A program made the position numbers and the translations under genes. From Arthrobacter sp. B3I4 (GTDB lineage Bacteria > Actinomycetota > Actinomycetes > Actinomycetales > Micrococcaceae): 64,000 nucleotides of DNA. The DNA is taken from positions 3,534,001 to 3,598,000 of the forward strand of contig NZ_JAUSYK010000001.1 in assembly GCF_030816855.1 (NCBI RefSeq), in the 5' to 3' direction. The notes beneath the pieces were generated by a model. The model had not been told where the DNA came from. It ran no database searches and worked only from the letters and a program-made list of their open reading frames with translations. Shown piece by piece: positions 1-64,000 of the stretch (positions are counted from its first letter, which is position 1; each line of letters opens with the position of its first letter).

Positions 1-204
1 TTCCCGCCGGGCTACGGTATTGCTAGACACCGAACCTGGAAGGCCGTTATGGACTCAGAAGCCGACTACCAGCCACCCCTGCAACTGGAGGGCCAGACGT
101 CGATCAATGATTACCTGGACCCTATCCCGGCGATCACGCCGGTGGAGCTCAGAGAACCAACTGATGATGAGCTAGACGCCTTCTTGACGGCACAGCTCGA
201 ATAA
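1..204 (+). CDS. Hypothetical protein, 3' part (5' end outside window)
   Basis: The frame is open from the first base to a TAA at 202-204 and would encode 67 residues. An internal ATG at 49 would give a 51-residue acidic protein on its own, but no ribosome binding site is obvious before it, so a longer gene entering from the left is more likely. The C-terminus is acidic (a DDELDAF stretch near the end). I do not recognise the family. The next 135 bases, up to the membrane protein, hold no gene. Confidence 0.4.
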   Translation, partial: FPPGYGIARHRTWKAVMDSEADYQPPLQLEGQTSINDYLDPIPAITPVELREPTDDELDAFLTAQLE

Positions 205-339
205 TTCCGGCTAGCTGGCGCCCGGGTCCTTGCTTCTCTCATTTCCCGCATTCTAAAATTAGCTACTCTTCTTTTAGAAGGTGCCCGATGGATAGAACAC
301 TTGAGGCCCTAACCCGCAAGCAGTCAGGCGGCAGTTGAG

Positions 340-816
340 ATGGACTGGCCGGGCTGGGCACTGTTCGGGCTGCTGGCCACCACCGCCCTGACCGCGGTGA
401 TGATCTTTTGCCAGATGGCGGGCTGGACGCGGCTTGACCTTGCGCTGGTCCTGGGCAGCCTCGTCACTCCCGACCCGGACAAGGCCCGGATCGCCGGGTT
501 CTTCATCCACCTCGCGGCCGGTCAGGTCTTCGCCCTCGGCTATGCGGCGACCTTCGCGTTGCTGGGCAGGGCTACCTGGTGGATCGGCGCGTTGCTGGGC
601 CTGCTGCATGTCACCGTGGCGCTGACCATTATCCTGCCGCTGCTGCCCGGCATCCACCCCCGCATGGCCAGCACCAGGGCTGGCCCGGCCAGCCGTGCGG
701 CGCTGGAACCGCCGGGCCTGCTGGGGCTCAACTACGGGATCCAAACGCCCGCGGTGGCCGTGGCGGCCCACCTGGTCTACGGTTCGTTGCTCGGGCTGCT
801 CCTCACGGTCCGCTGA
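340..816 (+). CDS. Small integral membrane protein, unknown function
   Basis: This 158-residue protein has about four hydrophobic segments (roughly residues 5-25, 48-75, 80-100 and 135-157). A polar loop at about 105-130 is rich in Pro, Arg and Ala. It is probably a cytoplasmic-membrane protein of unknown function. It lies 31 bases upstream of the GH15 gene on the same strand, so the two may be co-transcribed. No catalytic motif is visible. That it is membrane-embedded is direct from hydropathy; any role is unknown. Confidence 0.6.
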   Translation: MDWPGWALFGLLATTALTAVMIFCQMAGWTRLDLALVLGSLVTPDPDKARIAGFFIHLAAGQVFALGYAATFALLGRATWWIGALLGLLHVTVALTIILPLLPGIHPRMASTRAGPASRAALEPPGLLGLNYGIQTPAVAVAAHLVYGSLLGLLLTVR

Positions 817-847
817 CCCGGGCGGCGTCGAAAGAAGGTGCATCCGC

Positions 848-2695
848 ATGGAACCATCGGCCCCTTCCCCCGCTCTCGCCGACTACGGGCTGCTGGGCGA
901 CACCCGGACCGCCGCCCTGGTCTCGGCCGACGGCGGCATCGACTGGCTCTGCGCCCCCACCTTCGACGGCGACCCCGTCTTCGGCGCACTGCTCGGCGGC
1001 CCGGAGGCAGGCACCTTCCGCGCCGGTCCCGCCCTGCCCGCACACCAGCTCAGCCGCCGCTACCGGCCGCACACCGCGACGCTGGAAACGGTCTGGGCCA
1101 CCGACGCCGGCACGCTGTCCCTCACCGAGGCGATGGTTGCGGAAGTGTCGGGCCAACTGCTGCCTACCACCCTCCTGATCCGGCGACTGGAGGCGGCGGG
1201 CGCACCGGCGCAGGCCGCCGTCGTCTATGACCCGCGCTTCGGCGAGCGCCACCTCCGCCCACGCGTCCGCCACGGTCAGCACTTGGTCTGCGAGTGGGGC
1301 GCCCTGGCCATGTCGCTGGGCTGCAGTGGCGGGCTGCGGCTGGAGCCGGGGAGGACGGCGGCAGTCACCGTGGAGCCCGGCCGCCCGCTGGTGATGGCGC
1401 TGGCCTTGGCGTACGGGGAGCCGCTGGTCTGGGTCGATCCCGAAACCGCGTGGGACCTGGTGGACGCCGACGAGGCGCGCTGGCGGGAGTGGACCTCAGG
1501 TGTCAGCGACGACGTTCCGTTCCGTGAGCCGGTGTTGCGGAGCCTGCTGACGTTGAAGCTGCTGACCTACTCGCCGTCGGGCGCGCCGGTGGCTGCCCCC
1601 ACCACGTCCCTGCCGGAGGACCCGGGCGGCATCCGGAACTGGGATTACCGGTACGCCTGGCCGCGGGACGCCAGCATCGGAATCGCCGCGTTCCTGGCCG
1701 TGGGCAAGGACGCCGCGGCCCTGAACTTCCTGAACTGGCTGCTGCACGCCAGCCGGCTGCAGCGGCCCCGGCTGCCGGCCCTGCTCACGCTGATGGGCGG
1801 GCATGTCCCCCGCGAGCGCACCCTGGCGGGCTGGCCGGGCTATGCGGGCAGCGCCCCGGTGCGGACGGGCAACGGCGCCGCCCACCAGCACCAGCTCGAC
1901 GGTTACGGCTGGGTCCTGGACGCCGCGTGGAATCTCGTCGGGCAGGGCCACCGGCTCAATTCGGAGACGTGGCGGGCGATGCGCGGCTTCACGGACCTCG
2001 TGGCGCGGCGCTGGCCGGAACCCGACGCCGGCATCTGGGAGATCCGCGACGATCCGGCGCACCATGTGCATTCGAAGATCATGGGCTGGCTGGCCCTGGA
2101 CCGGGCGCTGCGCATCGCCGGGACGCACCGGGTCAGCGCACGACGGCGGCGCCGCTGGGAATCAGCGCGGGCGGCGGTCGCCGCGGACATCACCGCCCGG
2201 GGATTCGACCCGTCCCGGAACACCTACACCCGCTCCTACGGCTCGGCCGATCTGGATTCGGCCCTGCTGATCCTGCCGGTGACCGGTTTCGAGGCGCCGG
2301 ACTCGGCGCGGCTGCGGGGCACGGTGGACGCCGTCGCCGCGGAGCTGTCCGCCGGCTACCCCTTCCTGTACCGCTACCCGCCCGGCCAGGACGGGCTGCC
2401 CGGGGATGAAGGCGCCTTCCTGCCCTGCTCCTTCTGGCTCGTCCAGGCCCTCGCCCTCACGGGACGGTCCGCAGAGGCCGAGGAACTGTTCGAGGCGCTG
2501 ATGGAGGTCGGCGGCCCGCTGGGCCTGTTCAGTGAGGAAGCCGACCCGGCCACCGGGGCCCTGCTCGGGAACTACCCCCAGGCGCTGACGCATGCCGCGC
2601 TGGTCCAGGCGGCGCTGGCGCTCCGCGATGCTGCTTGTGGTAGGCCCGCCACTGGACGACCTCCAATGAAGCAGTACCGGCAGCGGCGGAGGTGA
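848..2695 (+). CDS. Glycoside hydrolase family 15 protein (glucoamylase/trehalase-like)
   Basis: This 615-residue protein has the two-part build of bacterial GH15 enzymes. The N-terminal beta-rich domain begins with ADYGLLGDTRTAALV and GGIDWLC. The (alpha/alpha)6 domain carries RNWDYRYAWPRDASIG at about residues 262-277 and a late EEADPATGALLGNYPQALTHAAL segment. In actinobacteria this family includes trehalases and glucoamylases acting on alpha-glucosidic bonds in the cytoplasm; substrate cannot be told here. There is no signal peptide. The ATG at 848 is preceded by an AAGAAGG-type site. The frame is open further upstream, but that extension overlaps the membrane gene and looks like a shadow. 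Confidence 0.85.
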   Translation: MEPSAPSPALADYGLLGDTRTAALVSADGGIDWLCAPTFDGDPVFGALLGGPEAGTFRAGPALPAHQLSRRYRPHTATLETVWATDAGTLSLTEAMVAEVSGQLLPTTLLIRRLEAAGAPAQAAVVYDPRFGERHLRPRVRHGQHLVCEWGALAMSLGCSGGLRLEPGRTAAVTVEPGRPLVMALALAYGEPLVWVDPETAWDLVDADEARWREWTSGVSDDVPFREPVLRSLLTLKLLTYSPSGAPVAAPTTSLPEDPGGIRNWDYRYAWPRDASIGIAAFLAVGKDAAALNFLNWLLHASRLQRPRLPALLTLMGGHVPRERTLAGWPGYAGSAPVRTGNGAAHQHQLDGYGWVLDAAWNLVGQGHRLNSETWRAMRGFTDLVARRWPEPDAGIWEIRDDPAHHVHSKIMGWLALDRALRIAGTHRVSARRRRRWESARAAVAADITARGFDPSRNTYTRSYGSADLDSALLILPVTGFEAPDSARLRGTVDAVAAELSAGYPFLYRYPPGQDGLPGDEGAFLPCSFWLVQALALTGRSAEAEELFEALMEVGGPLGLFSEEADPATGALLGNYPQALTHAALVQAALALRDAACGRPATGRPPMKQYRQRRR

Positions 2696-2709
2696 CGGGC
2701 GGCCGGAAA

Positions 2710-2733
2710 GAGCCGGCCCGGCCTTCCCGGCTC
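2710..2733. terminator. Short hairpin between convergent genes
   Basis: A 7-bp perfect stem (GAGCCGG / CCGGCTC) with a 10-base loop lies between the convergent stops of the GH15 and sigma factor genes. There is no T-run. It could end transcription from either side, but in DNA this GC-rich a stem of this size is weak evidence. Confidence 0.35.
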
Positions 2734-2739
2734 CGGGCC

Positions 2740-4164
2740 TCAGGGGTCGATCCGGCGCACCTCGATGGGCCACAGCCTGGTCTCTCCGAGCTTGCCGGCT
2801 ATGTCCATAGCGCGGTCCGCGGGTCCGGGGCCGGTCTCCGCGAGGCGTTTGCTGAGGTAGCGGCGCTCGGCCTCCGTCGGTGCAAGGTCCCGGGCCCGCT
2901 GATAGGCGAGGCCGGCCTCTGCCTTTCGTCCAAGGCGGCGCAGGATGTCCGCCTTCGCGGCCGGCAGGAGGTAGTACCCCTCGAGTGCCCGTGTCCGGTC
3001 CAGCTGGTCGATCAGTACCAGCCCCGCCTCCGGTCCCTGGGACATGGCGACGGCGACGGCACGGTTGAGTTCGACTACCGGCGATGGGGCGATCTGTGCA
3101 AGCACGCCATAGAGCACCGCGATCCGGGCGAAGTCCGTGCTGTCCGGGCTGCCGGCATTCATGTGGCACGCGGCAATGTGGGCCTGGACGCGGTAGCTCC
3201 CGGGCCGGGCGCCGCGGGAAGTGCCGGACCGGTCCGCGTCCGCCAGCAGGGCAACGGCTTCTGCGATCGCGGCCTGATCCCATAGTGCCCGGTCCTGGTC
3301 TTCCAGCGTAACCAGGTCCCCTGCCGCGTCCATCCTCGCCGCGTGCCGGGCGTGGTGGAACAGCATGAGGGCCAGCAGGGCCAGCGCCTCCGGTTCCTGC
3401 GGGGAACCGTCGAGCAAGGAAATCAGCAGCCGGGTGAGACGGATGGCTTCCCGGACCAGGGGCTCACGGATCAACGATCCGCCGCCGGTCGCTGAGTAGC
3501 CTTCATTGAACAGCAGATACAGCACGGCCAGGATCCCCGCGGTGCGTTCGGAAATGAGCTCCGGCGGCGGCACCCGGTACGGTATCCCGGCATCCCGGAT
3601 CTTGGTCCGAGCCCGGACCAGCCGTTTTGACATGGCCGCCTCGGAGACGAGGAAGGCGCGCGCGATCTCACCTGTGGTCAGCCCGGCGACCGTACGCAGC
3701 GTCAACGCCACCCGGGCATCGAGCGGGAGGGCAGGGTGGCAGCAGGTGTAAATCAGCCGCAACCGGTCGTCGTCGGCCGCCGGATCACTGCCTGCCTCCC
3801 CTGCCGCCCCTTCAAGCTCCGCGAGAATCCTGAGTTCATGCAAAGCTTTCCTTTCGCCGGCCGCTTTCCGCAGGCGGTCGATCGCGCTGTTCTTGGCCAC
3901 AGTTGTCAGCCACGCCCCGGGGTTCCGGGGAACGCCGCGTGCCGGCCAGTCGGCCAACGCGCGGGCAAAGGCGTCCTGGACGCAGTCCTCTGCCAGGCTC
4001 CAGTCGCCCGTCACGCGAATGAGGGTTGCTGTGATCCGCGCAGTCTCGACGGCGGAGGCGGCTTCGACGGCGGCCCGGACGGCCGCCGACGCCGGCGGCG
4101 GGTCGTGTCCCGCCTGGTCAGCGGTGTCGGCGGCCGGACTGCCGGCTACAGGCTGAGCGGCCAC
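2740..4164 (-). CDS. ECF RNA polymerase sigma factor, ECF42 type with long C-terminal helical domain
   Basis: This 474-residue protein combines sigma-70 region 2 (DWSLAEDCVQDAFARAL, then AWLTTVAKNSAIDRLR), region 4 (ARVALTLRTVAGLTTGEIARAFLVSEAAMSKRLVRAR) and a C-terminal extension of over 200 residues. The extension includes the conserved LLFNEGY, ALLALMLFHHAR and a TPR-like end (AKADILRRLGRKAEA). This architecture and the YciI/DGPF partner gene just upstream are the signature of group ECF42, which has no classical anti-sigma factor. Start chosen: GTG at 4164, overlapping the partner's stop by 19 bases; an upstream ATG at 4245 lies wholly inside the partner gene. Promoters recognised cannot be read from sequence. 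Confidence 0.85.
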   Translation of the reverse strand: MAAQPVAGSPAADTADQAGHDPPPASAAVRAAVEAASAVETARITATLIRVTGDWSLAEDCVQDAFARALADWPARGVPRNPGAWLTTVAKNSAIDRLRKAAGERKALHELRILAELEGAAGEAGSDPAADDDRLRLIYTCCHPALPLDARVALTLRTVAGLTTGEIARAFLVSEAAMSKRLVRARTKIRDAGIPYRVPPPELISERTAGILAVLYLLFNEGYSATGGGSLIREPLVREAIRLTRLLISLLDGSPQEPEALALLALMLFHHARHAARMDAAGDLVTLEDQDRALWDQAAIAEAVALLADADRSGTSRGARPGSYRVQAHIAACHMNAGSPDSTDFARIAVLYGVLAQIAPSPVVELNRAVAVAMSQGPEAGLVLIDQLDRTRALEGYYLLPAAKADILRRLGRKAEAGLAYQRARDLAPTEAERRYLSKRLAETGPGPADRAMDIAGKLGETRLWPIEVRRIDP

Positions 4165-4481
4165 AGGGGCCTGATCTCGATCTTGCCGAACCGTGCCATG
4201 GGGTGCTTGGACGCCACCTCGATGGCCTCGTCGAGATCGGCGCACTTGATAACGTCATAGCCCGCGATCCATTCCTTGGTCTCCGCGAAGGGCCCGTCCG
4301 AGACCAACACTTCGCCCCCGCGGACGGTGACAGTGGTGGCGTCCTCGACGGGACGCAGCCGGTCGCCGTGAAGGGCGACGCCGCGCGCCTCCATCTCGGC
4401 AACCCATTCCTCGATATTGTCCTCGGCCGCCACATATTCCGGCGCCCTGGGATCGCTGCAGATAAAAAGCATGTACTCCAC
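4146..4481 (-). CDS. YciI/DGPF-domain protein, partner of ECF sigma factor
   Basis: This 111-residue protein has the YCII-related fold signature MLFICSD at the start and the DGPF motif (SDGPFAETKEWIAGYDVI), then ADLDEAIEVASKHP. Proteins of this kind are almost always linked to ECF42 sigma factors; their exact role (sensor, modulator or regulated target) is unresolved. Start chosen: GTG at 4481, because AGAGAGGAA sits at the right spacing upstream; the ATG at 4514 lacks this. The sigma factor gene follows with a 19-base overlap, implying translational coupling. Confidence 0.8.
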   Translation of the reverse strand: MEYMLFICSDPRAPEYVAAEDNIEEWVAEMEARGVALHGDRLRPVEDATTVTVRGGEVLVSDGPFAETKEWIAGYDVIKCADLDEAIEVASKHPMARFGKIEIRPLWPLSL

Positions 4482-4624
4482 GATGATTCCTCTCTTTATA
4501 GGTTGATACACCACTACGACGGCCGGGAGGTCGCCAAAAGGACACGCGGCAGGAAATTCTTTCCCGCGGCCCCGTAGTGGCCGCTACGGCTCGGGCCAGA
4601 TCAGCACGTCCTAAGCTTGGTGCC

Positions 4625-5692
4625 ATGACCGCCGCCACAACCGCCCGGAATCCCGCCGGCTCCCGTATCTCCCGGGCGGTCCAGACGCTCACGCCGGGGT
4701 ACTTCGCCCTCACGATGGCCAGCGGGATCATCTCGGTGGGGCTCGAGCTCGAAGGCTTCACCGCCCTCTCTGCGGCACTGCTGGTGGTCTGCGGGGTCTC
4801 GTACGCCGTGATCCTGGTCCTCAGCTTGGTGCGCCTGGTGCGGTTCCGCGCCGACATGCGCCTCGACTTCCTGGACCCGGGCCGGGCGTTCGGGTTCTTC
4901 ACCTTCATCGCCGGCACGAACGTTCTTGGCGTGCGCCTGGGGATGGCCGGGTGGCCGGGGACGACGGCGGTGCTGCTGGCCGTCGCGGTGCTCGCCTGGG
5001 TGGTGCTCGGCTACGTGGTGCCGTGGACCGCCGTGCTGGGCCGGACCGAGCGGCCCGTGGTGAAGGACGCCAACGGCAGCTGGTTCATCTGGTGTGTGGC
5101 CAGCCAGTCCGTGGCGGTCGCGGCAGCCTCGCTCGAACCCCAGGCGGCGCCGGACCAGCGCGCCATGCTGGCGCTGGTCGCCGTCGTGGCCTGGTCGGTG
5201 GGGCTCATCCTGTACGCCGCGGTGGGGATATTCGTGTCACTGCGGCTCATGACGTACCCCATCCGGCCCGAGGACCTGCGCCCGCCGTACTTCGTGGCCA
5301 TGGGTGCCATGGCGATCAGCGTCCTCGCGGGCGCGCGGATCGTCGAGATGGCCGGCGCGCCGATGGTGGACGCCACGCGCGGGCTGGTGGCCGGTTCCTC
5401 GGTGGTGTTCTGGGCCTTCGCCTCGTGGCTCTTCCCGGTCCTGCTCGCCGCAGGCTGGTGGCGGCACGTGGTCCACAAGGTGCCGTTGTCCTACGAACCC
5501 GGTTTGTGGAGTGTGATCTTTCCGCTGGGCATGTATGCCGTGGCCGGGATCTACCTGGGGCGCGCGGACCGGCTGCCCCTGGTGGCGCTGATCGGCCGGG
5601 CGGAGCTCTGGCTGGCGGTCGCGGCATTCCTTGTTACCCTCGCAGCGATGCTCTGGCACCTGTGGGCCACGCTCGTGCGCCCGGAGCGGTGA
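4625..5692 (+). CDS. TDT-family (TehA/SLAC1-like) membrane transporter
   Basis: This 355-residue protein has about ten membrane helices and starts with the family hallmark PGYFALTMASGIISV. Further polar-aromatic motifs such as NGSWFIWCVASQSVA fit the tellurite-resistance/dicarboxylate transporter (TDT) family, whose members export sulfite, malate, anions or potassium tellurite. The substrate is not predictable. The ATG at 4625 is chosen over the earlier one at 4577, since the family start is close to the first helix. The gene stands alone, divergent from the YciI/sigma pair. Confidence 0.8.
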   Translation: MTAATTARNPAGSRISRAVQTLTPGYFALTMASGIISVGLELEGFTALSAALLVVCGVSYAVILVLSLVRLVRFRADMRLDFLDPGRAFGFFTFIAGTNVLGVRLGMAGWPGTTAVLLAVAVLAWVVLGYVVPWTAVLGRTERPVVKDANGSWFIWCVASQSVAVAAASLEPQAAPDQRAMLALVAVVAWSVGLILYAAVGIFVSLRLMTYPIRPEDLRPPYFVAMGAMAISVLAGARIVEMAGAPMVDATRGLVAGSSVVFWAFASWLFPVLLAAGWWRHVVHKVPLSYEPGLWSVIFPLGMYAVAGIYLGRADRLPLVALIGRAELWLAVAAFLVTLAAMLWHLWATLVRPER

Positions 5693-5828
5693 CATCGGGG
5701 ACTGGGCGTCCAAGCGGCGGGTCGTTTGCGCCCATCCCGGGCTGCACCAATTTAGGCGGCGCCACGAGGATACTATTGGGGTCGCTACTACCGCTGATGG
5801 CGGCTTTCAGTTTGGGGAGGGACAAGAA

Positions 5829-7139
5829 GTGACCACAGATACCAAGGCGCTCGTGCCGGTATGGGCGTTGGCAACCGAGGCCGTGAGCGTGTCAAACGTG
5901 TTAGGCGAAGAAGGCATGACACCAGCACGACTCGCTGAACTGAGAACCGTACTCGCCGCGCTTGCCGACTCCCCTGTCGTCACTCTGGAAGCACATCCAA
6001 TCTCCACCAAGCGCGATCGGAACAGCGGGATTGCGCTTCACGCAGCCAGTCCGCTCGCTAGTCAGCTGGCAGAGCTCGTCACCAACACCACAAAGGCCAC
6101 ACCTCCGGTAAACGTCGCAGAAACGGGTGAAGTGCTCTACCGGATGGTGGTTCCTGCGAAGGTCGCCGCGCAGGTCGGTAAGGGGCTTGTAAACCCCATG
6201 GTTTCCAAAGCGGCCGCCGGCGGTATTAGGGGCGCATTAGTGAACTCTGCCGGGACCACGGTCGCGCAAGCTTCGTTTGTGCCGGTTGCTGGCGGCGCCG
6301 CCGCTGCCGGTGCCGCCACCGGCTCGGCCGCAACCGCCGGTGTGGCAGTCGCGAGCGCCGGAGCTCTGACGGTGGCAGCGCCGCTTGTCCTGATGGCCGT
6401 CGCGGTCAGCGCGAGCGCCTATGCCGATCACCAACGCCAGCAAGCGATCGAGCGAATTACCGACCTCCTAGAGCAGTTGCACGACGACAACCTCGACAGC
6501 GAGCGCAACGAACTGGACGCATGTCAAGAAGCGATTGACAAGGCGACGTCGGTCCTCCTCGACCAGGGCCGCATCGGGCTATCACTTGGACTTGATTCCG
6601 CATCGCACGCGATCAGCACCGCCATCGCAGCAACCCGGAGGCGGCTCAAGAAGTGGCAGGCGGCGCTGGATGCGTTGCCCGACGGGCCAGTCGAAGTAGG
6701 TGCGCTGGCGAAATCATTCCCCGGCTTCAACGAGGAGGGCGGCGTATTCCGCGCGCATCTCGAGATCTCTCGACTCGCCATCGCCCTCAAACGCCGGGTA
6801 CTCGTGCTTCAAGCAGTGGAACATGCTCAGCAGGACACAGGCAATCCATTCAAAAGCTTCATCGGCTCGTTGCATGAAGACGAACGTGGCATCGACGAGT
6901 TGGAATCCGCCATTGCCTCAGTTTTGCTGCGGTTGTCGGCTCTTGAGTTAAAGCGTGACGGAGGTTTCCGGATTCCTGCGTTCACTCCCGGCGAGGTCGA
7001 CAACCTACTCGTGGCCGCATACCGCCTTCGCTCCATCGGCGACGGCGTGCCCACGGGATTCCACCAGGCTGACGTCGCGATTGAGATCGAACGGAGCAGG
7101 GACGGTTCGCTCGTAGTTTTCCCCGCGGCCGCTGCCTAG
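5829..7139 (+). CDS. Unknown protein with central Ala/Gly-rich hydrophobic segment flanked by helical domains
   Basis: This 436-residue protein resembles no family I recognise. The first 130 residues are soluble-looking. Residues about 145-205 form one long, uncharged Ala/Gly/Val stretch (GGAAAAGAATGSAATAGVAVASAGALTVAAPLVLMAVAVSASAYA, shown here only in part by its composition) that could be a membrane-inserting helical hairpin. The rest is charged and helical (ADHQRQQAIERITDLLEQL; RNELDACQEAIDKATSVLLD). The GTG start at 5829 follows GGGAGGGAC. G+C is visibly lower than in the flanking genes. A small basic gene follows on the same strand after 100 bases. A hairpin of this type between amphipathic helices is seen in pore-forming effectors; that is only an analogy here. 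Confidence 0.6.
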   Translation: MTTDTKALVPVWALATEAVSVSNVLGEEGMTPARLAELRTVLAALADSPVVTLEAHPISTKRDRNSGIALHAASPLASQLAELVTNTTKATPPVNVAETGEVLYRMVVPAKVAAQVGKGLVNPMVSKAAAGGIRGALVNSAGTTVAQASFVPVAGGAAAAGAATGSAATAGVAVASAGALTVAAPLVLMAVAVSASAYADHQRQQAIERITDLLEQLHDDNLDSERNELDACQEAIDKATSVLLDQGRIGLSLGLDSASHAISTAIAATRRRLKKWQAALDALPDGPVEVGALAKSFPGFNEEGGVFRAHLEISRLAIALKRRVLVLQAVEHAQQDTGNPFKSFIGSLHEDERGIDELESAIASVLLRLSALELKRDGGFRIPAFTPGEVDNLLVAAYRLRSIGDGVPTGFHQADVAIEIERSRDGSLVVFPAAAA

Positions 7140-7239
7140 ACCCCCTCAACGCGCCGCCGAAGTCTCTCGGGCCGGGGACCGCCGGCAGCACCCCATTGCC
7201 CGCCTCGCTTCACGAACTACTGATCCCACGGAGAATACT

Positions 7240-7467
7240 ATGTCTGGAAATGCGGAGAAAGCTGCAGCCATGTTGAAGAGCAGCGGAGCCAAGGCAAAGG
7301 CCGCCGGTAGCAAGCTGCACGCTTTCGCTACGGACCCGGAAGTACAAGCGAAAGCAAAAAAGGCTGCCGAGGAAGGCAAAAGGGTTTATGAGGCCGTAAC
7401 AAGCCCCAAAGCTATGGAGTTCTACCGTCAGGCAGCGGACTTCATCAAAAAGACGAGGAACAAATGA
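7240..7467 (+). CDS. Small basic Ala/Lys-rich helical protein, unknown
   Basis: This 75-residue protein is almost wholly charged helix: MSGNAEKAAAMLKSSGAKAK at the start, then many Lys and Ala, ending in IKKTRNK. There is no signal peptide and no hydrophobic segment. It follows the 436-residue unknown gene and shares its lower G+C, so the two probably form one transferred unit; it could be a partner or immunity-type protein, but nothing in the sequence proves this. The 263 bases after it, up to the LysR gene, hold no gene I can support. Confidence 0.6.
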   Translation: MSGNAEKAAAMLKSSGAKAKAAGSKLHAFATDPEVQAKAKKAAEEGKRVYEAVTSPKAMEFYRQAADFIKKTRNK

Positions 7468-7730
7468 GCCCTAATAAGCTAGTTCGCTAAGCTATCGCTA
7501 GCGGTTTGATCGAGGACGGCGCGGTAGCGTACCCGAGAATATGAGCTCAGCTCCGGCCGTTACCTGCGCACCGGCACTTTAGCAGCGTGTCCTTGGTGAT
7601 GAAAGTGTCGAAGCTCTGCTCCGCGCGGTCGTCGAGCGCGATCCTGTCGATTAGCGTGCTTAAAGGCTCTCCTCGCCCTCCCTGCACCATCGGGAGGGGT
7701 GCGAATGCGGAGCTGCCGCCGCCGTAGTCG

Positions 7731-8669
7731 TTACAAGTAGTCGCCGGCGCGTTCGCGGGCGATCTCCAGCAGCGTGGAATGGAAGGCGACCTCGGCCGGG
7801 GCGTAGACCTTGTCCTGGCGCTGGGCCAGCAGCACGCGCCGCAGCGGTGCGGCGGAGCCGAGGCTGACCACCCGGACGTCCGGGTGCTGCAGGGCCACCG
7901 CCGTCTTCGGTACCATGGCCACGCCCATGCCGACGCTCACCATCGCCTGCGCTTCCTGGTAGTCGTTGGCCAGGAAGCCGATGGTCGGTTCGAACCCGGC
8001 CTCGTGGGCGGAGCGCTGCAGCACCTCGACGACGGGGTGGGCCTCGGCGCGGACGATCCATGATTCCTTGCGGAGTTCCTCCATCCGGATCTCATCGCGG
8101 TCGGCAAGCGGATGGCTGCGCGAGACCAGCAGCACGGTGCTCTCCTGGAACACCTCCGTGATCCGGATGGAATCGTCCTGGAATCGGTTCCACGGGTGGT
8201 CCCAGAGCAGGCACAGCCCGGTCACGCCGGACTGCAGGTCGCTGACCAGGTCATCGAAGCGCGCGCTGCGCAGGGACAGGCCGATCGCCGGGTACCGCTT
8301 CTTGAACGCCCGGATGACCAGCGGCAGGAAGGACCCCGCGAGCGTCGGGAAGGTGCCGACGGTCAGGGAGCCGCGCTTGAGGCCGGCGATCTGGTCCAGG
8401 TCCGACTGCGCCGCCCGCATCTGCCCGATGATCTTGCGTGCGTGGCCGGCGAGGATCTGCCCGGCTTCGGTGGGCACCACTCCGCGGGAACGGCGGTTGA
8501 GCAACGGCTGCCCGACTTCCTGCTCGAGTTTCCGCAGCTGCTGCGAAACCGCGGACGGCGTGTACATCATCAGCTCGGCCGCGGCGGTGATTGATCCCTG
8601 TTCCACCACCTCCACCAGCAGGGCGAGGCGCCGGATGTCGAACAATTCCTGGTCAGCATCGTTAAGCAA
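7731..8669 (-). CDS. LysR-family transcriptional regulator
   Basis: This 312-residue protein has an N-terminal winged HTH (FDIRRLALLVEVVEQGSITAAAE, then TPSAVSQQLRKLEQEVGQPLL) and a periplasmic-binding-like effector domain. The conserved Met-Val-Ser-Val-Gly-Met-Gly-Val segment is at about residue 245. It is divergent from the prpF-like and matC-like genes, the usual layout when a LysR protein activates the neighbouring operon in response to its substrate. The 250-base gap (8670-8919) should hold its binding sites; an AT-richer patch lies around 8695-8745. A broken second copy of its 3' half lies at 11675-11990. Confidence 0.88.
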   Translation of the reverse strand: MLNDADQELFDIRRLALLVEVVEQGSITAAAELMMYTPSAVSQQLRKLEQEVGQPLLNRRSRGVVPTEAGQILAGHARKIIGQMRAAQSDLDQIAGLKRGSLTVGTFPTLAGSFLPLVIRAFKKRYPAIGLSLRSARFDDLVSDLQSGVTGLCLLWDHPWNRFQDDSIRITEVFQESTVLLVSRSHPLADRDEIRMEELRKESWIVRAEAHPVVEVLQRSAHEAGFEPTIGFLANDYQEAQAMVSVGMGVAMVPKTAVALQHPDVRVVSLGSAAPLRRVLLAQRQDKVYAPAEVAFHSTLLEIARERAGDYL

Positions 8670-8919
8670 CGCTTTGCCCTTCTGTTGGATCGGTTGATTC
8701 TATACATTCCTCCGCTGATTGACGATGCTAGGCGCTCTATTTACGACGGCGGGACCCGCCCGGCTGGCCAAAGGCCGCCGCCCCCACAATGAATGAAGCA
8801 TCGCTACAGTCCCTTGCAGAAATCCAACCTTGTCTTCATTTGTGATCTGGATCAATCTCGAATCAAGCCCTTGAACACCATGAGGCAGAACGAAGCAGAA
8901 CCGAAGCAAGGAACAGACC

Positions 8920-10038
8920 ATGAAGATCGAAGCGGAGTGGATGCGCGGAGGCACCAGCAAATGCTGGGTCTTTGAAACCGGCCAGCTGGACGAAACCGGG
9001 ACCAGCCCGGATGTCCTGCTACCCCGGCTGTTCGGCAGCCCCGACCACCGGCAGATCGACGGCGTGGGCGGCGCCACCTCCACCACCAGCAAGGCGATGA
9101 TCCTCAACCGCCCCGCCGACGCCTGCGTCGACGTCGAATTCACCTTCGCCCAGGTGGGCATCGAGGAAGCCGCCGTGGACTGGGGCAGCAACTGCGGCAA
9201 CTGCTCCGCCGTCGTCGGCCTGTACGCGATCGAAAAGGGCTGGGTGGTCCCCGCCGGCGACGTCAGCCGGATCGTCACCCGCAACACCAACACCGGCCAG
9301 ATCATCATCCAGCGGGTGGCGACGCCGGCGGGCGCCCTGCCGATCGTCCCGCAGGCCCAGATGCCCGGCGTCCCGTTCCCCGGCTACCGGGTGGGCCTCG
9401 GCTTCCTCGACCCGGCCGGCAAGTCCACCGGCCGGCTGCTGCCCACCGGATCCGCCACGGACACCATCGTCGCCGGCGGCACCCGCTGGACCGTGTCCAT
9501 GGTCGACGCCGGAGCACCGGTCGTGATGCTGCGGGCCGAGGAGCTGGGTCTCGATCCGGAGCGCCACGCCAGCTGGCCGGCCGGCCTGGAACTGCAGCTG
9601 GACACCCTGGAACACATCCGCCGCCAGGCCGCCGTGCGGATGGGGCTCGCGGCGACGCCCGGCGAGGCGGCCCGCGCCGTCCCCAAGGTCGCCGTCGTCG
9701 CCGCCCCGGCGCGCTCCGACGCCGAGTCCGACGTCGCCGTCGTCATGCTCTCGATGGGCAAGCCGCACCCGGCTCTGGCCATCACCGGCAGCATCGCCCT
9801 GACCCTCGCCGCCCGCACCCCGGGCACGCTGCTGGGCGACATCACCGGCGGCACCGCCGGCTCCACGCTGCGGCTGCGCACCCCGGCCGGGGTGATCGAA
9901 ACCTGGAGCGAGGAACGGGACGGGCAACTGCTCGTCGGCGTTGACCGCACCGCCCGCACCATCGCCACCACCACCATTCACCTTCCCGAGGCCCTCGGCA
10001 CCGCCGTCGACGCCTCCCTTGCCAGCGCTACTCGATGA
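8920..10038 (+). CDS. PrpF-family isomerase/tautomerase
   Basis: This 372-residue protein matches the PrpF family: WMRGGTSKCWVF at the start, DGVGGATSTTSKA at about 48-59, and DWGSNCGNCSAVVG at 88-100 with Cys92 and Cys95. Known members isomerise aconitate-type acids: 2-methylaconitate in the methylcitrate cycle, or 4-oxalomesaconate in gallate degradation. They share the diaminopimelate epimerase fold. There is no acnD or prpC next to it, so a role in breakdown of an imported di- or tricarboxylate, brought in by the carrier that follows 12 bases later, is the better guess. Confidence 0.85.
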   Translation: MKIEAEWMRGGTSKCWVFETGQLDETGTSPDVLLPRLFGSPDHRQIDGVGGATSTTSKAMILNRPADACVDVEFTFAQVGIEEAAVDWGSNCGNCSAVVGLYAIEKGWVVPAGDVSRIVTRNTNTGQIIIQRVATPAGALPIVPQAQMPGVPFPGYRVGLGFLDPAGKSTGRLLPTGSATDTIVAGGTRWTVSMVDAGAPVVMLRAEELGLDPERHASWPAGLELQLDTLEHIRRQAAVRMGLAATPGEAARAVPKVAVVAAPARSDAESDVAVVMLSMGKPHPALAITGSIALTLAARTPGTLLGDITGGTAGSTLRLRTPAGVIETWSEERDGQLLVGVDRTARTIATTTIHLPEALGTAVDASLASATR

Positions 10039-10050
10039 GGAGACAGCATC

Positions 10051-11526
10051 ATGACTAACATCGCAGAAAAGACTGCAGAAGAAACCGTAGAAAAGGCACC
10101 GCAACAGGCCGCCCCCGGCGACACCCGCGTCGAGCCCTCCCGGCGGCCGGACCGCCGCCGCCGTATCCTGCTGGTGACGGTAGCCGCGATCGCTGTCCTG
10201 GGTCTGGTCGCCCTCCTGTTCGGAGGTGGCCTGTTCAACCCCGCGGCCGCCCCTGACTCGGAGCCGACCATGACCGCCACCCAGATCATCCCGCTTGTCA
10301 TCCTCGTGGTGATGTTCGTCGTCGCCACCAAGTGGCCGCTGAACATCGGCGTCATGGGGCTGGTGGCGTCCTTCGGCGTCGGCTACTTCATGCTCGGCAT
10401 GAGCGACAAGGAAATCCTGGAGGAGTTCCCGGCCAGCATCGTCCTGACGATCATCGGCGTGACCTACTTCTTCAGCATGGCGCAGCGGAACGGGTCGATC
10501 GACATCATCGTCCAGACCTGCGTGCGGCTGGTCCGGGGCAAGACCATGCTGCTGCCCTGGGTGTTCTTCCTGCTGGCCGCCGCGCTGACGTCGCTGGGCA
10601 CCTTCTCCCCCGCCGCGGTGGCGCTGCTGGCCCCGGCGGCGCTGGGCCTGGCGTACGAGTCGCGCATCCACCCGGTCCTGATGGGCGCGTTCGTGATCAA
10701 CGGCGCCCACGCCGGCGGCTTCTCCCCGCTGTCCGTCGCCGGTGTCCTGGTGCACGACATTGCCCTGAAGAACGGCTTCCCGATCTCGCAGGGCGCGCTC
10801 TTCACGGCCAGCTTCGCGCTGAACTTCATCCTCTCCGCCCTGACCATCGCGCTGTTCGCCCTGCTGGGCAAGCTGCGTGACAAGCACGCCAACGAATACG
10901 CCGGCCTGGAGACGCCCCGCACCGGCCGCCCGAGCGGACAGCAGCTCTTCACCCTGGTCCTGATCGCCGCGATCCTGGTCTGCACGCTGGCCTTCCACAT
11001 GCCGATCGGCTTCGTGGCGCTCTCCGCCGGCCTGCTGCTGGCGTTCGTCAACATCAAGGAACACAAGACTTTCATCGGCGGCGTCTCCTGGTCCACCGTG
11101 CTGCTGGTGGCCGGCATGATCACCTACGTCTCGCTGCTCCAGCACGTGGGCGTCATCGACACCCTCGCCGAGATGGCTCTGGCCCTGGGAGCGCCGCTGC
11201 TGATCGCTCTGGTCCTCTGCTACGTCATCGGCGTCGGCTCCGCGTTCGCGTCGTCGACGGCGCTGCTCACCGCGTTCATCCCGATGGCCGGGCCGCTGCT
11301 GGCCACCAGCTCGCTTAGCGCCTCCGGCACCGTGGCGGCCTTGGCCATCGCGGCCACCGTGGTGGACGTCTCCCCCTTCTCCACCGACGGCGCCCTGGTG
11401 GTGGCCAACGCCCGCGACAACGACCGCCAGCGTGTCTACCGCCAGCTCATGATGTACGCGGGTGGGGTTGTCCTCGTGGCTCCCGCGCTGGCCTGGGTGC
11501 TGCTGGTGCCGACGGGGGTTATGTAG
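10051..11526 (+). CDS. MatC-type di/tricarboxylate carrier
   Basis: This 491-residue membrane protein has a basic, cytosolic N-terminus of about 45 residues, then one helix, then the MatC N-terminal signature starting at MTATQIIPLVILVVMFVVATK. The last part (SAFASSTALLTAFIPMAGPLL; VDVSPFSTDGALVVANA) is typical of ArsB/NhaD-type carriers. MatC proteins take up malonate or related dicarboxylates. It sits 12 bases after the prpF-like gene and is surely co-transcribed. A strong hairpin (11548-11580) closes the operon. A degraded copy of its 5' part lies at 12010-12200. Confidence 0.85.
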   Translation: MTNIAEKTAEETVEKAPQQAAPGDTRVEPSRRPDRRRRILLVTVAAIAVLGLVALLFGGGLFNPAAAPDSEPTMTATQIIPLVILVVMFVVATKWPLNIGVMGLVASFGVGYFMLGMSDKEILEEFPASIVLTIIGVTYFFSMAQRNGSIDIIVQTCVRLVRGKTMLLPWVFFLLAAALTSLGTFSPAAVALLAPAALGLAYESRIHPVLMGAFVINGAHAGGFSPLSVAGVLVHDIALKNGFPISQGALFTASFALNFILSALTIALFALLGKLRDKHANEYAGLETPRTGRPSGQQLFTLVLIAAILVCTLAFHMPIGFVALSAGLLLAFVNIKEHKTFIGGVSWSTVLLVAGMITYVSLLQHVGVIDTLAEMALALGAPLLIALVLCYVIGVGSAFASSTALLTAFIPMAGPLLATSSLSASGTVAALAIAATVVDVSPFSTDGALVVANARDNDRQRVYRQLMMYAGGVVLVAPALAWVLLVPTGVM

Positions 11527-11547
11527 GGCGGGGCTTCGAACGCTCGA

Positions 11548-11580
11548 GAGGCAGGCCGGCTCGGATAGCCGGCCTGCCTC
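11548..11580 (+). terminator. Rho-independent-like hairpin after matC-like gene
   Basis: A perfect 14-bp stem (GAGGCAGGCCGGCT and its complement) with a 5-base loop begins 22 bases after the matC-like stop. There is no clear T-run, which is common in high-GC actinobacteria. It most likely terminates the prpF-matC transcript. Confidence 0.75.
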
Positions 11581-11674
11581 TAGGCGACGACGGCGTCGCC
11601 GCCGTGGCACTGGCGGCGGCATAGACTCTCGACGCACAGCTTCTGCCCCGGGACGTTGCCAATCGCTTAGCTAA

Positions 11675-11990
11675 GGTTGACCGAAACTGCGTGTGAGCAG
11701 TGCTTTCTGAAGTGGGCTTCGGCAGCATCCAACTGGGCAGCGGGGGCGCTTGGCGAGAAGACCCGCAGGATGCTGAACTGGAAGTGCCGTGCGTGGCTGG
11801 CATCGGCACCCGCCAAATCCTTGATTGCACCGTTGTCGCCATGGCCGCTCCTGGCGTAGTCGCTCCACCGTCCAAGGAACCGTTCGGCACCGGCGGCCTT
11901 GCCCACCGAGGCTGATGCCCCGAACGTTCCCGGCTGCAGGGCCACGGCGGTCTCACCGGCACCATGGCCACGCCCATTTCGACGCTCACC
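11675..11990 (-). pseudogene. LysR regulator remnant (3' part, frameshifted)
   Basis: The reverse strand reads MSVEMGVAMVP, then after a frameshift ETAVALQPG and a C-terminal SILRVFSPSAPAAQLDAAEAHF. The first part matches the intact LysR protein of this window (MVSVGMGVAMVPKTAVALQ) in protein and in DNA: the stretch around 11962-12005 is nearly the same as 7915-7965. The N-terminal half with the HTH is missing. The later C-terminal part is more diverged, so the copy may come from a related locus rather than from a recent duplication. Confidence 0.65.
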
Positions 11991-12009
11991 GTCGCTTGCG
12001 CTTCCTGAC

Positions 12010-12200
12010 AGTCGGCCGCCTTTCAATCGGAGCCGACCGTGACTGCCACTCAGATCATCCCGGTTGCAATCCTTTTGGTGATGTTCGTCGTCGCCACCAA
12101 ATGGACGTCGAACATCTCTCATGCGGCTTGTGGGGTCCATCGGACGTCGACTATCTCATGCTCGGCATGGGCGACAAGGAAACCCTCGGGGATTTTCAGC
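12010..12200 (+). pseudogene. matC-like carrier remnant (internally deleted 5' part)
   Basis: GTGACTGCCACTCAGATCAT at 12039 and the following bases match the intact matC-like gene from 10270 onward, including a run of about 24 identical bases ending in GTCGCCACCAA. After a gap and frameshift a second match appears (CTCATGCTCGGCATG, then GCGACAAGGAAA, equal to 10388-10412). The remnant abuts the LysR remnant directly; no prpF sequence lies between them. Confidence 0.7.
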
Positions 12201-12525
12201 CCAGCCCAGCCCGGTCCGTCCACCAGCTGCTGGCTGAGTCGGCACGGCGTCGAACATCAAGTTCTGGAACGGCGCCAAGCTATGGGGGCGTCTGGCAAGA
12301 CCACTTGCGGACTGTCCCCGGCCGGGTGCCCCACCGCTTGGCAACCACGTGACGCGACGAGCTGAGGGAACGGGACCGCCGCGTCCGGCTCGAACGCGCA
12401 CAGCACTCTTCCAGCCAAAGATCCCTTAGGCTACTCCTTGCTCGATCGCCACCCAGCAATTGCACTAGCAGGCACGTCATCGAACTTTGAATGGGACCTA
12501 TTCTGACACCCAGTCAAGCCGGTTT
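12201..12525. other. Gene-free stretch
   Basis: No convincing gene. Several overlapping short frames exist on both strands with no recognisable motif and no ribosome binding site. It is probably decayed sequence continuing from the carrier remnant, and the left boundary of the restriction island. Confidence 0.4.
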
Positions 12526-13419
12526 TCATAAATTCAGAGAAGCATGGGTGGCAAAATTCACGGAAGTATGCGCGTTGAAGGCCAGACAAGTCCTGCCGAG
12601 CAAAGCATCTACCGAAGCCTTGACGGCCAACGTCTCAGGCGCCCGAGCGGGGCGGACTATTCCAGCACCGTCGACCACAATATAGCCCCATTCGAACAAA
12701 GCATCACAACCCAGGTTGCAGACGAGCATGGCGGCAGAAAGATAATCAAGGCGCTCATTCTCACTACAACGGCTCCGCGGTTTGATATGGCCGGCGACCA
12801 GCAACCTTGCAGGCAGTTCCGCAGCGCAGATTGAGCATCGGCCGTGAGCCCTGCCTTGGAGCAAGTGTTGCCGAAGGTGAGCCTGTTCCGCTCGGACCTT
12901 CCGAAGGGCAGTCCTGTCCGTCTCCGCACCCCCCCAGAAGGAGTCCGGCCTGCCCAGAGAGCCGTCACCGCGAGTGAGGGTAACATGGTTTTGCAGCACA
13001 AAAGATAGGGCTGGAGACGCATCAAACTCTAGTCGGGACGCGTTAAGCAGCCAGAATCGATCGTTCAACCATAGAGTCAAAAGTGTCTCGCCCCCGCCAA
13101 CATAGCGGGGGATTCCGGGAAACCAAATTCTGCGATCTCCCCTTGTTCTTGCTCGATAAAGATTGGCCTTGGGCAAATCGACGGTATTGCCACCCAAGAT
13201 GATACTTGCCGGGAGGCGACGACCATTCGTCTTCCCGTCCCAGGGCTGCTCGTCGTACTCATGGATAGCAGGCTGAAGAAAGTCCCTAAATTCCTGGGTG
13301 GCATCTATGATCGAGTTACTTAGTCCATTTTCAGTCGGCTGCAGATAGCCGTAATCCACACGGATACGTTCCAAGAACTCGGTATTTGCCTCTTCAAAGC
13401 TATTCAGCGGCCTTGGCAT
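12526..13419 (-). CDS. HNH endonuclease with restriction-enzyme N-terminal domain
   Basis: This 297-residue protein ends with an HNH nuclease domain (about residues 195-253): CSICAAEL with paired Cys, AGHIKPRS with the catalytic His, and LVCNLGCDALFEWGYI. The N-terminal 130 residues (YGYLQPTENGLSNSIIDATQ; RRIWFPGIPRY; LLTLWLNDRFWLLNAS) clearly resemble the N-terminus of the MvaI/BcnI-type enzyme at 15364-16614. Start chosen: ATG at 13419 after GGGGAG; in-frame ATGs at 13446 and 13437 lack a site. It is divergent from the methyltransferase and probably a second restriction nuclease of the same system. Confidence 0.8.
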   Translation of the reverse strand: MPRPLNSFEEANTEFLERIRVDYGYLQPTENGLSNSIIDATQEFRDFLQPAIHEYDEQPWDGKTNGRRLPASIILGGNTVDLPKANLYRARTRGDRRIWFPGIPRYVGGGETLLTLWLNDRFWLLNASRLEFDASPALSFVLQNHVTLTRGDGSLGRPDSFWGGAETDRTALRKVRAEQAHLRQHLLQGRAHGRCSICAAELPARLLVAGHIKPRSRCSENERLDYLSAAMLVCNLGCDALFEWGYIVVDGAGIVRPARAPETLAVKASVDALLGRTCLAFNAHTSVNFATHASLNL

Positions 13420-13988
13420 ACTAGCTCCCCGTATCATCGTCGCCATTCAGGATGATGAGTATATGTGAAACAGCGCCTCTCACTTCTCAGGCTCTTCCGC
13501 GATCCATATGTGTCCCTAAAGGACCCAACGGATCCGTGACGGGAAGACAAGGAACAGGTACGCCTCAAGCTGATCGGATCTGGGACTCTTATTAGGCGGG
13601 ACCGCCCGGACGAAGAGCTGCCCCCCACTACACAATCGGATGCGTATCCACCGGACCGTCGAAGCCAGCGGCGGGCTGCCCTTATCGGCGACGTCAATCG
13701 CGTCCCACCGAGCACCTCCGCCGGGATGGGAGCAACATCGACTTCCTCTACCACCCCGTCGGACCAAGGCAAGAGATCCACGACGCGGGAAAATCCCAAA
13801 CTTTTCAAGCCGAGAAACCGTGACACTCCTGCCCGCTCATAGCCTCGTCATTCGCCGTCTCCGCATGCCTGCGAGTGTGTTTGCTCACGTTCAGCCGCCC
13901 TCCGGCCCGGGCGAACAAGCCGACGACCGTCCCGAGCCAACTGGCCTTCCTGGACTTTGTCGTTGCCGTGCGGCACAATGTAGACGTG
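13420..13988. other. Intergenic region between HNH nuclease and methyltransferase
   Basis: About 570 bases without a supported gene. The frames present are shadows lacking motifs. It must contain the divergent promoters of the nuclease and methyltransferase, and any C-protein-like control site, but no repeat stands out. The ATG at 13875 in frame with the methyltransferase would add 38 residues with no family support. Confidence 0.4.
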
Positions 13989-15386
13989 ATGAAATACGTA
14001 GACCTTTTCGCGGGCTGTGGTGGACTCTCCCTCGGCATCGAACGCGCCGGAGGAGAACTCGTCGTGGCCGTCGAAAAATCCGACATGGCCGCCCGGACCT
14101 TCTTCCATAACCTCGTAGACGACGCTTCTGACCTACATGCCTGGAACCAATACGTCGCATCACCCGTCGAGGAACAGGTACGCCGTGGGGTGCTGGTCAG
14201 GGAACTCAACGTCCTGCTCGGTCAGGACTCCCTCATGGACAACCTCGCAGCCGAGGGAATCGATTTGGTGGTGGGCGGTCCTCCCTGCCAGGGCTTCTCT
14301 CTGGCAGGGAGGCGGGATTCCGAAGACGTCCGTAACAAGCTCCCATGGGAATATCTGGAGTTCGTGGCCCGTACCAGACCGAAGGCAGTCGTCATCGAAA
14401 ACGTTGTCGGCATGAACCAGAAATTCAGCTCACAGGACGAATCGTCGTTCGTACAACTGCAGCTGGCACTGGCCAGGACTGAACCGGGTTACACGGTCCA
14501 GGGTGTTCAGGTCAATGCCATGCATTACGGTGCGCCCCAACACCGGCCTCGCTTGATGATCATCGCTGTGCGTTCGGACATCGCCGCATCGAAGGGCATC
14601 GAATCCACGGGCAAGCTCTGGAAATCGGATTTCCTCGACAAACTATCGCACCCGCTACCCGATCTGGCCCCGGTGCCCACCGTCTCCAGCGCTGACGTGA
14701 GGACCGTCGCCCAGGCTATTTCGGATCTTTCCCCTCACGCCCCGAGGGGCAATGGGCCCGCCAACAAGGACTATCGGCGTCAAATGCGCCACCCCGAATG
14801 GAAGCTGCGGCTCAAGCCCGGCCCGGAGGAACACAATCACGTACCCCGCAACCACGCGGCACGCACCACGGAACGTTTCCGCCTCTATCAGTATCTGGCC
14901 AAGAGCGGTCTCGACCAGCGCATCATCAGCCGCGCGGCCATGTTGTCCGAGTCGGATGCTGCCCTGTACGTCAAGACACAGCTCGTGGACGCGCCCCTTC
15001 CCGCTCTAGCGCCTGATGGAACGGAGCTGGCGACAAGCGTGGACGAGTTGTGCCAGCTCGTCCAAAAGCTCGCAACCAAGAAGCACTCACAGAAAGTACT
15101 CGGCTGGAGTCAGCCGGCCCGCACCGTCGTAACGCTCCCTGACGACTATGTCCATCCGGTCGAGCCTCGCATATTCACGGTGCGCGAAATGGCTCGCTTT
15201 CAGGGATTCCCGGCGGCCTTCGAGTTTCTAGGCAAGGAAACCACGGGCGCTCATCGCCGCCGCGTGGAAGTACCGCAGTACTCGCAAGTAGGAAATGCAG
15301 TCTCTCCCTGGCTATCGTTAGCCGTAGGCAACCGGATAGCGGCACTTTTGGGGGAAAAGCGAAGTGAGGGAACTGACCGACCGTGA
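13989..15386 (+). CDS. DNA (cytosine-5-)-methyltransferase
   Basis: This 465-residue enzyme carries the ordered C5-MTase motifs: I (VDLFAGCGGLSLGIERAGG, residues 4-22), IV (GGPPCQGFS with catalytic Cys100), VI (ENVVGM), VIII (QHRPRLMIIAVR), IX-X (QPARTVV; VREMARFQGFP; QVGNAVSPWLSLAVG). The target-recognising region lies between motifs VIII and IX and is long. It transfers methyl from S-adenosylmethionine to C5 of cytosine, protecting host DNA. Start chosen: ATG at 13989, three residues before motif I; GTG at 13986 is also possible. It overlaps the next gene by 23 bases, so both are made together. Confidence 0.92.
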   Translation: MKYVDLFAGCGGLSLGIERAGGELVVAVEKSDMAARTFFHNLVDDASDLHAWNQYVASPVEEQVRRGVLVRELNVLLGQDSLMDNLAAEGIDLVVGGPPCQGFSLAGRRDSEDVRNKLPWEYLEFVARTRPKAVVIENVVGMNQKFSSQDESSFVQLQLALARTEPGYTVQGVQVNAMHYGAPQHRPRLMIIAVRSDIAASKGIESTGKLWKSDFLDKLSHPLPDLAPVPTVSSADVRTVAQAISDLSPHAPRGNGPANKDYRRQMRHPEWKLRLKPGPEEHNHVPRNHAARTTERFRLYQYLAKSGLDQRIISRAAMLSESDAALYVKTQLVDAPLPALAPDGTELATSVDELCQLVQKLATKKHSQKVLGWSQPARTVVTLPDDYVHPVEPRIFTVREMARFQGFPAAFEFLGKETTGAHRRRVEVPQYSQVGNAVSPWLSLAVGNRIAALLGEKRSEGTDRP

Positions 15387-16614
15387 AGTAGAGAATATCG
15401 GCTTCCTTACCCGATACAGTCTGGACTTCGGGTTGTTGGAGCCGACCCTGACCGGTCTGGGCAAGGGAATCATGGACGCGACGGCGGAGTACAGGGCCTT
15501 CCTTAGCCGCCAGAAGATACATGACTATGATGCCCAGCCCAAAGGGCCAGACTACAAGCGCATGGTTTCAGCCAGGATTGTCACGCCGGCCGGCGACGTC
15601 ATCGAGGCACCGGCGAGCATGTATCGGCCAGCCACCAAGAACGGCGACCCCCGCGTGTGGTTTTCACGGATGAAGCAGTATTGTGCGCCGGGAGACATAC
15701 TCGTCAGCCTGTGGGTCGACGGTCACATCTGGGTGCTCAACGCTACCGGCGTCCGCTTTGGCGAGGCCGCGACTCGACTTAGCGCGTACAGCAAGTTGCT
15801 CCGCCCTCTGGTCAGCGGGAGGGAGAGCGTGTTCGAGGAACTCCTGGAGAAGCTACGCGAGATATCCGCGCGCGGATTCCTCCGCACCCTCAGGTCAGGC
15901 GACACAGGCATCGGCCATCTCCTCGAAACCGAGCTGGGCATCAAAGCGAATTCGAGCAAGAGCCCCGACTACAAGGGCGTCGAGATCAAGTCCACCCGCG
16001 GCACGGCAACCCGGACCCAAACACTTTTTGCCAAAGTGCCGGACTGGGATATTAGCCAACTCCACAGCTCCCGGCAGATGCTGCAGGAGTTCGGCTACGA
16101 CCGGGGCGACGACTTCAAGCTCTACTGCACGGTCAGCTCTAAAGCCTCCAATTCGCAGGGTCTAAGGCTTCAAGTGGACGATAAAGCGGGGTTCCTCCAC
16201 GAGGCTTCGAATCGTCCCGCTCTGGGCCGTCCCGTGACATGGCGGCTCGACGGCCTACGCGACGCCCTTGCAGAAAAACATGCCGACACTTTTTGGGTCA
16301 AGGCAGAGTCCCGGAAAGATGCCACAGGGGAATCCATCCACTTTCAGTCCGTCATGCAAACGACGAAGCCCATCCTGCAACAACTTGCCCCGATGTTAGC
16401 CGCCGGGACAATAACGGTAGATCACCTCATTTCCCGCAAGGGCAATAAAGTCACCGAGCGGGGGCCACTCTTTAAGCTGAACAGAAAGCACTTCGCCGAT
16501 CTCTTCGCTCCTCCGATCTACCACGATCTTCGCGCGGACGGACGACGGCCGGCAGCACCGAAACATCCAATGGACGCCCTACTCATCGAGAAACCCTTTC
16601 ACCTCTTCGATTAG
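15364..16614 (+). CDS. MvaI/BcnI-family type II restriction endonuclease
   Basis: This 416-residue protein has an N-terminal domain (1-130) shared with the HNH nuclease at 12526-13419. Its C-terminal domain has the MvaI/BcnI signature HLLETELGIKANSSKSPDYK with the PD-(D/E)XK active site Pro201-Asp202 and Glu207-Ile-Lys209, then KSTRGTATRTQTLF. MvaI cuts CC(A/T)GG and BcnI cuts CC(C/G)GG as monomers, so a CCNGG-type site is plausible. The GTG start at 15364 lies inside the methyltransferase gene. Its 3' end overlaps the convergent vsr gene by 36 bases. Confidence 0.85.
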   Translation: MRELTDREVENIGFLTRYSLDFGLLEPTLTGLGKGIMDATAEYRAFLSRQKIHDYDAQPKGPDYKRMVSARIVTPAGDVIEAPASMYRPATKNGDPRVWFSRMKQYCAPGDILVSLWVDGHIWVLNATGVRFGEAATRLSAYSKLLRPLVSGRESVFEELLEKLREISARGFLRTLRSGDTGIGHLLETELGIKANSSKSPDYKGVEIKSTRGTATRTQTLFAKVPDWDISQLHSSRQMLQEFGYDRGDDFKLYCTVSSKASNSQGLRLQVDDKAGFLHEASNRPALGRPVTWRLDGLRDALAEKHADTFWVKAESRKDATGESIHFQSVMQTTKPILQQLAPMLAAGTITVDHLISRKGNKVTERGPLFKLNRKHFADLFAPPIYHDLRADGRRPAAPKHPMDALLIEKPFHLFD

Positions 16615-17010
16615 TTTCTGACCCGCGTTCACTTCACACTCCCAGACCACGAGTGACTCCCACCCGAGAGCCTCTAGCTGTTGGAGCGCTTTCTCATCGC
16701 GGCTCTGGTTGCGTCGACGTTTTTCGGCCCAAAACTCCGTGTTCGACTTCGGCAATCGATCTCCAACCGAACACCGATGCCCATGCCAAAAGCAGCCGTT
16801 GACAAAGACCACTTTCCTGCGGCCCGCAAAGACAAGGTCGGGTTTGCCCGGGAGCCGCCGATCGTGAATCCTGTACCGATACCCCGCAGTATGTAACGCC
16901 TTCCGAAGCAGGAGCTCGGGCTTTGTGTCCTTCGAACGAATCTTGGCCATATGTGCGCTGCGTTGCTTCGCGCTCATGAAGTCCGTCACAGATTCAATCC
17001 TAGTTTTCAT
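16579..17010 (-). CDS. vsr: Very short patch repair endonuclease Vsr
   Basis: This 143-residue protein has the Vsr hallmarks: MSAKQRSAHMAKIRSKDTKP, KPDLVF with the metal-binding Asp58, and VNGCFWHGHRC with Trp75 and His76. Vsr nicks next to T:G mismatches that arise when 5-methylcytosine deaminates, and so offsets the mutation cost of a cytosine methyltransferase. Its presence next to a C5-methyltransferase and MvaI/BcnI enzyme is typical. The start is ATG at 17010; ATG at 16977 is an alternative. It ends inside the 3' end of the restriction gene. Confidence 0.92.
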   Translation of the reverse strand: MKTRIESVTDFMSAKQRSAHMAKIRSKDTKPELLLRKALHTAGYRYRIHDRRLPGKPDLVFAGRRKVVFVNGCFWHGHRCSVGDRLPKSNTEFWAEKRRRNQSRDEKALQQLEALGWESLVVWECEVNAGQKLIEEVKGFLDE

Positions 17011-17252
17011 GCGATGAAGAAACTACTCCCGTTGGCAACGGCTCAGGTACTGGTCAAGTAACAATCGACAGTCCCGTTGCGGGGTTGCAGGTTCGGCCTG
17101 AAGCCGTCGTAAGCATAGACAGCCGCTCCATGAAGGGCTGACACCAGGCAAGTCAGCCCCGCCAGAGGACTCCGGGGCGCCTTACAAGAACGGGAAGGGG
17201 CGGGCCCACGCCTCCGCGATGGCCCACCCAAGACCGTGCTCTGGCTGCCCGT

Positions 17253-19343
17253 CTAAGCGCGCAGCACCTCGTCTTCGTCGATGGACGCCCTCCCGGCGTA
17301 GACATCGTCGTCCTCTTCCTCGTAGATGGGGGCGACCGTCGGAGCTATCCGCTCAGCGTGGCGGTTCCAGAATTTCAGGTCGAGGGAGACAGCGTCGAGG
17401 GTTTCCCATTCCTTATTCTCGAGGGTGAGTCCCTCTTTCTCGATGAGGCTTTCGCCGCTGGGCAGTTCAATGCTCTTGAGACGGTCGGTGATCTCCTTCA
17501 ACGCAGCTGCCTCCTCGACCAACTTCCGGCGGTAGAGATCGCGTGCCACGTAGGGGTCAGAAGAGGGGTCGATCCGCGGGGACCAGTTTTCGTTCTTGTA
17601 CCTGTACAGGTCGTCCGTGGTCAGAAGCGCACGGTCTGCGGCGCTGGCAGACCCGGCGGCTTCTCCGTCGAGCAGGCGCCGTGGCGCGCGGTCGCCCCGG
17701 ACATCCACTACGATCTGGGCCAGCTGTTGGATCCCGTTCTCGCTCGCGACCATCTTCTGAATAATCTGTTGCGGCTCGGGCATATACTCCCCGTTGACGC
17801 GCGTGTTGGACCGGATGAGCAGTGCGCCGCCTTCTCCGTCCTTCAGGCTCATCACGCCCTCGACTAGGCAATAGAGTCCGAGAGCGCCAAGCTCGGCGGC
17901 ATCGGCGGAGACTTCCCTGCCATTGTCTTCGAAGATGGCCCGCTGCTCCCGGATCTTCTGGATGGCGGCGTCCCTGATGTCCAGGATCGGGCGACGGGTC
18001 AACAGAGCGTTCTTCAGGGTCGGTGTGGCAAGCACGCGCTGCACGGTTGAGCGCCGGCCCTTGAACCCGGAATCGAGCCCCTGACCGAGTGCAATCCTGT
18101 TCACGCGCATCGCGGTGTCCGCCGCCAGAGCCGCGCGTTCGGACTTCAGGGGCTTCTTGCCAGTGAGGGAGTGGACGGCCGTATTTACGACTCGGGCGCG
18201 CTTCGGGTCCAGCGGGGAGATCAGTGCCTCCGAAGCGAGGAGCAGAACCTCGTCGGGGTGCAGGCCGCTGAGGGATACCGCACCGGGGGACCCGGATTCG
18301 TCCTTACCGTTTTCAGACTGTAGGACTTTGAAGACCTCCTCCGCCGAGAGGCCGTCGACCGGAGGCATCATGTCCGCGGTGTGAACGGCCTCGAGCGCGA
18401 TGCGCGCCTTGAGCGCATTCTCGGTGCTGTCAAGGAACGGCAGGGGCGGTTCAAGGTGGATGTGTCCGACGAGGGAACGGCGAACTTCCGCGAAGGGCGG
18501 CTGGTTTTCGCCGGGGCGCAGCCCAATCTTGCGGTAACCGACGATGATCTGCGCGCGGGGCATGACACTGGAGCGAAGGCGAGCCGCTGCGATCTCGCCG
18601 GTCTCGCTCTCCACGTCCGCTTCCCCGGAGTCTCGAAGATCGATCAGTTCGTGCCTGAGTTTGTTCTCGGTGGCATCCCGCTGCAAGTCGAAAAGGACCT
18701 CGTCGATATCGATGCCGGATCCGCGTTGCGCGCCGACCGTGCGACTAAACCCGTCGGTGGCATCGAGGATGCCGATAGTGTCATTGTCACCCAGCGCGAG
18801 GCGGGTAATTGAAAGCAGCCCGGGGGTCTCGATGCCGCGCATCGGAATGGAGCGGGAATGCGGGTTCTTGTCCCAGATGCCCTTGGTCTGCGACCGCAGC
18901 GAACGAACAACGAAGTCGGGATCCTGGTTCGAAAGGCCGAGTACGGGCTGGCTGGAGAGCGGCGTCTCGTACCGCAACGCCTGCCCGGACTTCCAAGCGC
19001 GGTCCCCCTCAAAGCGGATGTTTTCCAGGGAGGGGACAATACGCCAAGTCACGACGTCGACTTCGACGAAGGTGATTTCGTATTGGCCGTACCGGCGCGT
19101 CTGGGCCGACCGCGCGGCTTCCTTCAGCTGGCTTAGATCGGCGGCGGAGCGCGCAACCGTTTCAGCGTCGAATGCTTGCAGGTCAAATTCCCGCATCAGG
19201 AGCTCCACTGCGGCGGCTCGAGCCTTGACATTCTGGGTGCGGAGATTCGAGCACACCAGATCGTAGGGCGTCGCGTACTCGTTGTTCTCCCGGCTCTGTT
19301 CGAGGTGGCGGGCTACTGTGGCTGCGCGATTTCTTTCGGACAT
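17253..19343 (-). CDS. Large unknown protein of restriction island with possible ParB/DGQHR-like motif
   Basis: This 696-residue protein is not a family I can name. The one suggestive motif is DNDTIGILDATDGFSRTVGAQ (DGFSR at 197-201), which looks like the D-G-x-x-R core of ParB/Srx and DGQHR-domain proteins such as DndB. The rest is mainly helical, with an acidic C-terminus (IYEEEDDDVYAG). Start chosen: ATG at 19343, which follows GAGAGG; the frame is open to 19505 but the added residues look unnatural. It lies just beyond vsr on the same strand, so it belongs to the island. It could be a DNA-modification accessory protein or a separate defence gene. Confidence 0.6.
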   Translation of the reverse strand: MSERNRAATVARHLEQSRENNEYATPYDLVCSNLRTQNVKARAAAVELLMREFDLQAFDAETVARSAADLSQLKEAARSAQTRRYGQYEITFVEVDVVTWRIVPSLENIRFEGDRAWKSGQALRYETPLSSQPVLGLSNQDPDFVVRSLRSQTKGIWDKNPHSRSIPMRGIETPGLLSITRLALGDNDTIGILDATDGFSRTVGAQRGSGIDIDEVLFDLQRDATENKLRHELIDLRDSGEADVESETGEIAAARLRSSVMPRAQIIVGYRKIGLRPGENQPPFAEVRRSLVGHIHLEPPLPFLDSTENALKARIALEAVHTADMMPPVDGLSAEEVFKVLQSENGKDESGSPGAVSLSGLHPDEVLLLASEALISPLDPKRARVVNTAVHSLTGKKPLKSERAALAADTAMRVNRIALGQGLDSGFKGRRSTVQRVLATPTLKNALLTRRPILDIRDAAIQKIREQRAIFEDNGREVSADAAELGALGLYCLVEGVMSLKDGEGGALLIRSNTRVNGEYMPEPQQIIQKMVASENGIQQLAQIVVDVRGDRAPRRLLDGEAAGSASAADRALLTTDDLYRYKNENWSPRIDPSSDPYVARDLYRRKLVEEAAALKEITDRLKSIELPSGESLIEKEGLTLENKEWETLDAVSLDLKFWNRHAERIAPTVAPIYEEEDDDVYAGRASIDEDEVLRA

Positions 19344-19955
19344 GAAAAAGCCTCTCGGGCTAGCTGGGACCGGAGTCCCGACCGTAACCGCTCTGGTTCC
19401 GGCTTCGGGTAGCCCGCCGAGGCGAGTAACCCATATAGGCTCGGACACCCAGATGGGTGCCATGGAGCACATGGGGCACGCACTTCCCGATCGGCGTTCA
19501 GTCACCCATGCTTACGGTCCGGCCGGAGCTGGAGCGCTTCGCGTGTACTGACTTGGTCGTTCCCCGCTTACTGGAAAGTACGTGTCATGCATCTCATAAG
19601 TTAGGACATAAGCCCTTTCCCGTCAATGGCACCGGGCGTCGCGCCGCGAGGCCCGGTGCCATAGGCGGCCCCGGCGACGGCTGCTGCCCTGATCGGTGCA
19701 AACTCGGATGCCCGGCCCCGGCCTTACCGCAACCCCCTACGGCGTGGCGCCACATCGAGTGGCTCCCAAAGCTTGACGACCACGGGATTCCCGGCAGGCT
19801 GCTCGTCGAGTGAGAGCAACTAATTCGCGTTTTTGGACCGTCCAGCAGCGGGGTCCACCTGAGTCTCGAGCTGCGGACCGGAGGTGTCAGATCCGGAGTT
19901 GCAGCCGGGACCGTCAGGCTTTGGCATGCAGGCGGGTGGACTAGCTTTCGTCATT
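19344..19955. other. Gene-free stretch upstream of the 696-residue gene
   Basis: About 600 bases with no supported gene. It must hold the promoter of the minus-strand 696-residue gene. Short frames on the plus strand have no motif or ribosome binding site. Confidence 0.4.
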
Positions 19956-19959
19956 CATC

Positions 19960-20290
19960 TTCACTTCCACGCCGTGGGGTTTGACGGGCCCGGTTCGGCG
20001 ATGGCAGTGGTCCCGTGGCGTTCCGTGGCGCCCATGTAGGTGGTGGTGATAACACGCAGTCTGGCCCCGCGTTCCTTGACCCGTTGCAGAGCTGGCTCCA
20101 GGAGCCTCAGTCCGGTCCAGCGGACGAAGGCGCAGAGCAGGTCCACCGTGTTGGCAGACTTGGTCTCGGTCCTGAGCTCTGCGGCGAAGTTGGGATCGTC
20201 CTTGTTGTTGGTGAGCAGGGCGGAGTCGCTCAGCATCGTGGTGGGCCGGTGGAAAACTGGAACTGGGCAACTGACGAACTGCCCCTCGCC
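19960..20290 (-). pseudogene. Fragment of a PLD-type DNA helicase/nuclease N-terminal region
   Basis: The reverse strand reads SALLTNNKDDPNFAAELRTE, then VDLLCAFVRWTGLRLLEPAL and VKERGARLRVITTTYMGATE. This is the start of the phospholipase-D-like domain that heads large helicase proteins with DUF3427 in many defence islands. After MGATERHGTTAIAEP the homology breaks off, well before the HKD catalytic motif and the helicase. The fragment is therefore a non-functional relic. Confidence 0.7.
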
Positions 20291-20512
20291 GAATATACCT
20301 AGTCACTTCGCTAGGCTAATTGGTGGCGGCGACGAATGCAGCGCCAGCCAGCTCGTGTTGTTATATTGACCGTTTGCTCGAAATCTTCACTGGGGATGTA
20401 AGACGTAACCCAACCGCCTCGCGCCCGAGGCTGGTGGACAAAAACTTCACCACCAGCCTCGAGCACGCCCGCGCTGCACACAGGAATCGACGCCGCGTGC
20501 GAAGAATTTGGA

Positions 20513-22102
20513 CTATCCCGACAGGTACTCATAGACTGCGGCGTGAGCTGCGTTGTGCATTCTGGAAGCCCGTACTGGCCCAATGTATGGAGCTGCCTTC
20601 AGAACTCCCACGTCAGCCTTTAGAACATCTCCGATTGTCCTGAGGCCCACACTCCCCATTGCCGTCCTCATGAAATCAGAAAGGTCCAGCACGTTCAGCG
20701 AGCGGCCGAGTTGTTCCTGAACTGAAGCATTCGGCTGGCTGAAGGCCAAAGACTCATCCTCGACAAGCGATCCGTAGAAGGGGTGTTTAGCTCCATATTC
20801 AATCATTCTCTTCAATGATAAGCTGTCCATGATGCTAGCTCCAAACTTGATTGGAGAACTATCCAGAGAAAACTGACATCCAAGATTTAGAATATACCGA
20901 GTGCCAATTTCGCTTCGCGTTGCTTTAATCCCAGCCGTTCCTTCTTGAAGGATGCCGCTGTAGCAAAGGAGTCGTAACGACTCCTTCACAGCAGCTGGTG
21001 CATCGCGGTGAATCCAAAGATACGAAGACGTTGCGCCAGGGTTCCTCAGGTTACGCGCATATAAAGCTGGTAGCACTTCCTGCTCAATAAATCGCCGACC
21101 CCACGATATGAGCGGCTCATGACCAGGATATTTATCGGCGAGCAGAGAATGCTCGGACCAAATCTCCTCTCGATAGTAATTCCGGAAGATTAGCTCTGCA
21201 CTGGCTGTATTAATCTTGCTCATGGTCTGCATCGTTTTCAGCAGTATTCGCGGATTGCCGGTAGCAGCGTATGCCAAGACATCAAATACCTGCCCATTCC
21301 GCTTGATATCGGAGATAAGCTCTGGCGCCTGCTTGAAAACGATTTCGCGCAGTTGCTCTCGATATTCTGGATCACTAACATTCCTGTCTACAGACACAAA
21401 TGTCGCATCATGCTGCGGCTGAAAGTATTCCCCGAACGATGTGACGCCCGGATAGACGGCGGCCTTTACGGCCAAGTAGGCACTTCGAAGAGATCTCATG
21501 AGCGTGAAAAACTCACGCTGTTGCGCGGGTATGAAGACATGTGCCGCTTCATCGATAAGAATTATTGTGCGAGTCAGATTATTTTCTTCAGAAAACTCCT
21601 GAAGGGCTTCAAGAAACAACTCGGGATCCGGCGCCTCGGCCAGGTCAGGATCGGCACCTTCATTGCGCCAGGAGTTTTCATAATCTACCGCCAATCTCTC
21701 CATCACCGACACACCGCTTTGGTCCCTGTTTGCCAGGCGATCAAGTGAGGAACCGACTCGTAAAGCCAAACCAAACTCGCTAGCGGACTTGAGAAAACTT
21801 GCCGCTATCCTCGACATCATCCAGGCACGGAACTTTTCTGGAGTTGGGTTCGAAATGAGTGTAGCAACGGCGAAAGTTACATAGACTGGCATTATGCGTT
21901 TAACCGCAAAGTCTTGCCGCAGGCGCTGCTCCGCAACACGCATTAAGAATGACTTCCCGACGCCACGACTGCCCTCAAGTACGGCCGGCGTTCGCCCCAA
22001 AAGGGCATCAATCACTTTATCGTCAGCAACACCTTTTACATAGTATTCCAAGACTTCATCACGCCGGAAGTCTTCAGTCCTGAAGAGAAAGTCACTGGCC
22101 AT
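20513..22102 (-). CDS. AAA/STAND-type ATPase with C-terminal helix-hairpin-helix domain
   Basis: This 529-residue protein has a Walker A at 44-51 (GSRGVGKS) and Walker B at 179-188 (TIILIDEAAH). An Orc/Cdc6-like arginine region follows (TGNPRILLKTMQ, about 285). The middle is a winged-helix-like part. The C-terminal 45 residues (LRTIGDVLKADVGVLKAAPYIG and following) look like a helix-hairpin-helix DNA-binding module. G+C is clearly below that of the surrounding chromosome. The start ATG at 22102 overlaps the upstream HEPN-like gene by 11 bases, so the two are translationally coupled. It may sense invader nucleic acid and control the partner; this is inference. Confidence 0.75.
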   Translation of the reverse strand: MASDFLFRTEDFRRDEVLEYYVKGVADDKVIDALLGRTPAVLEGSRGVGKSFLMRVAEQRLRQDFAVKRIMPVYVTFAVATLISNPTPEKFRAWMMSRIAASFLKSASEFGLALRVGSSLDRLANRDQSGVSVMERLAVDYENSWRNEGADPDLAEAPDPELFLEALQEFSEENNLTRTIILIDEAAHVFIPAQQREFFTLMRSLRSAYLAVKAAVYPGVTSFGEYFQPQHDATFVSVDRNVSDPEYREQLREIVFKQAPELISDIKRNGQVFDVLAYAATGNPRILLKTMQTMSKINTASAELIFRNYYREEIWSEHSLLADKYPGHEPLISWGRRFIEQEVLPALYARNLRNPGATSSYLWIHRDAPAAVKESLRLLCYSGILQEGTAGIKATRSEIGTRYILNLGCQFSLDSSPIKFGASIMDSLSLKRMIEYGAKHPFYGSLVEDESLAFSQPNASVQEQLGRSLNVLDLSDFMRTAMGSVGLRTIGDVLKADVGVLKAAPYIGPVRASRMHNAAHAAVYEYLSG

Positions 22103-22835
22103 TTTCGGTCCTTGGGGTTTCGAGAATTTTTCTTACCGACGGCAAATGTGCAATTGTTTCCAACATAGTGTTTTCAACACTACCGCTATCACTGGGTAAG
22201 AGTTCTTGACCATAGCGGCTAAAAAAGAGTACTTGGACGCATTCGATCGCATCGCTGGCCAGCTTACACCACTGCTCCAAGGTATTCTGTGAATAGACAA
22301 GCTGACTGGGGATTGTGCTTGTCGATGACTCTTTTCCGTGAATGAACTGCGAGCAGTCCCGGTACACTGCAGCGGCTTTGGCTTTGTACGACTGAGCATC
22401 AACGACTGCAGACTGATTGAAGGCTCCGACAAAGTCACTGGAAAGTACTCCGTCTGCTTCATTAAGCGCGGCAGACCATGAGAAGTCATACGAATCAGCT
22501 AGCCATTTCCGGCGCTTTAGTTCATTTGCAGAGAAGAAGATGGCAGCGAAGCTCAGTTCCAAGTACAGGCGCAAACCCGCAAACGCTGCCCCATAGTGAC
22601 CGCCACAGGCCAGATAAATGGCACGCCCAAACTCACGACGGCCGTTAATTATGAGCGTCCCCTCCGGCTCATTTGTTAGGAGGTCTTCCCATGCCTTCAT
22701 TGCATGGTCCAAACTGAGCAATCTACCTACGGATCCGCGCTGTTCCCTTAGCGCCTCATCAATTACACCTTTCTGATTCTCTTGAATCTTAACGAAGATG
22801 TCATCGATGGTTCCAACGGGTGAACCTTGGGCCAC
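22092..22835 (-). CDS. Helical protein with HEPN-like Rx6H motif, partner of the ATPase
   Basis: This 247-residue all-helical protein contains YRDCSQFIHGKE with Arg159 and His166, fitting the R-x(4-6)-H active site of HEPN RNases. Before it lies a segment (AAFAGLRLYLELSFAAIFFS) of the kind seen in HEPN-like proteins. No signal peptide or clear transmembrane helix. The GTG start at 22835 follows AAAGG. It is the first gene of a two-gene unit with the ATPase, sharing its low G+C. A toxin or effector role controlled by the ATPase is the working guess; an alternative is a non-catalytic helical adaptor. Confidence 0.65.
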   Translation of the reverse strand: MAQGSPVGTIDDIFVKIQENQKGVIDEALREQRGSVGRLLSLDHAMKAWEDLLTNEPEGTLIINGRREFGRAIYLACGGHYGAAFAGLRLYLELSFAAIFFSANELKRRKWLADSYDFSWSAALNEADGVLSSDFVGAFNQSAVVDAQSYKAKAAAVYRDCSQFIHGKESSTSTIPSQLVYSQNTLEQWCKLASDAIECVQVLFFSRYGQELLPSDSGSVENTMLETIAHLPSVRKILETPRTENGQ

Positions 22836-23259
22836 TTTTTAGCCTTTCGCGAGGAGACAAACAAGAAGTAATGTACTACCGATGTGCTGGAAAATATCTT
22901 TCGACCCGCGCGGCGCACTTGAGGATGGCACCCGTGGCGGCGGCGCGCCTGACGGACAACTCGCCTTTCGGGCTCCCAAATGTGGGTCGAAGACCAAGGT
23001 CCATGTCACCGATGCCTACAAGGCGTGTACTCTCCGCGCAAGATTTTCCTGTCCTTCCCGAGGTAAGACGGTGCGAAGCCGGAGTCTTTCGTCGCGTGAT
23101 GGGCGGCGCTCGGCCTGAGGTCCGGGAGTCAACTACTGCCTGCTGCCTGCCGCCTGGCGGCTTTGGAGTAATCCCTCAGAATCCGTTGCTTTGTGCGAAT
23201 ATTCACCTTTGACACTCGAAGGTGACGCCGAAAGCTTGTGGTCTGCATGGACTGTCTTG
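22836..23259. other. Gap upstream of the ATPase/HEPN-like unit
   Basis: About 420 bases. It must hold the promoter of the minus-strand two-gene unit. A plus-strand frame (22882-23118) encodes a Cys- and Arg-rich peptide that I cannot match to any family; it is probably decayed coding sequence, G+C rich again compared with the unit to its left. Confidence 0.35.
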
Positions 23260-23821
23260 GACCAGAGGCCTCAGCTGAACGCACTAGGGGTGAAAGTATC
23301 GGCGCCATCGTTGTCGACGCCGTGCTGCAAAAGCGGCAAAACTACGCCGCGACGGTCAGACCCCGTGTAGCTGCGGTCGTGGAAGGGTGGCCCGACGCCC
23401 TCACGACGGCGGGATTTCGTCGGCGGCTGGACACCGAAAAGCTGTCTGAAGTCATCAGCTGGTCGGGGCCGGCACGACTGACACCAAATAGAACGCATTA
23501 CCAGCGTTCTGGAACACGAGAACATTTCCATTGAAACTGTGTAGGAACTCCGGCGCAACCTTGAGGATCCAGCCATGAGAACCCCTCTACGCAAGGCACT
23601 CCGGGGAGTGCGGCACGTCGGGCCCAAGACACTGGACTACTTCGACATTCTCTGCGGCATCTTCCACGGGAGTTGCGATCGATTTGCGGATACGTCGAAG
23701 GGCCGAAGCGGCTGGCATCGATGATTTGTCCTATGATCATCTCGCCGCTGTCATACACCGAGCTGCGCTGCGCCGCGGCTGGCGACCCGGAGACCTGGAC
23801 GCCGCACTATGGGACGGCTAG
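23260..23821 (+). pseudogene. Broken helix-hairpin-helix DNA glycosylase-like gene
   Basis: Three frames must be joined. Frame one gives VDAVLQKRQNYAATVRPRV and DALTTAGFRRRLDTEKLSEV. After about 23484 the second frame gives QIERITSVLEHENISIETV, a TAG at 23542-23544, then LRKALRGVRHVGPKTLDYFD, which is a helix-hairpin-helix. A TGA at 23722-23724 ends it. The third frame gives DDLSYDHLAAVIHRAALRRG and WRPGDLDAALWDG, ending at 23821. The order and the final Leu-Asp-Ala-Ala-Leu-Trp fit an HhH-GPD-related family. At least two frameshifts and one stop make it non-functional. Confidence 0.75.
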
Positions 23822-23832
23822 AGAGTGCACAC

Positions 23833-24261
23833 ATGAACAGAATACCGATTAGAGATCCGGAACGACTACTAACCGAGGATGAAGTTGTTGCCGCTGTCCT
23901 AGGCCACCTTTCAAATGCTGGGTGGAACATCGCGAGTTGGGCGCTTGCCACGGAACATGGAGTCGACCTTGTTGCCGAGCAGGTCGGCCGGCGTCTACTC
24001 GTGGAGGCCAAAGGAGAGGGGAGCTCCAAGGCTGGAAGTGCAAGATTCGGTAGTCCGTTCACGAGTAGTCAGGTCAGCAGCCACGTTTCCCGTGCCATTT
24101 ATAGGGCACTGTGTGCGCTTGCCGAGAACGAAGAAGCCGCAGTCGCCTTCCCTGACACACCACGGCATCGGGCGATGGTAAGAAGTGTGCAGCCCGTGAT
24201 CTCACGTTTAAGAATTTCAGTCTTTTGGGTGGATCGAACAGCGTCTGTCACAGTCGAGTAG
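23833..24261 (+). CDS. Small PD-(D/E)XK nuclease-like protein
   Basis: This 142-residue protein has a restriction-nuclease-like core: EHGVDLVAEQ with Asp45, then RRLLVEAKGEGSS with Glu58 and Lys60 (E-x-K), and a downstream helix with Gln and His (SSQVSSHVSRAI). This fits metal-dependent DNA-cutting enzymes of the Mrr/VRR class, though it lacks a visible DNA-recognition domain. The ATG at 23833 is 12 bases after the broken HhH gene's end, so both were probably once one transcript. It may be a remnant partner still intact, or a stand-alone nuclease. Confidence 0.65.
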   Translation: MNRIPIRDPERLLTEDEVVAAVLGHLSNAGWNIASWALATEHGVDLVAEQVGRRLLVEAKGEGSSKAGSARFGSPFTSSQVSSHVSRAIYRALCALAENEEAAVAFPDTPRHRAMVRSVQPVISRLRISVFWVDRTASVTVE

Positions 24262-24419
24262 AGACCTCGGTATGGACAACGTTATGGAAGCAGCGCCACT
24301 CGATCGAAGTAATGAACCCACGGCGACTTCCTTGGTTCCAGTTAGTCCATGAGACGCCACCCTAGATTCCCCCCGTTGAAACGCCAGGCCTACTTCACGC
24401 CCGCCCCGCCCCACACGGT

Positions 24420-24535
24420 TTGTACCATCTAGAGCTTGATTGGCCCTGCCAAGGCCATCATGCTGAGCTGGCGCGGTTCAGGGCTGCGCCGGGTGGGCGG
24501 GCCAACGTCGTTGTCTGTTGTTCCATGACGATTCC
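24420..24535 (-). pseudogene. Amino-acid permease N-terminal remnant, copy 1
   Basis: The reverse strand reads MEQQTTTLARPPGAALNRAS and then, slightly shifted, MMALAG. This corresponds to the cytosolic start and first-helix entry of an AnsP/GabP-type amino-acid permease. The DNA around the start (TTGTCTGTTGTTCCATG, then GATTCCTCTG) is shared with copy 2 at 25442-25475. Only about 35 codons remain. Confidence 0.55.
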
Positions 24536-24756
24536 TCTGCCGGAGCACGTCCACCGTCCGAGCGGTATGGTGGAACGAGTGGATGAACGCGACGAACGGG
24601 GTGTCCGCTGATCCACTTTGCTTTCGCGCTCTCTCCCGTTCCTTGTTTGTGCGTGCAATCATCGCCGCAAACCTCATGGGCCATTCGTTCTCGGTCCCGT
24701 CTGCCTAGGATAGGCAGGCGGCACCAACGCCGAACAGCGACCATTCAAGGGGACAA

Positions 24757-25038
24757 GTGGAACAACACGCAGTACCGCAGATCATGACAGCCTTCATTAG
24801 CTCCGATGGTAAGGAGTGGCAGGACGAGTACGGTGAAGTGACGCCGGTATCTGGGCAATTCATCTATAGAGGAACTGGCAACGGCTACCAGGCCTACAGG
24901 ATCGCTGAGGTCTGGCTAGTTGAGGAAAAGCGAGGCCCAGTAACCCACGGACTCACCGTTTTCCTCGACCCGGTCGACGTGATGGAGACTCGCCTCGGCC
25001 AATATTCACCAGAATATTACGGAAACGGAGGATTCTAG
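24757..25038 (+). CDS. Small hypothetical protein
   Basis: This 93-residue protein starts with GTG at 24757, preceded by AAGGGGAC at good spacing. It has no signal peptide, no membrane segment and a mixed, soluble composition (ISSDGKEWQDEYGEV; QYSPEYYGNGGF at the end). I do not recognise the family. It sits between the two permease remnants in a debris region, but the frame is clean and the ribosome binding site is convincing. Confidence 0.55.
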   Translation: MEQHAVPQIMTAFISSDGKEWQDEYGEVTPVSGQFIYRGTGNGYQAYRIAEVWLVEEKRGPVTHGLTVFLDPVDVMETRLGQYSPEYYGNGGF

Positions 25039-25099
25039 CCGTGGGAGAACAACACCGTATCGGTCAGTTTCGAACGAAACCAGAGTTCGCATAAGAACC

Positions 25100-25461
25100 G
25101 CCGGCGCCAGCAACGGGTGCCCTTCTTGTAGGCGTCGCAGTCCGCCTGGCCGCCCACTTCTTGTCGGCCTTCTTTTCCGGCGGCGGGATGCCGCCGCCCT
25201 AGATCAGCAGCAGGGTCACGAACATCGGCGACAGCAGGGGCACCCGCTGCCAGCCCGCCAAGCGCCCACATCATCAGGATGCCCGCGACGAGGTAGGAGA
25301 TCAGCACCGCCGGGCCGGCGGCCTGGATGCCGGCGCGCTGGATGCCGGCGGGCTGGATGCCGGCGCGCGCCAGTCGCGGCGCCCAGGCCCATCATGGTGA
25401 GCTGCCGGGGTTTTAGGGCCGCGCCGAGCGCGCGGGCAGACCTCTTTGTCTGTTGTTCCAT
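25100..25461 (-). pseudogene. Amino-acid permease N-terminal remnant, copy 2
   Basis: The reverse strand gives MEQQTKRSARALGAALKPRQ, LTMMGLGAATGA, and in another frame AAGPAVLISYLVAGILMMWA followed by LGGLAAGAPAVADV. This is the start and first two helices of an amino-acid permease. A GIQxAG unit is repeated three times (about 25320-25365) and breaks the frame. The homology ends near 25200 after about 80 codons of a family that normally has more than 450. Confidence 0.7.
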
Positions 25462-25504
25462 GGGGATTCCTCTGGTTGTAGGCGGAACGGAGTGAAGGGT
25501 TGGG

Positions 25505-26080
25505 GTAAGTCAGTTGTCTGCCCGCGTGGGCTGCCAGAAGCCGGAGCACGCGGTCGTTTGGCGGCGGGGTCGGCCACGGTGATGCGAACGCCGTCGCCCT
25601 GATACCCGCGCACCAGAATGTCTGCGCGGTCAAACGCGTCCACCAGCGTCGCCCGAGGGTGTCATCGGCACGGATCCACAGGAAGTTGCCTTGGCTTGGA
25701 TACAGTTACCAGCCCTGCGCTTCCAGCTGCGCGGCCACCTGTGCGCGCTCCTGCTTGACGGCTGCCACCCGCGGTTCACCTCGTCCCCGGCGTCCAGCGA
25801 CGCGATCGCGGCCTTCTGGGCCAGCGCACTCACCGAAAAGGGAAGCGCGGTGCGGCGCGGTTCCTCCGCGATGGCCGGCGCGGCCACGGCGTAGCCCCGG
25901 CGGTAGAGCGCCAGGGAATCGGGGCCGCTGCCCGCTTCGGCGCATTCCACGTAGGCCTCGTCGACCACCACGAGGATGTCGGAGCGGCGGGCTCCAGGAA
26001 GGCCTCGAAGCCCTCGTGGTTGATCGGCACTCCGGTGGGGTAGCCGGGGTTGCAGAGCACCTTTCGGAAAGATCGGCTGA
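25505..26080 (-). pseudogene. Histidinol-phosphate aminotransferase-like remnant
   Basis: Joined frames on the reverse strand give CNPGYPTGVPINHEGFEAFL, SDILVVVDEAYVECAEAG, LPFSVSALAQKAAIASLDAG, then RADILVRGYQGDGVRITVAD. This is the order of a HisC-type PLP enzyme. The segment carrying the PLP lysine (the S-K-A-Y-G-L-A-G region) is deleted between SLALYRR and GYAVAAP, and at least two frameshifts occur. N-terminal sequence is missing, cut off where the LacI upstream region begins. Confidence 0.75.
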
Positions 26081-26090
26081 CCACCCCCCC

Positions 26091-26172
26091 GTTTACGAAA
26101 CGCAACGCGATCCGCAACCCACCCCTTACTGTTGATCCTGCGCGCAACGAAACCGTTTACGTAAACCGTTTG
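26091..26172 (+). promoter_or_regulatory. Operator sites of the alpha-glucoside LacI regulator
   Basis: A perfect 12-bp palindrome with central CG, GTTTACGTAAAC, lies at 26155-26166. Two imperfect relatives flank it: GTTTACGAAAC at 26091 and the half-site CGTTTGCGTAACG just after the palindrome. This is the shape of LacI/GalR-family operators, placed 67 bases before the lacI-type start, so the regulator probably controls its own gene and the operon. Confidence 0.65.
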
Positions 26173-26232
26173 CGTAACGCGCCCAACAGCAAGCGGGCCA
26201 GCACCCGCAGGAACCCTCAGAGAGGAGGAACA

Positions 26233-27237
26233 GTGGTCACCATCCGCGATGTCGCCAAGCACGCAGGCGTCTCCCCGGCCACTGTTTCCCGGGTGGTCAA
26301 CGGTTTGGTCGGCTACTCCGACGAAACGCGCGAACGCGTCGAGAACGCGGTCAAAAGCCTCTCCTACGAAACGGACTACCTCGCCCGGGGCCTGAAGACC
26401 CGGCAGACCTCCGTCATCGGGCTCCTCGCCCCGATGGTCTCCGACGCCTTGGCCTCCCAGGTAATGCAGGGCGTCGAGGAGGAAGCCCAGGAACGCGGCT
26501 ACGCCGTCATGCTCGGCCGCACCGGCGCCAGATCCGCCTACATCGCCGGCTACCTCCGCACCCTGCGCACCTACCGGGCCGCCGGCGTCATCCTCATCTC
26601 CGCGGTGATCACGCCGGAGACGCGGCAGCTGCTCGGCCCCAACGTCCCGATTATCTCCGTCGCCATCAGCGACAAGTCGGGTTCGCCGAGCGTCGCCATC
26701 GACGACGAGCAGGCAGCCTACGACGCCACCCGTCACCTGCTGCGGCTCGGCCACCGGCGCATCGGCCTGCTGGCCGGCGACCCGGCGTCGATCTACGTCG
26801 CCCAGCCCCGGAAACGCGGCTACCTCCGCGCCATGACCGAAGCGGGCTGCAACCCGGTCACCGCCACCGGCAGCTTCTTCTACGAAAGCGGCGCCGCCGG
26901 AGTCGACGAACTCCTGCAGCAGGACCCCGGGCTCACCGCGATCTTCGCGATGAGCGACGAGATGGGCGCCGCCGTCGTCAACGAACTGCAGCGGCGCGGA
27001 CTCCGGGTGCCCGAAGACGTCTCCGTCCTGGGCTTTGACAACACCTCCACCTCCCGGCACGTGAACCCGCCGCTGAGCACCATGGCCCAGCCGCTGGAGG
27101 AGATGGGACGGATGGCCGTGAAAAAGCTGCTCCGCTCCCGCGACCTCGGGCCGAAGATCATGCCGCACACGCTGGTCGAGCGCGGCTCCACCGCGCCGCC
27201 GCCTGCAGAGTCGTCGAACAAGATACCCAGCGGCTGA
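26233..27237 (+). CDS. LacI-family repressor of the alpha-glucoside operon
   Basis: This 334-residue protein has the HTH (TIRDVAKHAGVSPATVSRVV at 2-21) with the hinge helix LARGL, and a periplasmic-binding-like sugar domain. Start chosen: GTG at 26233 directly after AGAGGAGGAA; the longer frame from 26050 runs through the operator region. It heads the operon of binding protein, two permeases and GH13 enzyme on the same strand, so its inducer is probably an alpha-glucoside such as maltose, trehalose, sucrose or isomaltose. Confidence 0.88.
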   Translation: MVTIRDVAKHAGVSPATVSRVVNGLVGYSDETRERVENAVKSLSYETDYLARGLKTRQTSVIGLLAPMVSDALASQVMQGVEEEAQERGYAVMLGRTGARSAYIAGYLRTLRTYRAAGVILISAVITPETRQLLGPNVPIISVAISDKSGSPSVAIDDEQAAYDATRHLLRLGHRRIGLLAGDPASIYVAQPRKRGYLRAMTEAGCNPVTATGSFFYESGAAGVDELLQQDPGLTAIFAMSDEMGAAVVNELQRRGLRVPEDVSVLGFDNTSTSRHVNPPLSTMAQPLEEMGRMAVKKLLRSRDLGPKIMPHTLVERGSTAPPPAESSNKIPSG

Positions 27238-27359
27238 CCAAGACCACCCACCCCCAAGGCGGCCGGCACAGGAGCGCACCACCGCTGCGCCCCGCACCGG
27301 CCGCCGCAGTTTCGCACGCACCACACACCTCGCACAAATCAGATAACAAGGAGCAACAC

Positions 27360-28685
27360 ATGAGGCAGCGCCGCCGCACCTGGCAGACTCTTCTCACCAC
27401 CACCGCCACGCTCACCGTGGCCGCCACCGCCCTCACCGGCTGCGGCGGATCCGGATCCGCACCGGAAGCGAAGAGCACCCCGAAGGCGTCCGCAGCGTCC
27501 TTCGAGGGCAAGGGCCCCATCAACTACGTCTCCAACCGCGACGCCTCCGGCGCCGCGAACAAGAGCATCGAGGAATGGAACGCCGCCCACCCGGACGAGA
27601 AGGTCACCTTCATCGAACTGCCGGACTCCGCGGACGCCCAGCGCCAGCAGCTGATCCAGAACGCGCAGATCAAGTCGGACACCTTCAGCGTGCTGAACCT
27701 CGACGTCGTCTGGACCTCCGAGTTCGCCGCGAACAAGTGGATCATGCCGCTGCCCGCGGACGCCGTCCCCACGGACAAGATGATCCCGGCCACCGTCGAT
27801 GCCGCGAAGTACCGCGACACCCTGGTCGGCGCCCCGTACTACACCGACGGCGCGCTGCTCTACTTCCGCTCCGACCTGCTCAAGGCCGCCGGCATCGCCG
27901 CCCCGCCGAAGACCTGGGACGAGATGAAGACCGCCTGCAAGGCCATTCTGGCCCTCCCTGAGGCCGCGGGCATGTCCTGCTACGCCGGCCAGTTCGACAA
28001 GAACGAGGCCCTCACGGTCAACTTCTCCGAGGCGGTCGCCTCCGCCGGCGGCAAGATCGTCGACGCCGACGGCAAGCCCACGGTGGACACCGCCGAGGCC
28101 AAGAAGGGCCTGAACCTGCTGGTGGACGGCTTCAAGGACGGGATGTTCCCCTCCGACGCCATCACCTACCTCGAGGAGCAGGGCCGCCGCGCGTTCCAGG
28201 ACGGCAAGGTCGTCTTCCTGCGCAACTGGCCCTTCGTCTACGCCTCACTGACCGCCACCGACGGCTCCAGCAAGGTCAACGGCAAGTTCGACATCACCTC
28301 CATCCCCGGCACCGACGGCCCCGGCGTCTCGACCCTGGGCGGCCGCAGCCTGGCGATCTCCCCGTTCACCCCGAACAAGGCCACGGCACTGGAGTTCGTC
28401 AAGTTCTTCACCAGCCAGGAGCAGGCCCAGAAGCGCCTGGCCCTGTCCTCCCGCGCCCCGGTCTACGGCGCCCTCTTCGGGGATCCCGCCGTCGTCGCCA
28501 AGCGCCCGTTCTTCCCCACCCTGCTGAAGTCGCTGAACAACGCCCAGCCGCGCCCGAAGGTGGTCCAGTACGGCGCCACCACCAAGGCGATCCAGGAAGA
28601 GGCCTACGCCGCGATCACCGGCAAGAAGGACACGGACACCGCGCTGAAGGACATGCAGACCAAGCTCACCGAGCTGGCCAAGTAA
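27360..28685 (+). CDS. Sugar ABC transporter substrate-binding lipoprotein
   Basis: This 441-residue extracellular-solute-binding protein (MalE type, family 1) has a lipoprotein signal peptide: basic start, hydrophobic core, lipobox LTGCGG with Cys at about 24. Later motifs such as WTSEFAANKWIMPL, FRSDLLKAAGI and PKTWDEM are typical. It binds the sugar outside the membrane and delivers it to the two permeases downstream. The ATG at 27360 follows AAGGAG. A strong hairpin after the gene probably lowers downstream expression relative to the binding protein. Confidence 0.9.
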   Translation: MRQRRRTWQTLLTTTATLTVAATALTGCGGSGSAPEAKSTPKASAASFEGKGPINYVSNRDASGAANKSIEEWNAAHPDEKVTFIELPDSADAQRQQLIQNAQIKSDTFSVLNLDVVWTSEFAANKWIMPLPADAVPTDKMIPATVDAAKYRDTLVGAPYYTDGALLYFRSDLLKAAGIAAPPKTWDEMKTACKAILALPEAAGMSCYAGQFDKNEALTVNFSEAVASAGGKIVDADGKPTVDTAEAKKGLNLLVDGFKDGMFPSDAITYLEEQGRRAFQDGKVVFLRNWPFVYASLTATDGSSKVNGKFDITSIPGTDGPGVSTLGGRSLAISPFTPNKATALEFVKFFTSQEQAQKRLALSSRAPVYGALFGDPAVVAKRPFFPTLLKSLNNAQPRPKVVQYGATTKAIQEEAYAAITGKKDTDTALKDMQTKLTELAK

Positions 28686-28703
28686 CACCCGCATTCCCCC
28701 GCT

Positions 28704-28740
28704 TGGCCGGCCGGTTTTGCACCGGCCGGCCAGGCGTTTT
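28704..28740 (+). terminator. Attenuating hairpin between binding protein and permease genes
   Basis: A perfect 12-bp stem (TGGCCGGCCGGT / complement) with loop TTTGC is followed by GGCGTTTT. Such hairpins within binding-protein ABC operons commonly give partial termination or mRNA protection, so that the binding protein outnumbers the membrane parts. Confidence 0.75.
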
Positions 28741-28786
28741 GAACACCCTTAGAACCACCGCTCTCCACTCCAGTTAGGTACCGAGC

Positions 28787-29797
28787 ATGACGACGACGAC
28801 CGCCCCCGCCGGCCTGCAGCCCGCGCCGGACGCCAGCAAGCCCCGGAGGCGCGGCAAACGCACCGCCGGCGAAGGCCGGATGGCCGCGATGCTGCTCTCC
28901 CCCACCCTGCTGGTGCTGGCCCTGGTGATTGCCTACCCGCTGCTCTCCGCGGTGCACCAGTCCCTGTTCCGCGCCGAGTCCGGCCTGGACGCGGACGGCT
29001 TCGTCTCCGACGTCGACGCTTTCGTGGGCCTCGCCAACTACGCCGACCTCTTCGTCGGCGAATCCGGCCGGCGCTTCCTCAACGCGTTCGCCAACACCAC
29101 CTTCTTCACGCTCACCACCGTGTTCCTCGAAACCGTGCTGGGCCTCTGCCTGGCCCTGGCCATGAACCGCGCCTTCCGCGGCCGATCCTTTTTGCGCGCC
29201 AGCATCCTGGTCCCCTGGGCCGTCCCCACCGCCGTCTCCGGCCTGCTCTGGCGCTGGATCTTCCAGTCCGACGGCATCGCCAACACCCTGCTGGGCAGCG
29301 AAATCCTCTGGACCGCCGAGGGCACCGCCTCCAAGTTCGCCGTCATCATCGCCGAGGTCTGGAAGACCGCCCCGTTTATCGGGCTGCTGGTCCTGGCCGG
29401 CATGCAGGTCATCCCCGGTGAGGTCTACGAGGCGGCCCGGATCGACGGCGCCGGCTGGTGGCGCCAGCTCGGCTCCATCACCCTCCCGCTGGTCAAGCCC
29501 ACCCTGCTGGTGGCCGTGCTGTTCCGCATGCTCGACGCGCTGCGGATGTTCGACCTGCCCTTCGTGCTGGTGGGCCCGGGCAAGGAGTCCGTGGAGACCC
29601 TGTCCATGCTGGCCTGGGACGAATCCAACCAGCTGCGCTACGGCTCCGCCTCCGCGTTCGCCGTGATGCTCTTCCTGTACGTCGCCGTCGTCGCGATCGT
29701 CTTTGTGAAGGTGCTCGGCGCCGACGTTACCGGCGCCAAGGAACTGAAGCTGATCACGAAGAAGTCCCGCACCAAGAAGACCGAGGCCACCCGATGA
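28787..29797 (+). CDS. Sugar ABC transporter permease (MalF type)
   Basis: This 336-residue protein has six membrane helices and the EAA loop (EVYEAARIDGAGWWRQLGSI) that contacts the ATPase. The MalF-type order (AMLLSPTLLVLALVIAYPLL; ASILVPWAVPTAVSGLLWRW) is clear. The N-terminus is basic and cytosolic. The stop overlaps the next permease gene by 4 bases (ATGA). No ATPase gene is in the operon, so a shared MsmK/MsiK-type ATPase encoded elsewhere probably drives it, as is usual in actinobacteria. Confidence 0.9.
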   Translation: MTTTTAPAGLQPAPDASKPRRRGKRTAGEGRMAAMLLSPTLLVLALVIAYPLLSAVHQSLFRAESGLDADGFVSDVDAFVGLANYADLFVGESGRRFLNAFANTTFFTLTTVFLETVLGLCLALAMNRAFRGRSFLRASILVPWAVPTAVSGLLWRWIFQSDGIANTLLGSEILWTAEGTASKFAVIIAEVWKTAPFIGLLVLAGMQVIPGEVYEAARIDGAGWWRQLGSITLPLVKPTLLVAVLFRMLDALRMFDLPFVLVGPGKESVETLSMLAWDESNQLRYGSASAFAVMLFLYVAVVAIVFVKVLGADVTGAKELKLITKKSRTKKTEATR

Positions 29798-30720
29798 CTC
29801 TCTCCGACCTCCGCAACGCCGCCGCCGACTCCGGCGCACCCGGTTCCGGCTCACAAAATGCGGGCACTGCCGTCGTCGGCGGCTCCAGCAAACCCAAGCG
29901 CACCTGGCGCTCCTACAGCGTCTACCTTGGCCTGGCGCTGATTTTCGCGTACTGCCTGGCGCCGTTCTACTGGATGCTGGTCTCCAGCCTGCGCCGCACC
30001 GCGGACATCTTCGACAACACCCTGCTGCCGGCGCCGTTCTCGCTGGAGAACTACACGAAGGTCTTCGACGGTTCCACCATGTTCGGCCAGGCGCTGCTGA
30101 ACTCGCTGATCGTCGCCGGCACCACCACGGTGTTCGCGCTGCTGCTGGGCGTGTTCGCCGCCTACGCCATCTCCCGGCTGAACTTCCGCTTCAAGTCGCT
30201 GATCCTAGGCGTCATCATCGCGACGTCGATGTTCCCCGGTATCTCCGTGGTGGTGCCGCTGCTGCGCCTCTTCACCGACATCGGCTGGATCAACACCTAC
30301 CAGGCCATGATCGTACCCAGCCTGTCCTTCGCAATCCCGCTGGCGGTCTGGAACCTCACCACGTTCATGAAGGCGCTGCCGTATGACCTTGAGGAAGCCG
30401 CGATGATCGACGGCTGCACCAAGTGGCAGGCGTTCCGGAAGGTGCTGCTGCCGCTCGCCGCGCCGGGCGTGTTCACCACCGCGATCCTGACCTTCATCCA
30501 CAGCTGGAACGAATTCATCATCGCGCTGTCCATGATCAACGACCCCAAGATCCAGACCGCCACCGTCGCGATCTCCAAGTTCACCGGCGCCACCGAATTC
30601 CAGGCGCCGTTCGGCGAGCAGATGGCCGCCGGCGTGATCGTCACTGTGCCGCTGGTGATCATGGTGCTGATCTTCCAGCGCCGGATCGTCGAAGGCCTCA
30701 CCGCGGGCGCGAGCAAATGA
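29794..30720 (+). CDS. Sugar ABC transporter permease (MalG type)
   Basis: This 308-residue protein has six membrane helices, the EAA loop (DLEEAAMIDGCTKWQAFRKV), and the MalG-type end with FHSWNEF-like TFIHSWNEFIIALSM and a basic C-terminus. The start ATG at 29794 overlaps the preceding stop by 4 bases; a longer frame exists but belongs to the preceding gene's shadow. The next gene starts with another ATGA overlap at 30717, so permeases and the glucosidase are translated in step. Confidence 0.9.
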   Translation: MTLSDLRNAAADSGAPGSGSQNAGTAVVGGSSKPKRTWRSYSVYLGLALIFAYCLAPFYWMLVSSLRRTADIFDNTLLPAPFSLENYTKVFDGSTMFGQALLNSLIVAGTTTVFALLLGVFAAYAISRLNFRFKSLILGVIIATSMFPGISVVVPLLRLFTDIGWINTYQAMIVPSLSFAIPLAVWNLTTFMKALPYDLEEAAMIDGCTKWQAFRKVLLPLAAPGVFTTAILTFIHSWNEFIIALSMINDPKIQTATVAISKFTGATEFQAPFGEQMAAGVIVTVPLVIMVLIFQRRIVEGLTAGASK

Positions 30721-32351
30721 GCGCTCAGTCCATGAGCACTGCGCCCTTGGTTGAGGAAACCGCGCTGACGCCGGCCGCCGACTGGTGGGAGACGGCCGTG
30801 ATCTATGAGGTGTACCCGCGTTCCTTCGCCGACGGCGACGGCGACGGCGTGGGCGACCTCGCCGGACTCACCACACGGCTGCCGTACATCGCCGCCCTCG
30901 GCGTCGACGGGATCTGGATGACCCCGTTCCAGCCCTCCCCGCAGGTAGACCAGGGCTACGACGTCACCGACTACTGCGGCGTGGACCCGCTGTTCGGCAC
31001 GCTGGAGCAGTTCGAGTCCCTGCTGGAGCAGGCGCACGCTTTGGGGCTGCGGATCCTGCTCGACGTCGTCCCCAACCACTGCTCCTCCGAGCACCCGCTG
31101 TTCCAGGCGGCCCTCGCGGCCGGGCCGGGCGCGCCGGAACGGGAGATGTTCCACTTCGTGGCCGGCCCCGGCGGCGACGTTCCGCCCAACAACTGGCAGA
31201 GCGTCTTCGGCGGCCGGGCCTGGAGCCGCGCCGACCCCTCGTCCGAGACAGACACCGACTGGTACCTGCACCTCTTCTCCGCCGGCCAGCCGGACTGGAA
31301 CTGGCGCAACCCTGCCGTCGGTGACTACTTCGACGGCGTGCTGCGCTTCTGGTTCGACAAGGGCGTGGACGGGCTGCGGATCGACGTGGCCCACGCGCTG
31401 TTCAAGGCCGAGGGGCTCCCCGACTCGCCGTCCGAGGGCGGCGTGGTGGACGGGCTGCGGTCCAACCCGCAGGTCTCCGACCAGGAGGAAGTCCACGACG
31501 TGTACCGGCGCTGGCGCGCGCTGGCCGAGAACTACGAACCGCACCGCCTGCTGGTGGGCGAGGTCAACCTGGAACCGGCCCGCGCCGCCCGCTACACCCG
31601 CTCCGATGAGATGCAGCAGGCCTTCGCGTTCGCGTTCGTGAAGCTCGGCTGGGACCCGGAAGCCTGGGCCGCCGTCGGCAACGACCTCGAGGCCGCGCGC
31701 CGCCTGCACGGCGCCACCCCGACGTGGGCGCTGGAGAACCACGACATTGTCCGCTCCGCCACCCGGTTCGGCGGCGGTGAGATCGGTGCTCAGCGGGCGC
31801 GTGCGGCGCTGGTGGCGCTGCTGGGGCTGCCGGGCCCGGCGTACATCTACCAGGGGCAGGAGCTCGGGCTGCCCGAGGTCGACGTGCCAGTGGAGGCACG
31901 GGTGGACCCGATGTGGGCCCGCGGCGGCGTCTGCCGCGACGGCGCCCGCGTGCCGCTGCCGTGGACTGTTGATTCCTCGCTGAACCACGGCTTCTCGCTG
32001 GATACTCCCGCTGCCAAGCCGTGGCTTCCGCTGCCAGCAAACTGGGGCGGCCGCGCCGTCGACCTGCAGGAGCAGGACGCGGGGTCCGCGCTGAACCTGA
32101 CAAAGGCGGCGCTGGAGCTGCGCCGGAAGCTATGGAAGAACGAGGTCTTCGCCACCGACGACGGCGGCACTTGGCGCGTCGAGCCCGGGAACCTGCTGGT
32201 CTGCGAGCGGAACCCGTACTTCCTGGTCGCCGTCGCGATGGGCGACGAACCCGTGCGACTGCCGGCCGGCACGGTGCTGCTCAGCGCGGCACCGCTCGAG
32301 CAGGACGGCTGGCTGCAGCCGAACAACGCCGCCTGGGTGCTGCGGGGCTAG
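30717..32351 (+). CDS. GH13 alpha-glucosidase
   Basis: This 544-residue protein has the GH13 motifs in order: DVVPNHCS (116-123), GLRIDVAH with nucleophile Asp223, LLVGEVNL with acid/base Glu282, and ENHDIVR with Asp343. The start YEVYPRSFADGDGDGVGDL fits oligo-1,6-glucosidase/alpha-glucosidase and sucrase-type subfamilies. It acts in the cytoplasm on the sugar brought in by the ABC transporter. ATG at 30717 overlaps the permease stop (ATGA). Its TAG stop at 32349-32351 lies within the target duplication of the IS element that follows. Confidence 0.88.
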   Translation: MSAQSMSTAPLVEETALTPAADWWETAVIYEVYPRSFADGDGDGVGDLAGLTTRLPYIAALGVDGIWMTPFQPSPQVDQGYDVTDYCGVDPLFGTLEQFESLLEQAHALGLRILLDVVPNHCSSEHPLFQAALAAGPGAPEREMFHFVAGPGGDVPPNNWQSVFGGRAWSRADPSSETDTDWYLHLFSAGQPDWNWRNPAVGDYFDGVLRFWFDKGVDGLRIDVAHALFKAEGLPDSPSEGGVVDGLRSNPQVSDQEEVHDVYRRWRALAENYEPHRLLVGEVNLEPARAARYTRSDEMQQAFAFAFVKLGWDPEAWAAVGNDLEAARRLHGATPTWALENHDIVRSATRFGGGEIGAQRARAALVALLGLPGPAYIYQGQELGLPEVDVPVEARVDPMWARGGVCRDGARVPLPWTVDSSLNHGFSLDTPAAKPWLPLPANWGGRAVDLQEQDAGSALNLTKAALELRRKLWKNEVFATDDGGTWRVEPGNLLVCERNPYFLVAVAMGDEPVRLPAGTVLLSAAPLEQDGWLQPNNAAWVLRG

Positions 32352-32390
32352 GTGTACTCGGCCAGGACGTTAGTTACACGTTGAAAGGGT

Positions 32391-32444
32391 GAAGACCTCT
32401 TAGGTTGGTGGTTACCACACACACCGAACGACTAAGAGGTCTTC
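32391..32444 (+). promoter_or_regulatory. Inverted repeat over the transposase ribosome binding site
   Basis: GAAGACCTCTTAG at 32391-32403 and its exact complement at 32432-32444 flank a 28-base spacer and end directly at the transposase ATG. The right arm holds the AAGAGG ribosome binding site. A transcript entering from the upstream operon would fold and hide this site, whereas a transcript starting inside the spacer would not. Confidence 0.65.
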
Positions 32445-33395
32445 ATGGTCCACCGTAACGCCCGGCTGACTCCTGCCGGAAGAAGCATCCTTGTCCAGCG
32501 TGTTCTCGATGGCCGTCCCGTGGCCCATGTGGCGAAGGAAATGGGGGTCTCCCGTACCTGCGCGCACCGGTGGTTCCGGCGCTATGTGGAACACGGCTGG
32601 GCCGGGATGGAAGATCGTTCGTCCCGTCCGCTTTCGTGCCCGCATGCAACCGCCGAGGCGAAGATCGACGAGGTCCTCGCGGCGCGGGTGAAGCACCGCG
32701 AGGGCCCGGTCGAGCTCGGCGAACGCTGCAAGGTCCCGGCCCGCACGGTCTCGCGGATCATCGCCCGTGCCGGGCTGCCCCGATTGTGGGAACTGGACCC
32801 AATCAGCGGCGAACGCATCAGGGCCGGCCGCGCCACCGACCACCGCTATGAACGCGACACCGCCGGTGAACTGCTGCACATTGATGTGAAGAAACTCGGG
32901 AAGATCCCGCAGGGAGGCGGCTGGCGGGTCCACGGCCGGTCCGAAGCCGTGAAAGGCCGCGGACTGGGCTACGACTACGTCCACGTCGCGGTCGATGACC
33001 ACTCCCGACTGGCCTATGTCGAGGTCTTGCCGGACGAGAAGGGCCCGACGTGCGCCCGGTTCCTGGCCAACGCTGCGGCGTTCATGGCCGCGCACGGGGC
33101 ACCCGTGCAGGAAGTCATGACCGACAACGCCCTGGCCTACATCCGGTCCGCCGCCTTCGCCAAAGTGATGGCCGACCTGGGCGCCAAACACCGCCGAACG
33201 AAACCGCGCAGCCCCTGGCAGAACGGCAAAGCCGAACGGTTCAACCGCACCCTCCAGGACGGCTGGGCCTACAAGAACGCCTACGACTCCAGCGACCACC
33301 GCACACACGCCCTCACCGGCTGGCTAGACTTCTACAACCACCGCCGCAACCACGCAGCCCTCGGAGGACGAGCACACATCAGCAGATGTAACTAA
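32445..33395 (+). CDS. IS481-family transposase
   Basis: This 316-residue protein has an N-terminal HTH (RSILVQRVLDGRPVAHVAKE, then GVSRTCAHRWFRRY) and an rve-type DDE core: LLHIDVKKLGKI, EVMTDNALAYIRS, and the Glu in NGKAERFNRTLQDGWAY. The C-terminus WLDFYNHRRNHAALGG is typical. The stop lies within the right inverted repeat. All catalytic residues are present, so it is probably active. Confidence 0.93.
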   Translation: MVHRNARLTPAGRSILVQRVLDGRPVAHVAKEMGVSRTCAHRWFRRYVEHGWAGMEDRSSRPLSCPHATAEAKIDEVLAARVKHREGPVELGERCKVPARTVSRIIARAGLPRLWELDPISGERIRAGRATDHRYERDTAGELLHIDVKKLGKIPQGGGWRVHGRSEAVKGRGLGYDYVHVAVDDHSRLAYVEVLPDEKGPTCARFLANAAAFMAAHGAPVQEVMTDNALAYIRSAAFAKVMADLGAKHRRTKPRSPWQNGKAERFNRTLQDGWAYKNAYDSSDHRTHALTGWLDFYNHRRNHAALGGRAHISRCN

Positions 33396-33413
33396 CCTGC
33401 TGGCCGAGTACAG

Positions 33414-33908
33414 CTAGGCTCCGGACGCGGCCTTATCGGCACGCCAGTGCTCCTCCTTGGCCCGCGCACTCGCGACGGCGTCATCGATGACAAGCGGCGC
33501 AGCCGGGTCGATCTCGGTGTGGGATTCCACCGAGTAGAACCGAACCTCGTGACCGTCCGGGTCGTGCAGCATCGGCAGGATCCATCCGATCGTGGCGAAG
33601 TGCACCCCGGCATGGGCCTCGCCGAGGCTGCTTAGGTGGGTTGCCAGCGCCTCGATGCTGTCCCTGTCGGGTACTCCGATGGAGAAGTAGTCGAAGCCGG
33701 CTGAGGCCTTCGCCCGGTCCGGGTTGAGGTTCAGCGCGAGGTCAGGCCCGCCGTCGGGATGCGTCATCACCACGCCGGTGCGGCGACCGTGCTCGCGGAA
33801 CTCGATGACGACTTGGTAGCCGAGCCGGGAGCCGTACCACTGGATTGACCGGTCCAGGTCTGAGACGGGCAGCTTGAGGTGGTGCACCCCGGCCAGTTGC
33901 GGAATCAT
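33414..33908 (-). CDS. VOC-family (glyoxalase/dioxygenase-fold) protein
   Basis: This 164-residue protein has the two-part VOC fold: GVHHLKLPVSDLDRSIQWYG at the start, and DPDGHEVRFYSVE near 120. Family members bind a metal and act as glyoxalases, dioxygenases or antibiotic-resistance proteins; the substrate is unknown. It is divergent from a TetR gene 55 bases away, with paired operators in the gap, so TetR probably represses it. Its TAG stop (33414-33416) is supplied by the right copy of the IS target duplication. Confidence 0.82.
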   Translation of the reverse strand: MIPQLAGVHHLKLPVSDLDRSIQWYGSRLGYQVVIEFREHGRRTGVVMTHPDGGPDLALNLNPDRAKASAGFDYFSIGVPDRDSIEALATHLSSLGEAHAGVHFATIGWILPMLHDPDGHEVRFYSVESHTEIDPAAPLVIDDAVASARAKEEHWRADKAASGA

Positions 33909-33925
33909 GGGAAATCCTCCCTAAT

Positions 33926-33959
33926 TACAGTTCAACTGCATCTATACAGTTAGACTGCA
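33926..33959. promoter_or_regulatory. Paired TetR operators
   Basis: CAGTTCAACTG (33928-33938) is a perfect 11-bp palindrome, and CAGTTAGACTG (33947-33957) is a near copy. Both sit in the frame TACAGTT-n4-CTGCAT and their centres are 19 bp apart, on about the same helix face. They fill the gap between the divergent VOC and tetR genes and would block both promoters. Confidence 0.72.
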
Positions 33960-33963
33960 TCTT

Positions 33964-34608
33964 ATGAGCGAAGACGTCAAGGGATCTCCTCTCCGCACAG
34001 CGGACTTGAGAGCCAAACGAGTGGCCCGAACCGAGGCCCAGCTTATTGAGTCCGCGAGCGTGCTGTTCGTCGAGCAGGGCTACGTGGCCACCACACTTGC
34101 CCAGATCGCAGAGCACGCCGGAGTCGCCGCCCGTACCGTCTACGTTCGCTTCGGGACGAAGGCGGCCCTGTTCATCCGTGTCATCGACCAGGCTCTCGTG
34201 GGTGACGCTGAACCGGTCGATGTCGCTCACCGCCCCCGCTCGCGGGACGCGATGACCGCCGCCACCCTGGCCGAACGGATCGAGGCCCTCGCCGATGTTT
34301 CCGTCGGTATCGCAGAGCGTGCAGGGCCGCTGTTCGAGGTGGCCGCCCAGGCCGAGGGTCTTGAGCCGGAGCTCACCGAAGCCGCTCAGGCCGGGCGCCG
34401 CGCCACCACCGAGCTATGCCGGTCGTTCTGGGACCATGCCGCCGCGGATGGCCTCCTCGCGAAGGGTCTGCATCCGGAACGCCGCACCCTCGTCACCGAC
34501 GTTCTCCTCTGTGCAGACACGGTCGTGCACATCCGGCGAACCCACGGCTGGTCTGCCGCCGCATACCGGTCACTCATCGTTAACACCCTGACGGCCCTCA
34601 CCATATGA
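33964..34608 (+). CDS. TetR-family transcriptional regulator
   Basis: This 214-residue protein has an N-terminal HTH: RTEAQLIESASVLFVEQGYV, then TLAQIAEHAGVAARTVYVRF. The C-terminal ligand domain is helical and unspecific. The ATG at 33964 lies 5 bases after the second operator copy. It is divergent from the VOC gene and probably represses that gene and itself until an unknown ligand binds. The 250 bases after it hold no gene. Confidence 0.87.
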   Translation: MSEDVKGSPLRTADLRAKRVARTEAQLIESASVLFVEQGYVATTLAQIAEHAGVAARTVYVRFGTKAALFIRVIDQALVGDAEPVDVAHRPRSRDAMTAATLAERIEALADVSVGIAERAGPLFEVAAQAEGLEPELTEAAQAGRRATTELCRSFWDHAAADGLLAKGLHPERRTLVTDVLLCADTVVHIRRTHGWSAAAYRSLIVNTLTALTI

Positions 34609-34858
34609 GCGCTCTCAAGGAAACCAGTACACCCAAGACGTGAGACGCCGGGCGGTTCCCCAAAGTCGGCGCTACACCCCGCCAAAGCCGCTCTGGAACT
34701 GCGCCGGAGCTGAGTCCTCCCAAACCTGCGATGGCCTATGCGCGCTGGGTGATGTTGACTCTCCAGCAGGATCTCTGAGCGAGGGCTCCTGCGACGTGGG
34801 CACAGCTTGGAACGAAGAGACGCACCGAAGGTGACTGAACGAAGGTCGCGAGGGGAAG

Positions 34859-35551
34859 TCACGGGGCGAGCTTGATGTCCTCGCCCCGGAGATTGGCGCG
34901 GAAGCCGTCGCCCTGCACGGCAACGTCCTGCAGTACGAGGCCCTTAGGCAAACCCTCGATGTCGTATTCAATGGTCACGAGCCTGCGCACGACGGCGGCA
35001 GTGGCGGCGGAGAGGAAGTCCGGCCCGCCAATATCGATCGAACGTGGTTCGACAACGAGCTTGCCGGCTTTGGCTTCAACCGTGCCGGTGGCGGTGACGC
35101 GCAGGTCCCGGCCCAGGACCGGGACGGTGCGAACCACTGTGGCCTGGCCTCCGTCGGCGGAACGGACCTCGCTGCCGTTACCGAGCTTGCGGGCGACGAC
35201 CTCGAACGGCACGGTCGCGTCCACAGCGAGCCGTGCAGCGACCACTCCGTCCGGGCTCGTGACCACGTCCTGCCCGACGGCCCGAACGTCCCGAAGTGTC
35301 GAGCCGGCGGCCACTACCGTCCCAGCGTCCAGTACAAGGTCGCCGAGCCACACCTGGTCCTCGCGCAGGCCTGCGGGAGGCTGGCTAGCCGGCGCCCGGC
35401 CAGCTCCCACCGGCGGTGACGGCACAGGCCCTGCCTCGCCCCCATCTGCCGGGCCGCTCACCGCCAACCAGAAGATCGCAACCACCACCCCCAGAAGGAG
35501 GAGCATCCCCGCAGCCCCAATCAGCCAGTCCTTCACACGCGTCCTGTTCAC
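34859..35551 (-). CDS. DUF2993 (LmeA-like) membrane-anchored protein
   Basis: This 230-residue protein has one N-terminal membrane helix (about 8-30) followed by a Pro/Ala linker and a DUF2993-type beta-rich domain (VAARLAVDATVPFEVVARKL; KLVVEPRSIDIGG; GLPKGLVLQDVAVQGDGF). In mycobacteria, LmeA of this family binds phospholipid and aids mannan elongation, so an envelope lipid role is plausible. Start chosen: GTG at 35551 just before the helix; the ATG at 35641 would add 30 basic residues and reach almost to the next gene. Confidence 0.72.
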   Translation of the reverse strand: MNRTRVKDWLIGAAGMLLLLGVVVAIFWLAVSGPADGGEAGPVPSPPVGAGRAPASQPPAGLREDQVWLGDLVLDAGTVVAAGSTLRDVRAVGQDVVTSPDGVVAARLAVDATVPFEVVARKLGNGSEVRSADGGQATVVRTVPVLGRDLRVTATGTVEAKAGKLVVEPRSIDIGGPDFLSAATAAVVRRLVTIEYDIEGLPKGLVLQDVAVQGDGFRANLRGEDIKLAP

Positions 35552-35655
35552 TAGGACATTCTGATGGTTCGCCCTTGGGGCGCGAAACCGCCAACGCCAC
35601 TTCACGTCCCAAAGTCCGCGACCGTCTCGAAGCACTGCCACCCCTAAGATGAGGC

Positions 35656-36549
35656 ATGGACTTAGAGGACACGCTCTGGACAGTTCTAGGGGCCGGGCTG
35701 GTTCTGCTGATGCTGGTGGACGTCTTTCGTACCTTGCTTTATCCCCACGGTTCGGGCCCTCTGGGCAAGGCGATCATGCGGGGATTCTGGCTAGCGTCAA
35801 GAAAACTCCGGGGCCGGGGCTCCGCCATCGCAGCACCTCTCGCCATGGCCGCAGCCATAGGCGCCTGGGCCGCACTCGCGGCCATCGGCTGGGCCCTGCT
35901 GTACTTGCCCCACCTGACAACCGGGTTTGTCCATGGAGCCGGGGTGCCGCAGGGAGGCGACTTCGCAGAAGCGCTTTACCTTTCCTTGGTCACGCTTTCC
36001 ACTGTGGGCTTCGGTGAAATCGCGCCGGTGCATCCGTTGCTCAGGCTGGTTGTGGCTCTCCAAGCCGTCACCGGTTTCGGCTTGCTGACGGCAACGGTCA
36101 CCTGGATCCTGCAGATGTACCCTGCCCTCAACCGCCGTCGGGCCCTTGCCCACGAGCTGAACCTGTTCAGGGAGGCTGCAGGTCCTGTGGGTGTCCTTTC
36201 CCTCGACCCCGGTCATGCCGCCAGGCTGCTGGAGTCCATGGCCGGAAACGTCGCCCTCGTGGGGATTGATCTGCTGTCGTTCCATGAGACCTATTACTTT
36301 CGTGAAATCGATCAGCGCGGCTCCTTGCCCGACACGGTCGCCTACGCTCAGGAGCTGGCAGCCCAGGCCCAGCGCAGCGACAACCCTGAACTGCAGTTCG
36401 CCGGACGGATTCTTGCCGCGGCGCTCGACGGGCTCGCGGACGTCCTTCGCGGCAAGTTCGGCCATTCGGGAGAGACGTCTTCTGATGTCTTCGGCAGCTA
36501 CGAGCTGCACCACCGGCACCTGCGGGGTGGGGAACCGGGCTCGCACTAG
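35656..36549 (+). CDS. Two-pore-helix potassium channel family protein
   Basis: This 297-residue protein has an N-terminal helix (8-28), a second at about 60-85, then the pore loop with selectivity filter TVGFGE (116-121) and the inner helix (VVALQAVTGFGLLTATVTWI). The C-terminal half (about 150-297) is soluble and helical, with a long REIDQRGSLPDTVAYAQELA segment, and may be a gating domain; no RCK/NAD motif is visible. It conducts K+ across the cytoplasmic membrane. Confidence 0.82.
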   Translation: MDLEDTLWTVLGAGLVLLMLVDVFRTLLYPHGSGPLGKAIMRGFWLASRKLRGRGSAIAAPLAMAAAIGAWAALAAIGWALLYLPHLTTGFVHGAGVPQGGDFAEALYLSLVTLSTVGFGEIAPVHPLLRLVVALQAVTGFGLLTATVTWILQMYPALNRRRALAHELNLFREAAGPVGVLSLDPGHAARLLESMAGNVALVGIDLLSFHETYYFREIDQRGSLPDTVAYAQELAAQAQRSDNPELQFAGRILAAALDGLADVLRGKFGHSGETSSDVFGSYELHHRHLRGGEPGSH

Positions 36550-36731
36550 CATCTATCCGTTGCGCTATCACTCGTAGCCGTCATCGGGTCCCGATAGCAG
36601 CTACAACTGATAGAGCAACGCGGCGTTGCTGCGGCGGCGTGAAACTCGACGCCCGCCTTCCCTAGCGTCGAAGTAGGGTCTAGTTCGCGGCTCTTCCCGT
36701 CCGAAGGTGAAGTGTGCTTCACTAGTTGAAT

Positions 36732-36830
36732 ACGGAGGGGAGTATCCCCCATCCAGTCCGTCGTCAATACGGGAGTCCCAGTACTCTCCGGCGGGCAGGG
36801 CCGCTCATCGCGGCCGGGAGAGACCTCCAG
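36732..36830 (+). promoter_or_regulatory. Possible yybP-ykoY-type (Mn2+) riboswitch leader
   Basis: The leader starts GGAGGGGAGTATCCCC (36734), continues through CGTCGTCAATACGGG and TACTCTCCGGCG, and ends GGGAGAGACCTCC. The outer GGAGG and CCTCC can pair as helix P1, with GGGAGTA and GAGAC as the inner conserved strands. This resembles actinobacterial yybP-ykoY leaders, which normally precede TerC or Mn2+ exporters. Here the next gene, 30 bases on, is thymidylate-kinase-like. Match is by memory of the consensus only. The rest of the 312-base gap holds no gene. Confidence 0.5.
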
Positions 36831-36861
36831 TTGGTGAGTCACTGACTGGAAGCAGGTCCCT

Positions 36862-37524
36862 ATGAACGCTCCCCTCGTCCACAGTGTCGCAACGATCGAC
36901 ACATCCGCGTATCCCCGTCCGGCACGACGGCGCCGCGCGCTGATCATTGTCCTTGCCGGCATTGACGGCGCAGGAAAGTCGACGGCGGGGAGACTGTTGG
37001 CCCGGCAGCTCGACGCGGCCGGGCGTCCTGCGATCTACACGATGAATCCCTGCGGACGCAGCAGGATGATCGCCTGGAGCGACCGCCTGGGCCTCAAGGT
37101 CCCGAGCAGCTTGCAGGACGTAGCAGAAACGACCATCCGCTGCGTCAACGTGCTGGTCTCCCAGCTGCGCGCCGCGTATTTCCCCGGCATCGTCATCATG
37201 GACCGCTACCTCTACTGCCAACTCGCCCTCAAACGGGTCAAGGGCCTGAGCCCGGGACAGCTACTGCCGTGGTTGCTGCGGTTACTCCCCCGCCCGGACG
37301 TCGTGTTCTACTTCGATGTGCCGGCTCATCTTGCCCTCACCAGAATCTTCAAGCGGGCTACCGATACCGAAGACCTCGAGACTCTCGAGGACTTCGACAA
37401 GGGCTACCGGGAGCTTGACGACTTTCCCTCCTTTGTCAGGATCGACGCCGGGCAGTCCCCGGAGCAGATTGTTGAGGACCTTTGGCGGGAGCTAGTCGCG
37501 ACGGGCCGGGTGCCTCGGAGCTGA
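36862..37524 (+). CDS. Thymidylate-kinase-like nucleotide kinase
   Basis: This 220-residue protein has a P-loop (GIDGAGKST, 33-41), the DRY motif (IMDRYLYCQLALK) and a lid-like Arg/Lys segment (RIFKRATDTEDLETLEDF). Fold and motifs fit dTMP kinases, but the basic N-terminal extension and the lack of the strict dTMP-site motifs leave open a paralogue that phosphorylates another substrate. The possible metal riboswitch in its leader would be unusual for a housekeeping Tmk. The following DinB gene is 46 bases away. Confidence 0.72.
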   Translation: MNAPLVHSVATIDTSAYPRPARRRRALIIVLAGIDGAGKSTAGRLLARQLDAAGRPAIYTMNPCGRSRMIAWSDRLGLKVPSSLQDVAETTIRCVNVLVSQLRAAYFPGIVIMDRYLYCQLALKRVKGLSPGQLLPWLLRLLPRPDVVFYFDVPAHLALTRIFKRATDTEDLETLEDFDKGYRELDDFPSFVRIDAGQSPEQIVEDLWRELVATGRVPRS

Positions 37525-37570
37525 GGGCAACTGCTGTGCGACCGGCGCCGTTCGTGGCAAAGTGTCCGGC

Positions 37571-38323
37571 ATGGCAGCTTTCGACCAGTCCGACGACCTC
37601 CAGGGCGCGACCTTCACCGACGTGAACCTGCGCGGCGCGCGGTTCGTCCGGTCGGACCTGTCCGGTGCAGTGATGCGCGCGGTGGACGCCGCCGGGGCGG
37701 ACATCGATGCGCCGTGGCTGGTGGATAGCGGGAGCCGCCTGCGCGTCAACGGCGTCGACGTGGTCCCTTTCGTGGAGGCGGAACTCAACCGCCGCTTCCC
37801 CGGCCGCGGAGACAGACTCGCCAAGGATCCGGACGGGCTGCGCGCCGCCTGGGCCGTGCTGGAGCAGACCTGGCAGGCCACGGTGCAGCGGGTCGCCGCG
37901 ATGCCGGCCGGCACGGTCGATGTCTCGGTGGACGGCGAGTGGTCCTTCGCCCAGACGCTGCGCCACCTGGTGATGGCCACGGACACCTGGCTGGGACGGG
38001 GCATTATGGAGCTCGAGCAGCCGTATCACCCGATTGGGCAGCCCAACGCGGAGTACGAGACGGACGGCTACGATCTGTCGGTCTTCGCCACGCAAACGCC
38101 GTCGTACGCGGAAGTTCTTGAAGTCCGGGCAGCCCGGCAAACCATGGTCCGCGACTACCTCGCCGTCGTCACCCAGGCGGAGTTATCCGCAGCCCGCTGG
38201 AATCCGTGGGCCCCGGACATGCCGGTGAGCGTCCTGTCGTGTCTGCACACCATCCTCAACGAGGAGTGGGAGCACCTCCGTTACGCTGTCCGTGACCTGG
38301 ACGCCGTCCAGACGCAGAGCTAG
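37571..38323 (+). CDS. DinB-family protein with N-terminal pentapeptide-like repeats
   Basis: The 250-residue protein starts with A(D/N)LxxAxF-type repeats (DLQGATFTDVNLRGARFVRS, then DLSGAVMRAVDAAGADI), and continues with a DinB/YfiT-like helical bundle. Likely metal ligands are His in FAQTLRHLVMATDTWL and in SVLSCLHTILNEEWEHLRYA. DinB proteins act as thiol-dependent S-transferases or hydrolases. ATG at 37571 is chosen; a GTG nine bases upstream is also possible. The next gene starts two bases after the stop. Confidence 0.75.
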   Translation: MAAFDQSDDLQGATFTDVNLRGARFVRSDLSGAVMRAVDAAGADIDAPWLVDSGSRLRVNGVDVVPFVEAELNRRFPGRGDRLAKDPDGLRAAWAVLEQTWQATVQRVAAMPAGTVDVSVDGEWSFAQTLRHLVMATDTWLGRGIMELEQPYHPIGQPNAEYETDGYDLSVFATQTPSYAEVLEVRAARQTMVRDYLAVVTQAELSAARWNPWAPDMPVSVLSCLHTILNEEWEHLRYAVRDLDAVQTQS

Positions 38324-38324
38324 G

Positions 38325-39443
38325 GTGAGCCGGCGCAACGCAGGACCTGTGACCCAGGGAGGAACCATCACGAGGCGAAGGATTCTGATTGCCGCGGCGG
38401 CCGCGCTCATTGTTGTTCTGGCCGGCCTCTTTGTCGCCACTTCACGCAACGACGGCGGGGCCTCCCCGCCGTCGTCGGCCCCTGCAGCGGACGGCACAGC
38501 GAGCGCCAGCGCCGGCGCGCGCAGCGGCCCGCTCGACCTGCAGGCGCACCGCGGGGGTCGCGGTGAATGGACCGAGGAATCCCTGGCCGCATTCGCGAAT
38601 TCACTGAAGCTGGGCGTAACCACCTTAGAACTGGACACGCACCTGACAACTGACGGCAAAATCGTCGTCTGGCACGACGACACCATCCAGGCCGACAAGT
38701 GCCAGGACACCACGCCGGTCACACCGGGCGACGCCGCCTTCCCGTACGTCAGCGACCGGGTCGCCGGCCTGTCGCTGGCGCAGGTTAAGACGCTGGACTG
38801 CGGCTACGCCCAGCTCCGGGGCTTCCCGGAGCAGGACGTCATCAAGGGCAACCGCATCGCTGAGCTCAAGGACCTGTTCCAGCTGGTGCGCGACGCCGGA
38901 GCCGAGAAGGTGCGCTTCAACATCGAGACCAAAGTCGAGGACGGGAAGGCCGGCGGCGACGGCATGGTGGCCCTGACCAAGGCCGTCGTCACCGAGATCC
39001 AGGCCTCCGGCATGGCCGGGCGCAGCACCCTGCAGTCGTTCGACTGGTCCGCACTGAACCTGGCCAAACGGCTCGCCCCGGACCTGCCGCTCGTGGCCCT
39101 GTCTGTCGGCGACGCCTGGCTGGAGGTCGGCCGGGACGGCGCCAGTCCCAACCTCCGCGGCATCGACATCGATAGCTACGGCGGTTCGCTGGCAGCCGCG
39201 GCCGCCGCCCAGGGCTATGGCGCCATCTCCCCCGAATTCAGCTCCGTCACGCCCGGCATGGTTACCGACGCCCACAAGCTGGGACTGCAGGTCATCCCGT
39301 GGACCGTCAACAGCACCGACGACATGAAGCGGCTGATGGACCTCGGCGTGGACGGCATCATCACCGACTACCCCAGCCGGCTGCGCACGGTGATGCAAGA
39401 ACGCGGACTGGAGCTCCCGACGGCTTACCCGCCCAAGGTTTAG
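38325..39443 (+). CDS. Glycerophosphodiester phosphodiesterase, membrane-anchored/secreted
   Basis: This 372-residue protein has a basic start, one N-terminal helix (ILIAAAAALIVVLAGLFVA), a Pro/Ala/Ser linker and a GDPD TIM barrel: AHRGGRGEWTEESLAAF with His-Arg, TLELDTHLTTDGKIVVWHDD with the metal ligands Glu and Asp, then NIETK, and GLQVIPWTVNS at the end. It hydrolyses glycerophosphodiesters to glycerol 3-phosphate and alcohol outside the cell. GTG at 38325 is the likely start; GTG at 38349 is an alternative. Confidence 0.82.
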   Translation: MSRRNAGPVTQGGTITRRRILIAAAAALIVVLAGLFVATSRNDGGASPPSSAPAADGTASASAGARSGPLDLQAHRGGRGEWTEESLAAFANSLKLGVTTLELDTHLTTDGKIVVWHDDTIQADKCQDTTPVTPGDAAFPYVSDRVAGLSLAQVKTLDCGYAQLRGFPEQDVIKGNRIAELKDLFQLVRDAGAEKVRFNIETKVEDGKAGGDGMVALTKAVVTEIQASGMAGRSTLQSFDWSALNLAKRLAPDLPLVALSVGDAWLEVGRDGASPNLRGIDIDSYGGSLAAAAAAQGYGAISPEFSSVTPGMVTDAHKLGLQVIPWTVNSTDDMKRLMDLGVDGIITDYPSRLRTVMQERGLELPTAYPPKV

Positions 39444-39456
39444 GCCCGCTGCGTTC

Positions 39457-40800
39457 TCAGCGGCTCCAGTCCATCAGGCTCTGGGCCGTCCTGAGCAGGT
39501 CATCGTCCCGGTGAAGGTTGCCAACCAGCTGGACACCAACCGGCAGTCCGTTAGGTCCCTCCAGAAGGGGAAGCGAGATGGCAGGACAGTGGAGCAGCGT
39601 CCACGAACGGCCGAACAGGGGGTCTCCTGTGGCCTGCAGTCCCATCGGCGCTTCACCGATCACGGCCGGGACCACGACGGCGTCGATTGCCCCGAAGACC
39701 TCGGGCAGCATGGCCCTGCACTTGTCGGCCAGTTCCAGGGCGGCGGAGTAGTCCGACGCCGAGATGGCTGCGCCGCGTTTCAGGACCTCCATCAGGCTGC
39801 TGCTCACCAGTTCCGGATTCTTCTCGCAGCGGCTCATCAGCGCCTTGCTGACTTCGAAGTCCATGATGAGGGACTGGGCGGCGGTCAGGCCGTCGTATTC
39901 GGCCGGAAGGCTGGTTTCCACGACCTGGGTGTTGCTGTCCATCAGCTGGAGCTTCAAGGCTTCCAGGCCTGCGCGGGTCTCCGGGTCCGCCCTGTCCCAT
40001 TCAACGGGTCGGGCGAATCCGAGCCTCACGGGTTTCGTCCCGCCCGGACTCACCGTCGCGCCTGCGCCGGCACCGGCCTGTGCATCGCTGCGGGAGGAAC
40101 CGGCCCGGACCACGTCAAAGACCACCGAAATGTCGGCAACGCTGCGGCTGAGCAGCCCCACGGTGTCCAGGGTTTCGCTGATCGGGAACACTCCGGTCCG
40201 GTCAATCGCACCAAAGGTGGGCTTGAACCCGACGATGCCGCAGAACGACGCCGGCCGGATAACGGAACCAGCCGTCTGGGTCCCGAGCGCAACCGGAAGC
40301 ATCCCCGCGGCAACGGCCGCCGCCGAGCCACTCGAGGAGCCACCGGGAGTGCGCTGCAGGTCGCGCGGGTTTCGTGTCGGGCCGGGGCTGAAGCAGGCGA
40401 ACTCCGTCGTCACGGTCTTGCCGACGGGCAGCGCTCCCGCGTCCCGCAGCTTCCGCACCACGGCTGCGTCGCCCGCGGGACGATGACCGGCAAACAGCCT
40501 CGAGCCGTATTCGGTGGGCTGGTCTGCGGTGTCGATGAGGTCCTTGACGCCGACCGGCAGCCCGAGCAGGGGCTTTGCCCTATCCCCCGGTGGGATGCGG
40601 TCGAGTTCCCTTGCCTCCGCGAGCACGGCCTCCGGGTCCAGGTGCACGAACGCCTTGATGTCCGGCTCCCGGGCCTGGATCGTGTCCAGGCATTCGCGGG
40701 CCGTCTCGGAAACGGTCCTTCGCCCGGAGGCGATTGCTGCCAGGATCGCCTTGCCCGGGGCTTCGGCCGCCCCGGCCGCGGGCTGGGCCGGCTTAGACAT
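39457..40800 (-). CDS. Amidase signature family enzyme 1
   Basis: This 447-residue protein has the amidase signature with the Ser-cisSer-Lys triad: GLPVGVKDLIDTAD (Lys), TPGGSSSGSAAAVAAG (Ser) and TQTAGSVIRPASF (nucleophile Ser). It hydrolyses an amide to acid and ammonia; the substrate is unknown. ATG at 40800 overlaps the stop of the AtoE-type carrier by 8 bases, so they are one operon. The carrier would move the short-chain acid product or substrate. Confidence 0.87.
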   Translation of the reverse strand: MSKPAQPAAGAAEAPGKAILAAIASGRRTVSETARECLDTIQAREPDIKAFVHLDPEAVLAEARELDRIPPGDRAKPLLGLPVGVKDLIDTADQPTEYGSRLFAGHRPAGDAAVVRKLRDAGALPVGKTVTTEFACFSPGPTRNPRDLQRTPGGSSSGSAAAVAAGMLPVALGTQTAGSVIRPASFCGIVGFKPTFGAIDRTGVFPISETLDTVGLLSRSVADISVVFDVVRAGSSRSDAQAGAGAGATVSPGGTKPVRLGFARPVEWDRADPETRAGLEALKLQLMDSNTQVVETSLPAEYDGLTAAQSLIMDFEVSKALMSRCEKNPELVSSSLMEVLKRGAAISASDYSAALELADKCRAMLPEVFGAIDAVVVPAVIGEAPMGLQATGDPLFGRSWTLLHCPAISLPLLEGPNGLPVGVQLVGNLHRDDDLLRTAQSLMDWSR

Positions 40801-42226
40801 ATGGAACAATCAGCATGGCGATGCCGAAGACCACGAAGCCGACCAGGAAGGCGGCCACGGTGTAGCCCATGACCTTGCGGACGTTGAGCTTCGCGATGGC
40901 CAGCACCGGCAGCAGCCAGAAGGGCTGGATCATGTTGGCCACGGCTTCACCCGCCGCGACCGACATGGAAATCTTGCCCAGGTAGGTGGGCGAGTTCTGA
41001 CCCAGCTGAAGGGCAGTTTCGACGGCGATCGGTCCTTGAACGGCCCAGTGGCCGCCGCCGGACGGGATAAAGAGCGAGATGATGATGGAGCCGAGGAAGT
41101 TCAGGAAGGGAAGGGTCGCCACCGATGCCCCGGCAACGATGGCGGAGGAGATGACCACCTGAAGCGGGTGGGTGTTCTGGTTCGGAGCATACGCCAGCAG
41201 ACCCACGATGCCGCCGTACAGCGGGTACTGCAGCAGAAGCGGGCCGCAGGTCTTGGCCGCCTCGGTAAAGGCGCGGATGAAACGGATCGGAGTGCCGTGC
41301 AGCGCGGCGGCCAGAATAGTGAACAGCATGACCATGGAGGAAATGTTGAGCGCGAAGCCGCTGATCACAAAATATGCTGCACCGGCAAGGAACAGCGCCA
41401 CGTTCAGGATCCAGAGACCCTCAAGGCGGTCCGCGAAGGTCCGCGGCCTGTCCTCGCGGGGAGCTTCGGCAGGTTCGGCCGCGAGCAGCGCGTCGCGGTC
41501 GACGTCGTCGGTCTCGTGCGGGGCCATCTTCCAGATGAGCAGGGCCAGGGCTGCGATGGCGACGAGCACCGTCACCCAGCTGTAGGGCTGGAGGATGGTC
41601 AGGTCCAGCGGAACCACCTGGTGCGTCAGCGTGTAGATGACGTTCAACTTGCTCGTAGTGTCCGTGTTGGCCAGGGCGATCGAGCTGGAAAGACCGTTCG
41701 TCCACAGCATGTAGCCCATGTAGCCGGCGGCGATCATGTAGCCGAAGTTGGCGTTGGACAGCCGGGCAAAGATACGCCGGCCCAGCAGCGCACCGACCAC
41801 CAGGCCAAGGCCCCAGTTCAGCAGGTTGGCGACGGCGGCGGCGCCGAAGCAGAGCAGGGCTCCCTCAACCTGGTTCCGCGGCTTGGAAGCAAGCCAGTTC
41901 AGGCCCTTCTTCACCACCGGCGCCTCCGCCAGCGTGTAGCCGCTGACCAGGATCAGCACCATCTGGAGCGCGAAGGTGAAGATGTTGTTGGTTCCCCAGA
42001 CACCCTGGTACCAGCTCTGGATGATGCCGGCGCCGGACGCGTTGGGGACCCACAGCAGGATCATGACCACGACGACGAGGGTCAGGATGACGGCGAAGAG
42101 GTACGGGTCCGGCATGAACCGCTCCACGTACCGCACACAGAGGTCCGTGAACCGCTGAATAAGGTTCCTTCGACGAATTTCGGGGGTCTTTGCTCCGGCG
42201 TCGGCCTGCGGCACAGATGATGACAT
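40793..42226 (-). CDS. AtoE-type short-chain fatty acid carrier
   Basis: This 477-residue membrane protein has about 11 helices. Motifs such as RYVERFMPDPYLFAVILTLV, ANLLNWGLGLVVGALLGRRI and LFIPSGGGHWAVQGPI fit the AtoE/SCFA transporter family, which takes up short-chain fatty acids or acyl compounds by proton symport. It is the first gene of a two-gene operon with amidase 1. Upstream, 13-bp repeats lie at 42244-42269. Confidence 0.82.
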   Translation of the reverse strand: MSSSVPQADAGAKTPEIRRRNLIQRFTDLCVRYVERFMPDPYLFAVILTLVVVVMILLWVPNASGAGIIQSWYQGVWGTNNIFTFALQMVLILVSGYTLAEAPVVKKGLNWLASKPRNQVEGALLCFGAAAVANLLNWGLGLVVGALLGRRIFARLSNANFGYMIAAGYMGYMLWTNGLSSSIALANTDTTSKLNVIYTLTHQVVPLDLTILQPYSWVTVLVAIAALALLIWKMAPHETDDVDRDALLAAEPAEAPREDRPRTFADRLEGLWILNVALFLAGAAYFVISGFALNISSMVMLFTILAAALHGTPIRFIRAFTEAAKTCGPLLLQYPLYGGIVGLLAYAPNQNTHPLQVVISSAIVAGASVATLPFLNFLGSIIISLFIPSGGGHWAVQGPIAVETALQLGQNSPTYLGKISMSVAAGEAVANMIQPFWLLPVLAIAKLNVRKVMGYTVAAFLVGFVVFGIAMLIVPYV

Positions 42227-42243
42227 GGCTATTCCTTAGTTAA

Positions 42244-42276
42244 GGCTGGGATTTACGGCTGGGATATACGGCTGGA
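42244..42276. repeat. Short tandem repeat
   Basis: Two adjacent 13-bp copies, GGCTGGGATTTAC and GGCTGGGATATAC, are followed by a partial third (GGCTGGA). They lie 18 bases before the AtoE-type gene start and could be a chance expansion or a regulatory site. Confidence 0.5.
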
Positions 42277-42332
42277 GCAGGACGCAGCAGCGGGCAAAGT
42301 GTCCTTGGCGTGGAAACTGAAAAGTGCGGACG

Positions 42333-43751
42333 CTAACCATCGGAGGCCTTGAGGCTTCCTTCCAGCGCCGCCGCCGCGTCGAGGAGTTGGTGTTCGTGCC
42401 CGGGTTTGCCCACGAGTTGGACGGATCGCGGCAGTTCCGCGCCTGTGCCCGGAACGGGGACGCTGACGGCCGGAAAGCCCAGCACGCTCCAGGGTGAGGT
42501 CATCGACAGCAGGGCAGCCCGTGGGCTTGTCCAGCCTGCCTGGCCGTCGAGCTCGCGCTGTCCGATGGCCGGGGCTTCGATGGGTACCGTCGGCATGATC
42601 ACGATGTCCACGGACGCGAGCCTCTGCAGTACGGCTGACCGAAGGCGGTTCCGTGTTTGAAGCGCTTGCACGTACTCCCAGCCGCGCACCTCCGCAGCGG
42701 CCCTGAGCCGGTCCAGGACTTCCGCGTCAAACAACTCCGGCGCCTGTTGAACCCTTTCCGCGTGGATCGCATAGGCTTCCGCGGACTGGATGATCCCGTA
42801 CGGGTCGAGGCATTCGTCGATTTCAGGCACGCCGACGGTGGGGACGCCGGCGCCTGAGCCGCTCAGAGCGCGGATTGCGTACTGCGCGGCCTCCTGCACG
42901 ACGTCGGAGGTCTTCCGGGTCAGCTCGCAGGCCAGCTCGCCGAACCTGAGCGCGAGCCCGCGGGAACGGTCCGGAGTGGGATACGCGCTCCACGGCGGAG
43001 TGACGGTACCGGCGTAGTCGGGTTTCGCGCAGAGAGCCCACCAGGCGGCGGCGGCATCAGCGACGGTGGCGGCCAAAGGACCGACGATGTCCATGGCGGG
43101 TGACAAGGGGAAGACCCCTGTCGAACTCAACGCCCCTTGGGTAGGCCTCAGGCCGACAATCCCGCACAACGCTGCCGGTACCCGCACCGAGCCTCCGGTG
43201 TCGGTTCCCAGGGCGATGGGCACGATGCCCGCCGCCACGGCAGCCCCCGATCCCCCGCTTGATCCTCCGGTCATCCGTTGCAGGTCGTGGGGATTGCGGG
43301 CCGGGCCGGTGGCAGCGCGGTCGCTGGTCGGACCGTAGGCGAACTCGTGCGTCTGGGTCTTGCCGATAATCACCGCGCCGCAGTTGCGCAGCGACGTGAC
43401 CACCTCCGCGTCCGCCGTCGGAATGTGGTCGCTGAAGTGGCGGGAGCCCATGGTGGTGCGCAGCCCCGAGGTGGCGATCATGTCCTTGACGCCTACGGGA
43501 ATGCCATGGAGCGGGCCGCGGTCAAGACCGGACTCCAGTTCCCGGTCCGCCTGCTGGGCGGCCCGTTTGGCGCCTTCATCGTCAATGGTGACGAAGCAGT
43601 TGAGCGCGGGATTGAGCTGGTGTGCCGCGCTGAGGGCCTGTTCTGTGAGTTTCTGGGCGGTGATTTCGCGGCGCCGTAGCCGGGCGGCGACCTCGACGAC
43701 GGAAGTGGCACCGAAGGGGCCTGCCGCAACTAACGACTGCATTGTGCTCAT
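42333..43751 (-). CDS. Amidase signature family enzyme 2
   Basis: This 472-residue protein has the amidase triad: GIPVGVKDMIATSG (Lys), RMTGGSSGGSGAAVAAG (Ser) and GTDTGGSVRVPAALCG (nucleophile Ser). It is a distinct paralogue of amidase 1. ATG at 43751 overlaps the MFS stop by 4 bases (ATGA). The frame happens to be open far upstream through the MFS gene; that is a consequence of the MFS frameshift and the high G+C, not a fusion. It probably hydrolyses a compound once imported by that carrier. Confidence 0.86.
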   Translation of the reverse strand: MSTMQSLVAAGPFGATSVVEVAARLRRREITAQKLTEQALSAAHQLNPALNCFVTIDDEGAKRAAQQADRELESGLDRGPLHGIPVGVKDMIATSGLRTTMGSRHFSDHIPTADAEVVTSLRNCGAVIIGKTQTHEFAYGPTSDRAATGPARNPHDLQRMTGGSSGGSGAAVAAGIVPIALGTDTGGSVRVPAALCGIVGLRPTQGALSSTGVFPLSPAMDIVGPLAATVADAAAAWWALCAKPDYAGTVTPPWSAYPTPDRSRGLALRFGELACELTRKTSDVVQEAAQYAIRALSGSGAGVPTVGVPEIDECLDPYGIIQSAEAYAIHAERVQQAPELFDAEVLDRLRAAAEVRGWEYVQALQTRNRLRSAVLQRLASVDIVIMPTVPIEAPAIGQRELDGQAGWTSPRAALLSMTSPWSVLGFPAVSVPVPGTGAELPRSVQLVGKPGHEHQLLDAAAALEGSLKASDG

Positions 43752-45125
43752 GCGCTTATCCCGGTCGGCTGACGCTTCGTACGGACGCCGGGCTTGACGA
43801 ATACCATGGCCAGCATGCCGATTCCGGTTGCCACCGCGGTGGCGATGAACATCGAGTTGTAACCGTGGAGCGCGACCAGGAAACCGGTGAGAGTGGGCGC
43901 GACGATGGTGGCGATGTTGGTAATGAAGTGGCTGATGCCGCCGAAGGTGCCGGCGCGGGAGGGGGCGGTGTCGATGATGACGATCCAGTAGACGGCATTG
44001 GGCAGCGAGTTCAACGCGTTGCCGATTGCCATGATCAACAGAACCGCCCAGACGCTGTGGACCATCGGGATCAGGCAGAAGCACAGCGTGGTCAGCAGCA
44101 GCGACACAGCAGCGAATCCACTGCGTGCGCTCCAGAGGCTTCCGGTGCGCCGGCGCAGCCAGTCGGAGATCTTTCCGCCAAAGAGCACGGTGAAGCAGGA
44201 ACCGATCCAGGGAATCATGCCCAGGTACCAAAGCGAACCGAGATTGAAGCCGAACTGGTCCTGCAGGTACTTCGGCGTCCACGTCAGGATCATGAAGTTC
44301 ACGTACTGGAAGGCGAAGTATCCGAGGGCGTTGCACACCAGGGTGCGGCTCTTGAAGAAGTACCACCACGGCACTTTCTCTTCTTCCGTGGCAAGGCTGC
44401 GTTCCTCGGCGAGCATGCCGTCGGTGCTGCGGATAAGGGCTACTTCCTCCGGTGAGACGCGGGGATTGTCCTCCGGCAGGTCCGTGAAGGCCCCGCCGCC
44501 AGAAAACGAGCCAGACCAGGCCCAGCAGGCCGAGGATGATGAACATCCAGCGCCAGCTGCCCGTGACGGTCAGCAGCAGGACGGCGATGGGCGCGGCCAG
44601 AAGCGCACCCAGCGGAGTCCCCAGCAGGCCCAGTGACGCGGCGAAGCCACGTTCGCGCACCGTGGCCCAGTTCGCCATGGTGCGGTTGATGGTTGAAAAC
44701 GTGGGGCCCTCCGCGACGCCGAAGAGCACCCGGAAGACCGCGAAGCCCGCGATGGCCGATCCTCCGAACAGCGCAATGCCGATGTTTCCGGCGAAGGCCA
44801 TTCCGATTTCAAAGACGGACCAGAGCAAGACGGCCCAGATCCAGACCCAGCGCGGACCCTTCCGGTCGGCGAGTGCTCCACCGACCAGGGCTCCTGCCAT
44901 GTACCCGTATCCGAAGTACCCAAGAACCTGTCCCCACTCGATCTTGTCCAGACCGAATTCGGTGATCATGGGATTGGCGGAGTAGGAAATCGCCCCGCGG
45001 TCAACGTAGTTGATGACGGTGATGATGACGACCAGGGCAAAGATTGTGTGCCGGTAGTTCGGCCGGATGGACTTAGCGGCGGCCACCTGTCGGGCAGATA
45101 CGGCGGCAGTGTTTTGGGGACCCAT
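43748..45125 (-). pseudogene. MFS transporter (ACS type) with one frameshift
   Basis: The N-terminal half (MGPQNTAAVSARQVAAAKSI; NYVDRGAISYSANPMITEFG) lies in one frame up to FWRRG at about 44497. The C-terminal half (FTDLPEDNPRVSPEEVALIR; KVPWWYFFKSRTLVCNALGY) continues in another and stops at 43748. Joined, they give a normal carrier of about 455 residues with 12 helices, of the anion:cation symporter type (sugar acids, aromatic acids). Removing one base from the C/G run at 44490-44500 restores the frame. A sequencing error in that run is as likely as a true mutation. Confidence 0.75.
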
Positions 45126-45287
45126 ACGGGCGTGCCTTTCTCCTTTGCGGCGCGAGGGCGATGCCTGGCACCTCGGCTCCATTCCCGCAAGGACTGTGTG
45201 GGACGCAGCGAGTGCTGCCGTCGAAAGGACAGAACCGGGACTGTGACGTGGATTACGGAAAGACGGTAACACCTGCTCCCGGGGTTG

Positions 45288-45363
45288 CGCAATCGTTTGT
45301 GCACTATGAAGACAAACGATTGTGCTGCTCGGGTACGCTGGACTTGTTCCCAATCGAACGATT
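45288..45363. promoter_or_regulatory. Operator region between LacI-type gene and MFS/amidase operon
   Basis: CAATCGTTTGT (45290-45300) and its exact complement (45312-45322) form a long inverted repeat with an 11-base spacer. A third related site, AATCG-n2-CGATT, lies at 45352-45363, 15 bases before the regulator start. All share the AATCG/CGATT half-site. The gap lies between the divergent regulator and the MFS-amidase operon. Confidence 0.65.
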
Positions 45364-45378
45364 TCAGGAGGCGGGACC

Positions 45379-46410
45379 TTGGTTGATGCCCACGGCCGCC
45401 CGATCACGCTGCGCATGATCGCAGCGGAGACGGGGGTGCACGCGTCCACGGTTTCCCGCGTCCTGAATGCCACGGACGGTGACGTTGCGCGGTGGGCTTC
45501 ACCGGAAACTGTCGAGCGGATCAGGGACCTTGCGCGCAGCCGTGGCTATCGCCGGAACGTCTATGCTTCGAATCTCCGGACCGCCAAGTCCAACCTGGTG
45601 GGCGTGATCGTTCCGCGCCTTCAGGACTTCGTGCTGGCCACGATCTATGAGGGGATTGAAGAAGCAGCAATCCAGCTGGGATATTCGACCTTTGTCACCA
45701 ACTCCCTGGACATCGACGAAAACCGGCAGGCCCGGACGGCCATGATGCTTGAGCGCCGCGTCGGAGGCCTGATCTTCGGTGACGCCCACCTGGAAGACCC
45801 GTTCCTTGCTGAACTGGAAGAACGTGCGGTTCCGCTTGTTCTCGTCAGCCGCCGCACTGCAGGACACACCTCCGTCACCTGCGATGACTATCAGGGCGGG
45901 CGGCTGGTTGCCGAGCACCTGATTGCCACCGGACGGCGGAACGTCGCCGTCCTCGCCGGCCTGCCTTTCGCCTCCACTGCCGCCGACCGGGTCCGAGGAC
46001 TGGTGGACGGCTTCCGCGAGGCAGGCCTGGAGGTCCCCGAAAGCCGCATCGTCTACGGACCCTTCGACGCCGCGGGAGGCAGGAAAGCAACCGAGGAAAT
46101 TCTGGCCTCGGGGTACCGTCCTGACTCAATCTTCGCTACAAACGACTTCGCCGCCATCGGCGCGCTGGGAACATTGCGGGATAACGCCTTGACGGTTCCC
46201 GACGACGTCGCGGTCGTAGGTTTCAACGACACTCCCCTGGCTGCCGAGATGACCATCCCGCTCACTACCGTGCGATCACCCATGCACGATATGGGCCACC
46301 GATCCTTTGAACTGCTGGTGCAGCGGATGCAGGGCGAAAGGCCCCAAAGCGAGCAACTGACGCCTCAGCTGATCGTCCGCGCTTCGAGCCGGCCCTCCCC
46401 GCATTCGTAG
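45379..46410 (+). CDS. LacI-family regulator of the MFS/amidase operon
   Basis: This 343-residue protein has the HTH (ITLRMIAAETGVHASTVSRV) and the sugar-binding-type effector domain (SNLVGVIVPRLQDFVLATIY; DSIFATNDFAAIGAL; VAVVGFNDTPLA). Start chosen: TTG at 45379 after GGAGGCGGGA; the ATG at 45322 lies inside the operator repeat, and ATG at 45415 would cut the HTH. It is divergent from the MFS and amidase genes, and the shared half-sites imply it represses them and itself. Confidence 0.85.
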   Translation: MVDAHGRPITLRMIAAETGVHASTVSRVLNATDGDVARWASPETVERIRDLARSRGYRRNVYASNLRTAKSNLVGVIVPRLQDFVLATIYEGIEEAAIQLGYSTFVTNSLDIDENRQARTAMMLERRVGGLIFGDAHLEDPFLAELEERAVPLVLVSRRTAGHTSVTCDDYQGGRLVAEHLIATGRRNVAVLAGLPFASTAADRVRGLVDGFREAGLEVPESRIVYGPFDAAGGRKATEEILASGYRPDSIFATNDFAAIGALGTLRDNALTVPDDVAVVGFNDTPLAAEMTIPLTTVRSPMHDMGHRSFELLVQRMQGERPQSEQLTPQLIVRASSRPSPHS

Positions 46411-46490
46411 CAACGTCCCGCTGCCCGAGCATCCGGAAGGCCATCGGTCGTGCACTTCCGTCAGCGTCCCCGCGATGCCAGAGTGGAACG

Positions 46491-46961
46491 ATGCATAAGG
46501 AAAGCGTGAACGAAGAGCACAGCGGTCTGGCCCTGAATCTGGAGTACACGCTCGAGGCCGGTCCGGAGGAAGTCTTCCGAATGCTGACCGATGCGGCCGA
46601 ACTGGAGAAGTGGTGGGGTCCGCACGGCTTCACCATCCCCGCCGTCGAACTGAACCTCACCGAAGGCGGCCGGTACCGGTTCCGGATGGCGCCGCCGGAG
46701 GGCGAACCGTTCCACCTCTCCGGCGAGTTCCTGGAGATCGACCCGCCCTGGCGCCTGGTGTACACGTTTCGCTGGGAGGAGCCCGCACCCGATGACCGGG
46801 ACACCGTCGTCGACCTCTCGCTCCTGGGCGCCGACGACGGCACGCGGGTGGTGCTCTCGCAGGGGCCCTTCCTGACGGAGGAACGGCTCGCGCTGCACCG
46901 CAGCGGCTGGACCGAGTCACTTGAGAAACTGCAGGCGGTCCTGCGGGACAAGGCAGAATAG
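46491..46961 (+). CDS. SRPBCC/AHSA1-domain protein
   Basis: This 156-residue protein has the START-like fold marks: AGPEEVFRMLTDAAELEKWW near the start, GGRYRFRM, and the late GWTESLEKL helix. Family members bind hydrophobic ligands; many are uncharacterised and some act on Hsp90-like proteins in eukaryotes. Four bases separate it from the phosphatase gene, so they are co-transcribed. No specific role can be given. Confidence 0.8.
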   Translation: MHKESVNEEHSGLALNLEYTLEAGPEEVFRMLTDAAELEKWWGPHGFTIPAVELNLTEGGRYRFRMAPPEGEPFHLSGEFLEIDPPWRLVYTFRWEEPAPDDRDTVVDLSLLGADDGTRVVLSQGPFLTEERLALHRSGWTESLEKLQAVLRDKAE

Positions 46962-46965
46962 AGGC

Positions 46966-47550
46966 ATGACCCTCACAACCTTCGCCCTCATCCGCCACGG
47001 CCAGACGGACTGGAATGCGGAGCGCAGGCTTCAGGGATCCACCGACATTCCGTTGAACGACGTCGGCCGGGCGCAGGCGCGGGACGCCGTCGCCGCCCTG
47101 TCCGGCTCCGGCTGGGACGCCGTCGTGTCCTCGCCGTTGAGCCGGGCCGCGGAAACGGCCGACCTGATCGCCGCCGGGCTGGGACTCAGCGTGGCCCGAC
47201 GCGTGCCGGAGCTGACAGAGCGCTCCTACGGCCCGGCGGAAGGCATGCAGGACGGGCCCGAGCTCGATAAGCTGCGGATCCCCGGCGGATTCCGCGGGGC
47301 CGAGAGCGAAGCCGACGCCGCGAACCGCGGGCTGGCGGTGCTGGAAGAACTGGCGGAGGAGTACCGCGGTTGCCGCGTCCTGGTGGTGACGCACGGGTCG
47401 CTGCTCCGGGTGAGCCTCAGCCGGGCAGCCGGCCGCCCGCTACCGAGCATCGACAACGCCGTGCTGAACCTGGCCCACCACCACGCCGTCGACGGCTGGC
47501 AGCTCGAGTACCTCAATGGGGAACGGCTGAGCACCGCCGACGCGCTCTGA
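46966..47550 (+). CDS. Histidine phosphatase superfamily protein (phosphoglycerate-mutase-like)
   Basis: This 194-residue protein has ALIRHGQTDWNAERRLQG with the catalytic His, the SPLSRAAETADL segment, the ELTERSYGPAEGM acid loop, and VVTHGSLLRVSLSR with the second His. It is a broad-range phosphatase or PhoE/GpmB-type enzyme. ATG at 46966 is chosen, since it sits five residues before the RHG motif as usual. Confidence 0.87.
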   Translation: MTLTTFALIRHGQTDWNAERRLQGSTDIPLNDVGRAQARDAVAALSGSGWDAVVSSPLSRAAETADLIAAGLGLSVARRVPELTERSYGPAEGMQDGPELDKLRIPGGFRGAESEADAANRGLAVLEELAEEYRGCRVLVVTHGSLLRVSLSRAAGRPLPSIDNAVLNLAHHHAVDGWQLEYLNGERLSTADAL

Positions 47551-47607
47551 CGACAAACGCCGCCCTCAGGCCGCCCTCAGAGTGACGTCGGGGCCGATAA
47601 TCAGGGT

Positions 47608-47925
47608 ATGGCCGGCCTCGCGCTCTCCCTGGCAGCTCTTGCCGCCCTCGTCTCGCTGGGCGCCATTGCAGTCGCCGTAATTCTTGTTGCGGCGCTCCAC
47701 CGAGGCCGTGCGCCGGGCCACCATGCAGCTGACCTGCATCGCAGGCATCGCCGGGCTCCCGGCGGTCACCCTCCCGCTGGCCACCGCCGCGGGACTACCC
47801 TGTGGCGTGAGTATGGTAGGTCCGGTACACCGCGACGCCGATCTCCTCTGGCTGGCATGCCAGCTCAGCACGCCATCCACTGCCGGGATCCAGCAACGAA
47901 AGATGACCCATGCTTAAACGATTAA
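47608..47925 (+). CDS. Short membrane peptide with out-of-frame tail (doubtful)
   Basis: The frame starts with one good hydrophobic helix (LALSLAALAALVSLGAIAVA) and then, after about residue 37, runs out of frame through the amidase fragment as an Arg/His/Pro-rich tail. The likely reading is that a small membrane-protein gene lost its 3' end when the amidase fragment was joined to it. It may not be expressed. Confidence 0.35.
   Translation: MAGLALSLAALAALVSLGAIAVAVILVAALHRGRAPGHHAADLHRRHRRAPGGHPPAGHRRGTTLWREYGRSGTPRRRSPLAGMPAQHAIHCRDPATKDDPCLND
47715..47890 (+). pseudogene. Amidase C-terminal fragment
   Basis: The frame gives LTCIAGIAGLPAVTLPLATA, then GLPCGVSMVGPVHRDADLLW and LACQL. This is the C-terminal end of an amidase signature enzyme (compare SLPLLEGPNGLPVGVQLVGN in amidase 1). 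Nothing of the catalytic part is present. It overlaps the doubtful membrane peptide in another frame. Confidence 0.7.
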
Positions 47926-48656
47926 AGTCCGCCGAACCGGCCCGGTTGCACCTGATCTTGATGCTGGTGCTGACGTTCTCCACCGGGGTGATCGACGCTG
48001 TGGGCTACCTCGGCCTGGACCGGGTCTTCACCGGCAACATGACCGGTAACGTGGTGATCCTTGGCATGGCCCTGATCGGCGCGGACAACCTGCCCGTGGT
48101 GGGCCCGTCCATTGCGTTGGCCTGCTTCATGCTCGGCGCCGTGATCGCCGGCCGCGCCCTGCGGCCCGAAGCCGCGGGCTGGAGCCGGCGGACCACGGCC
48201 CTACTCACCGCCGTCGGTGCCACCATGGCCGCCGTCGCCGTCGTCCTGTTCCTCCACGCCCCGCACGCCGGCGACCCCGTCACCCTGGCGATCACCGGAG
48301 CCCTCGCCGTCGCGATGGGAATCCAGGCGGCCACCGCCCGGCACCTGGCCGTCAAGGATGTCACCACGGTGGTGGTGACCTCGACGCTGACCGGCCTGGC
48401 CGCGGATTCCCGGCTCGGCGGCGGATCCGGCGCGCACGGCGGACGCCGGCTGGGCGCCGTGGTGCTGATCCTGTGCGGCGCCACCGTGGGCGCCGCGCTG
48501 CTGCATATGCATCCGGGGCTTGGGGTGTTGCTGACCGCGCTGCTCACGCTCGGGGTAGCGGTGGCGGGCGGGATCGCCCGGAAGCAGGCCCGGGGCGAAG
48601 AGGTCGAAGAGGCCGCCGCCGCAGGGCCTGCGACGGCGGCGGCCTCCGGCCGCTAA
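47910..48656 (+). CDS. DUF1275 (YoaK-type) membrane protein
   Basis: This 248-residue protein has about six helices and the family marks FSTGVIDAVGYLGLDRVFTGNMTGNVV, here shortened to TGVIDAVGYLGLDRVFTGNM, and TARHLAVKDVTTVVVTSTL. Function of DUF1275 is unknown. A short acidic, Ala-rich tail follows. It overlaps the end of the doubtful membrane peptide; the ATG at 47910 follows AAAGATGACCC. Confidence 0.8.
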   Translation: MLKRLKSAEPARLHLILMLVLTFSTGVIDAVGYLGLDRVFTGNMTGNVVILGMALIGADNLPVVGPSIALACFMLGAVIAGRALRPEAAGWSRRTTALLTAVGATMAAVAVVLFLHAPHAGDPVTLAITGALAVAMGIQAATARHLAVKDVTTVVVTSTLTGLAADSRLGGGSGAHGGRRLGAVVLILCGATVGAALLHMHPGLGVLLTALLTLGVAVAGGIARKQARGEEVEEAAAAGPATAAASGR

Positions 48657-48663
48657 ATCCGGG

Positions 48664-48984
48664 CTACCGCCCGGGGGCCCGGTAGGACGGTGTCTTCTTG
48701 GCCGCTTCGTCGAGGTCTTCCACGGTCATCAGCGGCCTCAACCGCACGTCCACGTTGCCGGTGGAGTTGATCATCAGGGAGAGGGCCGCGGCGGCGGCGG
48801 TGCCCGGAACATCGAAGACGCCGAGGACGTCGGTGTCCCCGAAGGCGTAATAGAAGCACTCAAGCGATCCACCGACGGACTCGAGGGCGTCCACCAGGGC
48901 GTCACGCCGCTTGGTGCCCCCTTCGCGCATCAGTCCCTTGATTCCGTCGCCCACGTAATTCGCTTCAAACAGATACTTGCTCAT
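48664..48984 (-). CDS. GYD-domain protein
   Basis: This 106-residue protein has the GYD signature: YLFEANYVGDGIKGLMREGG, then RDALVDALESVGGSLECFYY and DTDVLGVFDVPG. The family is small, soluble and of unknown function, common in actinobacteria. It is convergent with the DUF1275 gene. No partner is implied. Confidence 0.8.
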   Translation of the reverse strand: MSKYLFEANYVGDGIKGLMREGGTKRRDALVDALESVGGSLECFYYAFGDTDVLGVFDVPGTAAAAALSLMINSTGNVDVRLRPLMTVEDLDEAAKKTPSYRAPGR

Positions 48985-49151
48985 GGTGTTTCCCGTCCCG
49001 TGATGTCCAGGACACGGGCACCCATCCCAGCGAAGGAGGGTCCTGGAGCGGTCCCCGGAGTGGGGCCGTCGCGCACAGCGTAGGCTTTTGGCCGCGCCCT
49101 GACAACGGTCGCTGGAAACTCGCCGAGAAGCCCTACACGCGGCGCCCAGCT

Positions 49152-51050
49152 TTACACGCGGTGGGCCATCCGGTCCGGCAGCAGCGGCGCGAAGAACGCG
49201 CCGAGCTCCGCCGTCGCCGTCAGCGGCAGGACGGTGGCCACGTACTGGTCCGGGCGGACCACCACCACGACGCCGCTGCGGTCCAGGCCGCGCTGCTCGA
49301 AGATGTCCGCGTTCGGGTCAGCGGCATAGACATTATCCAGGTAGTTCAGCTGGAACGGCCCCACCTGCGGCTTGAACACTGCCGGCACCGCGGTGATGTC
49401 GACGCCGGTGTGCTCCTGCTGGTAGATGACCTTCAGCTCAAACCAGGCGTCTCGGTCCAGGCCTTCCGGGGTACCGGCCAGCGGTGACTCCGGCGCCTCC
49501 GCCAGCCAGGCCGCCAGGTCGGTGGTCGGCGACGGTTCCCCGGCGACGGCCGGGTCCGCGAAGACGTAGATCCGCCAGCGGCCGTCGGCCTTGGCTTGAT
49601 GGCCGAGGTGGACGGGGTTGGTGTCGCAGACCCGGTGCACCGGCGCGGACTTGAAGCGCTTGCCGATCGGGAAACCGGCGGCCAGCTCCTGGTGCTCCGC
49701 CTCGCCGATCAGCATGGACGGCGCGTACTGGGTCATGAACCCGGCGGGGAACTCGGCAGTACTGACGTAGAAGTCCTCAAGCTGGGAGGGGCTGTCGAAC
49801 TCCTCGGGCTTCTTGGCCATCAGGGTCGACCATTCCTTGTCGAAGTCGATGAGGTTCTTCGCGACGACCTGGCGTTCCTCCGAGTAGGTCGTCAGCAGGC
49901 TCTCCGGGCTGCGGCCTTCCAGCACGTGTCCGAGCTTCCAGCCGATGTTGAAGCCGTCCTGCATGGAGACGTTCATGCCCTGGCCGGCCTTGGCGCTGTG
50001 CGTGTGGCAGGCGTCGCCGGTGATGAACACGCGCGGGGTGCGGGTGCCACGCTCCGCCGGCACGACGTCGTCGAACCTGTCTGTGAGCCGGTGGCCGACC
50101 TCGTAGACGCTGTGCCAGGCGACGTTGCGCACGTCGAGCGTGTAGGGGTGGATGATGGCGTTGGCCTTGGCGATGATCTGTTCGATGCTGGTGTTGCGCA
50201 CCGCGCCGGCGTCGTTCTCCGGGACCACGCCCAGGTCCACGTACATCCGGAAGAGATGGCCGCCCTCGCGGGGAATCAGCAGGATGCTGCCGCCACCGCC
50301 CGAGGTGATCGCGCACTTGGTCCGGATGTCCGGGAAGTCCGTGTTGGCGAGCACGTCCATGACGCCCCAGGCGTGGTTGGCCTTGTCGCCGGCCATGGTG
50401 CAGCCGATCGCGTCCCGCACCTTGCTGCGGGCGCCGTCGGCTCCGATCACGTACTTGGCGCGGACCACGCGCTCGACGCCGGCGTCGGGCCCGGAGGAGT
50501 GCGCGAGGGTCACGCTGACGGGGTACTCCCCCTCGCCGACCTCCAGCCCGTGAAATTCGTAGCCGTAGTCCGGCTTCATCCGCGTGGGTGAGTTCGCCAT
50601 GAACTCCGCGAAGTAGTCCAGGACACGGGCCTGGTTGACGATGAGGTGCGGGAACTCGCTGATGCCGGACGGATCATCCAAGGTGCGGGCGGCCCGGTGG
50701 ATGCGGGACGGATCGGCGGGGTCCGGCTTCCAGAAGGCCATCTCGGTGATCCGGTAGGCCTCGGCGATGATGCGCTCGGCAAAGCCGAACGCCTGGAAGG
50801 TTTCCACGCTGCGGGCCTGGATGCCGTCCGCCTGGCCGATGACCAGCCGACCGGGCCGCCGTTCCACGATCCGGGTGGTGATGCCCGGGAACTGGGAAAG
50901 TTGCGCGGCGGCGACCATGCCGGCGGGCCCGGTCCCCACGATGAGCACGTCAACCTCGTCGGGAAGCTCTTCAGGCCGGTTCAGGCCGACGCCGGCGGCT
51001 GGCTGGACCCGGGGGTCTCCGGATACATAACCGTAGTGGTGGAAGTGCAC
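49152..51050 (-). CDS. FAD-dependent aromatic monooxygenase (phenol 2-/3-hydroxybenzoate 4-monooxygenase type)
   Basis: This 632-residue flavoprotein has the dinucleotide site (DVLIVGTGPAGMVAAAQL, about 34-51), the DG motif (VIGADGARSKVRDA), the GD motif (FITGDACHTHSAKAGQGMNV) and a C-terminal thioredoxin-like domain ending in VVVVRPDQYVATVLPL. Length and motif spacing fit MobA-like 3-hydroxybenzoate or phenol hydroxylases, which use NADPH and O2. GTG at 51050 follows AAGGA. A long palindrome lies just upstream, so a repressor probably controls it. Confidence 0.86.
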   Translation of the reverse strand: MHFHHYGYVSGDPRVQPAAGVGLNRPEELPDEVDVLIVGTGPAGMVAAAQLSQFPGITTRIVERRPGRLVIGQADGIQARSVETFQAFGFAERIIAEAYRITEMAFWKPDPADPSRIHRAARTLDDPSGISEFPHLIVNQARVLDYFAEFMANSPTRMKPDYGYEFHGLEVGEGEYPVSVTLAHSSGPDAGVERVVRAKYVIGADGARSKVRDAIGCTMAGDKANHAWGVMDVLANTDFPDIRTKCAITSGGGGSILLIPREGGHLFRMYVDLGVVPENDAGAVRNTSIEQIIAKANAIIHPYTLDVRNVAWHSVYEVGHRLTDRFDDVVPAERGTRTPRVFITGDACHTHSAKAGQGMNVSMQDGFNIGWKLGHVLEGRSPESLLTTYSEERQVVAKNLIDFDKEWSTLMAKKPEEFDSPSQLEDFYVSTAEFPAGFMTQYAPSMLIGEAEHQELAAGFPIGKRFKSAPVHRVCDTNPVHLGHQAKADGRWRIYVFADPAVAGEPSPTTDLAAWLAEAPESPLAGTPEGLDRDAWFELKVIYQQEHTGVDITAVPAVFKPQVGPFQLNYLDNVYAADPNADIFEQRGLDRSGVVVVVRPDQYVATVLPLTATAELGAFFAPLLPDRMAHRV

Positions 51051-51101
51051 GGGAATTCCTTACGTCTTTGTAGGGCTGGCTACCGCGGCGGCGCGGGAGT
51101 T

Positions 51102-51136
51102 GTTCGATAATAGAACACATAGTTCTAATATCGAAC
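51102..51136. promoter_or_regulatory. 15-bp inverted repeat upstream of the aromatic monooxygenase
   Basis: GTTCGATAATAGAAC (51102-51116) and GTTCTAATATCGAAC (51122-51136) are complementary at 14 of 15 positions, with a 5-base spacer. It lies 52 bases before the GTG start, at the place of an operator for an IclR or MarR-type regulator. No regulator gene is adjacent. Confidence 0.68.
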
Positions 51137-51296
51137 TGCTGCTACGACTGACTATAGGCGCCGCCGCCGAGTCGCCGCAAGTATTTTTGTGAGGCGGAGC
51201 ACAGCGCGGCCGGTCATCCGGGCGCGAGACCGGCGGCAGCAAGGGCGCGAGAGGCCCGGCGGCGGCGCACGGCGCCTGGACAGGGCGTCTAGCCGA

Positions 51297-52652
51297 TCAG
51301 GCGGTGCGCTGTTCCCGCCAGGCCAAGGACACAACGAGCACCACCGCGCCCAGGCCCAGCATGACGAAAACCATCAGCCCCCAGTTCGCCTGGGTGACGC
51401 CGCTGCCGTAGAAGATGCCGATCAGCACGGTGGCCGTGATGGCGCCCAGGTACCGGCAGGTCTGGTAGATCCCGGCGGCGACGCCGCGTTCCTCCAGCCG
51501 GGTAGACACGTACATGCCCTGGCTGGAGGCGATGCTGACCACGCAGTACGGCAGGCCCAGCAGGGCGGTCAGCGCCAGGACCAGCGGAACGGCCAGCGAC
51601 GCGGTCAGCAGCCACATCGCCGCCGATCCGACGATCAGCAGCACGACGCCGGCGATCAGCACCCGCCGCACCCGGAACCGGTCGATGGCGCGGACTGCGA
51701 ACGGCGTGATGACCACTGACATCGCGGCGAGCGGCAGCATCAGCAAGCCGACGATGCCGGGGTCATAGCCGCCGGCGGTCTGCAGCAGTTGCGGGAGGCC
51801 AAAGAACGCGAAGTAGTAGACGCCGCTGAACAGTGCGAAGCCCAGATAGACCAGCAGCAGCGGCCGGTTCCGACCCAGCAGCCGCAGGTCAAGGAACGGC
51901 CGGTTGAAGCGCAGCTCCCGCAGCGCGAACAGGACGGCCAGCAGCAGGCCGGCGCCCAGCAGCCACCACCGGTAGCCGGGCAGAACGTTGAGCAGCGCCA
52001 TCATCACCAGGACGAGGGAACCGATGAAGGCCCCGATGCCGGGCAGGTCCGAATCCCGCAGCAGTTCCAGCACCGGTCCGCGCTCCGGCTCCGTGTCCGC
52101 CGGGGCAAACCGGCGGACCATCAGGATCGCCGCCAGCGAGAGCGGAATGTTGATCAGGAACAGCGCCTGCCATCCCACCAGGCTCACCAGCAGCCCGCCG
52201 ACCACTGGGCCGACGGCTGCCGCCGACGTGTTGGCCATCTGGATCTGCCCCAGCGGCCGGGTGGATTGCGCCTTCGCCTGCCGCGCGAGTTCCGCGACCA
52301 TGACGACGGCGCTCGGGTACGCCGTCGCAGTCCCCAGCGCCATGAAGGCCCTGGCTACGCAGAGCAGGGCGAAGTTCGGCGCAAAAGGAGCCAGCGCACA
52401 GGTCGCGGCGACCAGGACCATGCCGAGCAGGAACAGCCGGCGCGGGCCAAAGCGGTCCGCAAGCCGTCCCATCAGCGGCTGGCCGGCCGCGGAGGTGAGG
52501 TAGAAGGAGGTGATCACCCAGGTCACCGTGGCGACGTCGAGCTGAAAGTCCGCCTGCAGCACCACCAGCGCGACGGCGATCATCGAAGAGTTCAGCGGGT
52601 TCAGCGCAGTACCAAGGCTGAGCCCGGCGACGGCCCAACTGGCCCGGGACAT
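51297..52652 (-). CDS. MFS transporter (DHA-type)
   Basis: This 451-residue protein has about 12-14 helices and MFS motifs GQPLMGRLADRFGPRRLFLL between helices 2 and 3, and RAFMALGTATAYPSAVVMVA. Motif C (GPVVGGLLVSLVGWQALF) points to drug:proton antiport-type carriers. ATG at 52652 or GTG at 52661 may be the start. It lies between the ABC transporter and the aromatic monooxygenase on the same strand and could export an aromatic compound. Confidence 0.82.
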   Translation of the reverse strand: MSRASWAVAGLSLGTALNPLNSSMIAVALVVLQADFQLDVATVTWVITSFYLTSAAGQPLMGRLADRFGPRRLFLLGMVLVAATCALAPFAPNFALLCVARAFMALGTATAYPSAVVMVAELARQAKAQSTRPLGQIQMANTSAAAVGPVVGGLLVSLVGWQALFLINIPLSLAAILMVRRFAPADTEPERGPVLELLRDSDLPGIGAFIGSLVLVMMALLNVLPGYRWWLLGAGLLLAVLFALRELRFNRPFLDLRLLGRNRPLLLVYLGFALFSGVYYFAFFGLPQLLQTAGGYDPGIVGLLMLPLAAMSVVITPFAVRAIDRFRVRRVLIAGVVLLIVGSAAMWLLTASLAVPLVLALTALLGLPYCVVSIASSQGMYVSTRLEERGVAAGIYQTCRYLGAITATVLIGIFYGSGVTQANWGLMVFVMLGLGAVVLVVSLAWREQRTA

Positions 52653-52749
52653 GTTGCTCACAGCAACAGTCTGTCGCACAGCACGGGCTGACTCCGAATC
52701 GGGCCGCCCAGCGGACGACGCAGAGGACTTCGGCTTAGAGGACGTCGAC

Positions 52750-53517
52750 TTAGAGGACCTTGGACAGAAACGCCTTGGTCCGCTCATGCTGCGGATTGCC
52801 GAGCACCTGCCGCGGCGGCCCGGCCTCCACCACCACGCCCTCGTCCATGAACACCAAGGTGTCCGCCACTTCCCGGGCGAAGCCCATCTCGTGCGTGACG
52901 ACGATCATGGTCATGCCGCTCCTGGCCAGTTCTTTCATCACGTCCAGAACCTCGCCCACCAACTCCGGGTCCAGGGCGCTGGTCGGCTCGTCGAAGAGCA
53001 TGAGCTTCGGATCCATGGCCAGGGCCCGGGCAATCGCCACCCGCTGCTGCTGGCCGCCGGAAAGGTGCGCAGGAAAAGCGTCGCCCTTATCCTCCAGCCC
53101 TACCCGGGCCAGCAGCTCCAGGGCCCGGGCCGTGGCCGCGGCTTTGGAGACCTTCTTGACCCGCATGGGGGCCAGGATGATGTTCTCCACCGCGGTCAGG
53201 TGCGGAAACAGGTTGAACCGCTGGAAGACCATCCCGATCTCCTGGCGCTGGAACGCGGCCTCACTGAGCTTGAGTTCGTAGAGCTTTCCGCCGCGCTGGC
53301 GGTAGCCGACCAGCTGCCCGTCCACCGAGAGCCGGCCGCCGTCAACGCGTTCCAGGTGGTTGATGCAGCGCAGGAAGGTCGACTTGCCGGAGCCGCTGGG
53401 CCCCACGATGCAGAGCACCTCCCCGCGGTCCACTTCCAGGCTGATCCCGCGGAGCACCTTGTTGGTGCCGAAATTCTTGGACACCTTTTCCGCCAGAACC
53501 ATGGGCGCGCCGGTCAT
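52750..53517 (-). CDS. Polar amino-acid ABC transporter ATPase
   Basis: This 255-residue protein has Walker A (GPSGSGKS), Q-loop ([16 protein letters not shown]), the signature [16 protein letters not shown], Walker B ([16 protein letters not shown]) and the H-loop ([21 protein letters not shown]). The MGFAREV end is the hallmark of GlnQ/HisP-type ATPases. Start overlaps the permease stop by 4 bases. It drives uptake by the permease and binding protein of the same operon. Confidence 0.92.
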
Positions 53518-54605
53518 CCTTTTCCTCCAAAGTCGGTACCGAGCGGGGCGGGCGGCGCCTCGGGTGCGGCACCCGCGGCCGGTGCCACAGCGCCCGGACC
53601 GGGCGCCAAGGTCCCCTTGTCTGAACGTGCCCGGCCGGTTCCCCGGGAGAAGCGCTTCTCAATGAAGTGCTGGCCAACCATCAGCAGTGACGTGAAAAGC
53701 AGGTACCAGAGGGAAGCGACGATCAGCAACGGCACGGGGGTGAACGTTACGGCCGAAATGCCCCGCGAGACGCCGTAGAGGTCGATGCTCAGCGGAATCG
53801 CGGCGACCAGTGAGGTGGTCTTGAGCATGGAGATCACCTCATTGCCGGTCGGCGGAATGATGATCTTCATCGCCTGCGGGACCACGACGAACCGCATCGT
53901 TTGCCCCCAGGACATCGCCAGCGCCGTCGACGCCTCCGCCTGGCCTTCGTCCACGGACAGCAGCCCGGCCCGGACGATTTCGGACATGTAGGCGGCCTCG
54001 TTCAGGGCCAGCCCGATGACGGCGGTGATGAACAGGTTCGTGAAGATCTCGTTCGGGATCGTGACCCAAGGCGTCATGAACGGAATCCCCAGGGTGAACA
54101 CCGGATAGATCAGCGACACGATGCCCCAGAACACCAGCTGCACGTACACCGGGGTGCCGCGGAAGATCCAGATGTACAGCCAGGCGATGCTCTTGAGCAC
54201 CGGGTTTGGCGAGAGCCGCATGATCGCCAGCAGCAAGCCGATGACGATTGCGCCCATCATCGCGTAAATGGTCAGCCAGAGCGTCACCCAGGCGGCCTGG
54301 CTGATCCGGCGGTCGAAGATGTACTTTCCCACATCGGCCCAGCCGTAGTCCGGGCGCTGGGCCGCGTCCAGGATGAACACCGCCAGCCCGATCACCAGGA
54401 GCACGGCGATGACGTTCCGCCACGGGTGCCGCAGCGGAATGGCGACGATGGCGTCCGCCGCTGAATCATCGGCCGGCGCTCCTGAGCCGGGAGCGTGGCC
54501 GCTGGCCGGGGCCCTGCTCGCGCCGCCCCTGCCGGATCCCGTGCCGGCGTTCAGCTTTTCGGCAGGGTCAGGATCAATCATCCTGCCCGGTTCCCGCTCG
54601 TCCAT
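53514..54605 (-). CDS. Polar amino-acid ABC transporter permease
   Basis: This 363-residue protein has the GlnP/HisQ-type core with five helices: [34 protein letters not shown], and the EAA loop ([20 protein letters not shown]). Unusual are an N-terminal extension of about 60 residues and a C-terminal Pro/Ala tail of about 45. Only one permease gene is present, so it likely acts as a homodimer. It starts 6 bases after the binding-protein stop. Confidence 0.9.
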
Positions 54606-54611
54606 GGTTTG

Positions 54612-55523
54612 TCACCCTTTGGCAGCCACGTTGAGCTCGGCCGTCTTGACGCCGCCGGCTTCCACTCCCCATTTGGACAGGATCTTGGTGTAGGTGCCGT
54701 CATCGATCAGCGACTGGAGTGCCTTCTGCAGCACCGGAGTGAACTCACTGCCCTTGGCCACCGGGATGCCGTACGGCGCCACTTCGAAGGCGTCGCCGGC
54801 GGTCTGCAGCTTGTCCTTGGTCTTGGAGATCGCATACAGCGTCACGGGCGAATCCGCGCTCATCGCGTCGACCTGCCCGACCGTTAGCGCGTTCGTGGCC
54901 TGGTCCTGGGCGTCGTACCGGAAGATGGTGATGGCCGGCTTCCCCGCGTCGGTGCAGGCCTTCGACTTTGCCGGCACCTCGTGGGTGTCCTCATAGGTGG
55001 TCGCCTGCACAGCGACCTTGAGCCCGCAGGCGTTTTTCGGATCCACCGTCTTGCCCTTTGGCGAAGCCCACTGGATGCCGGCGGAATAGTAGTTCACGAA
55101 ATCCACCTGCTTTTCGCGCTCCACAGTGTCGGTGAAGGACGACATCCCCATATCGTCTTTGCCAGCACGGACGGCAGGCAGAATGTTGTCGAAGGTGCCA
55201 ATATCGAAGTTGACCTTCAAGCCCATCACTTTGCCGAGCGCATTTGTCAGGTCCACGGACCAGCCGGCCGGTGCACCGTTATCGTCCTTGAACTCATTGG
55301 GCGGGTAGTTGTTGGCCATGCCGACATTCAGGACGCCGGCGGTTTTGATTTTCTCCGGCAGCGACGCGGCAATCGAGTCGTTCTTCTTGACGTCGACGGC
55401 GGCGGCGCTCGCGGTCGAGCCGCTGGCACCGCCGGTGGCGGCGGGTTCGCTGTTGTTGACGCAGCCCGAGAGGGAGAGTGCCGTAGCGACAGTGACAATG
55501 GGAACAAGGTAGCGAGTACGCAT
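54612..55523 (-). CDS. Amino-acid ABC transporter substrate-binding lipoprotein
   Basis: This 303-residue family 3 binding protein has a lipoprotein signal peptide with lipobox LSGC (Cys about 21), then LNVGMANNYPPNEFKDDNGA, GWSVDLTNALGKVMGL, and DDMGMSSFTDTVEREKQVDF. ATG at 55523 follows AAGGAAATC; a longer frame to 55607 has no support. It captures the substrate for the permease/ATPase pair. The enzyme gene upstream suggests that a hydroxy- or amino-acid is the substrate. Confidence 0.9.
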   Translation of the reverse strand: MRTRYLVPIVTVATALSLSGCVNNSEPAATGGASGSTASAAAVDVKKNDSIAASLPEKIKTAGVLNVGMANNYPPNEFKDDNGAPAGWSVDLTNALGKVMGLKVNFDIGTFDNILPAVRAGKDDMGMSSFTDTVEREKQVDFVNYYSAGIQWASPKGKTVDPKNACGLKVAVQATTYEDTHEVPAKSKACTDAGKPAITIFRYDAQDQATNALTVGQVDAMSADSPVTLYAISKTKDKLQTAGDAFEVAPYGIPVAKGSEFTPVLQKALQSLIDDGTYTKILSKWGVEAGGVKTAELNVAAKG

Positions 55524-55603
55524 GATTTCCTTAGCTGTTCGAGGATTCTTAGCCCCGCGCAACGCCGCGTGGGTGCTCTGGGGACCTGCTTGACCGGAAT
55601 GAA

Positions 55604-56875
55604 TCACTTCGTGCCGCCTGACGCTGAAGTTTCAACAATTTCGCCGGAATGTCGAAGGTCCCGGAGAATCTCATTTCCCCTGGCTTTCAACTCCGGAATG
55701 CTGGAAACGCCTACCAACGTCATGGTACGCCGGAGTTCGTCCGCGAGGATGTCGATAACGCGTCCCACTCCGGGCGAGCCCGCAGCGACCAAGCCGTACA
55801 GGTAGGCCCGGCCGATGGAACATGCGTCGGCGCCCAGGGCGAGGGCTTTGAGGATGTCACTCCCCCGCCGGATCCCGGAGTCGACGTAGATCTCGAGCGC
55901 ATCCCCCACCCGCTGCCGGGACTCCTGTAGGACATCCATCGGGCTCAGCATGTGGTCAAGCTGCCGTCCGCCGTGATTGCTCAGCTGCACGGCATCCAGG
56001 CCGATCCGGGCTGCCTTGGCGACGTCGTCCGGGTTCACGCAGCCCTTCAGCACGATCTTGCCGTCCCACTCCTGCCGCAGGGTCTCGAGTTCCCTCCAGC
56101 CGCTGGTGGCATCCGAGTGGCCGAGGATCTGCTGCCACATGGACGGCGTGACCAGGGAGGTGGCGGCTGCGCTGCGGGGGTCAAGGTTTGGAAAGGTAAT
56201 CCCCTCCGCCTTCAGGAAGTTGATCCACCAGGCGGGCCGCCGGGCGATGTCCGCGATGGTGGAAAGCGTCAGGGCGGGCGGCGCGGTGAAGCCGTTGCGC
56301 AGGTCCCGCTCCCGGGATCCCAGCGCCCGGGTATCGACGCCGACAATCAGCGTGGTGAAACCTGCGGCTTTACAGCGTGCCAGCTTGGCATGCCTGGCCT
56401 GGGCATCGGAGCCAAGACCGAAGTTGAACCAGCGGTCAAGGCCGGGCTGCCGTTCAGCGATCGCTTCCATCGACACCGTACTCAGCCCGGCCAGCCCGTA
56501 GGGAATACCCGCCCGGGCAGCGGCCGCGGCGACGGCTAGTTCGCCCTCGGGATGGAACAGCCGGGTCGCGCCGGTGGGGGTCAAGGTGAGCGGCAGGGAG
56601 CTAGCCTTTCCCAGCAGCGTCGTGGCCAGGTCCGGACCGGCCACCGGTCCCCACGTGGGCATCAGGGCCCACGCATCAAAGACTGCCCGGTTGCGCTGGA
56701 GCGTCACTTCATCCTCGGAGCCGCCGTCCAGGTAGTCGAAGATACCGGCCGGCAGCGCCTTCTGCGCCGCCTTCCGGTACTCCTCCACGTTGAACGCGTC
56801 GGCCAGCACCCGACGTTTGCGCGACAGCACCGGTGCCTTGACCTGGATGAGCTGCCTGGCCTCGCTGAGTTTCAA
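55604..56875 (-). CDS. FMN-dependent alpha-hydroxy-acid oxidase, lactate 2-monooxygenase type
   Basis: This 423-residue enzyme has the FMN/substrate motifs: FDYLDGGSEDEVTLQRNRAV, TPTGATRLFHPEGELA, VLKG, then VQLSNHGGRQLDHMLSPMDV with catalytic His, and VDSGIRRGSDILKALALGAD. Length over 400 and the region 190-240 fit lactate 2-monooxygenase rather than the shorter lactate dehydrogenases. Start chosen: TTG at 56875 after GGAGG; the ATG at 56902 has no site. It is the first gene of the ABC operon and is divergent from PucR. Confidence 0.82.
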   Translation of the reverse strand: MKLSEARQLIQVKAPVLSRKRRVLADAFNVEEYRKAAQKALPAGIFDYLDGGSEDEVTLQRNRAVFDAWALMPTWGPVAGPDLATTLLGKASSLPLTLTPTGATRLFHPEGELAVAAAAARAGIPYGLAGLSTVSMEAIAERQPGLDRWFNFGLGSDAQARHAKLARCKAAGFTTLIVGVDTRALGSRERDLRNGFTAPPALTLSTIADIARRPAWWINFLKAEGITFPNLDPRSAAATSLVTPSMWQQILGHSDATSGWRELETLRQEWDGKIVLKGCVNPDDVAKAARIGLDAVQLSNHGGRQLDHMLSPMDVLQESRQRVGDALEIYVDSGIRRGSDILKALALGADACSIGRAYLYGLVAAGSPGVGRVIDILADELRRTMTLVGVSSIPELKARGNEILRDLRHSGEIVETSASGGTK

Positions 56876-57004
56876 AAGGAACCTCCGCTTGCGTACGTGC
56901 ACTATCGTTCAGCGTATGAAGCGCAAGGCGGCGGGACTATGGACATTGCGACAAATCGAGCGCCCAGGACCTAGCGGGAACTACCAAACTGTCGGGGAGC
57001 CGTA

Positions 57005-58681
57005 ATGTCGGCGCTCCCTACAGAAGCAGGCCATCCGTTGCCCACTCTTGCCGACGTCGCACGCGCGGCGGCGTCCGAGATCCTCAGCCCCGTGCACTTG
57101 CCGGCAGATGACCAGCAGCTTGTCGCCGGTGCTGTGCTCTACGACGCCACGGCCACGACGGAGAAGTTCCCGGGTGCGATCGCCCTCGCCATCGGGCTGT
57201 CCCTGGCGGGTAAACGTCTCCCCGCACGCGTGCAGGAACTTCGCGAAGCCGGCTATGTGGCCATGGTCTATAAAACAAACGGCAAGCCGGACGGCGCCCT
57301 CCTGTCCGCCGCCCGGGACTCCGGCATGGCCCTATTCCGGGCCTCCGATGCGGTGCCGTGGAACCAGATTGCGGAGGTTCTGGATGCCGCCGTCGTCCCC
57401 CACAGGCAGTCCGGCCGCACCCTGGCGGACATCCGCCCGGGAGACCTGTTCGGCCTAGCCAACATTGTTGCGGCCCAAGCCGGCGGTGCGGTCGCCATCG
57501 CCGATCCCGAGCAGACCATCCTGGCGTACTCGACCCTCCGGGACCAGCCCATGGATGAGACCCGCAGGGATTCGATCCTGCGGCTGCAGGTGCCGCACTC
57601 ATCGGAAACCGACAGCGACTACCGCCGCGTCCACGCCGCACGGACGGCGCTGGATGTGGCTTCAAAGGATGCCTCGCTCCGGCGGACCGCGATCGCCATC
57701 CGCGCCGGCGACTCCGTGCTGGGTTCACTTTGGCTGCTCCAGCGCAGGGACGCCGGCGAAAAGGGACAGCCCACCGCTGACGGGTCCACCGCCGACCGGT
57801 CCACCGCCGACGCGCACCGGGTCCTCCAGGAGGCAGCCAACGTCGCCGCGCTCCATCTGCTGCACAAGCAGACCAGCTTCGTCTCAAACCTCACCCGGCA
57901 GATCGATCTGGTCCAGCCGCTGCTTTTCGATCCGAAACGCGCCGCCCTGGCCGCCGTCCGGCTGGGCATCTCCGCTTCCACCGTCCGTGTGGTTGCCCTC
58001 AGCATCTGGCCCTCCGAGGCGCTGGCCGCCGAAACCCTGCAGACCCGGCTGCGCTTGTTCGACACGATCCGGACAGCCTGCGCCATCCGGCTGCCCTCCG
58101 CCGTGTGCGGACTTTCGGACAACATCGTCTACGCCGTGCTGCCGCAGACCACGGACTCCTCACGGCTGTTCCAGCACAGCGCCCTGCTGAAAATCGTCCA
58201 CAATGCGCGGCGGCTGCTCGCCCGCCCGGTCCTGGCCGCGCTCGGGGCGGAGGCCACCATCGACCGGATCGAGGAGTCCCGGGTCAACGCGGAACTGGTC
58301 CTGGCCGAACTGGTCCGCAATGTGGCCGAGGGCCGCATCCCGCCGGATTCGGATGAGGTGGTGGCCGACGACGAGTCCCTGGGCTCCCGTCTCCAACTCC
58401 ACCAGATCGCGTCCGCCCTGGGCGCGTCCGGGCACCTGCCCGGGGCCCATGCGCTCAGGATCGCCGAGCACGACCGGCTGTACAAGAAGTCCTTCGAGGA
58501 AACCGTCTACGTCTACCTGAATTGCGGCGGAAACGCGATCGAGGCGGCCAAGGCCCTGGACGTCCACGTCAACACCGTCCGCTACCGCCTGTCGCGTGTG
58601 AACCCCCTGTTCGGCATCGACCTGGAAGATCCCGAAACACGCCTGCTGGTGTGGCTTCAACTCTGGGCGCGCCACAACTAG
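57005..58681 (+). CDS. PucR/CdaR-type transcriptional regulator
   Basis: This 558-residue protein has an N-terminal PucR domain (TLADVARAAASEILSPVHLP), a GAF-like middle (AGGAVAIADPEQTILAYSTL), and the C-terminal HTH (EETVYVYLNCGGNAIEAAKA, then LDVHVNTVRYRLSRV). Such regulators respond to purine breakdown, glycerate or GABA. It is divergent from the lactate-monooxygenase/ABC operon and is its probable activator. Its TAG stop overlaps the convergent cupin stop (CTAG). Confidence 0.88.
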   Translation: MSALPTEAGHPLPTLADVARAAASEILSPVHLPADDQQLVAGAVLYDATATTEKFPGAIALAIGLSLAGKRLPARVQELREAGYVAMVYKTNGKPDGALLSAARDSGMALFRASDAVPWNQIAEVLDAAVVPHRQSGRTLADIRPGDLFGLANIVAAQAGGAVAIADPEQTILAYSTLRDQPMDETRRDSILRLQVPHSSETDSDYRRVHAARTALDVASKDASLRRTAIAIRAGDSVLGSLWLLQRRDAGEKGQPTADGSTADRSTADAHRVLQEAANVAALHLLHKQTSFVSNLTRQIDLVQPLLFDPKRAALAAVRLGISASTVRVVALSIWPSEALAAETLQTRLRLFDTIRTACAIRLPSAVCGLSDNIVYAVLPQTTDSSRLFQHSALLKIVHNARRLLARPVLAALGAEATIDRIEESRVNAELVLAELVRNVAEGRIPPDSDEVVADDESLGSRLQLHQIASALGASGHLPGAHALRIAEHDRLYKKSFEETVYVYLNCGGNAIEAAKALDVHVNTVRYRLSRVNPLFGIDLEDPETRLLVWLQLWARHN

Positions 58682-59037
58682 GAGCGTTCCCCCTCCGCTG
58701 CTCCGCCCCGGGCCTTCGCCACGGTCATCAGGATCGCGCAGTCCTCCTCGGCGTGCAGGCTGTGCATTCCGTCCGGCACGATCAGCAGATCTCCTGCCTT
58801 CCCCTGCCAGGAATCGTCGCCCGACTGCAGCCGGACGCAGCCCCGCAGCACGAAGACCGTCGCCTCCCCTGGGTTCAGGTGTTCGCTGAGCTGGGTCCCG
58901 GCCTTGAACGCCATCACCGTCTGCCGCAGAACCTTTTCGTGGCCGCCAAAGACGGTGTCGGCGGCCCGTCCGCTTCCGGCGGCAAGCGCCGCGGTGATCT
59001 GCTGACGGGCCAGGGCTTCAATCGATATTTTCTGCAT
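58678..59037 (-). CDS. Small cupin-domain protein
   Basis: This 119-residue protein is a single cupin barrel: SEHLNPGEATVFVLRGCVRL (His and Glu ligand region), then GDLLIVPDGMHSLHAEEDCA (second His). Such proteins often bind metal or small ligands; a specific reaction cannot be given. ATG at 59037 is chosen; the longer frame to 59178 would overlap the recQ promoter. It ends with a stop shared with PucR's. Confidence 0.78.
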   Translation of the reverse strand: MQKISIEALARQQITAALAAGSGRAADTVFGGHEKVLRQTVMAFKAGTQLSEHLNPGEATVFVLRGCVRLQSGDDSWQGKAGDLLIVPDGMHSLHAEEDCAILMTVAKARGGAAEGERS

Positions 59038-59180
59038 GGGCCTACCGTACTCAGGATCCGGGCCGATGCCGAGAGCTGCTTGCCCCGCGAACATTCCCGG
59101 CAGCCCCCGGCGAGGAGGGGTTAGGCTGAAGGGGCGGCTGAAGCAGACGGCCCACCGAACGTCCCAGCGGAGCAACACTC

Positions 59181-61070
59181 ATGATTAAGGCCACCGCAGG
59201 CCCTCCTGCAAAGAAATCCTCCAAGACTCCTGCCTCTGAAGCAGACGCCCCAACCGCGCCCGCGCCCACCCGGGGAACCGCCACCGCCGGCAAAGATCCG
59301 GGCTCCGGCAAGCGGAAATCCGGGTCCGACGCCGGCCTCCGCACGCTCGCGGCGGAAGTCTTCGGTTTCTCCAGCCTTCACGACGGCCAGCTGGAGGGGA
59401 TGCGCGCCCTCGCCGCCGGCCGGGACGTCCTCGCGGTGATGCCCACCGGGTACGGAAAGTCGGCGATCTACCAGGTGCCGGGCCTGCTGCTGCACCGCGG
59501 GGATTCCAACCACAAGGATCCGTATGAAGAGGAGCGCCCGACCGGCCGCGGCACCGCGCTGGTGGTCTCGCCGCTGATCTCGCTGCAGGAAGACCAGCTG
59601 GACGGGCTGCTGGAGGCCGCCGGGCCGGACGCTGCCGTCGCTATCAACTCCTCCCACGGCGCGGCGGAGCAGGAAGAAGCCTGGCAGGCCGCGGAAAGTG
59701 GAAAGGCCGCTTTCCTGTTCCTCGCCCCCGAGCAGCTGGCCAAGGACAGCACGGTGGAACGGCTCGCCGCCCTGAACATCACTCTGTTGGTGGTGGACGA
59801 GGCGCACTGCGTCACCGCCTGGGGCCACGATTTCCGCCCCGAATATCTCCGGCTCGGCGAGGTCCGCGAGCGTTTGGGCAACCCGACGACGGCGGCGCTC
59901 ACCGCCACCGCTGCTCCCCCGGTCCGCGAGGAGATCCAGCAGCGTCTCGGGCTGACGGAGCCCCTGGTCCTGGTCCGCGGCTTTGACCGGCCCAACATCA
60001 GTCTCGACGTCGTCAGGCACCACGAGGACAAGGAGAAGCGCCGCGCCGTCGTCCGGCAGGCCACCGACCTCGTCGAGCAGCTGAGGACCCGGGACGCCGG
60101 GGGCTGCGGCCTGATCTATGCCGCCAAGCGCAAGGACACGGAACGATACGCCGAGAAGCTGGCCCGCAATGGCCTGCGTTCTGCCGCGTACCACGCCGGC
60201 ATGGCGGGCGCGCAGCGGGCGGCCGTCCACGAACAGTTCCTCGACGGCGAGCTGGACGTCGTCGTCGCCACCACCGCGTTCGGAATGGGCATCGATAAGC
60301 CGGACGTCCGTTTCGTGCTGCACGCCGACGTGCCCGAATCCCTCGACAGCTACTACCAGCAGTTCGGCCGTGCCGGCCGCGACGGCGAACCCGCCCAGGC
60401 GGTGCTGCACTACCGTTCCGAGGACCTGGGCCTGCGCCGGTTCTTCGCCACCCACTCCCCGGACGAGGCTTCCCTCCGCGTCGTCCTCGCCGTCCTGAAG
60501 AAGGCCAAGGGACAGCTGCGGCGCAAAGCGCTCGCAGAGCAGACGGGTTTCCCGCCCCGGCGGCTCACCGGCCTGCTCAACCAGTTGCAGGACACCGGAG
60601 CGATCAGCACGGAACCTGACGGACTGCGCCTCCAAGCGTCAGGGAACCTCAACAAGGCGGTGGACCGCGCGATCGAACTCGCCGAGTCACGCGGACGGAT
60701 TGACCAGTCCCGCGTCGAGATGATCCGCGGCTATGCCGAGACACGGCACTGTCGCCGCCAGTTCCTGCTGGGCTACTTCGGCGAGGACCTGCCCGAGCCG
60801 TGCGGCAATTGCGACAACTGCACGGCGGGCGACGCCGACGAAGAGTTGGCGGCGGCCGCCAGCGGGGCCGGGAACAATACGGCCGACGCATCGTCCGACG
60901 ACGGCGGCTTCCCGGTGAACGCGGCCGTCGTTCATTCCGAATGGGGCACCGGCATGATCATGCAGCACGACGACGACGTCCTCACCGTGCTGTTCGACAG
61001 CGAGGGCTACAAGACGCTGTCCCGGAAGGCCGTGCAGGAGCGCGGGCTGCTTACGCTGGCCGCCGACTGA
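59181..61070 (+). CDS. RecQ-family ATP-dependent DNA helicase with C-terminal tudor-like domain
   Basis: This 629-residue protein has an Ala/Pro/Lys linker (1-50), then RecQ motifs: HDGQLEGMRALAAGRDVL, TGYGKS (89-94), DEAH (206-209) with WGHDFRPEY, ATTAFGMGIDKPDVRFVLH, and QQFGRAGRDGEPAQ. The zinc-binding part is CRRQFLLGYFGE, then CGNCDNC. There is no HRDC domain. Residues about 582-625 (VVHSEWGTGMIMQHDDDVLT, then VLFDSEGYKTL) look like the tudor-like end of UvrD/PcrA helicases. It unwinds DNA 3'-5' in repair. Confidence 0.9.
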   Translation: MIKATAGPPAKKSSKTPASEADAPTAPAPTRGTATAGKDPGSGKRKSGSDAGLRTLAAEVFGFSSLHDGQLEGMRALAAGRDVLAVMPTGYGKSAIYQVPGLLLHRGDSNHKDPYEEERPTGRGTALVVSPLISLQEDQLDGLLEAAGPDAAVAINSSHGAAEQEEAWQAAESGKAAFLFLAPEQLAKDSTVERLAALNITLLVVDEAHCVTAWGHDFRPEYLRLGEVRERLGNPTTAALTATAAPPVREEIQQRLGLTEPLVLVRGFDRPNISLDVVRHHEDKEKRRAVVRQATDLVEQLRTRDAGGCGLIYAAKRKDTERYAEKLARNGLRSAAYHAGMAGAQRAAVHEQFLDGELDVVVATTAFGMGIDKPDVRFVLHADVPESLDSYYQQFGRAGRDGEPAQAVLHYRSEDLGLRRFFATHSPDEASLRVVLAVLKKAKGQLRRKALAEQTGFPPRRLTGLLNQLQDTGAISTEPDGLRLQASGNLNKAVDRAIELAESRGRIDQSRVEMIRGYAETRHCRRQFLLGYFGEDLPEPCGNCDNCTAGDADEELAAAASGAGNNTADASSDDGGFPVNAAVVHSEWGTGMIMQHDDDVLTVLFDSEGYKTLSRKAVQERGLLTLAAD

Positions 61071-61094
61071 GCACGGAGCGCGTGAATTCACGAC

Positions 61095-61412
61095 TCAGTA
61101 CACGACGTCGAACGCGCAGAACTCCCCGGTCGCGGTGGACATCGATTCCTCGACGTGGTCCACGCGGCCGGGGGCTTGCTGCGAGCGCAGCCAGCTCCGG
61201 AACTGCAGCACCACGGGTTGCGGGCCCTCGACGACGACGCCGACGGTGCCGTCGTCGTTGTTCCGCACCGTGCCGCTGAGCGCCAGTTCCCCGGCCTTGC
61301 GTACCGTCCAGTAGCGGAACCCGACGGCCTGCACCATGCCCTCCACCCGCGCGGTGAGCCGCACGTCCGTGCCGCTGTTCGTGCCTTCGGAGTCCTCGCC
61401 TATTGCAGCCAT
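61095..61412 (-). CDS. acyP: Acylphosphatase
   Basis: This 105-residue protein has the acylphosphatase signature: VEGMVQAVGFRYWTVRKAGE with the catalytic Arg, GTVRNNDDGTVGVVVEGP with the Asn, and the late FRSWL. It hydrolyses acyl phosphates. ATG at 61412 is chosen over 61439, because the extra residues are not part of the family. It is convergent with recQ. Confidence 0.88.
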   Translation of the reverse strand: MAAIGEDSEGTNSGTDVRLTARVEGMVQAVGFRYWTVRKAGELALSGTVRNNDDGTVGVVVEGPQPVVLQFRSWLRSQQAPGRVDHVEESMSTATGEFCAFDVVY

Positions 61413-61567
61413 GGCTCCAATGTAGTCCCGGCGCGGCAAGGGCCCTATCCGGGACTTTAGCCCCTTTCAGCCGCGGCATAGCCCCGGGATGGTGGAAGGA
61501 GACCTCCGGCACTGGGCACTGCGGAAACCCCGCGGTGGCCGCCGGAACGCCTGAAAGGACAAAGACA

Positions 61568-61834
61568 ATGGCAGGACAATTCGAGATCTTTACCGACGCA
61601 GAATCCAACGTCCGGTTCCGGCTGCTGGGTGCGGACGGCACAGTGCTCGCTGTGTCCAAAGCCTTTGAGGACAAGCGCTCCGCAGCAGACGGCATCATGG
61701 CGGTCCGCGAGTGCGCGGGAACCGGGCTGATCCGGGAATCGCATGCGACACCGTGGGGCGGCACGACGTGGACCAAGAGCAGCCAGGCCTCCCACTCGGC
61801 CCTGCGCCGCCGGCGGCACTTACCCGCCGTGTGA
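61568..61834 (+). CDS. DUF1508 (YegP-like) protein
   Basis: This 88-residue protein has the YegP-type repeat unit FEIFTDAESNVRFRLLGADG, then TVLAVSKAFEDKRSAADGI. The C-terminus (SHSALRRRRHLPAV) is unusual and basic. Function of the family is unclear; a single domain is present instead of the usual two. ATG at 61568 follows AAAGGACAAAG. Confidence 0.75.
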   Translation: MAGQFEIFTDAESNVRFRLLGADGTVLAVSKAFEDKRSAADGIMAVRECAGTGLIRESHATPWGGTTWTKSSQASHSALRRRRHLPAV

Positions 61835-61901
61835 GCTGCTGTTCGAAGCCGCACGTGTGCGGGTCCCCCACTTTGGTCGGTTCTTCGTAGCCGGCCCCGA
61901 A

Positions 61902-61995
61902 GGCCGCCGGCTGTAGGTTAGCCGGCGGCCTTCGCCGGCTGTCCGTTAGCCGGCGGCCTTCGCCGACTGTAGGTTAGCCGGGTGCCTTCGCCGGC
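61902..61995. repeat. Tandem hairpin repeat at the end of the lipoprotein gene
   Basis: A unit of about 30 bp (core AGCCGGCGGCCTTCGCCG) is repeated three times. GGCCGCCGGCT at 61902-61912 pairs with its exact complement at 61920-61930, making an 11-bp stem terminator. The last unit contains the TAA stop and final codons (PAKAPG) of the minus-strand lipoprotein, so the expansion started inside that gene's end. Confidence 0.75.
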
Positions 61996-62720
61996 CGCAG
62001 CGAGGTGATCATTTTCCGGATGTCCCGATATTCCGCGGTGTCTTTGTAGAGCCGTGCCTTCTCCAGGTAGGCCAGCGCCGGATCGCCCGGCGTGCGGTTG
62101 TGGGCGGGGTCGTAGGTGCTGCCGAACAATGCACCGCTGGGGGGCCACAGGAACAAATGGAACATCGGACAGGCCAGCGGTCCGGACTCGTCAGGCATCA
62201 TGGTGATCCCGTACCGGGCCGTGGTCGACTGCGTGGGACCGGGGTCGGTGCCGTCCCCGCGGGATTCGAAAACATAGCGCGGTGCGGGCCGGTCCGCGGC
62301 CCCCGGTTCTGTGAGGGCTTGCAGCGGCTGGGAGTCGTAGACCTGGTAGGGGTACTGCCCCGTGCATTCCGCGCCGGTGACGATGTTGGTCCGCAACTGC
62401 GCCATCGGCTTGCCTTCCGCGTTGCTGACGTCCACGAACACGCCGCCCAGCGCACCGCCGGGGTCCCTGACAGTCCAGTCCGCCGGGTAGTCGAAGGACA
62501 GCCCGTCCGAGGTGGTGAACGTCTTCCAGCCCGAGGGTGCAGTGGTCGACGGCGCGGAGCCTGGTTGTTGTTTGGTGGACGGCGCTGTCGTGGACGGGGC
62601 AACGGTGGACGGGGTGTCGCCCGACCGTGCAGCTTCTGATGGCTGACCCGGTACGCCGCAGCCACCCAGCAACAGGTTTAGCCCGATGGCAGCGGCCGCA
62701 GCAGACAGCGTGCGTGTCAC
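61974..62720 (-). CDS. Secreted lipoprotein, paralogue A
   Basis: This 248-residue protein has a lipoprotein signal peptide (lipobox LGGC, Cys about 21), a Ser/Thr/Pro linker (TPSTVAPSTTAPST) and a domain with GWKTFTTSDGLSFDYPADWT, VTGAECTGQYPYQVYDSQPL and ACPMFHLFLWPPSGALFG. The same order is found in paralogue B just upstream. The family is unknown; the pattern recalls cell-surface stress or substrate-binding lipoproteins. The 3' end lies in the tandem repeat. Confidence 0.72.
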   Translation of the reverse strand: MTRTLSAAAAAIGLNLLLGGCGVPGQPSEAARSGDTPSTVAPSTTAPSTKQQPGSAPSTTAPSGWKTFTTSDGLSFDYPADWTVRDPGGALGGVFVDVSNAEGKPMAQLRTNIVTGAECTGQYPYQVYDSQPLQALTEPGAADRPAPRYVFESRGDGTDPGPTQSTTARYGITMMPDESGPLACPMFHLFLWPPSGALFGSTYDPAHNRTPGDPALAYLEKARLYKDTAEYRDIRKMITSLRPAKAPG

Positions 62721-62728
62721 CTGAGCAG

Positions 62729-63520
62729 CTACTTCTCGGCCGGCCGCAGGGACATGATCATCTGCTTGGCCTGCTGGTATTCGGTGGTGTCCTTATATGC
62801 TTCGGGGGTGTCGACATGCATCGGTTTGCCCGGCGTGGTGTCGAAGGGGTCGTACACGCCGCCGAAGGAGGCGCCGCTGGGCGGCCAGTTGAAGAAGTGC
62901 GCCATGGGGCAGGCCTCGGTCCCGGTGGGCTCCGGCGCGGAGGTGAGACCGAACGCGAACGTCGTCGCCTTCGCCGGGTCCCGTGCCGTCGTTTGGGTCC
63001 GGGCTTCGTAGACGAAGCGCGGAGCCAGACCGCCCTGCGCCAGGGCCGGCACGGCCGCAGAGTCATAGACCATGAACGGCATCTTCTCTGCGCACTCAGC
63101 CCCGGTGACGATTCCGGTGCGCAGCGAGGCAATGGTCCTCCCGTAGTCGGTCAGCACGTGCACGTCCGCACCGTTGCCACCGGAAGTGGCATCCTTGATG
63201 GTCCACGTCGCCGGGTAGTTGAAGGTCAACGTGCCGTCCGTTGTGGTGAACGACTTCCAGTCTGCCGGGACGGTGGGTGCGGCACCGGTACCCGCCGTTG
63301 GTGGAGCAGCCGTCGCCGTCGCGCTCGCCGGAGAGGAGCCGGGGGTGCCCGGCTGGGAGGAAGCGCTCGACGTTGACGACCCTGTCGACGTCGGCGCGGC
63401 CAGGGAACTGGCTGTGGGGGACTCCGTCGCCGGCGCGGCGGCCGGGGATCCACATCCTGTCAGGAGCAGCGTCCACAACGCGCCAGCACCGGCGGTGGCA
63501 AATGCTGCAGTTGCCCGCAT
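62729..63520 (-). CDS. Secreted lipoprotein, paralogue B
   Basis: This 263-residue protein has a signal peptide with lipobox LLTGC, a long Ser/Thr/Ala linker, and the same domain as paralogue A: WKSFTTTDGTLTFNYPATWT, GIVTGAECAEKMPFMVYDSA, CPMAHFFNWPPSGASFGGVY and the end KQMIMSLRPAEK. ATG at 63520 is chosen since it gives a standard signal peptide; ATG at 63553 would add 11 residues. It is eight bases from paralogue A and co-transcribed, clearly a tandem duplication. Confidence 0.75.
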   Translation of the reverse strand: MRATAAFATAGAGALWTLLLTGCGSPAAAPATESPTASSLAAPTSTGSSTSSASSQPGTPGSSPASATATAAPPTAGTGAAPTVPADWKSFTTTDGTLTFNYPATWTIKDATSGGNGADVHVLTDYGRTIASLRTGIVTGAECAEKMPFMVYDSAAVPALAQGGLAPRFVYEARTQTTARDPAKATTFAFGLTSAPEPTGTEACPMAHFFNWPPSGASFGGVYDPFDTTPGKPMHVDTPEAYKDTTEYQQAKQMIMSLRPAEK

Positions 63521-63707
63521 GTCACCCTCCCCCGGAGTCGCCGGTATTTGCACTATTCTCGGCGGTTACGGCGCGGAGCGTAGGGCCTTAGGTCCCTAAA
63601 GGCGCCCGGGGTCCGCCAGCAGGTGCCGCCTCGTGCGGCGTGAGCAGACCCACGTTGACATTCCGCCGATTTCAACGGAAGGGGTGAAGCTTGCTAGACC
63701 TGAAAAG

Positions 63708-64000
63708 ATGCAAGATTTTCTGAGCTCTGCCATGCCCTTCCTCGCCGTCGCCCTGGCCGTGGCCGCCGGTCTGGTCGCTTCCTGGGTGGTGCGCCGGATT
63801 GTCCTGCGGCTTTACCGGAAGCAGGAGGCGCTGCGGGAGACGTCCAGGGTGGCGCGGCTGCCGCTGCGCTTTGTCCTCTGCCTGATCGGCGTGCGGATCG
63901 CCCTGGCCATGGCCACCGACGACGCCGAGTGGCGCCGAAACGCGGATCATGGCCTGGTTATCGCGCTGATCGTCTCCGTGGCCTGGTTGGCGATTGCCGT
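63708..64000 (+). CDS. MscS-like mechanosensitive channel, N-terminal part (3' end outside window)
   Basis: The first 97 residues are seen. A helix at 8-24 (AMPFLAVALAVAAGLVASWV), a charged segment (RLYRKQEALRETSRVARLPL), and a second helix at 80-97 fit the start of MscS-type channels. The pore helix lies beyond the window, so the family call is tentative. The ATG at 63708 follows GAAAAG and a plausible GGAAGGGG further up. Confidence 0.55.
   Translation, partial: MQDFLSSAMPFLAVALAVAAGLVASWVVRRIVLRLYRKQEALRETSRVARLPLRFVLCLIGVRIALAMATDDAEWRRNADHGLVIALIVSVAWLAIA

Follow-up and report, generated by a model that had tools for sequence, protein, structure and literature searches.

An Orc/Cdc6-STAND ATPase gene paired with a HEPN gene in Arthrobacter sp. 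B3I4 as a candidate two-gene immunity module

Introduction

In PARIS, the ABC-type ATPase AriA is a sensor that restrains a suicidal, RNA-cutting effector, AriB. AriB is described as a tRNA-cleaving Toprim nuclease (excerpts of PMC12409363). STAND ATPases fused to HEPN domains exist in a conflict setting (excerpts of PMC3710099), and SspC and other AAA+ ATPases of the Orc/Cdc6 clade belong to phosphorothioate and HerA/FtsK counter-invader systems (sections of PMC10853773). Also, DS-41 is an experimentally validated antiphage system (PMC13092281, in part). Both HEPN-STAND fusions and conflict-system ATPases of the Orc/Cdc6 kind are already in the literature, as evidenced by portions of PMC3710099, PMC10853773, and PMC12839542.

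Here, we describe a gene pair from Arthrobacter sp. B3I4, located in a window of 64,000 nucleotides, which is the whole stretch of DNA that was analyzed. Both open reading frames are intact, the HEPN gene lies upstream of the ATPase gene, and the two share 11 bases, in agreement with the initial annotation of two coupled genes. The distinctly lower G+C content claimed for them was found as well (0.500 and 0.506 for the genes versus 0.653 for the window).

22092..22835, minus strand: gene of the HEPN-fold protein (open reading frame with a GTG start, 247 aa), predicted effector RNase
20513..22102, minus strand: gene of the Orc/Cdc6-STAND AAA+ ATPase (529 aa), predicted sensor/regulator
22092..22102, minus strand: overlap of the two genes, 11 bases

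The pair resembles PARIS in its proposed working, in which an ATPase sensor would hold a suicidal RNA-cutting effector; however, PARIS joins an ABC-type ATPase to a Toprim nuclease, whereas the pair joins an Orc/Cdc6 AAA+ ATPase to a HEPN protein. In RADAR, the RdrA chains are larger than the pair's ATPase, and the partner, RdrB, is not a HEPN protein but an adenosine deaminase. Like the HEPN-STAND fusions, the pair brings together a HEPN effector and an NTPase of the STAND type, but the fusions in the excerpts of PMC3710099 are single genes, while the pair consists of two genes and has an Orc/Cdc6-like core with a helix-hairpin-helix tail. SspC-type ATPases have the Orc/Cdc6-clade AAA+ core in common with the pair's ATPase, but their partners are restriction endonucleases, HerA, or phosphorothioate modification proteins, and the arrangements covered in the available sections of PMC10853773 include no two-gene HEPN unit.

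We give a probability of roughly 60% to the reading that the two genes form an immunity module that is complete in itself and moves horizontally, with the ATPase licensing a suicidal HEPN RNase.

The HEPN-fold protein

The smaller protein had been annotated as all-helical with an Arg159-x6-His166 motif. Its AlphaFold (AF2) model (pLDDT, 95.3) is all-helical, the residues stand at these positions, and the four-helix core that defines the HEPN superfamily, whose absence would have counted against the initial annotation, is present in the predicted structure. The best VIA structural matches were 2hsb (top), 2q00, 1ufb, and 1wol, of which 2hsb and 1wol carry a HEPN label in the VIA results, and 2q00 and 1ufb are entries that we take to be HEPN structures. 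Foldseek with the same model returned no structural match below an E value of 0.001, and among the 50 rows listed, a single HEPN-labeled entry appeared (1wol; E value, 1.7). Also, no Pfam HEPN model recognizes the protein from the window.

22335..22364, minus strand: HEPN motif YRDCSQFIHG (residues 158 to 167), with Arg159-x6-His166 closing helix 141-165
22557..22571, minus strand: Arg89-x3-Glu93 (residues 89 to 93), an invariant polar pair in helix 81-103

According to excerpts of PMC3710099, HEPN RNases have their motif at the end of helix 3 and an acidic residue in helix 2. The Rx4-6H motif is represented here by R159-x6-H166 at the end of helix 3, and the acidic helix 2 residue by E93. Because this HEPN fold has its motif where the same excerpts place it for HEPN RNases, the protein is probably an RNA-cutting enzyme, a prediction made from sequence and a structural model. 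The helix 2 pair differs in its order, R-x3-E here versus E-x3-[KR] in the HEPN superfamily as given in that text.

Conservation of the arginine and the histidine had been proposed as a point on which the HEPN assignment would stand or fall. In the close clade (n = 65), Tyr158, Ser162, His166, Gly167, Arg89, Glu93, and Asp117 are each present in 65/65 proteins, and Arg159 and Arg207 each in 64/65. The sole close locus with an altered Arg159 (L021) also has a frameshifted ATPase gene, and this single case would fit a decayed pair or an assembly fault.

The ATPase

From its sequence and modeled fold, the second protein belongs to the Orc/Cdc6-STAND AAA+ ATPases, and its Walker motifs are intact. 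It scores 41 bits against the Pfam ORC-CDC6-like model (gathering score, 27), and its fold matches are Orc1/Cdc6 and 2qen/2fna, which sustains the earlier assignment to STAND/AAA ATPases. The annotated Walker A, Walker B, and C-terminal helix-hairpin-helix are all present.

21950..21973, minus strand: Walker A, GSRGVGKS (residues 44 to 51); G44, G47, G49, and K50 in 63/64 of the alignment, which counts the window, the remaining row having a gap
21539..21565, minus strand: Walker B, IILIDEAAH (residues 180 to 188); D184 and E185 in 64/64
21248..21259, minus strand: GNPR (residues 282 to 285); G282, P284, and R285 in 64/64
20516..20695, minus strand: C-terminal helix-hairpin-helix domain (about residues 470 to 529), like the C-terminal domain of RNA polymerase alpha (alpha-CTD)

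GNPR corresponds to the STAND GxP, or sensor 2, position. Residues 361 to 411, a part that was searched as a piece of the whole protein, consist of strands and helices compatible with a winged helix, and the alignment to 2qen/2fna reaches residue 414. The tail matched Pfam HHH_5 at 0.0046, which is under the cut-off, while a profile of the 64 rows matched alpha-CTD chains (best, 4.6e-5), and the NCBIfam rpoA model matches up to 22/64 ATPase members. It is possible that the tail senses invading DNA, but its likeness to the alpha-CTD also allows other ligands, for instance proteins of the transcription machinery or phage proteins directed against these.

Comparison with defense catalogs indicated weak and distant kinship. 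Against PADLOC-DB 2.0.0 (2023), the window's ATPase had no match up to an E value of 1, and its HEPN partner had HamC2 as the best hit (0.0023), with no clear model match. Over the aligned relatives, PADLOC gave at best 1.3e-5 (mad8) for the ATPase and 0.0023 for the HEPN protein. Neither gene falls in a PADLOC or NCBIfam family at the curated level, the NCBIfam comparison covering the window's HEPN protein and the clade I ATPases. With E values up to 0.01, DS41_1 (NF053860) was recorded in 49/64 ATPase rows (best, 9.8e-10) and mad8 in 43/64; the ATPase_Sll1717 signature (NF047389) was present in 54/64 (best, 5.5e-12). The DS41_1 matches lie mostly over about 100 N-terminal residues and, across 18 records or genomes, reach at most 28.3 bits against a cut-off of 370 (0/18 over it); a control set of 14 genomes gave one match, likewise below the cut-off. 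We rejected membership of the window's ATPase in DS-41 (11.3 bits versus 370) and in the Sll1717 family (14.9 bits versus 75), as well as in MADS, the similarity being weak and mostly N-terminal. The clade I ATPase appears, on sequence grounds, to be weak, distant kin of ATPases in defense systems.

Searches of the open literature listed no paper that, judged by title and the start of the abstract, describes the pair. The combination of HEPN and Orc/Cdc6-STAND proteins thus looks like an unnamed module made of component kinds, and of a HEPN-STAND coupling, that are already known.

Pairing and distribution

Relatives were sought with an ATPase profile scan of 84,980 genomes, one per species, which confirmed at least 176, of which the best 80 were kept. 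Loci with an ATPase above 200 bits were called close, and 66 such loci, window included, stood among the matches listed. A HEPN gene lies directly upstream of the ATPase on the same strand in 65 of these 66; the contig of the 66th begins 220 bases before the ATPase, too late to tell. Because the genes adjoin in 65/66 close loci, the pair is more than a chance neighborhood. In most relatives, the two genes lie no more than about 30 bases apart; six values are larger, in part owing to which start was chosen. No third gene is generally common to these loci: the next commonest neighbor cluster occurs in 6/66, and the cluster that holds the window's C5 methylase occurs in 5/66, window included. Moreover, pairwise distances among the HEPN proteins correlate with those among the ATPases (r = 0.893, n = 64; maximum of 1,000 permutations, 0.168), which matches joint inheritance, and shared descent alone would suffice to produce it. 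The copy of the window (L001) was dropped from all counts, L002 from the structure alignments, and L082, which has a short partner, from alignment A7.

A phylum name is available for 56 of the 65 ATPase rows that reach 450 residues, and at least 11 phyla are represented. In the window's own phylum, the ATPase was found in 1 of 396 sampled genomes (E value, 1e-20), namely, its own. In the window's family, it was found in 2 of 295, its own plus one weak, broken piece with stops; with a HEPN profile, a further genome of the phylum yielded a single weak piece (6.3e-6). Absence in sampled genomes is soft evidence because few candidates were scored per genome and the window's own genome was the sole positive control. 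Occurrence in its own genome only among 396 of the phylum, yet in at least 11 phyla, nevertheless points to a patchy spread. As far as the searches reach, the pair is a rare, patchy unit. ATPase relatives were also found on 24 contigs filed as viral and on 5 records in a plasmid collection, and a search of a phage collection found none.

Such a distribution is also what a toxin-antitoxin or island-maintenance pair might display, in which the ATPase would check a HEPN toxin and the main effect would be to keep the island, with phage defense secondary or absent. The two-gene operon with the toxin-like gene first, the patchy spread, and the plasmid and viral contigs all suit this explanation, and a HEPN toxin with a partner gene is a known toxin-antitoxin class (PMC7641770, in part). 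However, an ATPase of 529 residues with conserved Walker motifs would be costly as a plain antitoxin, the antitoxins of HEPN/MNT pairs in the available text of PMC7641770 are nucleotidyltransferases, and the ATPase has distant kin in defense systems. We regard this alternative as unlikely, if deserving of some weight.

Clades II and III of the ATPase

A tree of the ATPases, built without those shorter than 450 aa and without L101 and L102, which fall far outside the clades, has three groups, of which clade I is the window's. In clade II (9 loci: L066-L073 and L094), whose hosts include a Methanophagales archaeon, a HEPN gene is upstream in 9/9, and profile comparison places the HEPN proteins of clades I and II in one family (99.9%). 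The clade II partners keep the tyrosine, the helix 2 Arg-x3-Glu, and the histidine (9/9), but the motif arginine is retained in 1/9, with lysine in 2/9 and serine or glycine in 6/9. This loss cuts against a simple RNase reading of the sequences.

Loss of the arginine in 8/9 clade II partners would instead suit a HEPN-fold protein that serves the ATPase as an adaptor or as a subunit that binds nucleotides, so that the pair acts on DNA and blocks replication or transcription of the invader. Resemblance of the ATPase to origin-binding and TnsC-type DNA-bound ATPases agrees with such a role, as does the absence of the motif from some HEPN families in excerpts of PMC3710099. Nevertheless, the window's clade holds on to Arg159 (64/65) and His166 (65/65), and in all 29 clade III partners that were aligned, the canonical RHxxxH and ExxxR are invariant, which leaves the adaptor explanation distinctly improbable.

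In clade III (33 tree rows), a HEPN gene lies downstream of the ATPase in 30, one of them short (L082). By tblastn, HEPN was found in L100 too and, at a distance of one or two more genes, in L085; L086 is truncated by the end of its contig. Seven of the 29 aligned partners match HEPN_RiboL-PSP (best, 3.5e-4). A single detectable family uniting the clade I and clade III HEPN proteins was rejected (profile comparison probability, 0.2%). The same type of ATPase is therefore accompanied by two kinds of HEPN protein in two gene orders, which we regard as the strongest reason to think that the two proteins work jointly.

In 12 loci of clade III, near copies among them, a related methylase-like gene stands before the ATPase and a HEPN gene with RHxxxH after it. 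In three plasmid records, the preceding gene is annotated as an N-6 DNA methylase or methyltransferase, and the ATPases of L004-L006 have a zinc ribbon. The row of methylase-like gene, Orc/Cdc6-like ATPase, and RHxxxH HEPN is possibly a further unnamed defense system.

Loci with the three-gene row: L004, L005, L006, L097, L099, L104-L108, L110, L111

Genomic surroundings

The pair had been placed in a defense island. This holds within the window, where restriction-modification genes adjoin the pair and were counted toward the defense reading; elsewhere, the neighbors are very mixed.

13875-15386: C5 DNA methylase, in the same window as the pair
15364-16614, plus strand: MvaI/BcnI-type restriction enzyme, in the same window
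16579-17010: Vsr endonuclease, in the same window
19961-20236, minus strand: open reading frame of 91 residues, with a match (7.6e-23) to a type IV restriction enzyme model over positions 21-94 of the model's 945

By its sequence, the last of these resembles the beginning of a type IV restriction enzyme and is apparently what is left of a larger gene. The gene at 17253-19505 (minus strand) encodes a protein of 750 residues for which Pfam, PADLOC, and NCBIfam gave no significant match; hypothetical proteins on two Streptomyces plasmids are 33% identical to it over 66% of its length. A likely HNH protein, named from the annotation of its relatives, is encoded at 12526-13446 (minus strand); its N-terminal 130 residues are related to those of the MvaI/BcnI-type enzyme (40% identity, 1.7e-26), which suggests that nuclease domains may have been swapped behind one common N-terminal domain. 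Stretches taken from four other members of the genus in which the LacI gene (window position, about 26122) is retained gave no match to 5.7-25.2 kb of the window at an E value of 1e-20.

The neighbor scan in other loci covered 113 of 227 near open reading frames at 63 of 64 loci, about one per side and not always the nearest, with frames chosen greedily for length rather than by a gene caller. Gene content was very mixed and included housekeeping genes; as the scan had no control set, no enrichment is claimed. In L002 (Planktothrix agardhii plasmid p2), positions 372-14189 hold, on one strand, SspB-SspC-SspD followed by the HEPN-ATPase pair, and on the same strand with the pair are a PbeA-like helicase, an MzaB-like ATPase, a Cas4-like DUF2779 protein, and a phospholipase D protein. 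A general link to phosphorothioate systems was rejected, since phmmer with SspB, SspC, and SspD revealed no such neighbor among the clusters that were listed at the remaining close loci. A search for SspD in the window's genome, run without a positive control, was empty.

Housekeeping neighbors, together with the occurrence of alpha-CTD-like tails and Orc/Cdc6 folds in transcription and replication proteins, could hint at an ordinary regulatory or replication-linked host pair with no role in conflict. Against this stand the rarity and patchiness of the pair (1/396 in the phylum; in the family, its own genome and one broken piece, n = 295), its low G+C content, its relatives on plasmids and viral contigs, and the lack of fixed neighbors, so that we consider such a role highly improbable.

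Proposed function and significance

In the preferred reading, a two-gene immunity module, the Orc/Cdc6-STAND ATPase would both sense and switch: in its ATP-bound form, it would engage DNA or an invader-made structure through the helix-hairpin-helix domain at its C terminus. The ATPase would then change state or oligomerize and so license its HEPN partner, whose Arg159 and His166, aided by Glu93 and Arg89 of helix 2, would cut host or phage RNA. Such cutting would stop translation, and the infection would abort. The complex, the trigger, the RNA target, RNase activity, and the antiphage outcome are proposed by analogy with families that work this way. A bolder version, which we hold to be a long shot, posits a new immune family in which the Orc/Cdc6-STAND ATPase would control unrelated HEPN RNases encoded on either side of it, with the alpha-CTD-like tail acting as an integrated decoy that reports phage attack on transcription.

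If the preferred reading is true, a replication-initiator-like ATPase with a HEPN nuclease, present in at least 11 phyla and outside the defense catalogs that were tried, would add a sensor-effector combination to bacterial immunity. As to the signal that is sensed, the alpha-CTD-like tail suggests a specific hypothesis. Finally, the association of one ATPase group with two HEPN families between which no relationship is detectable would show that sensors of this kind can exchange their effectors.
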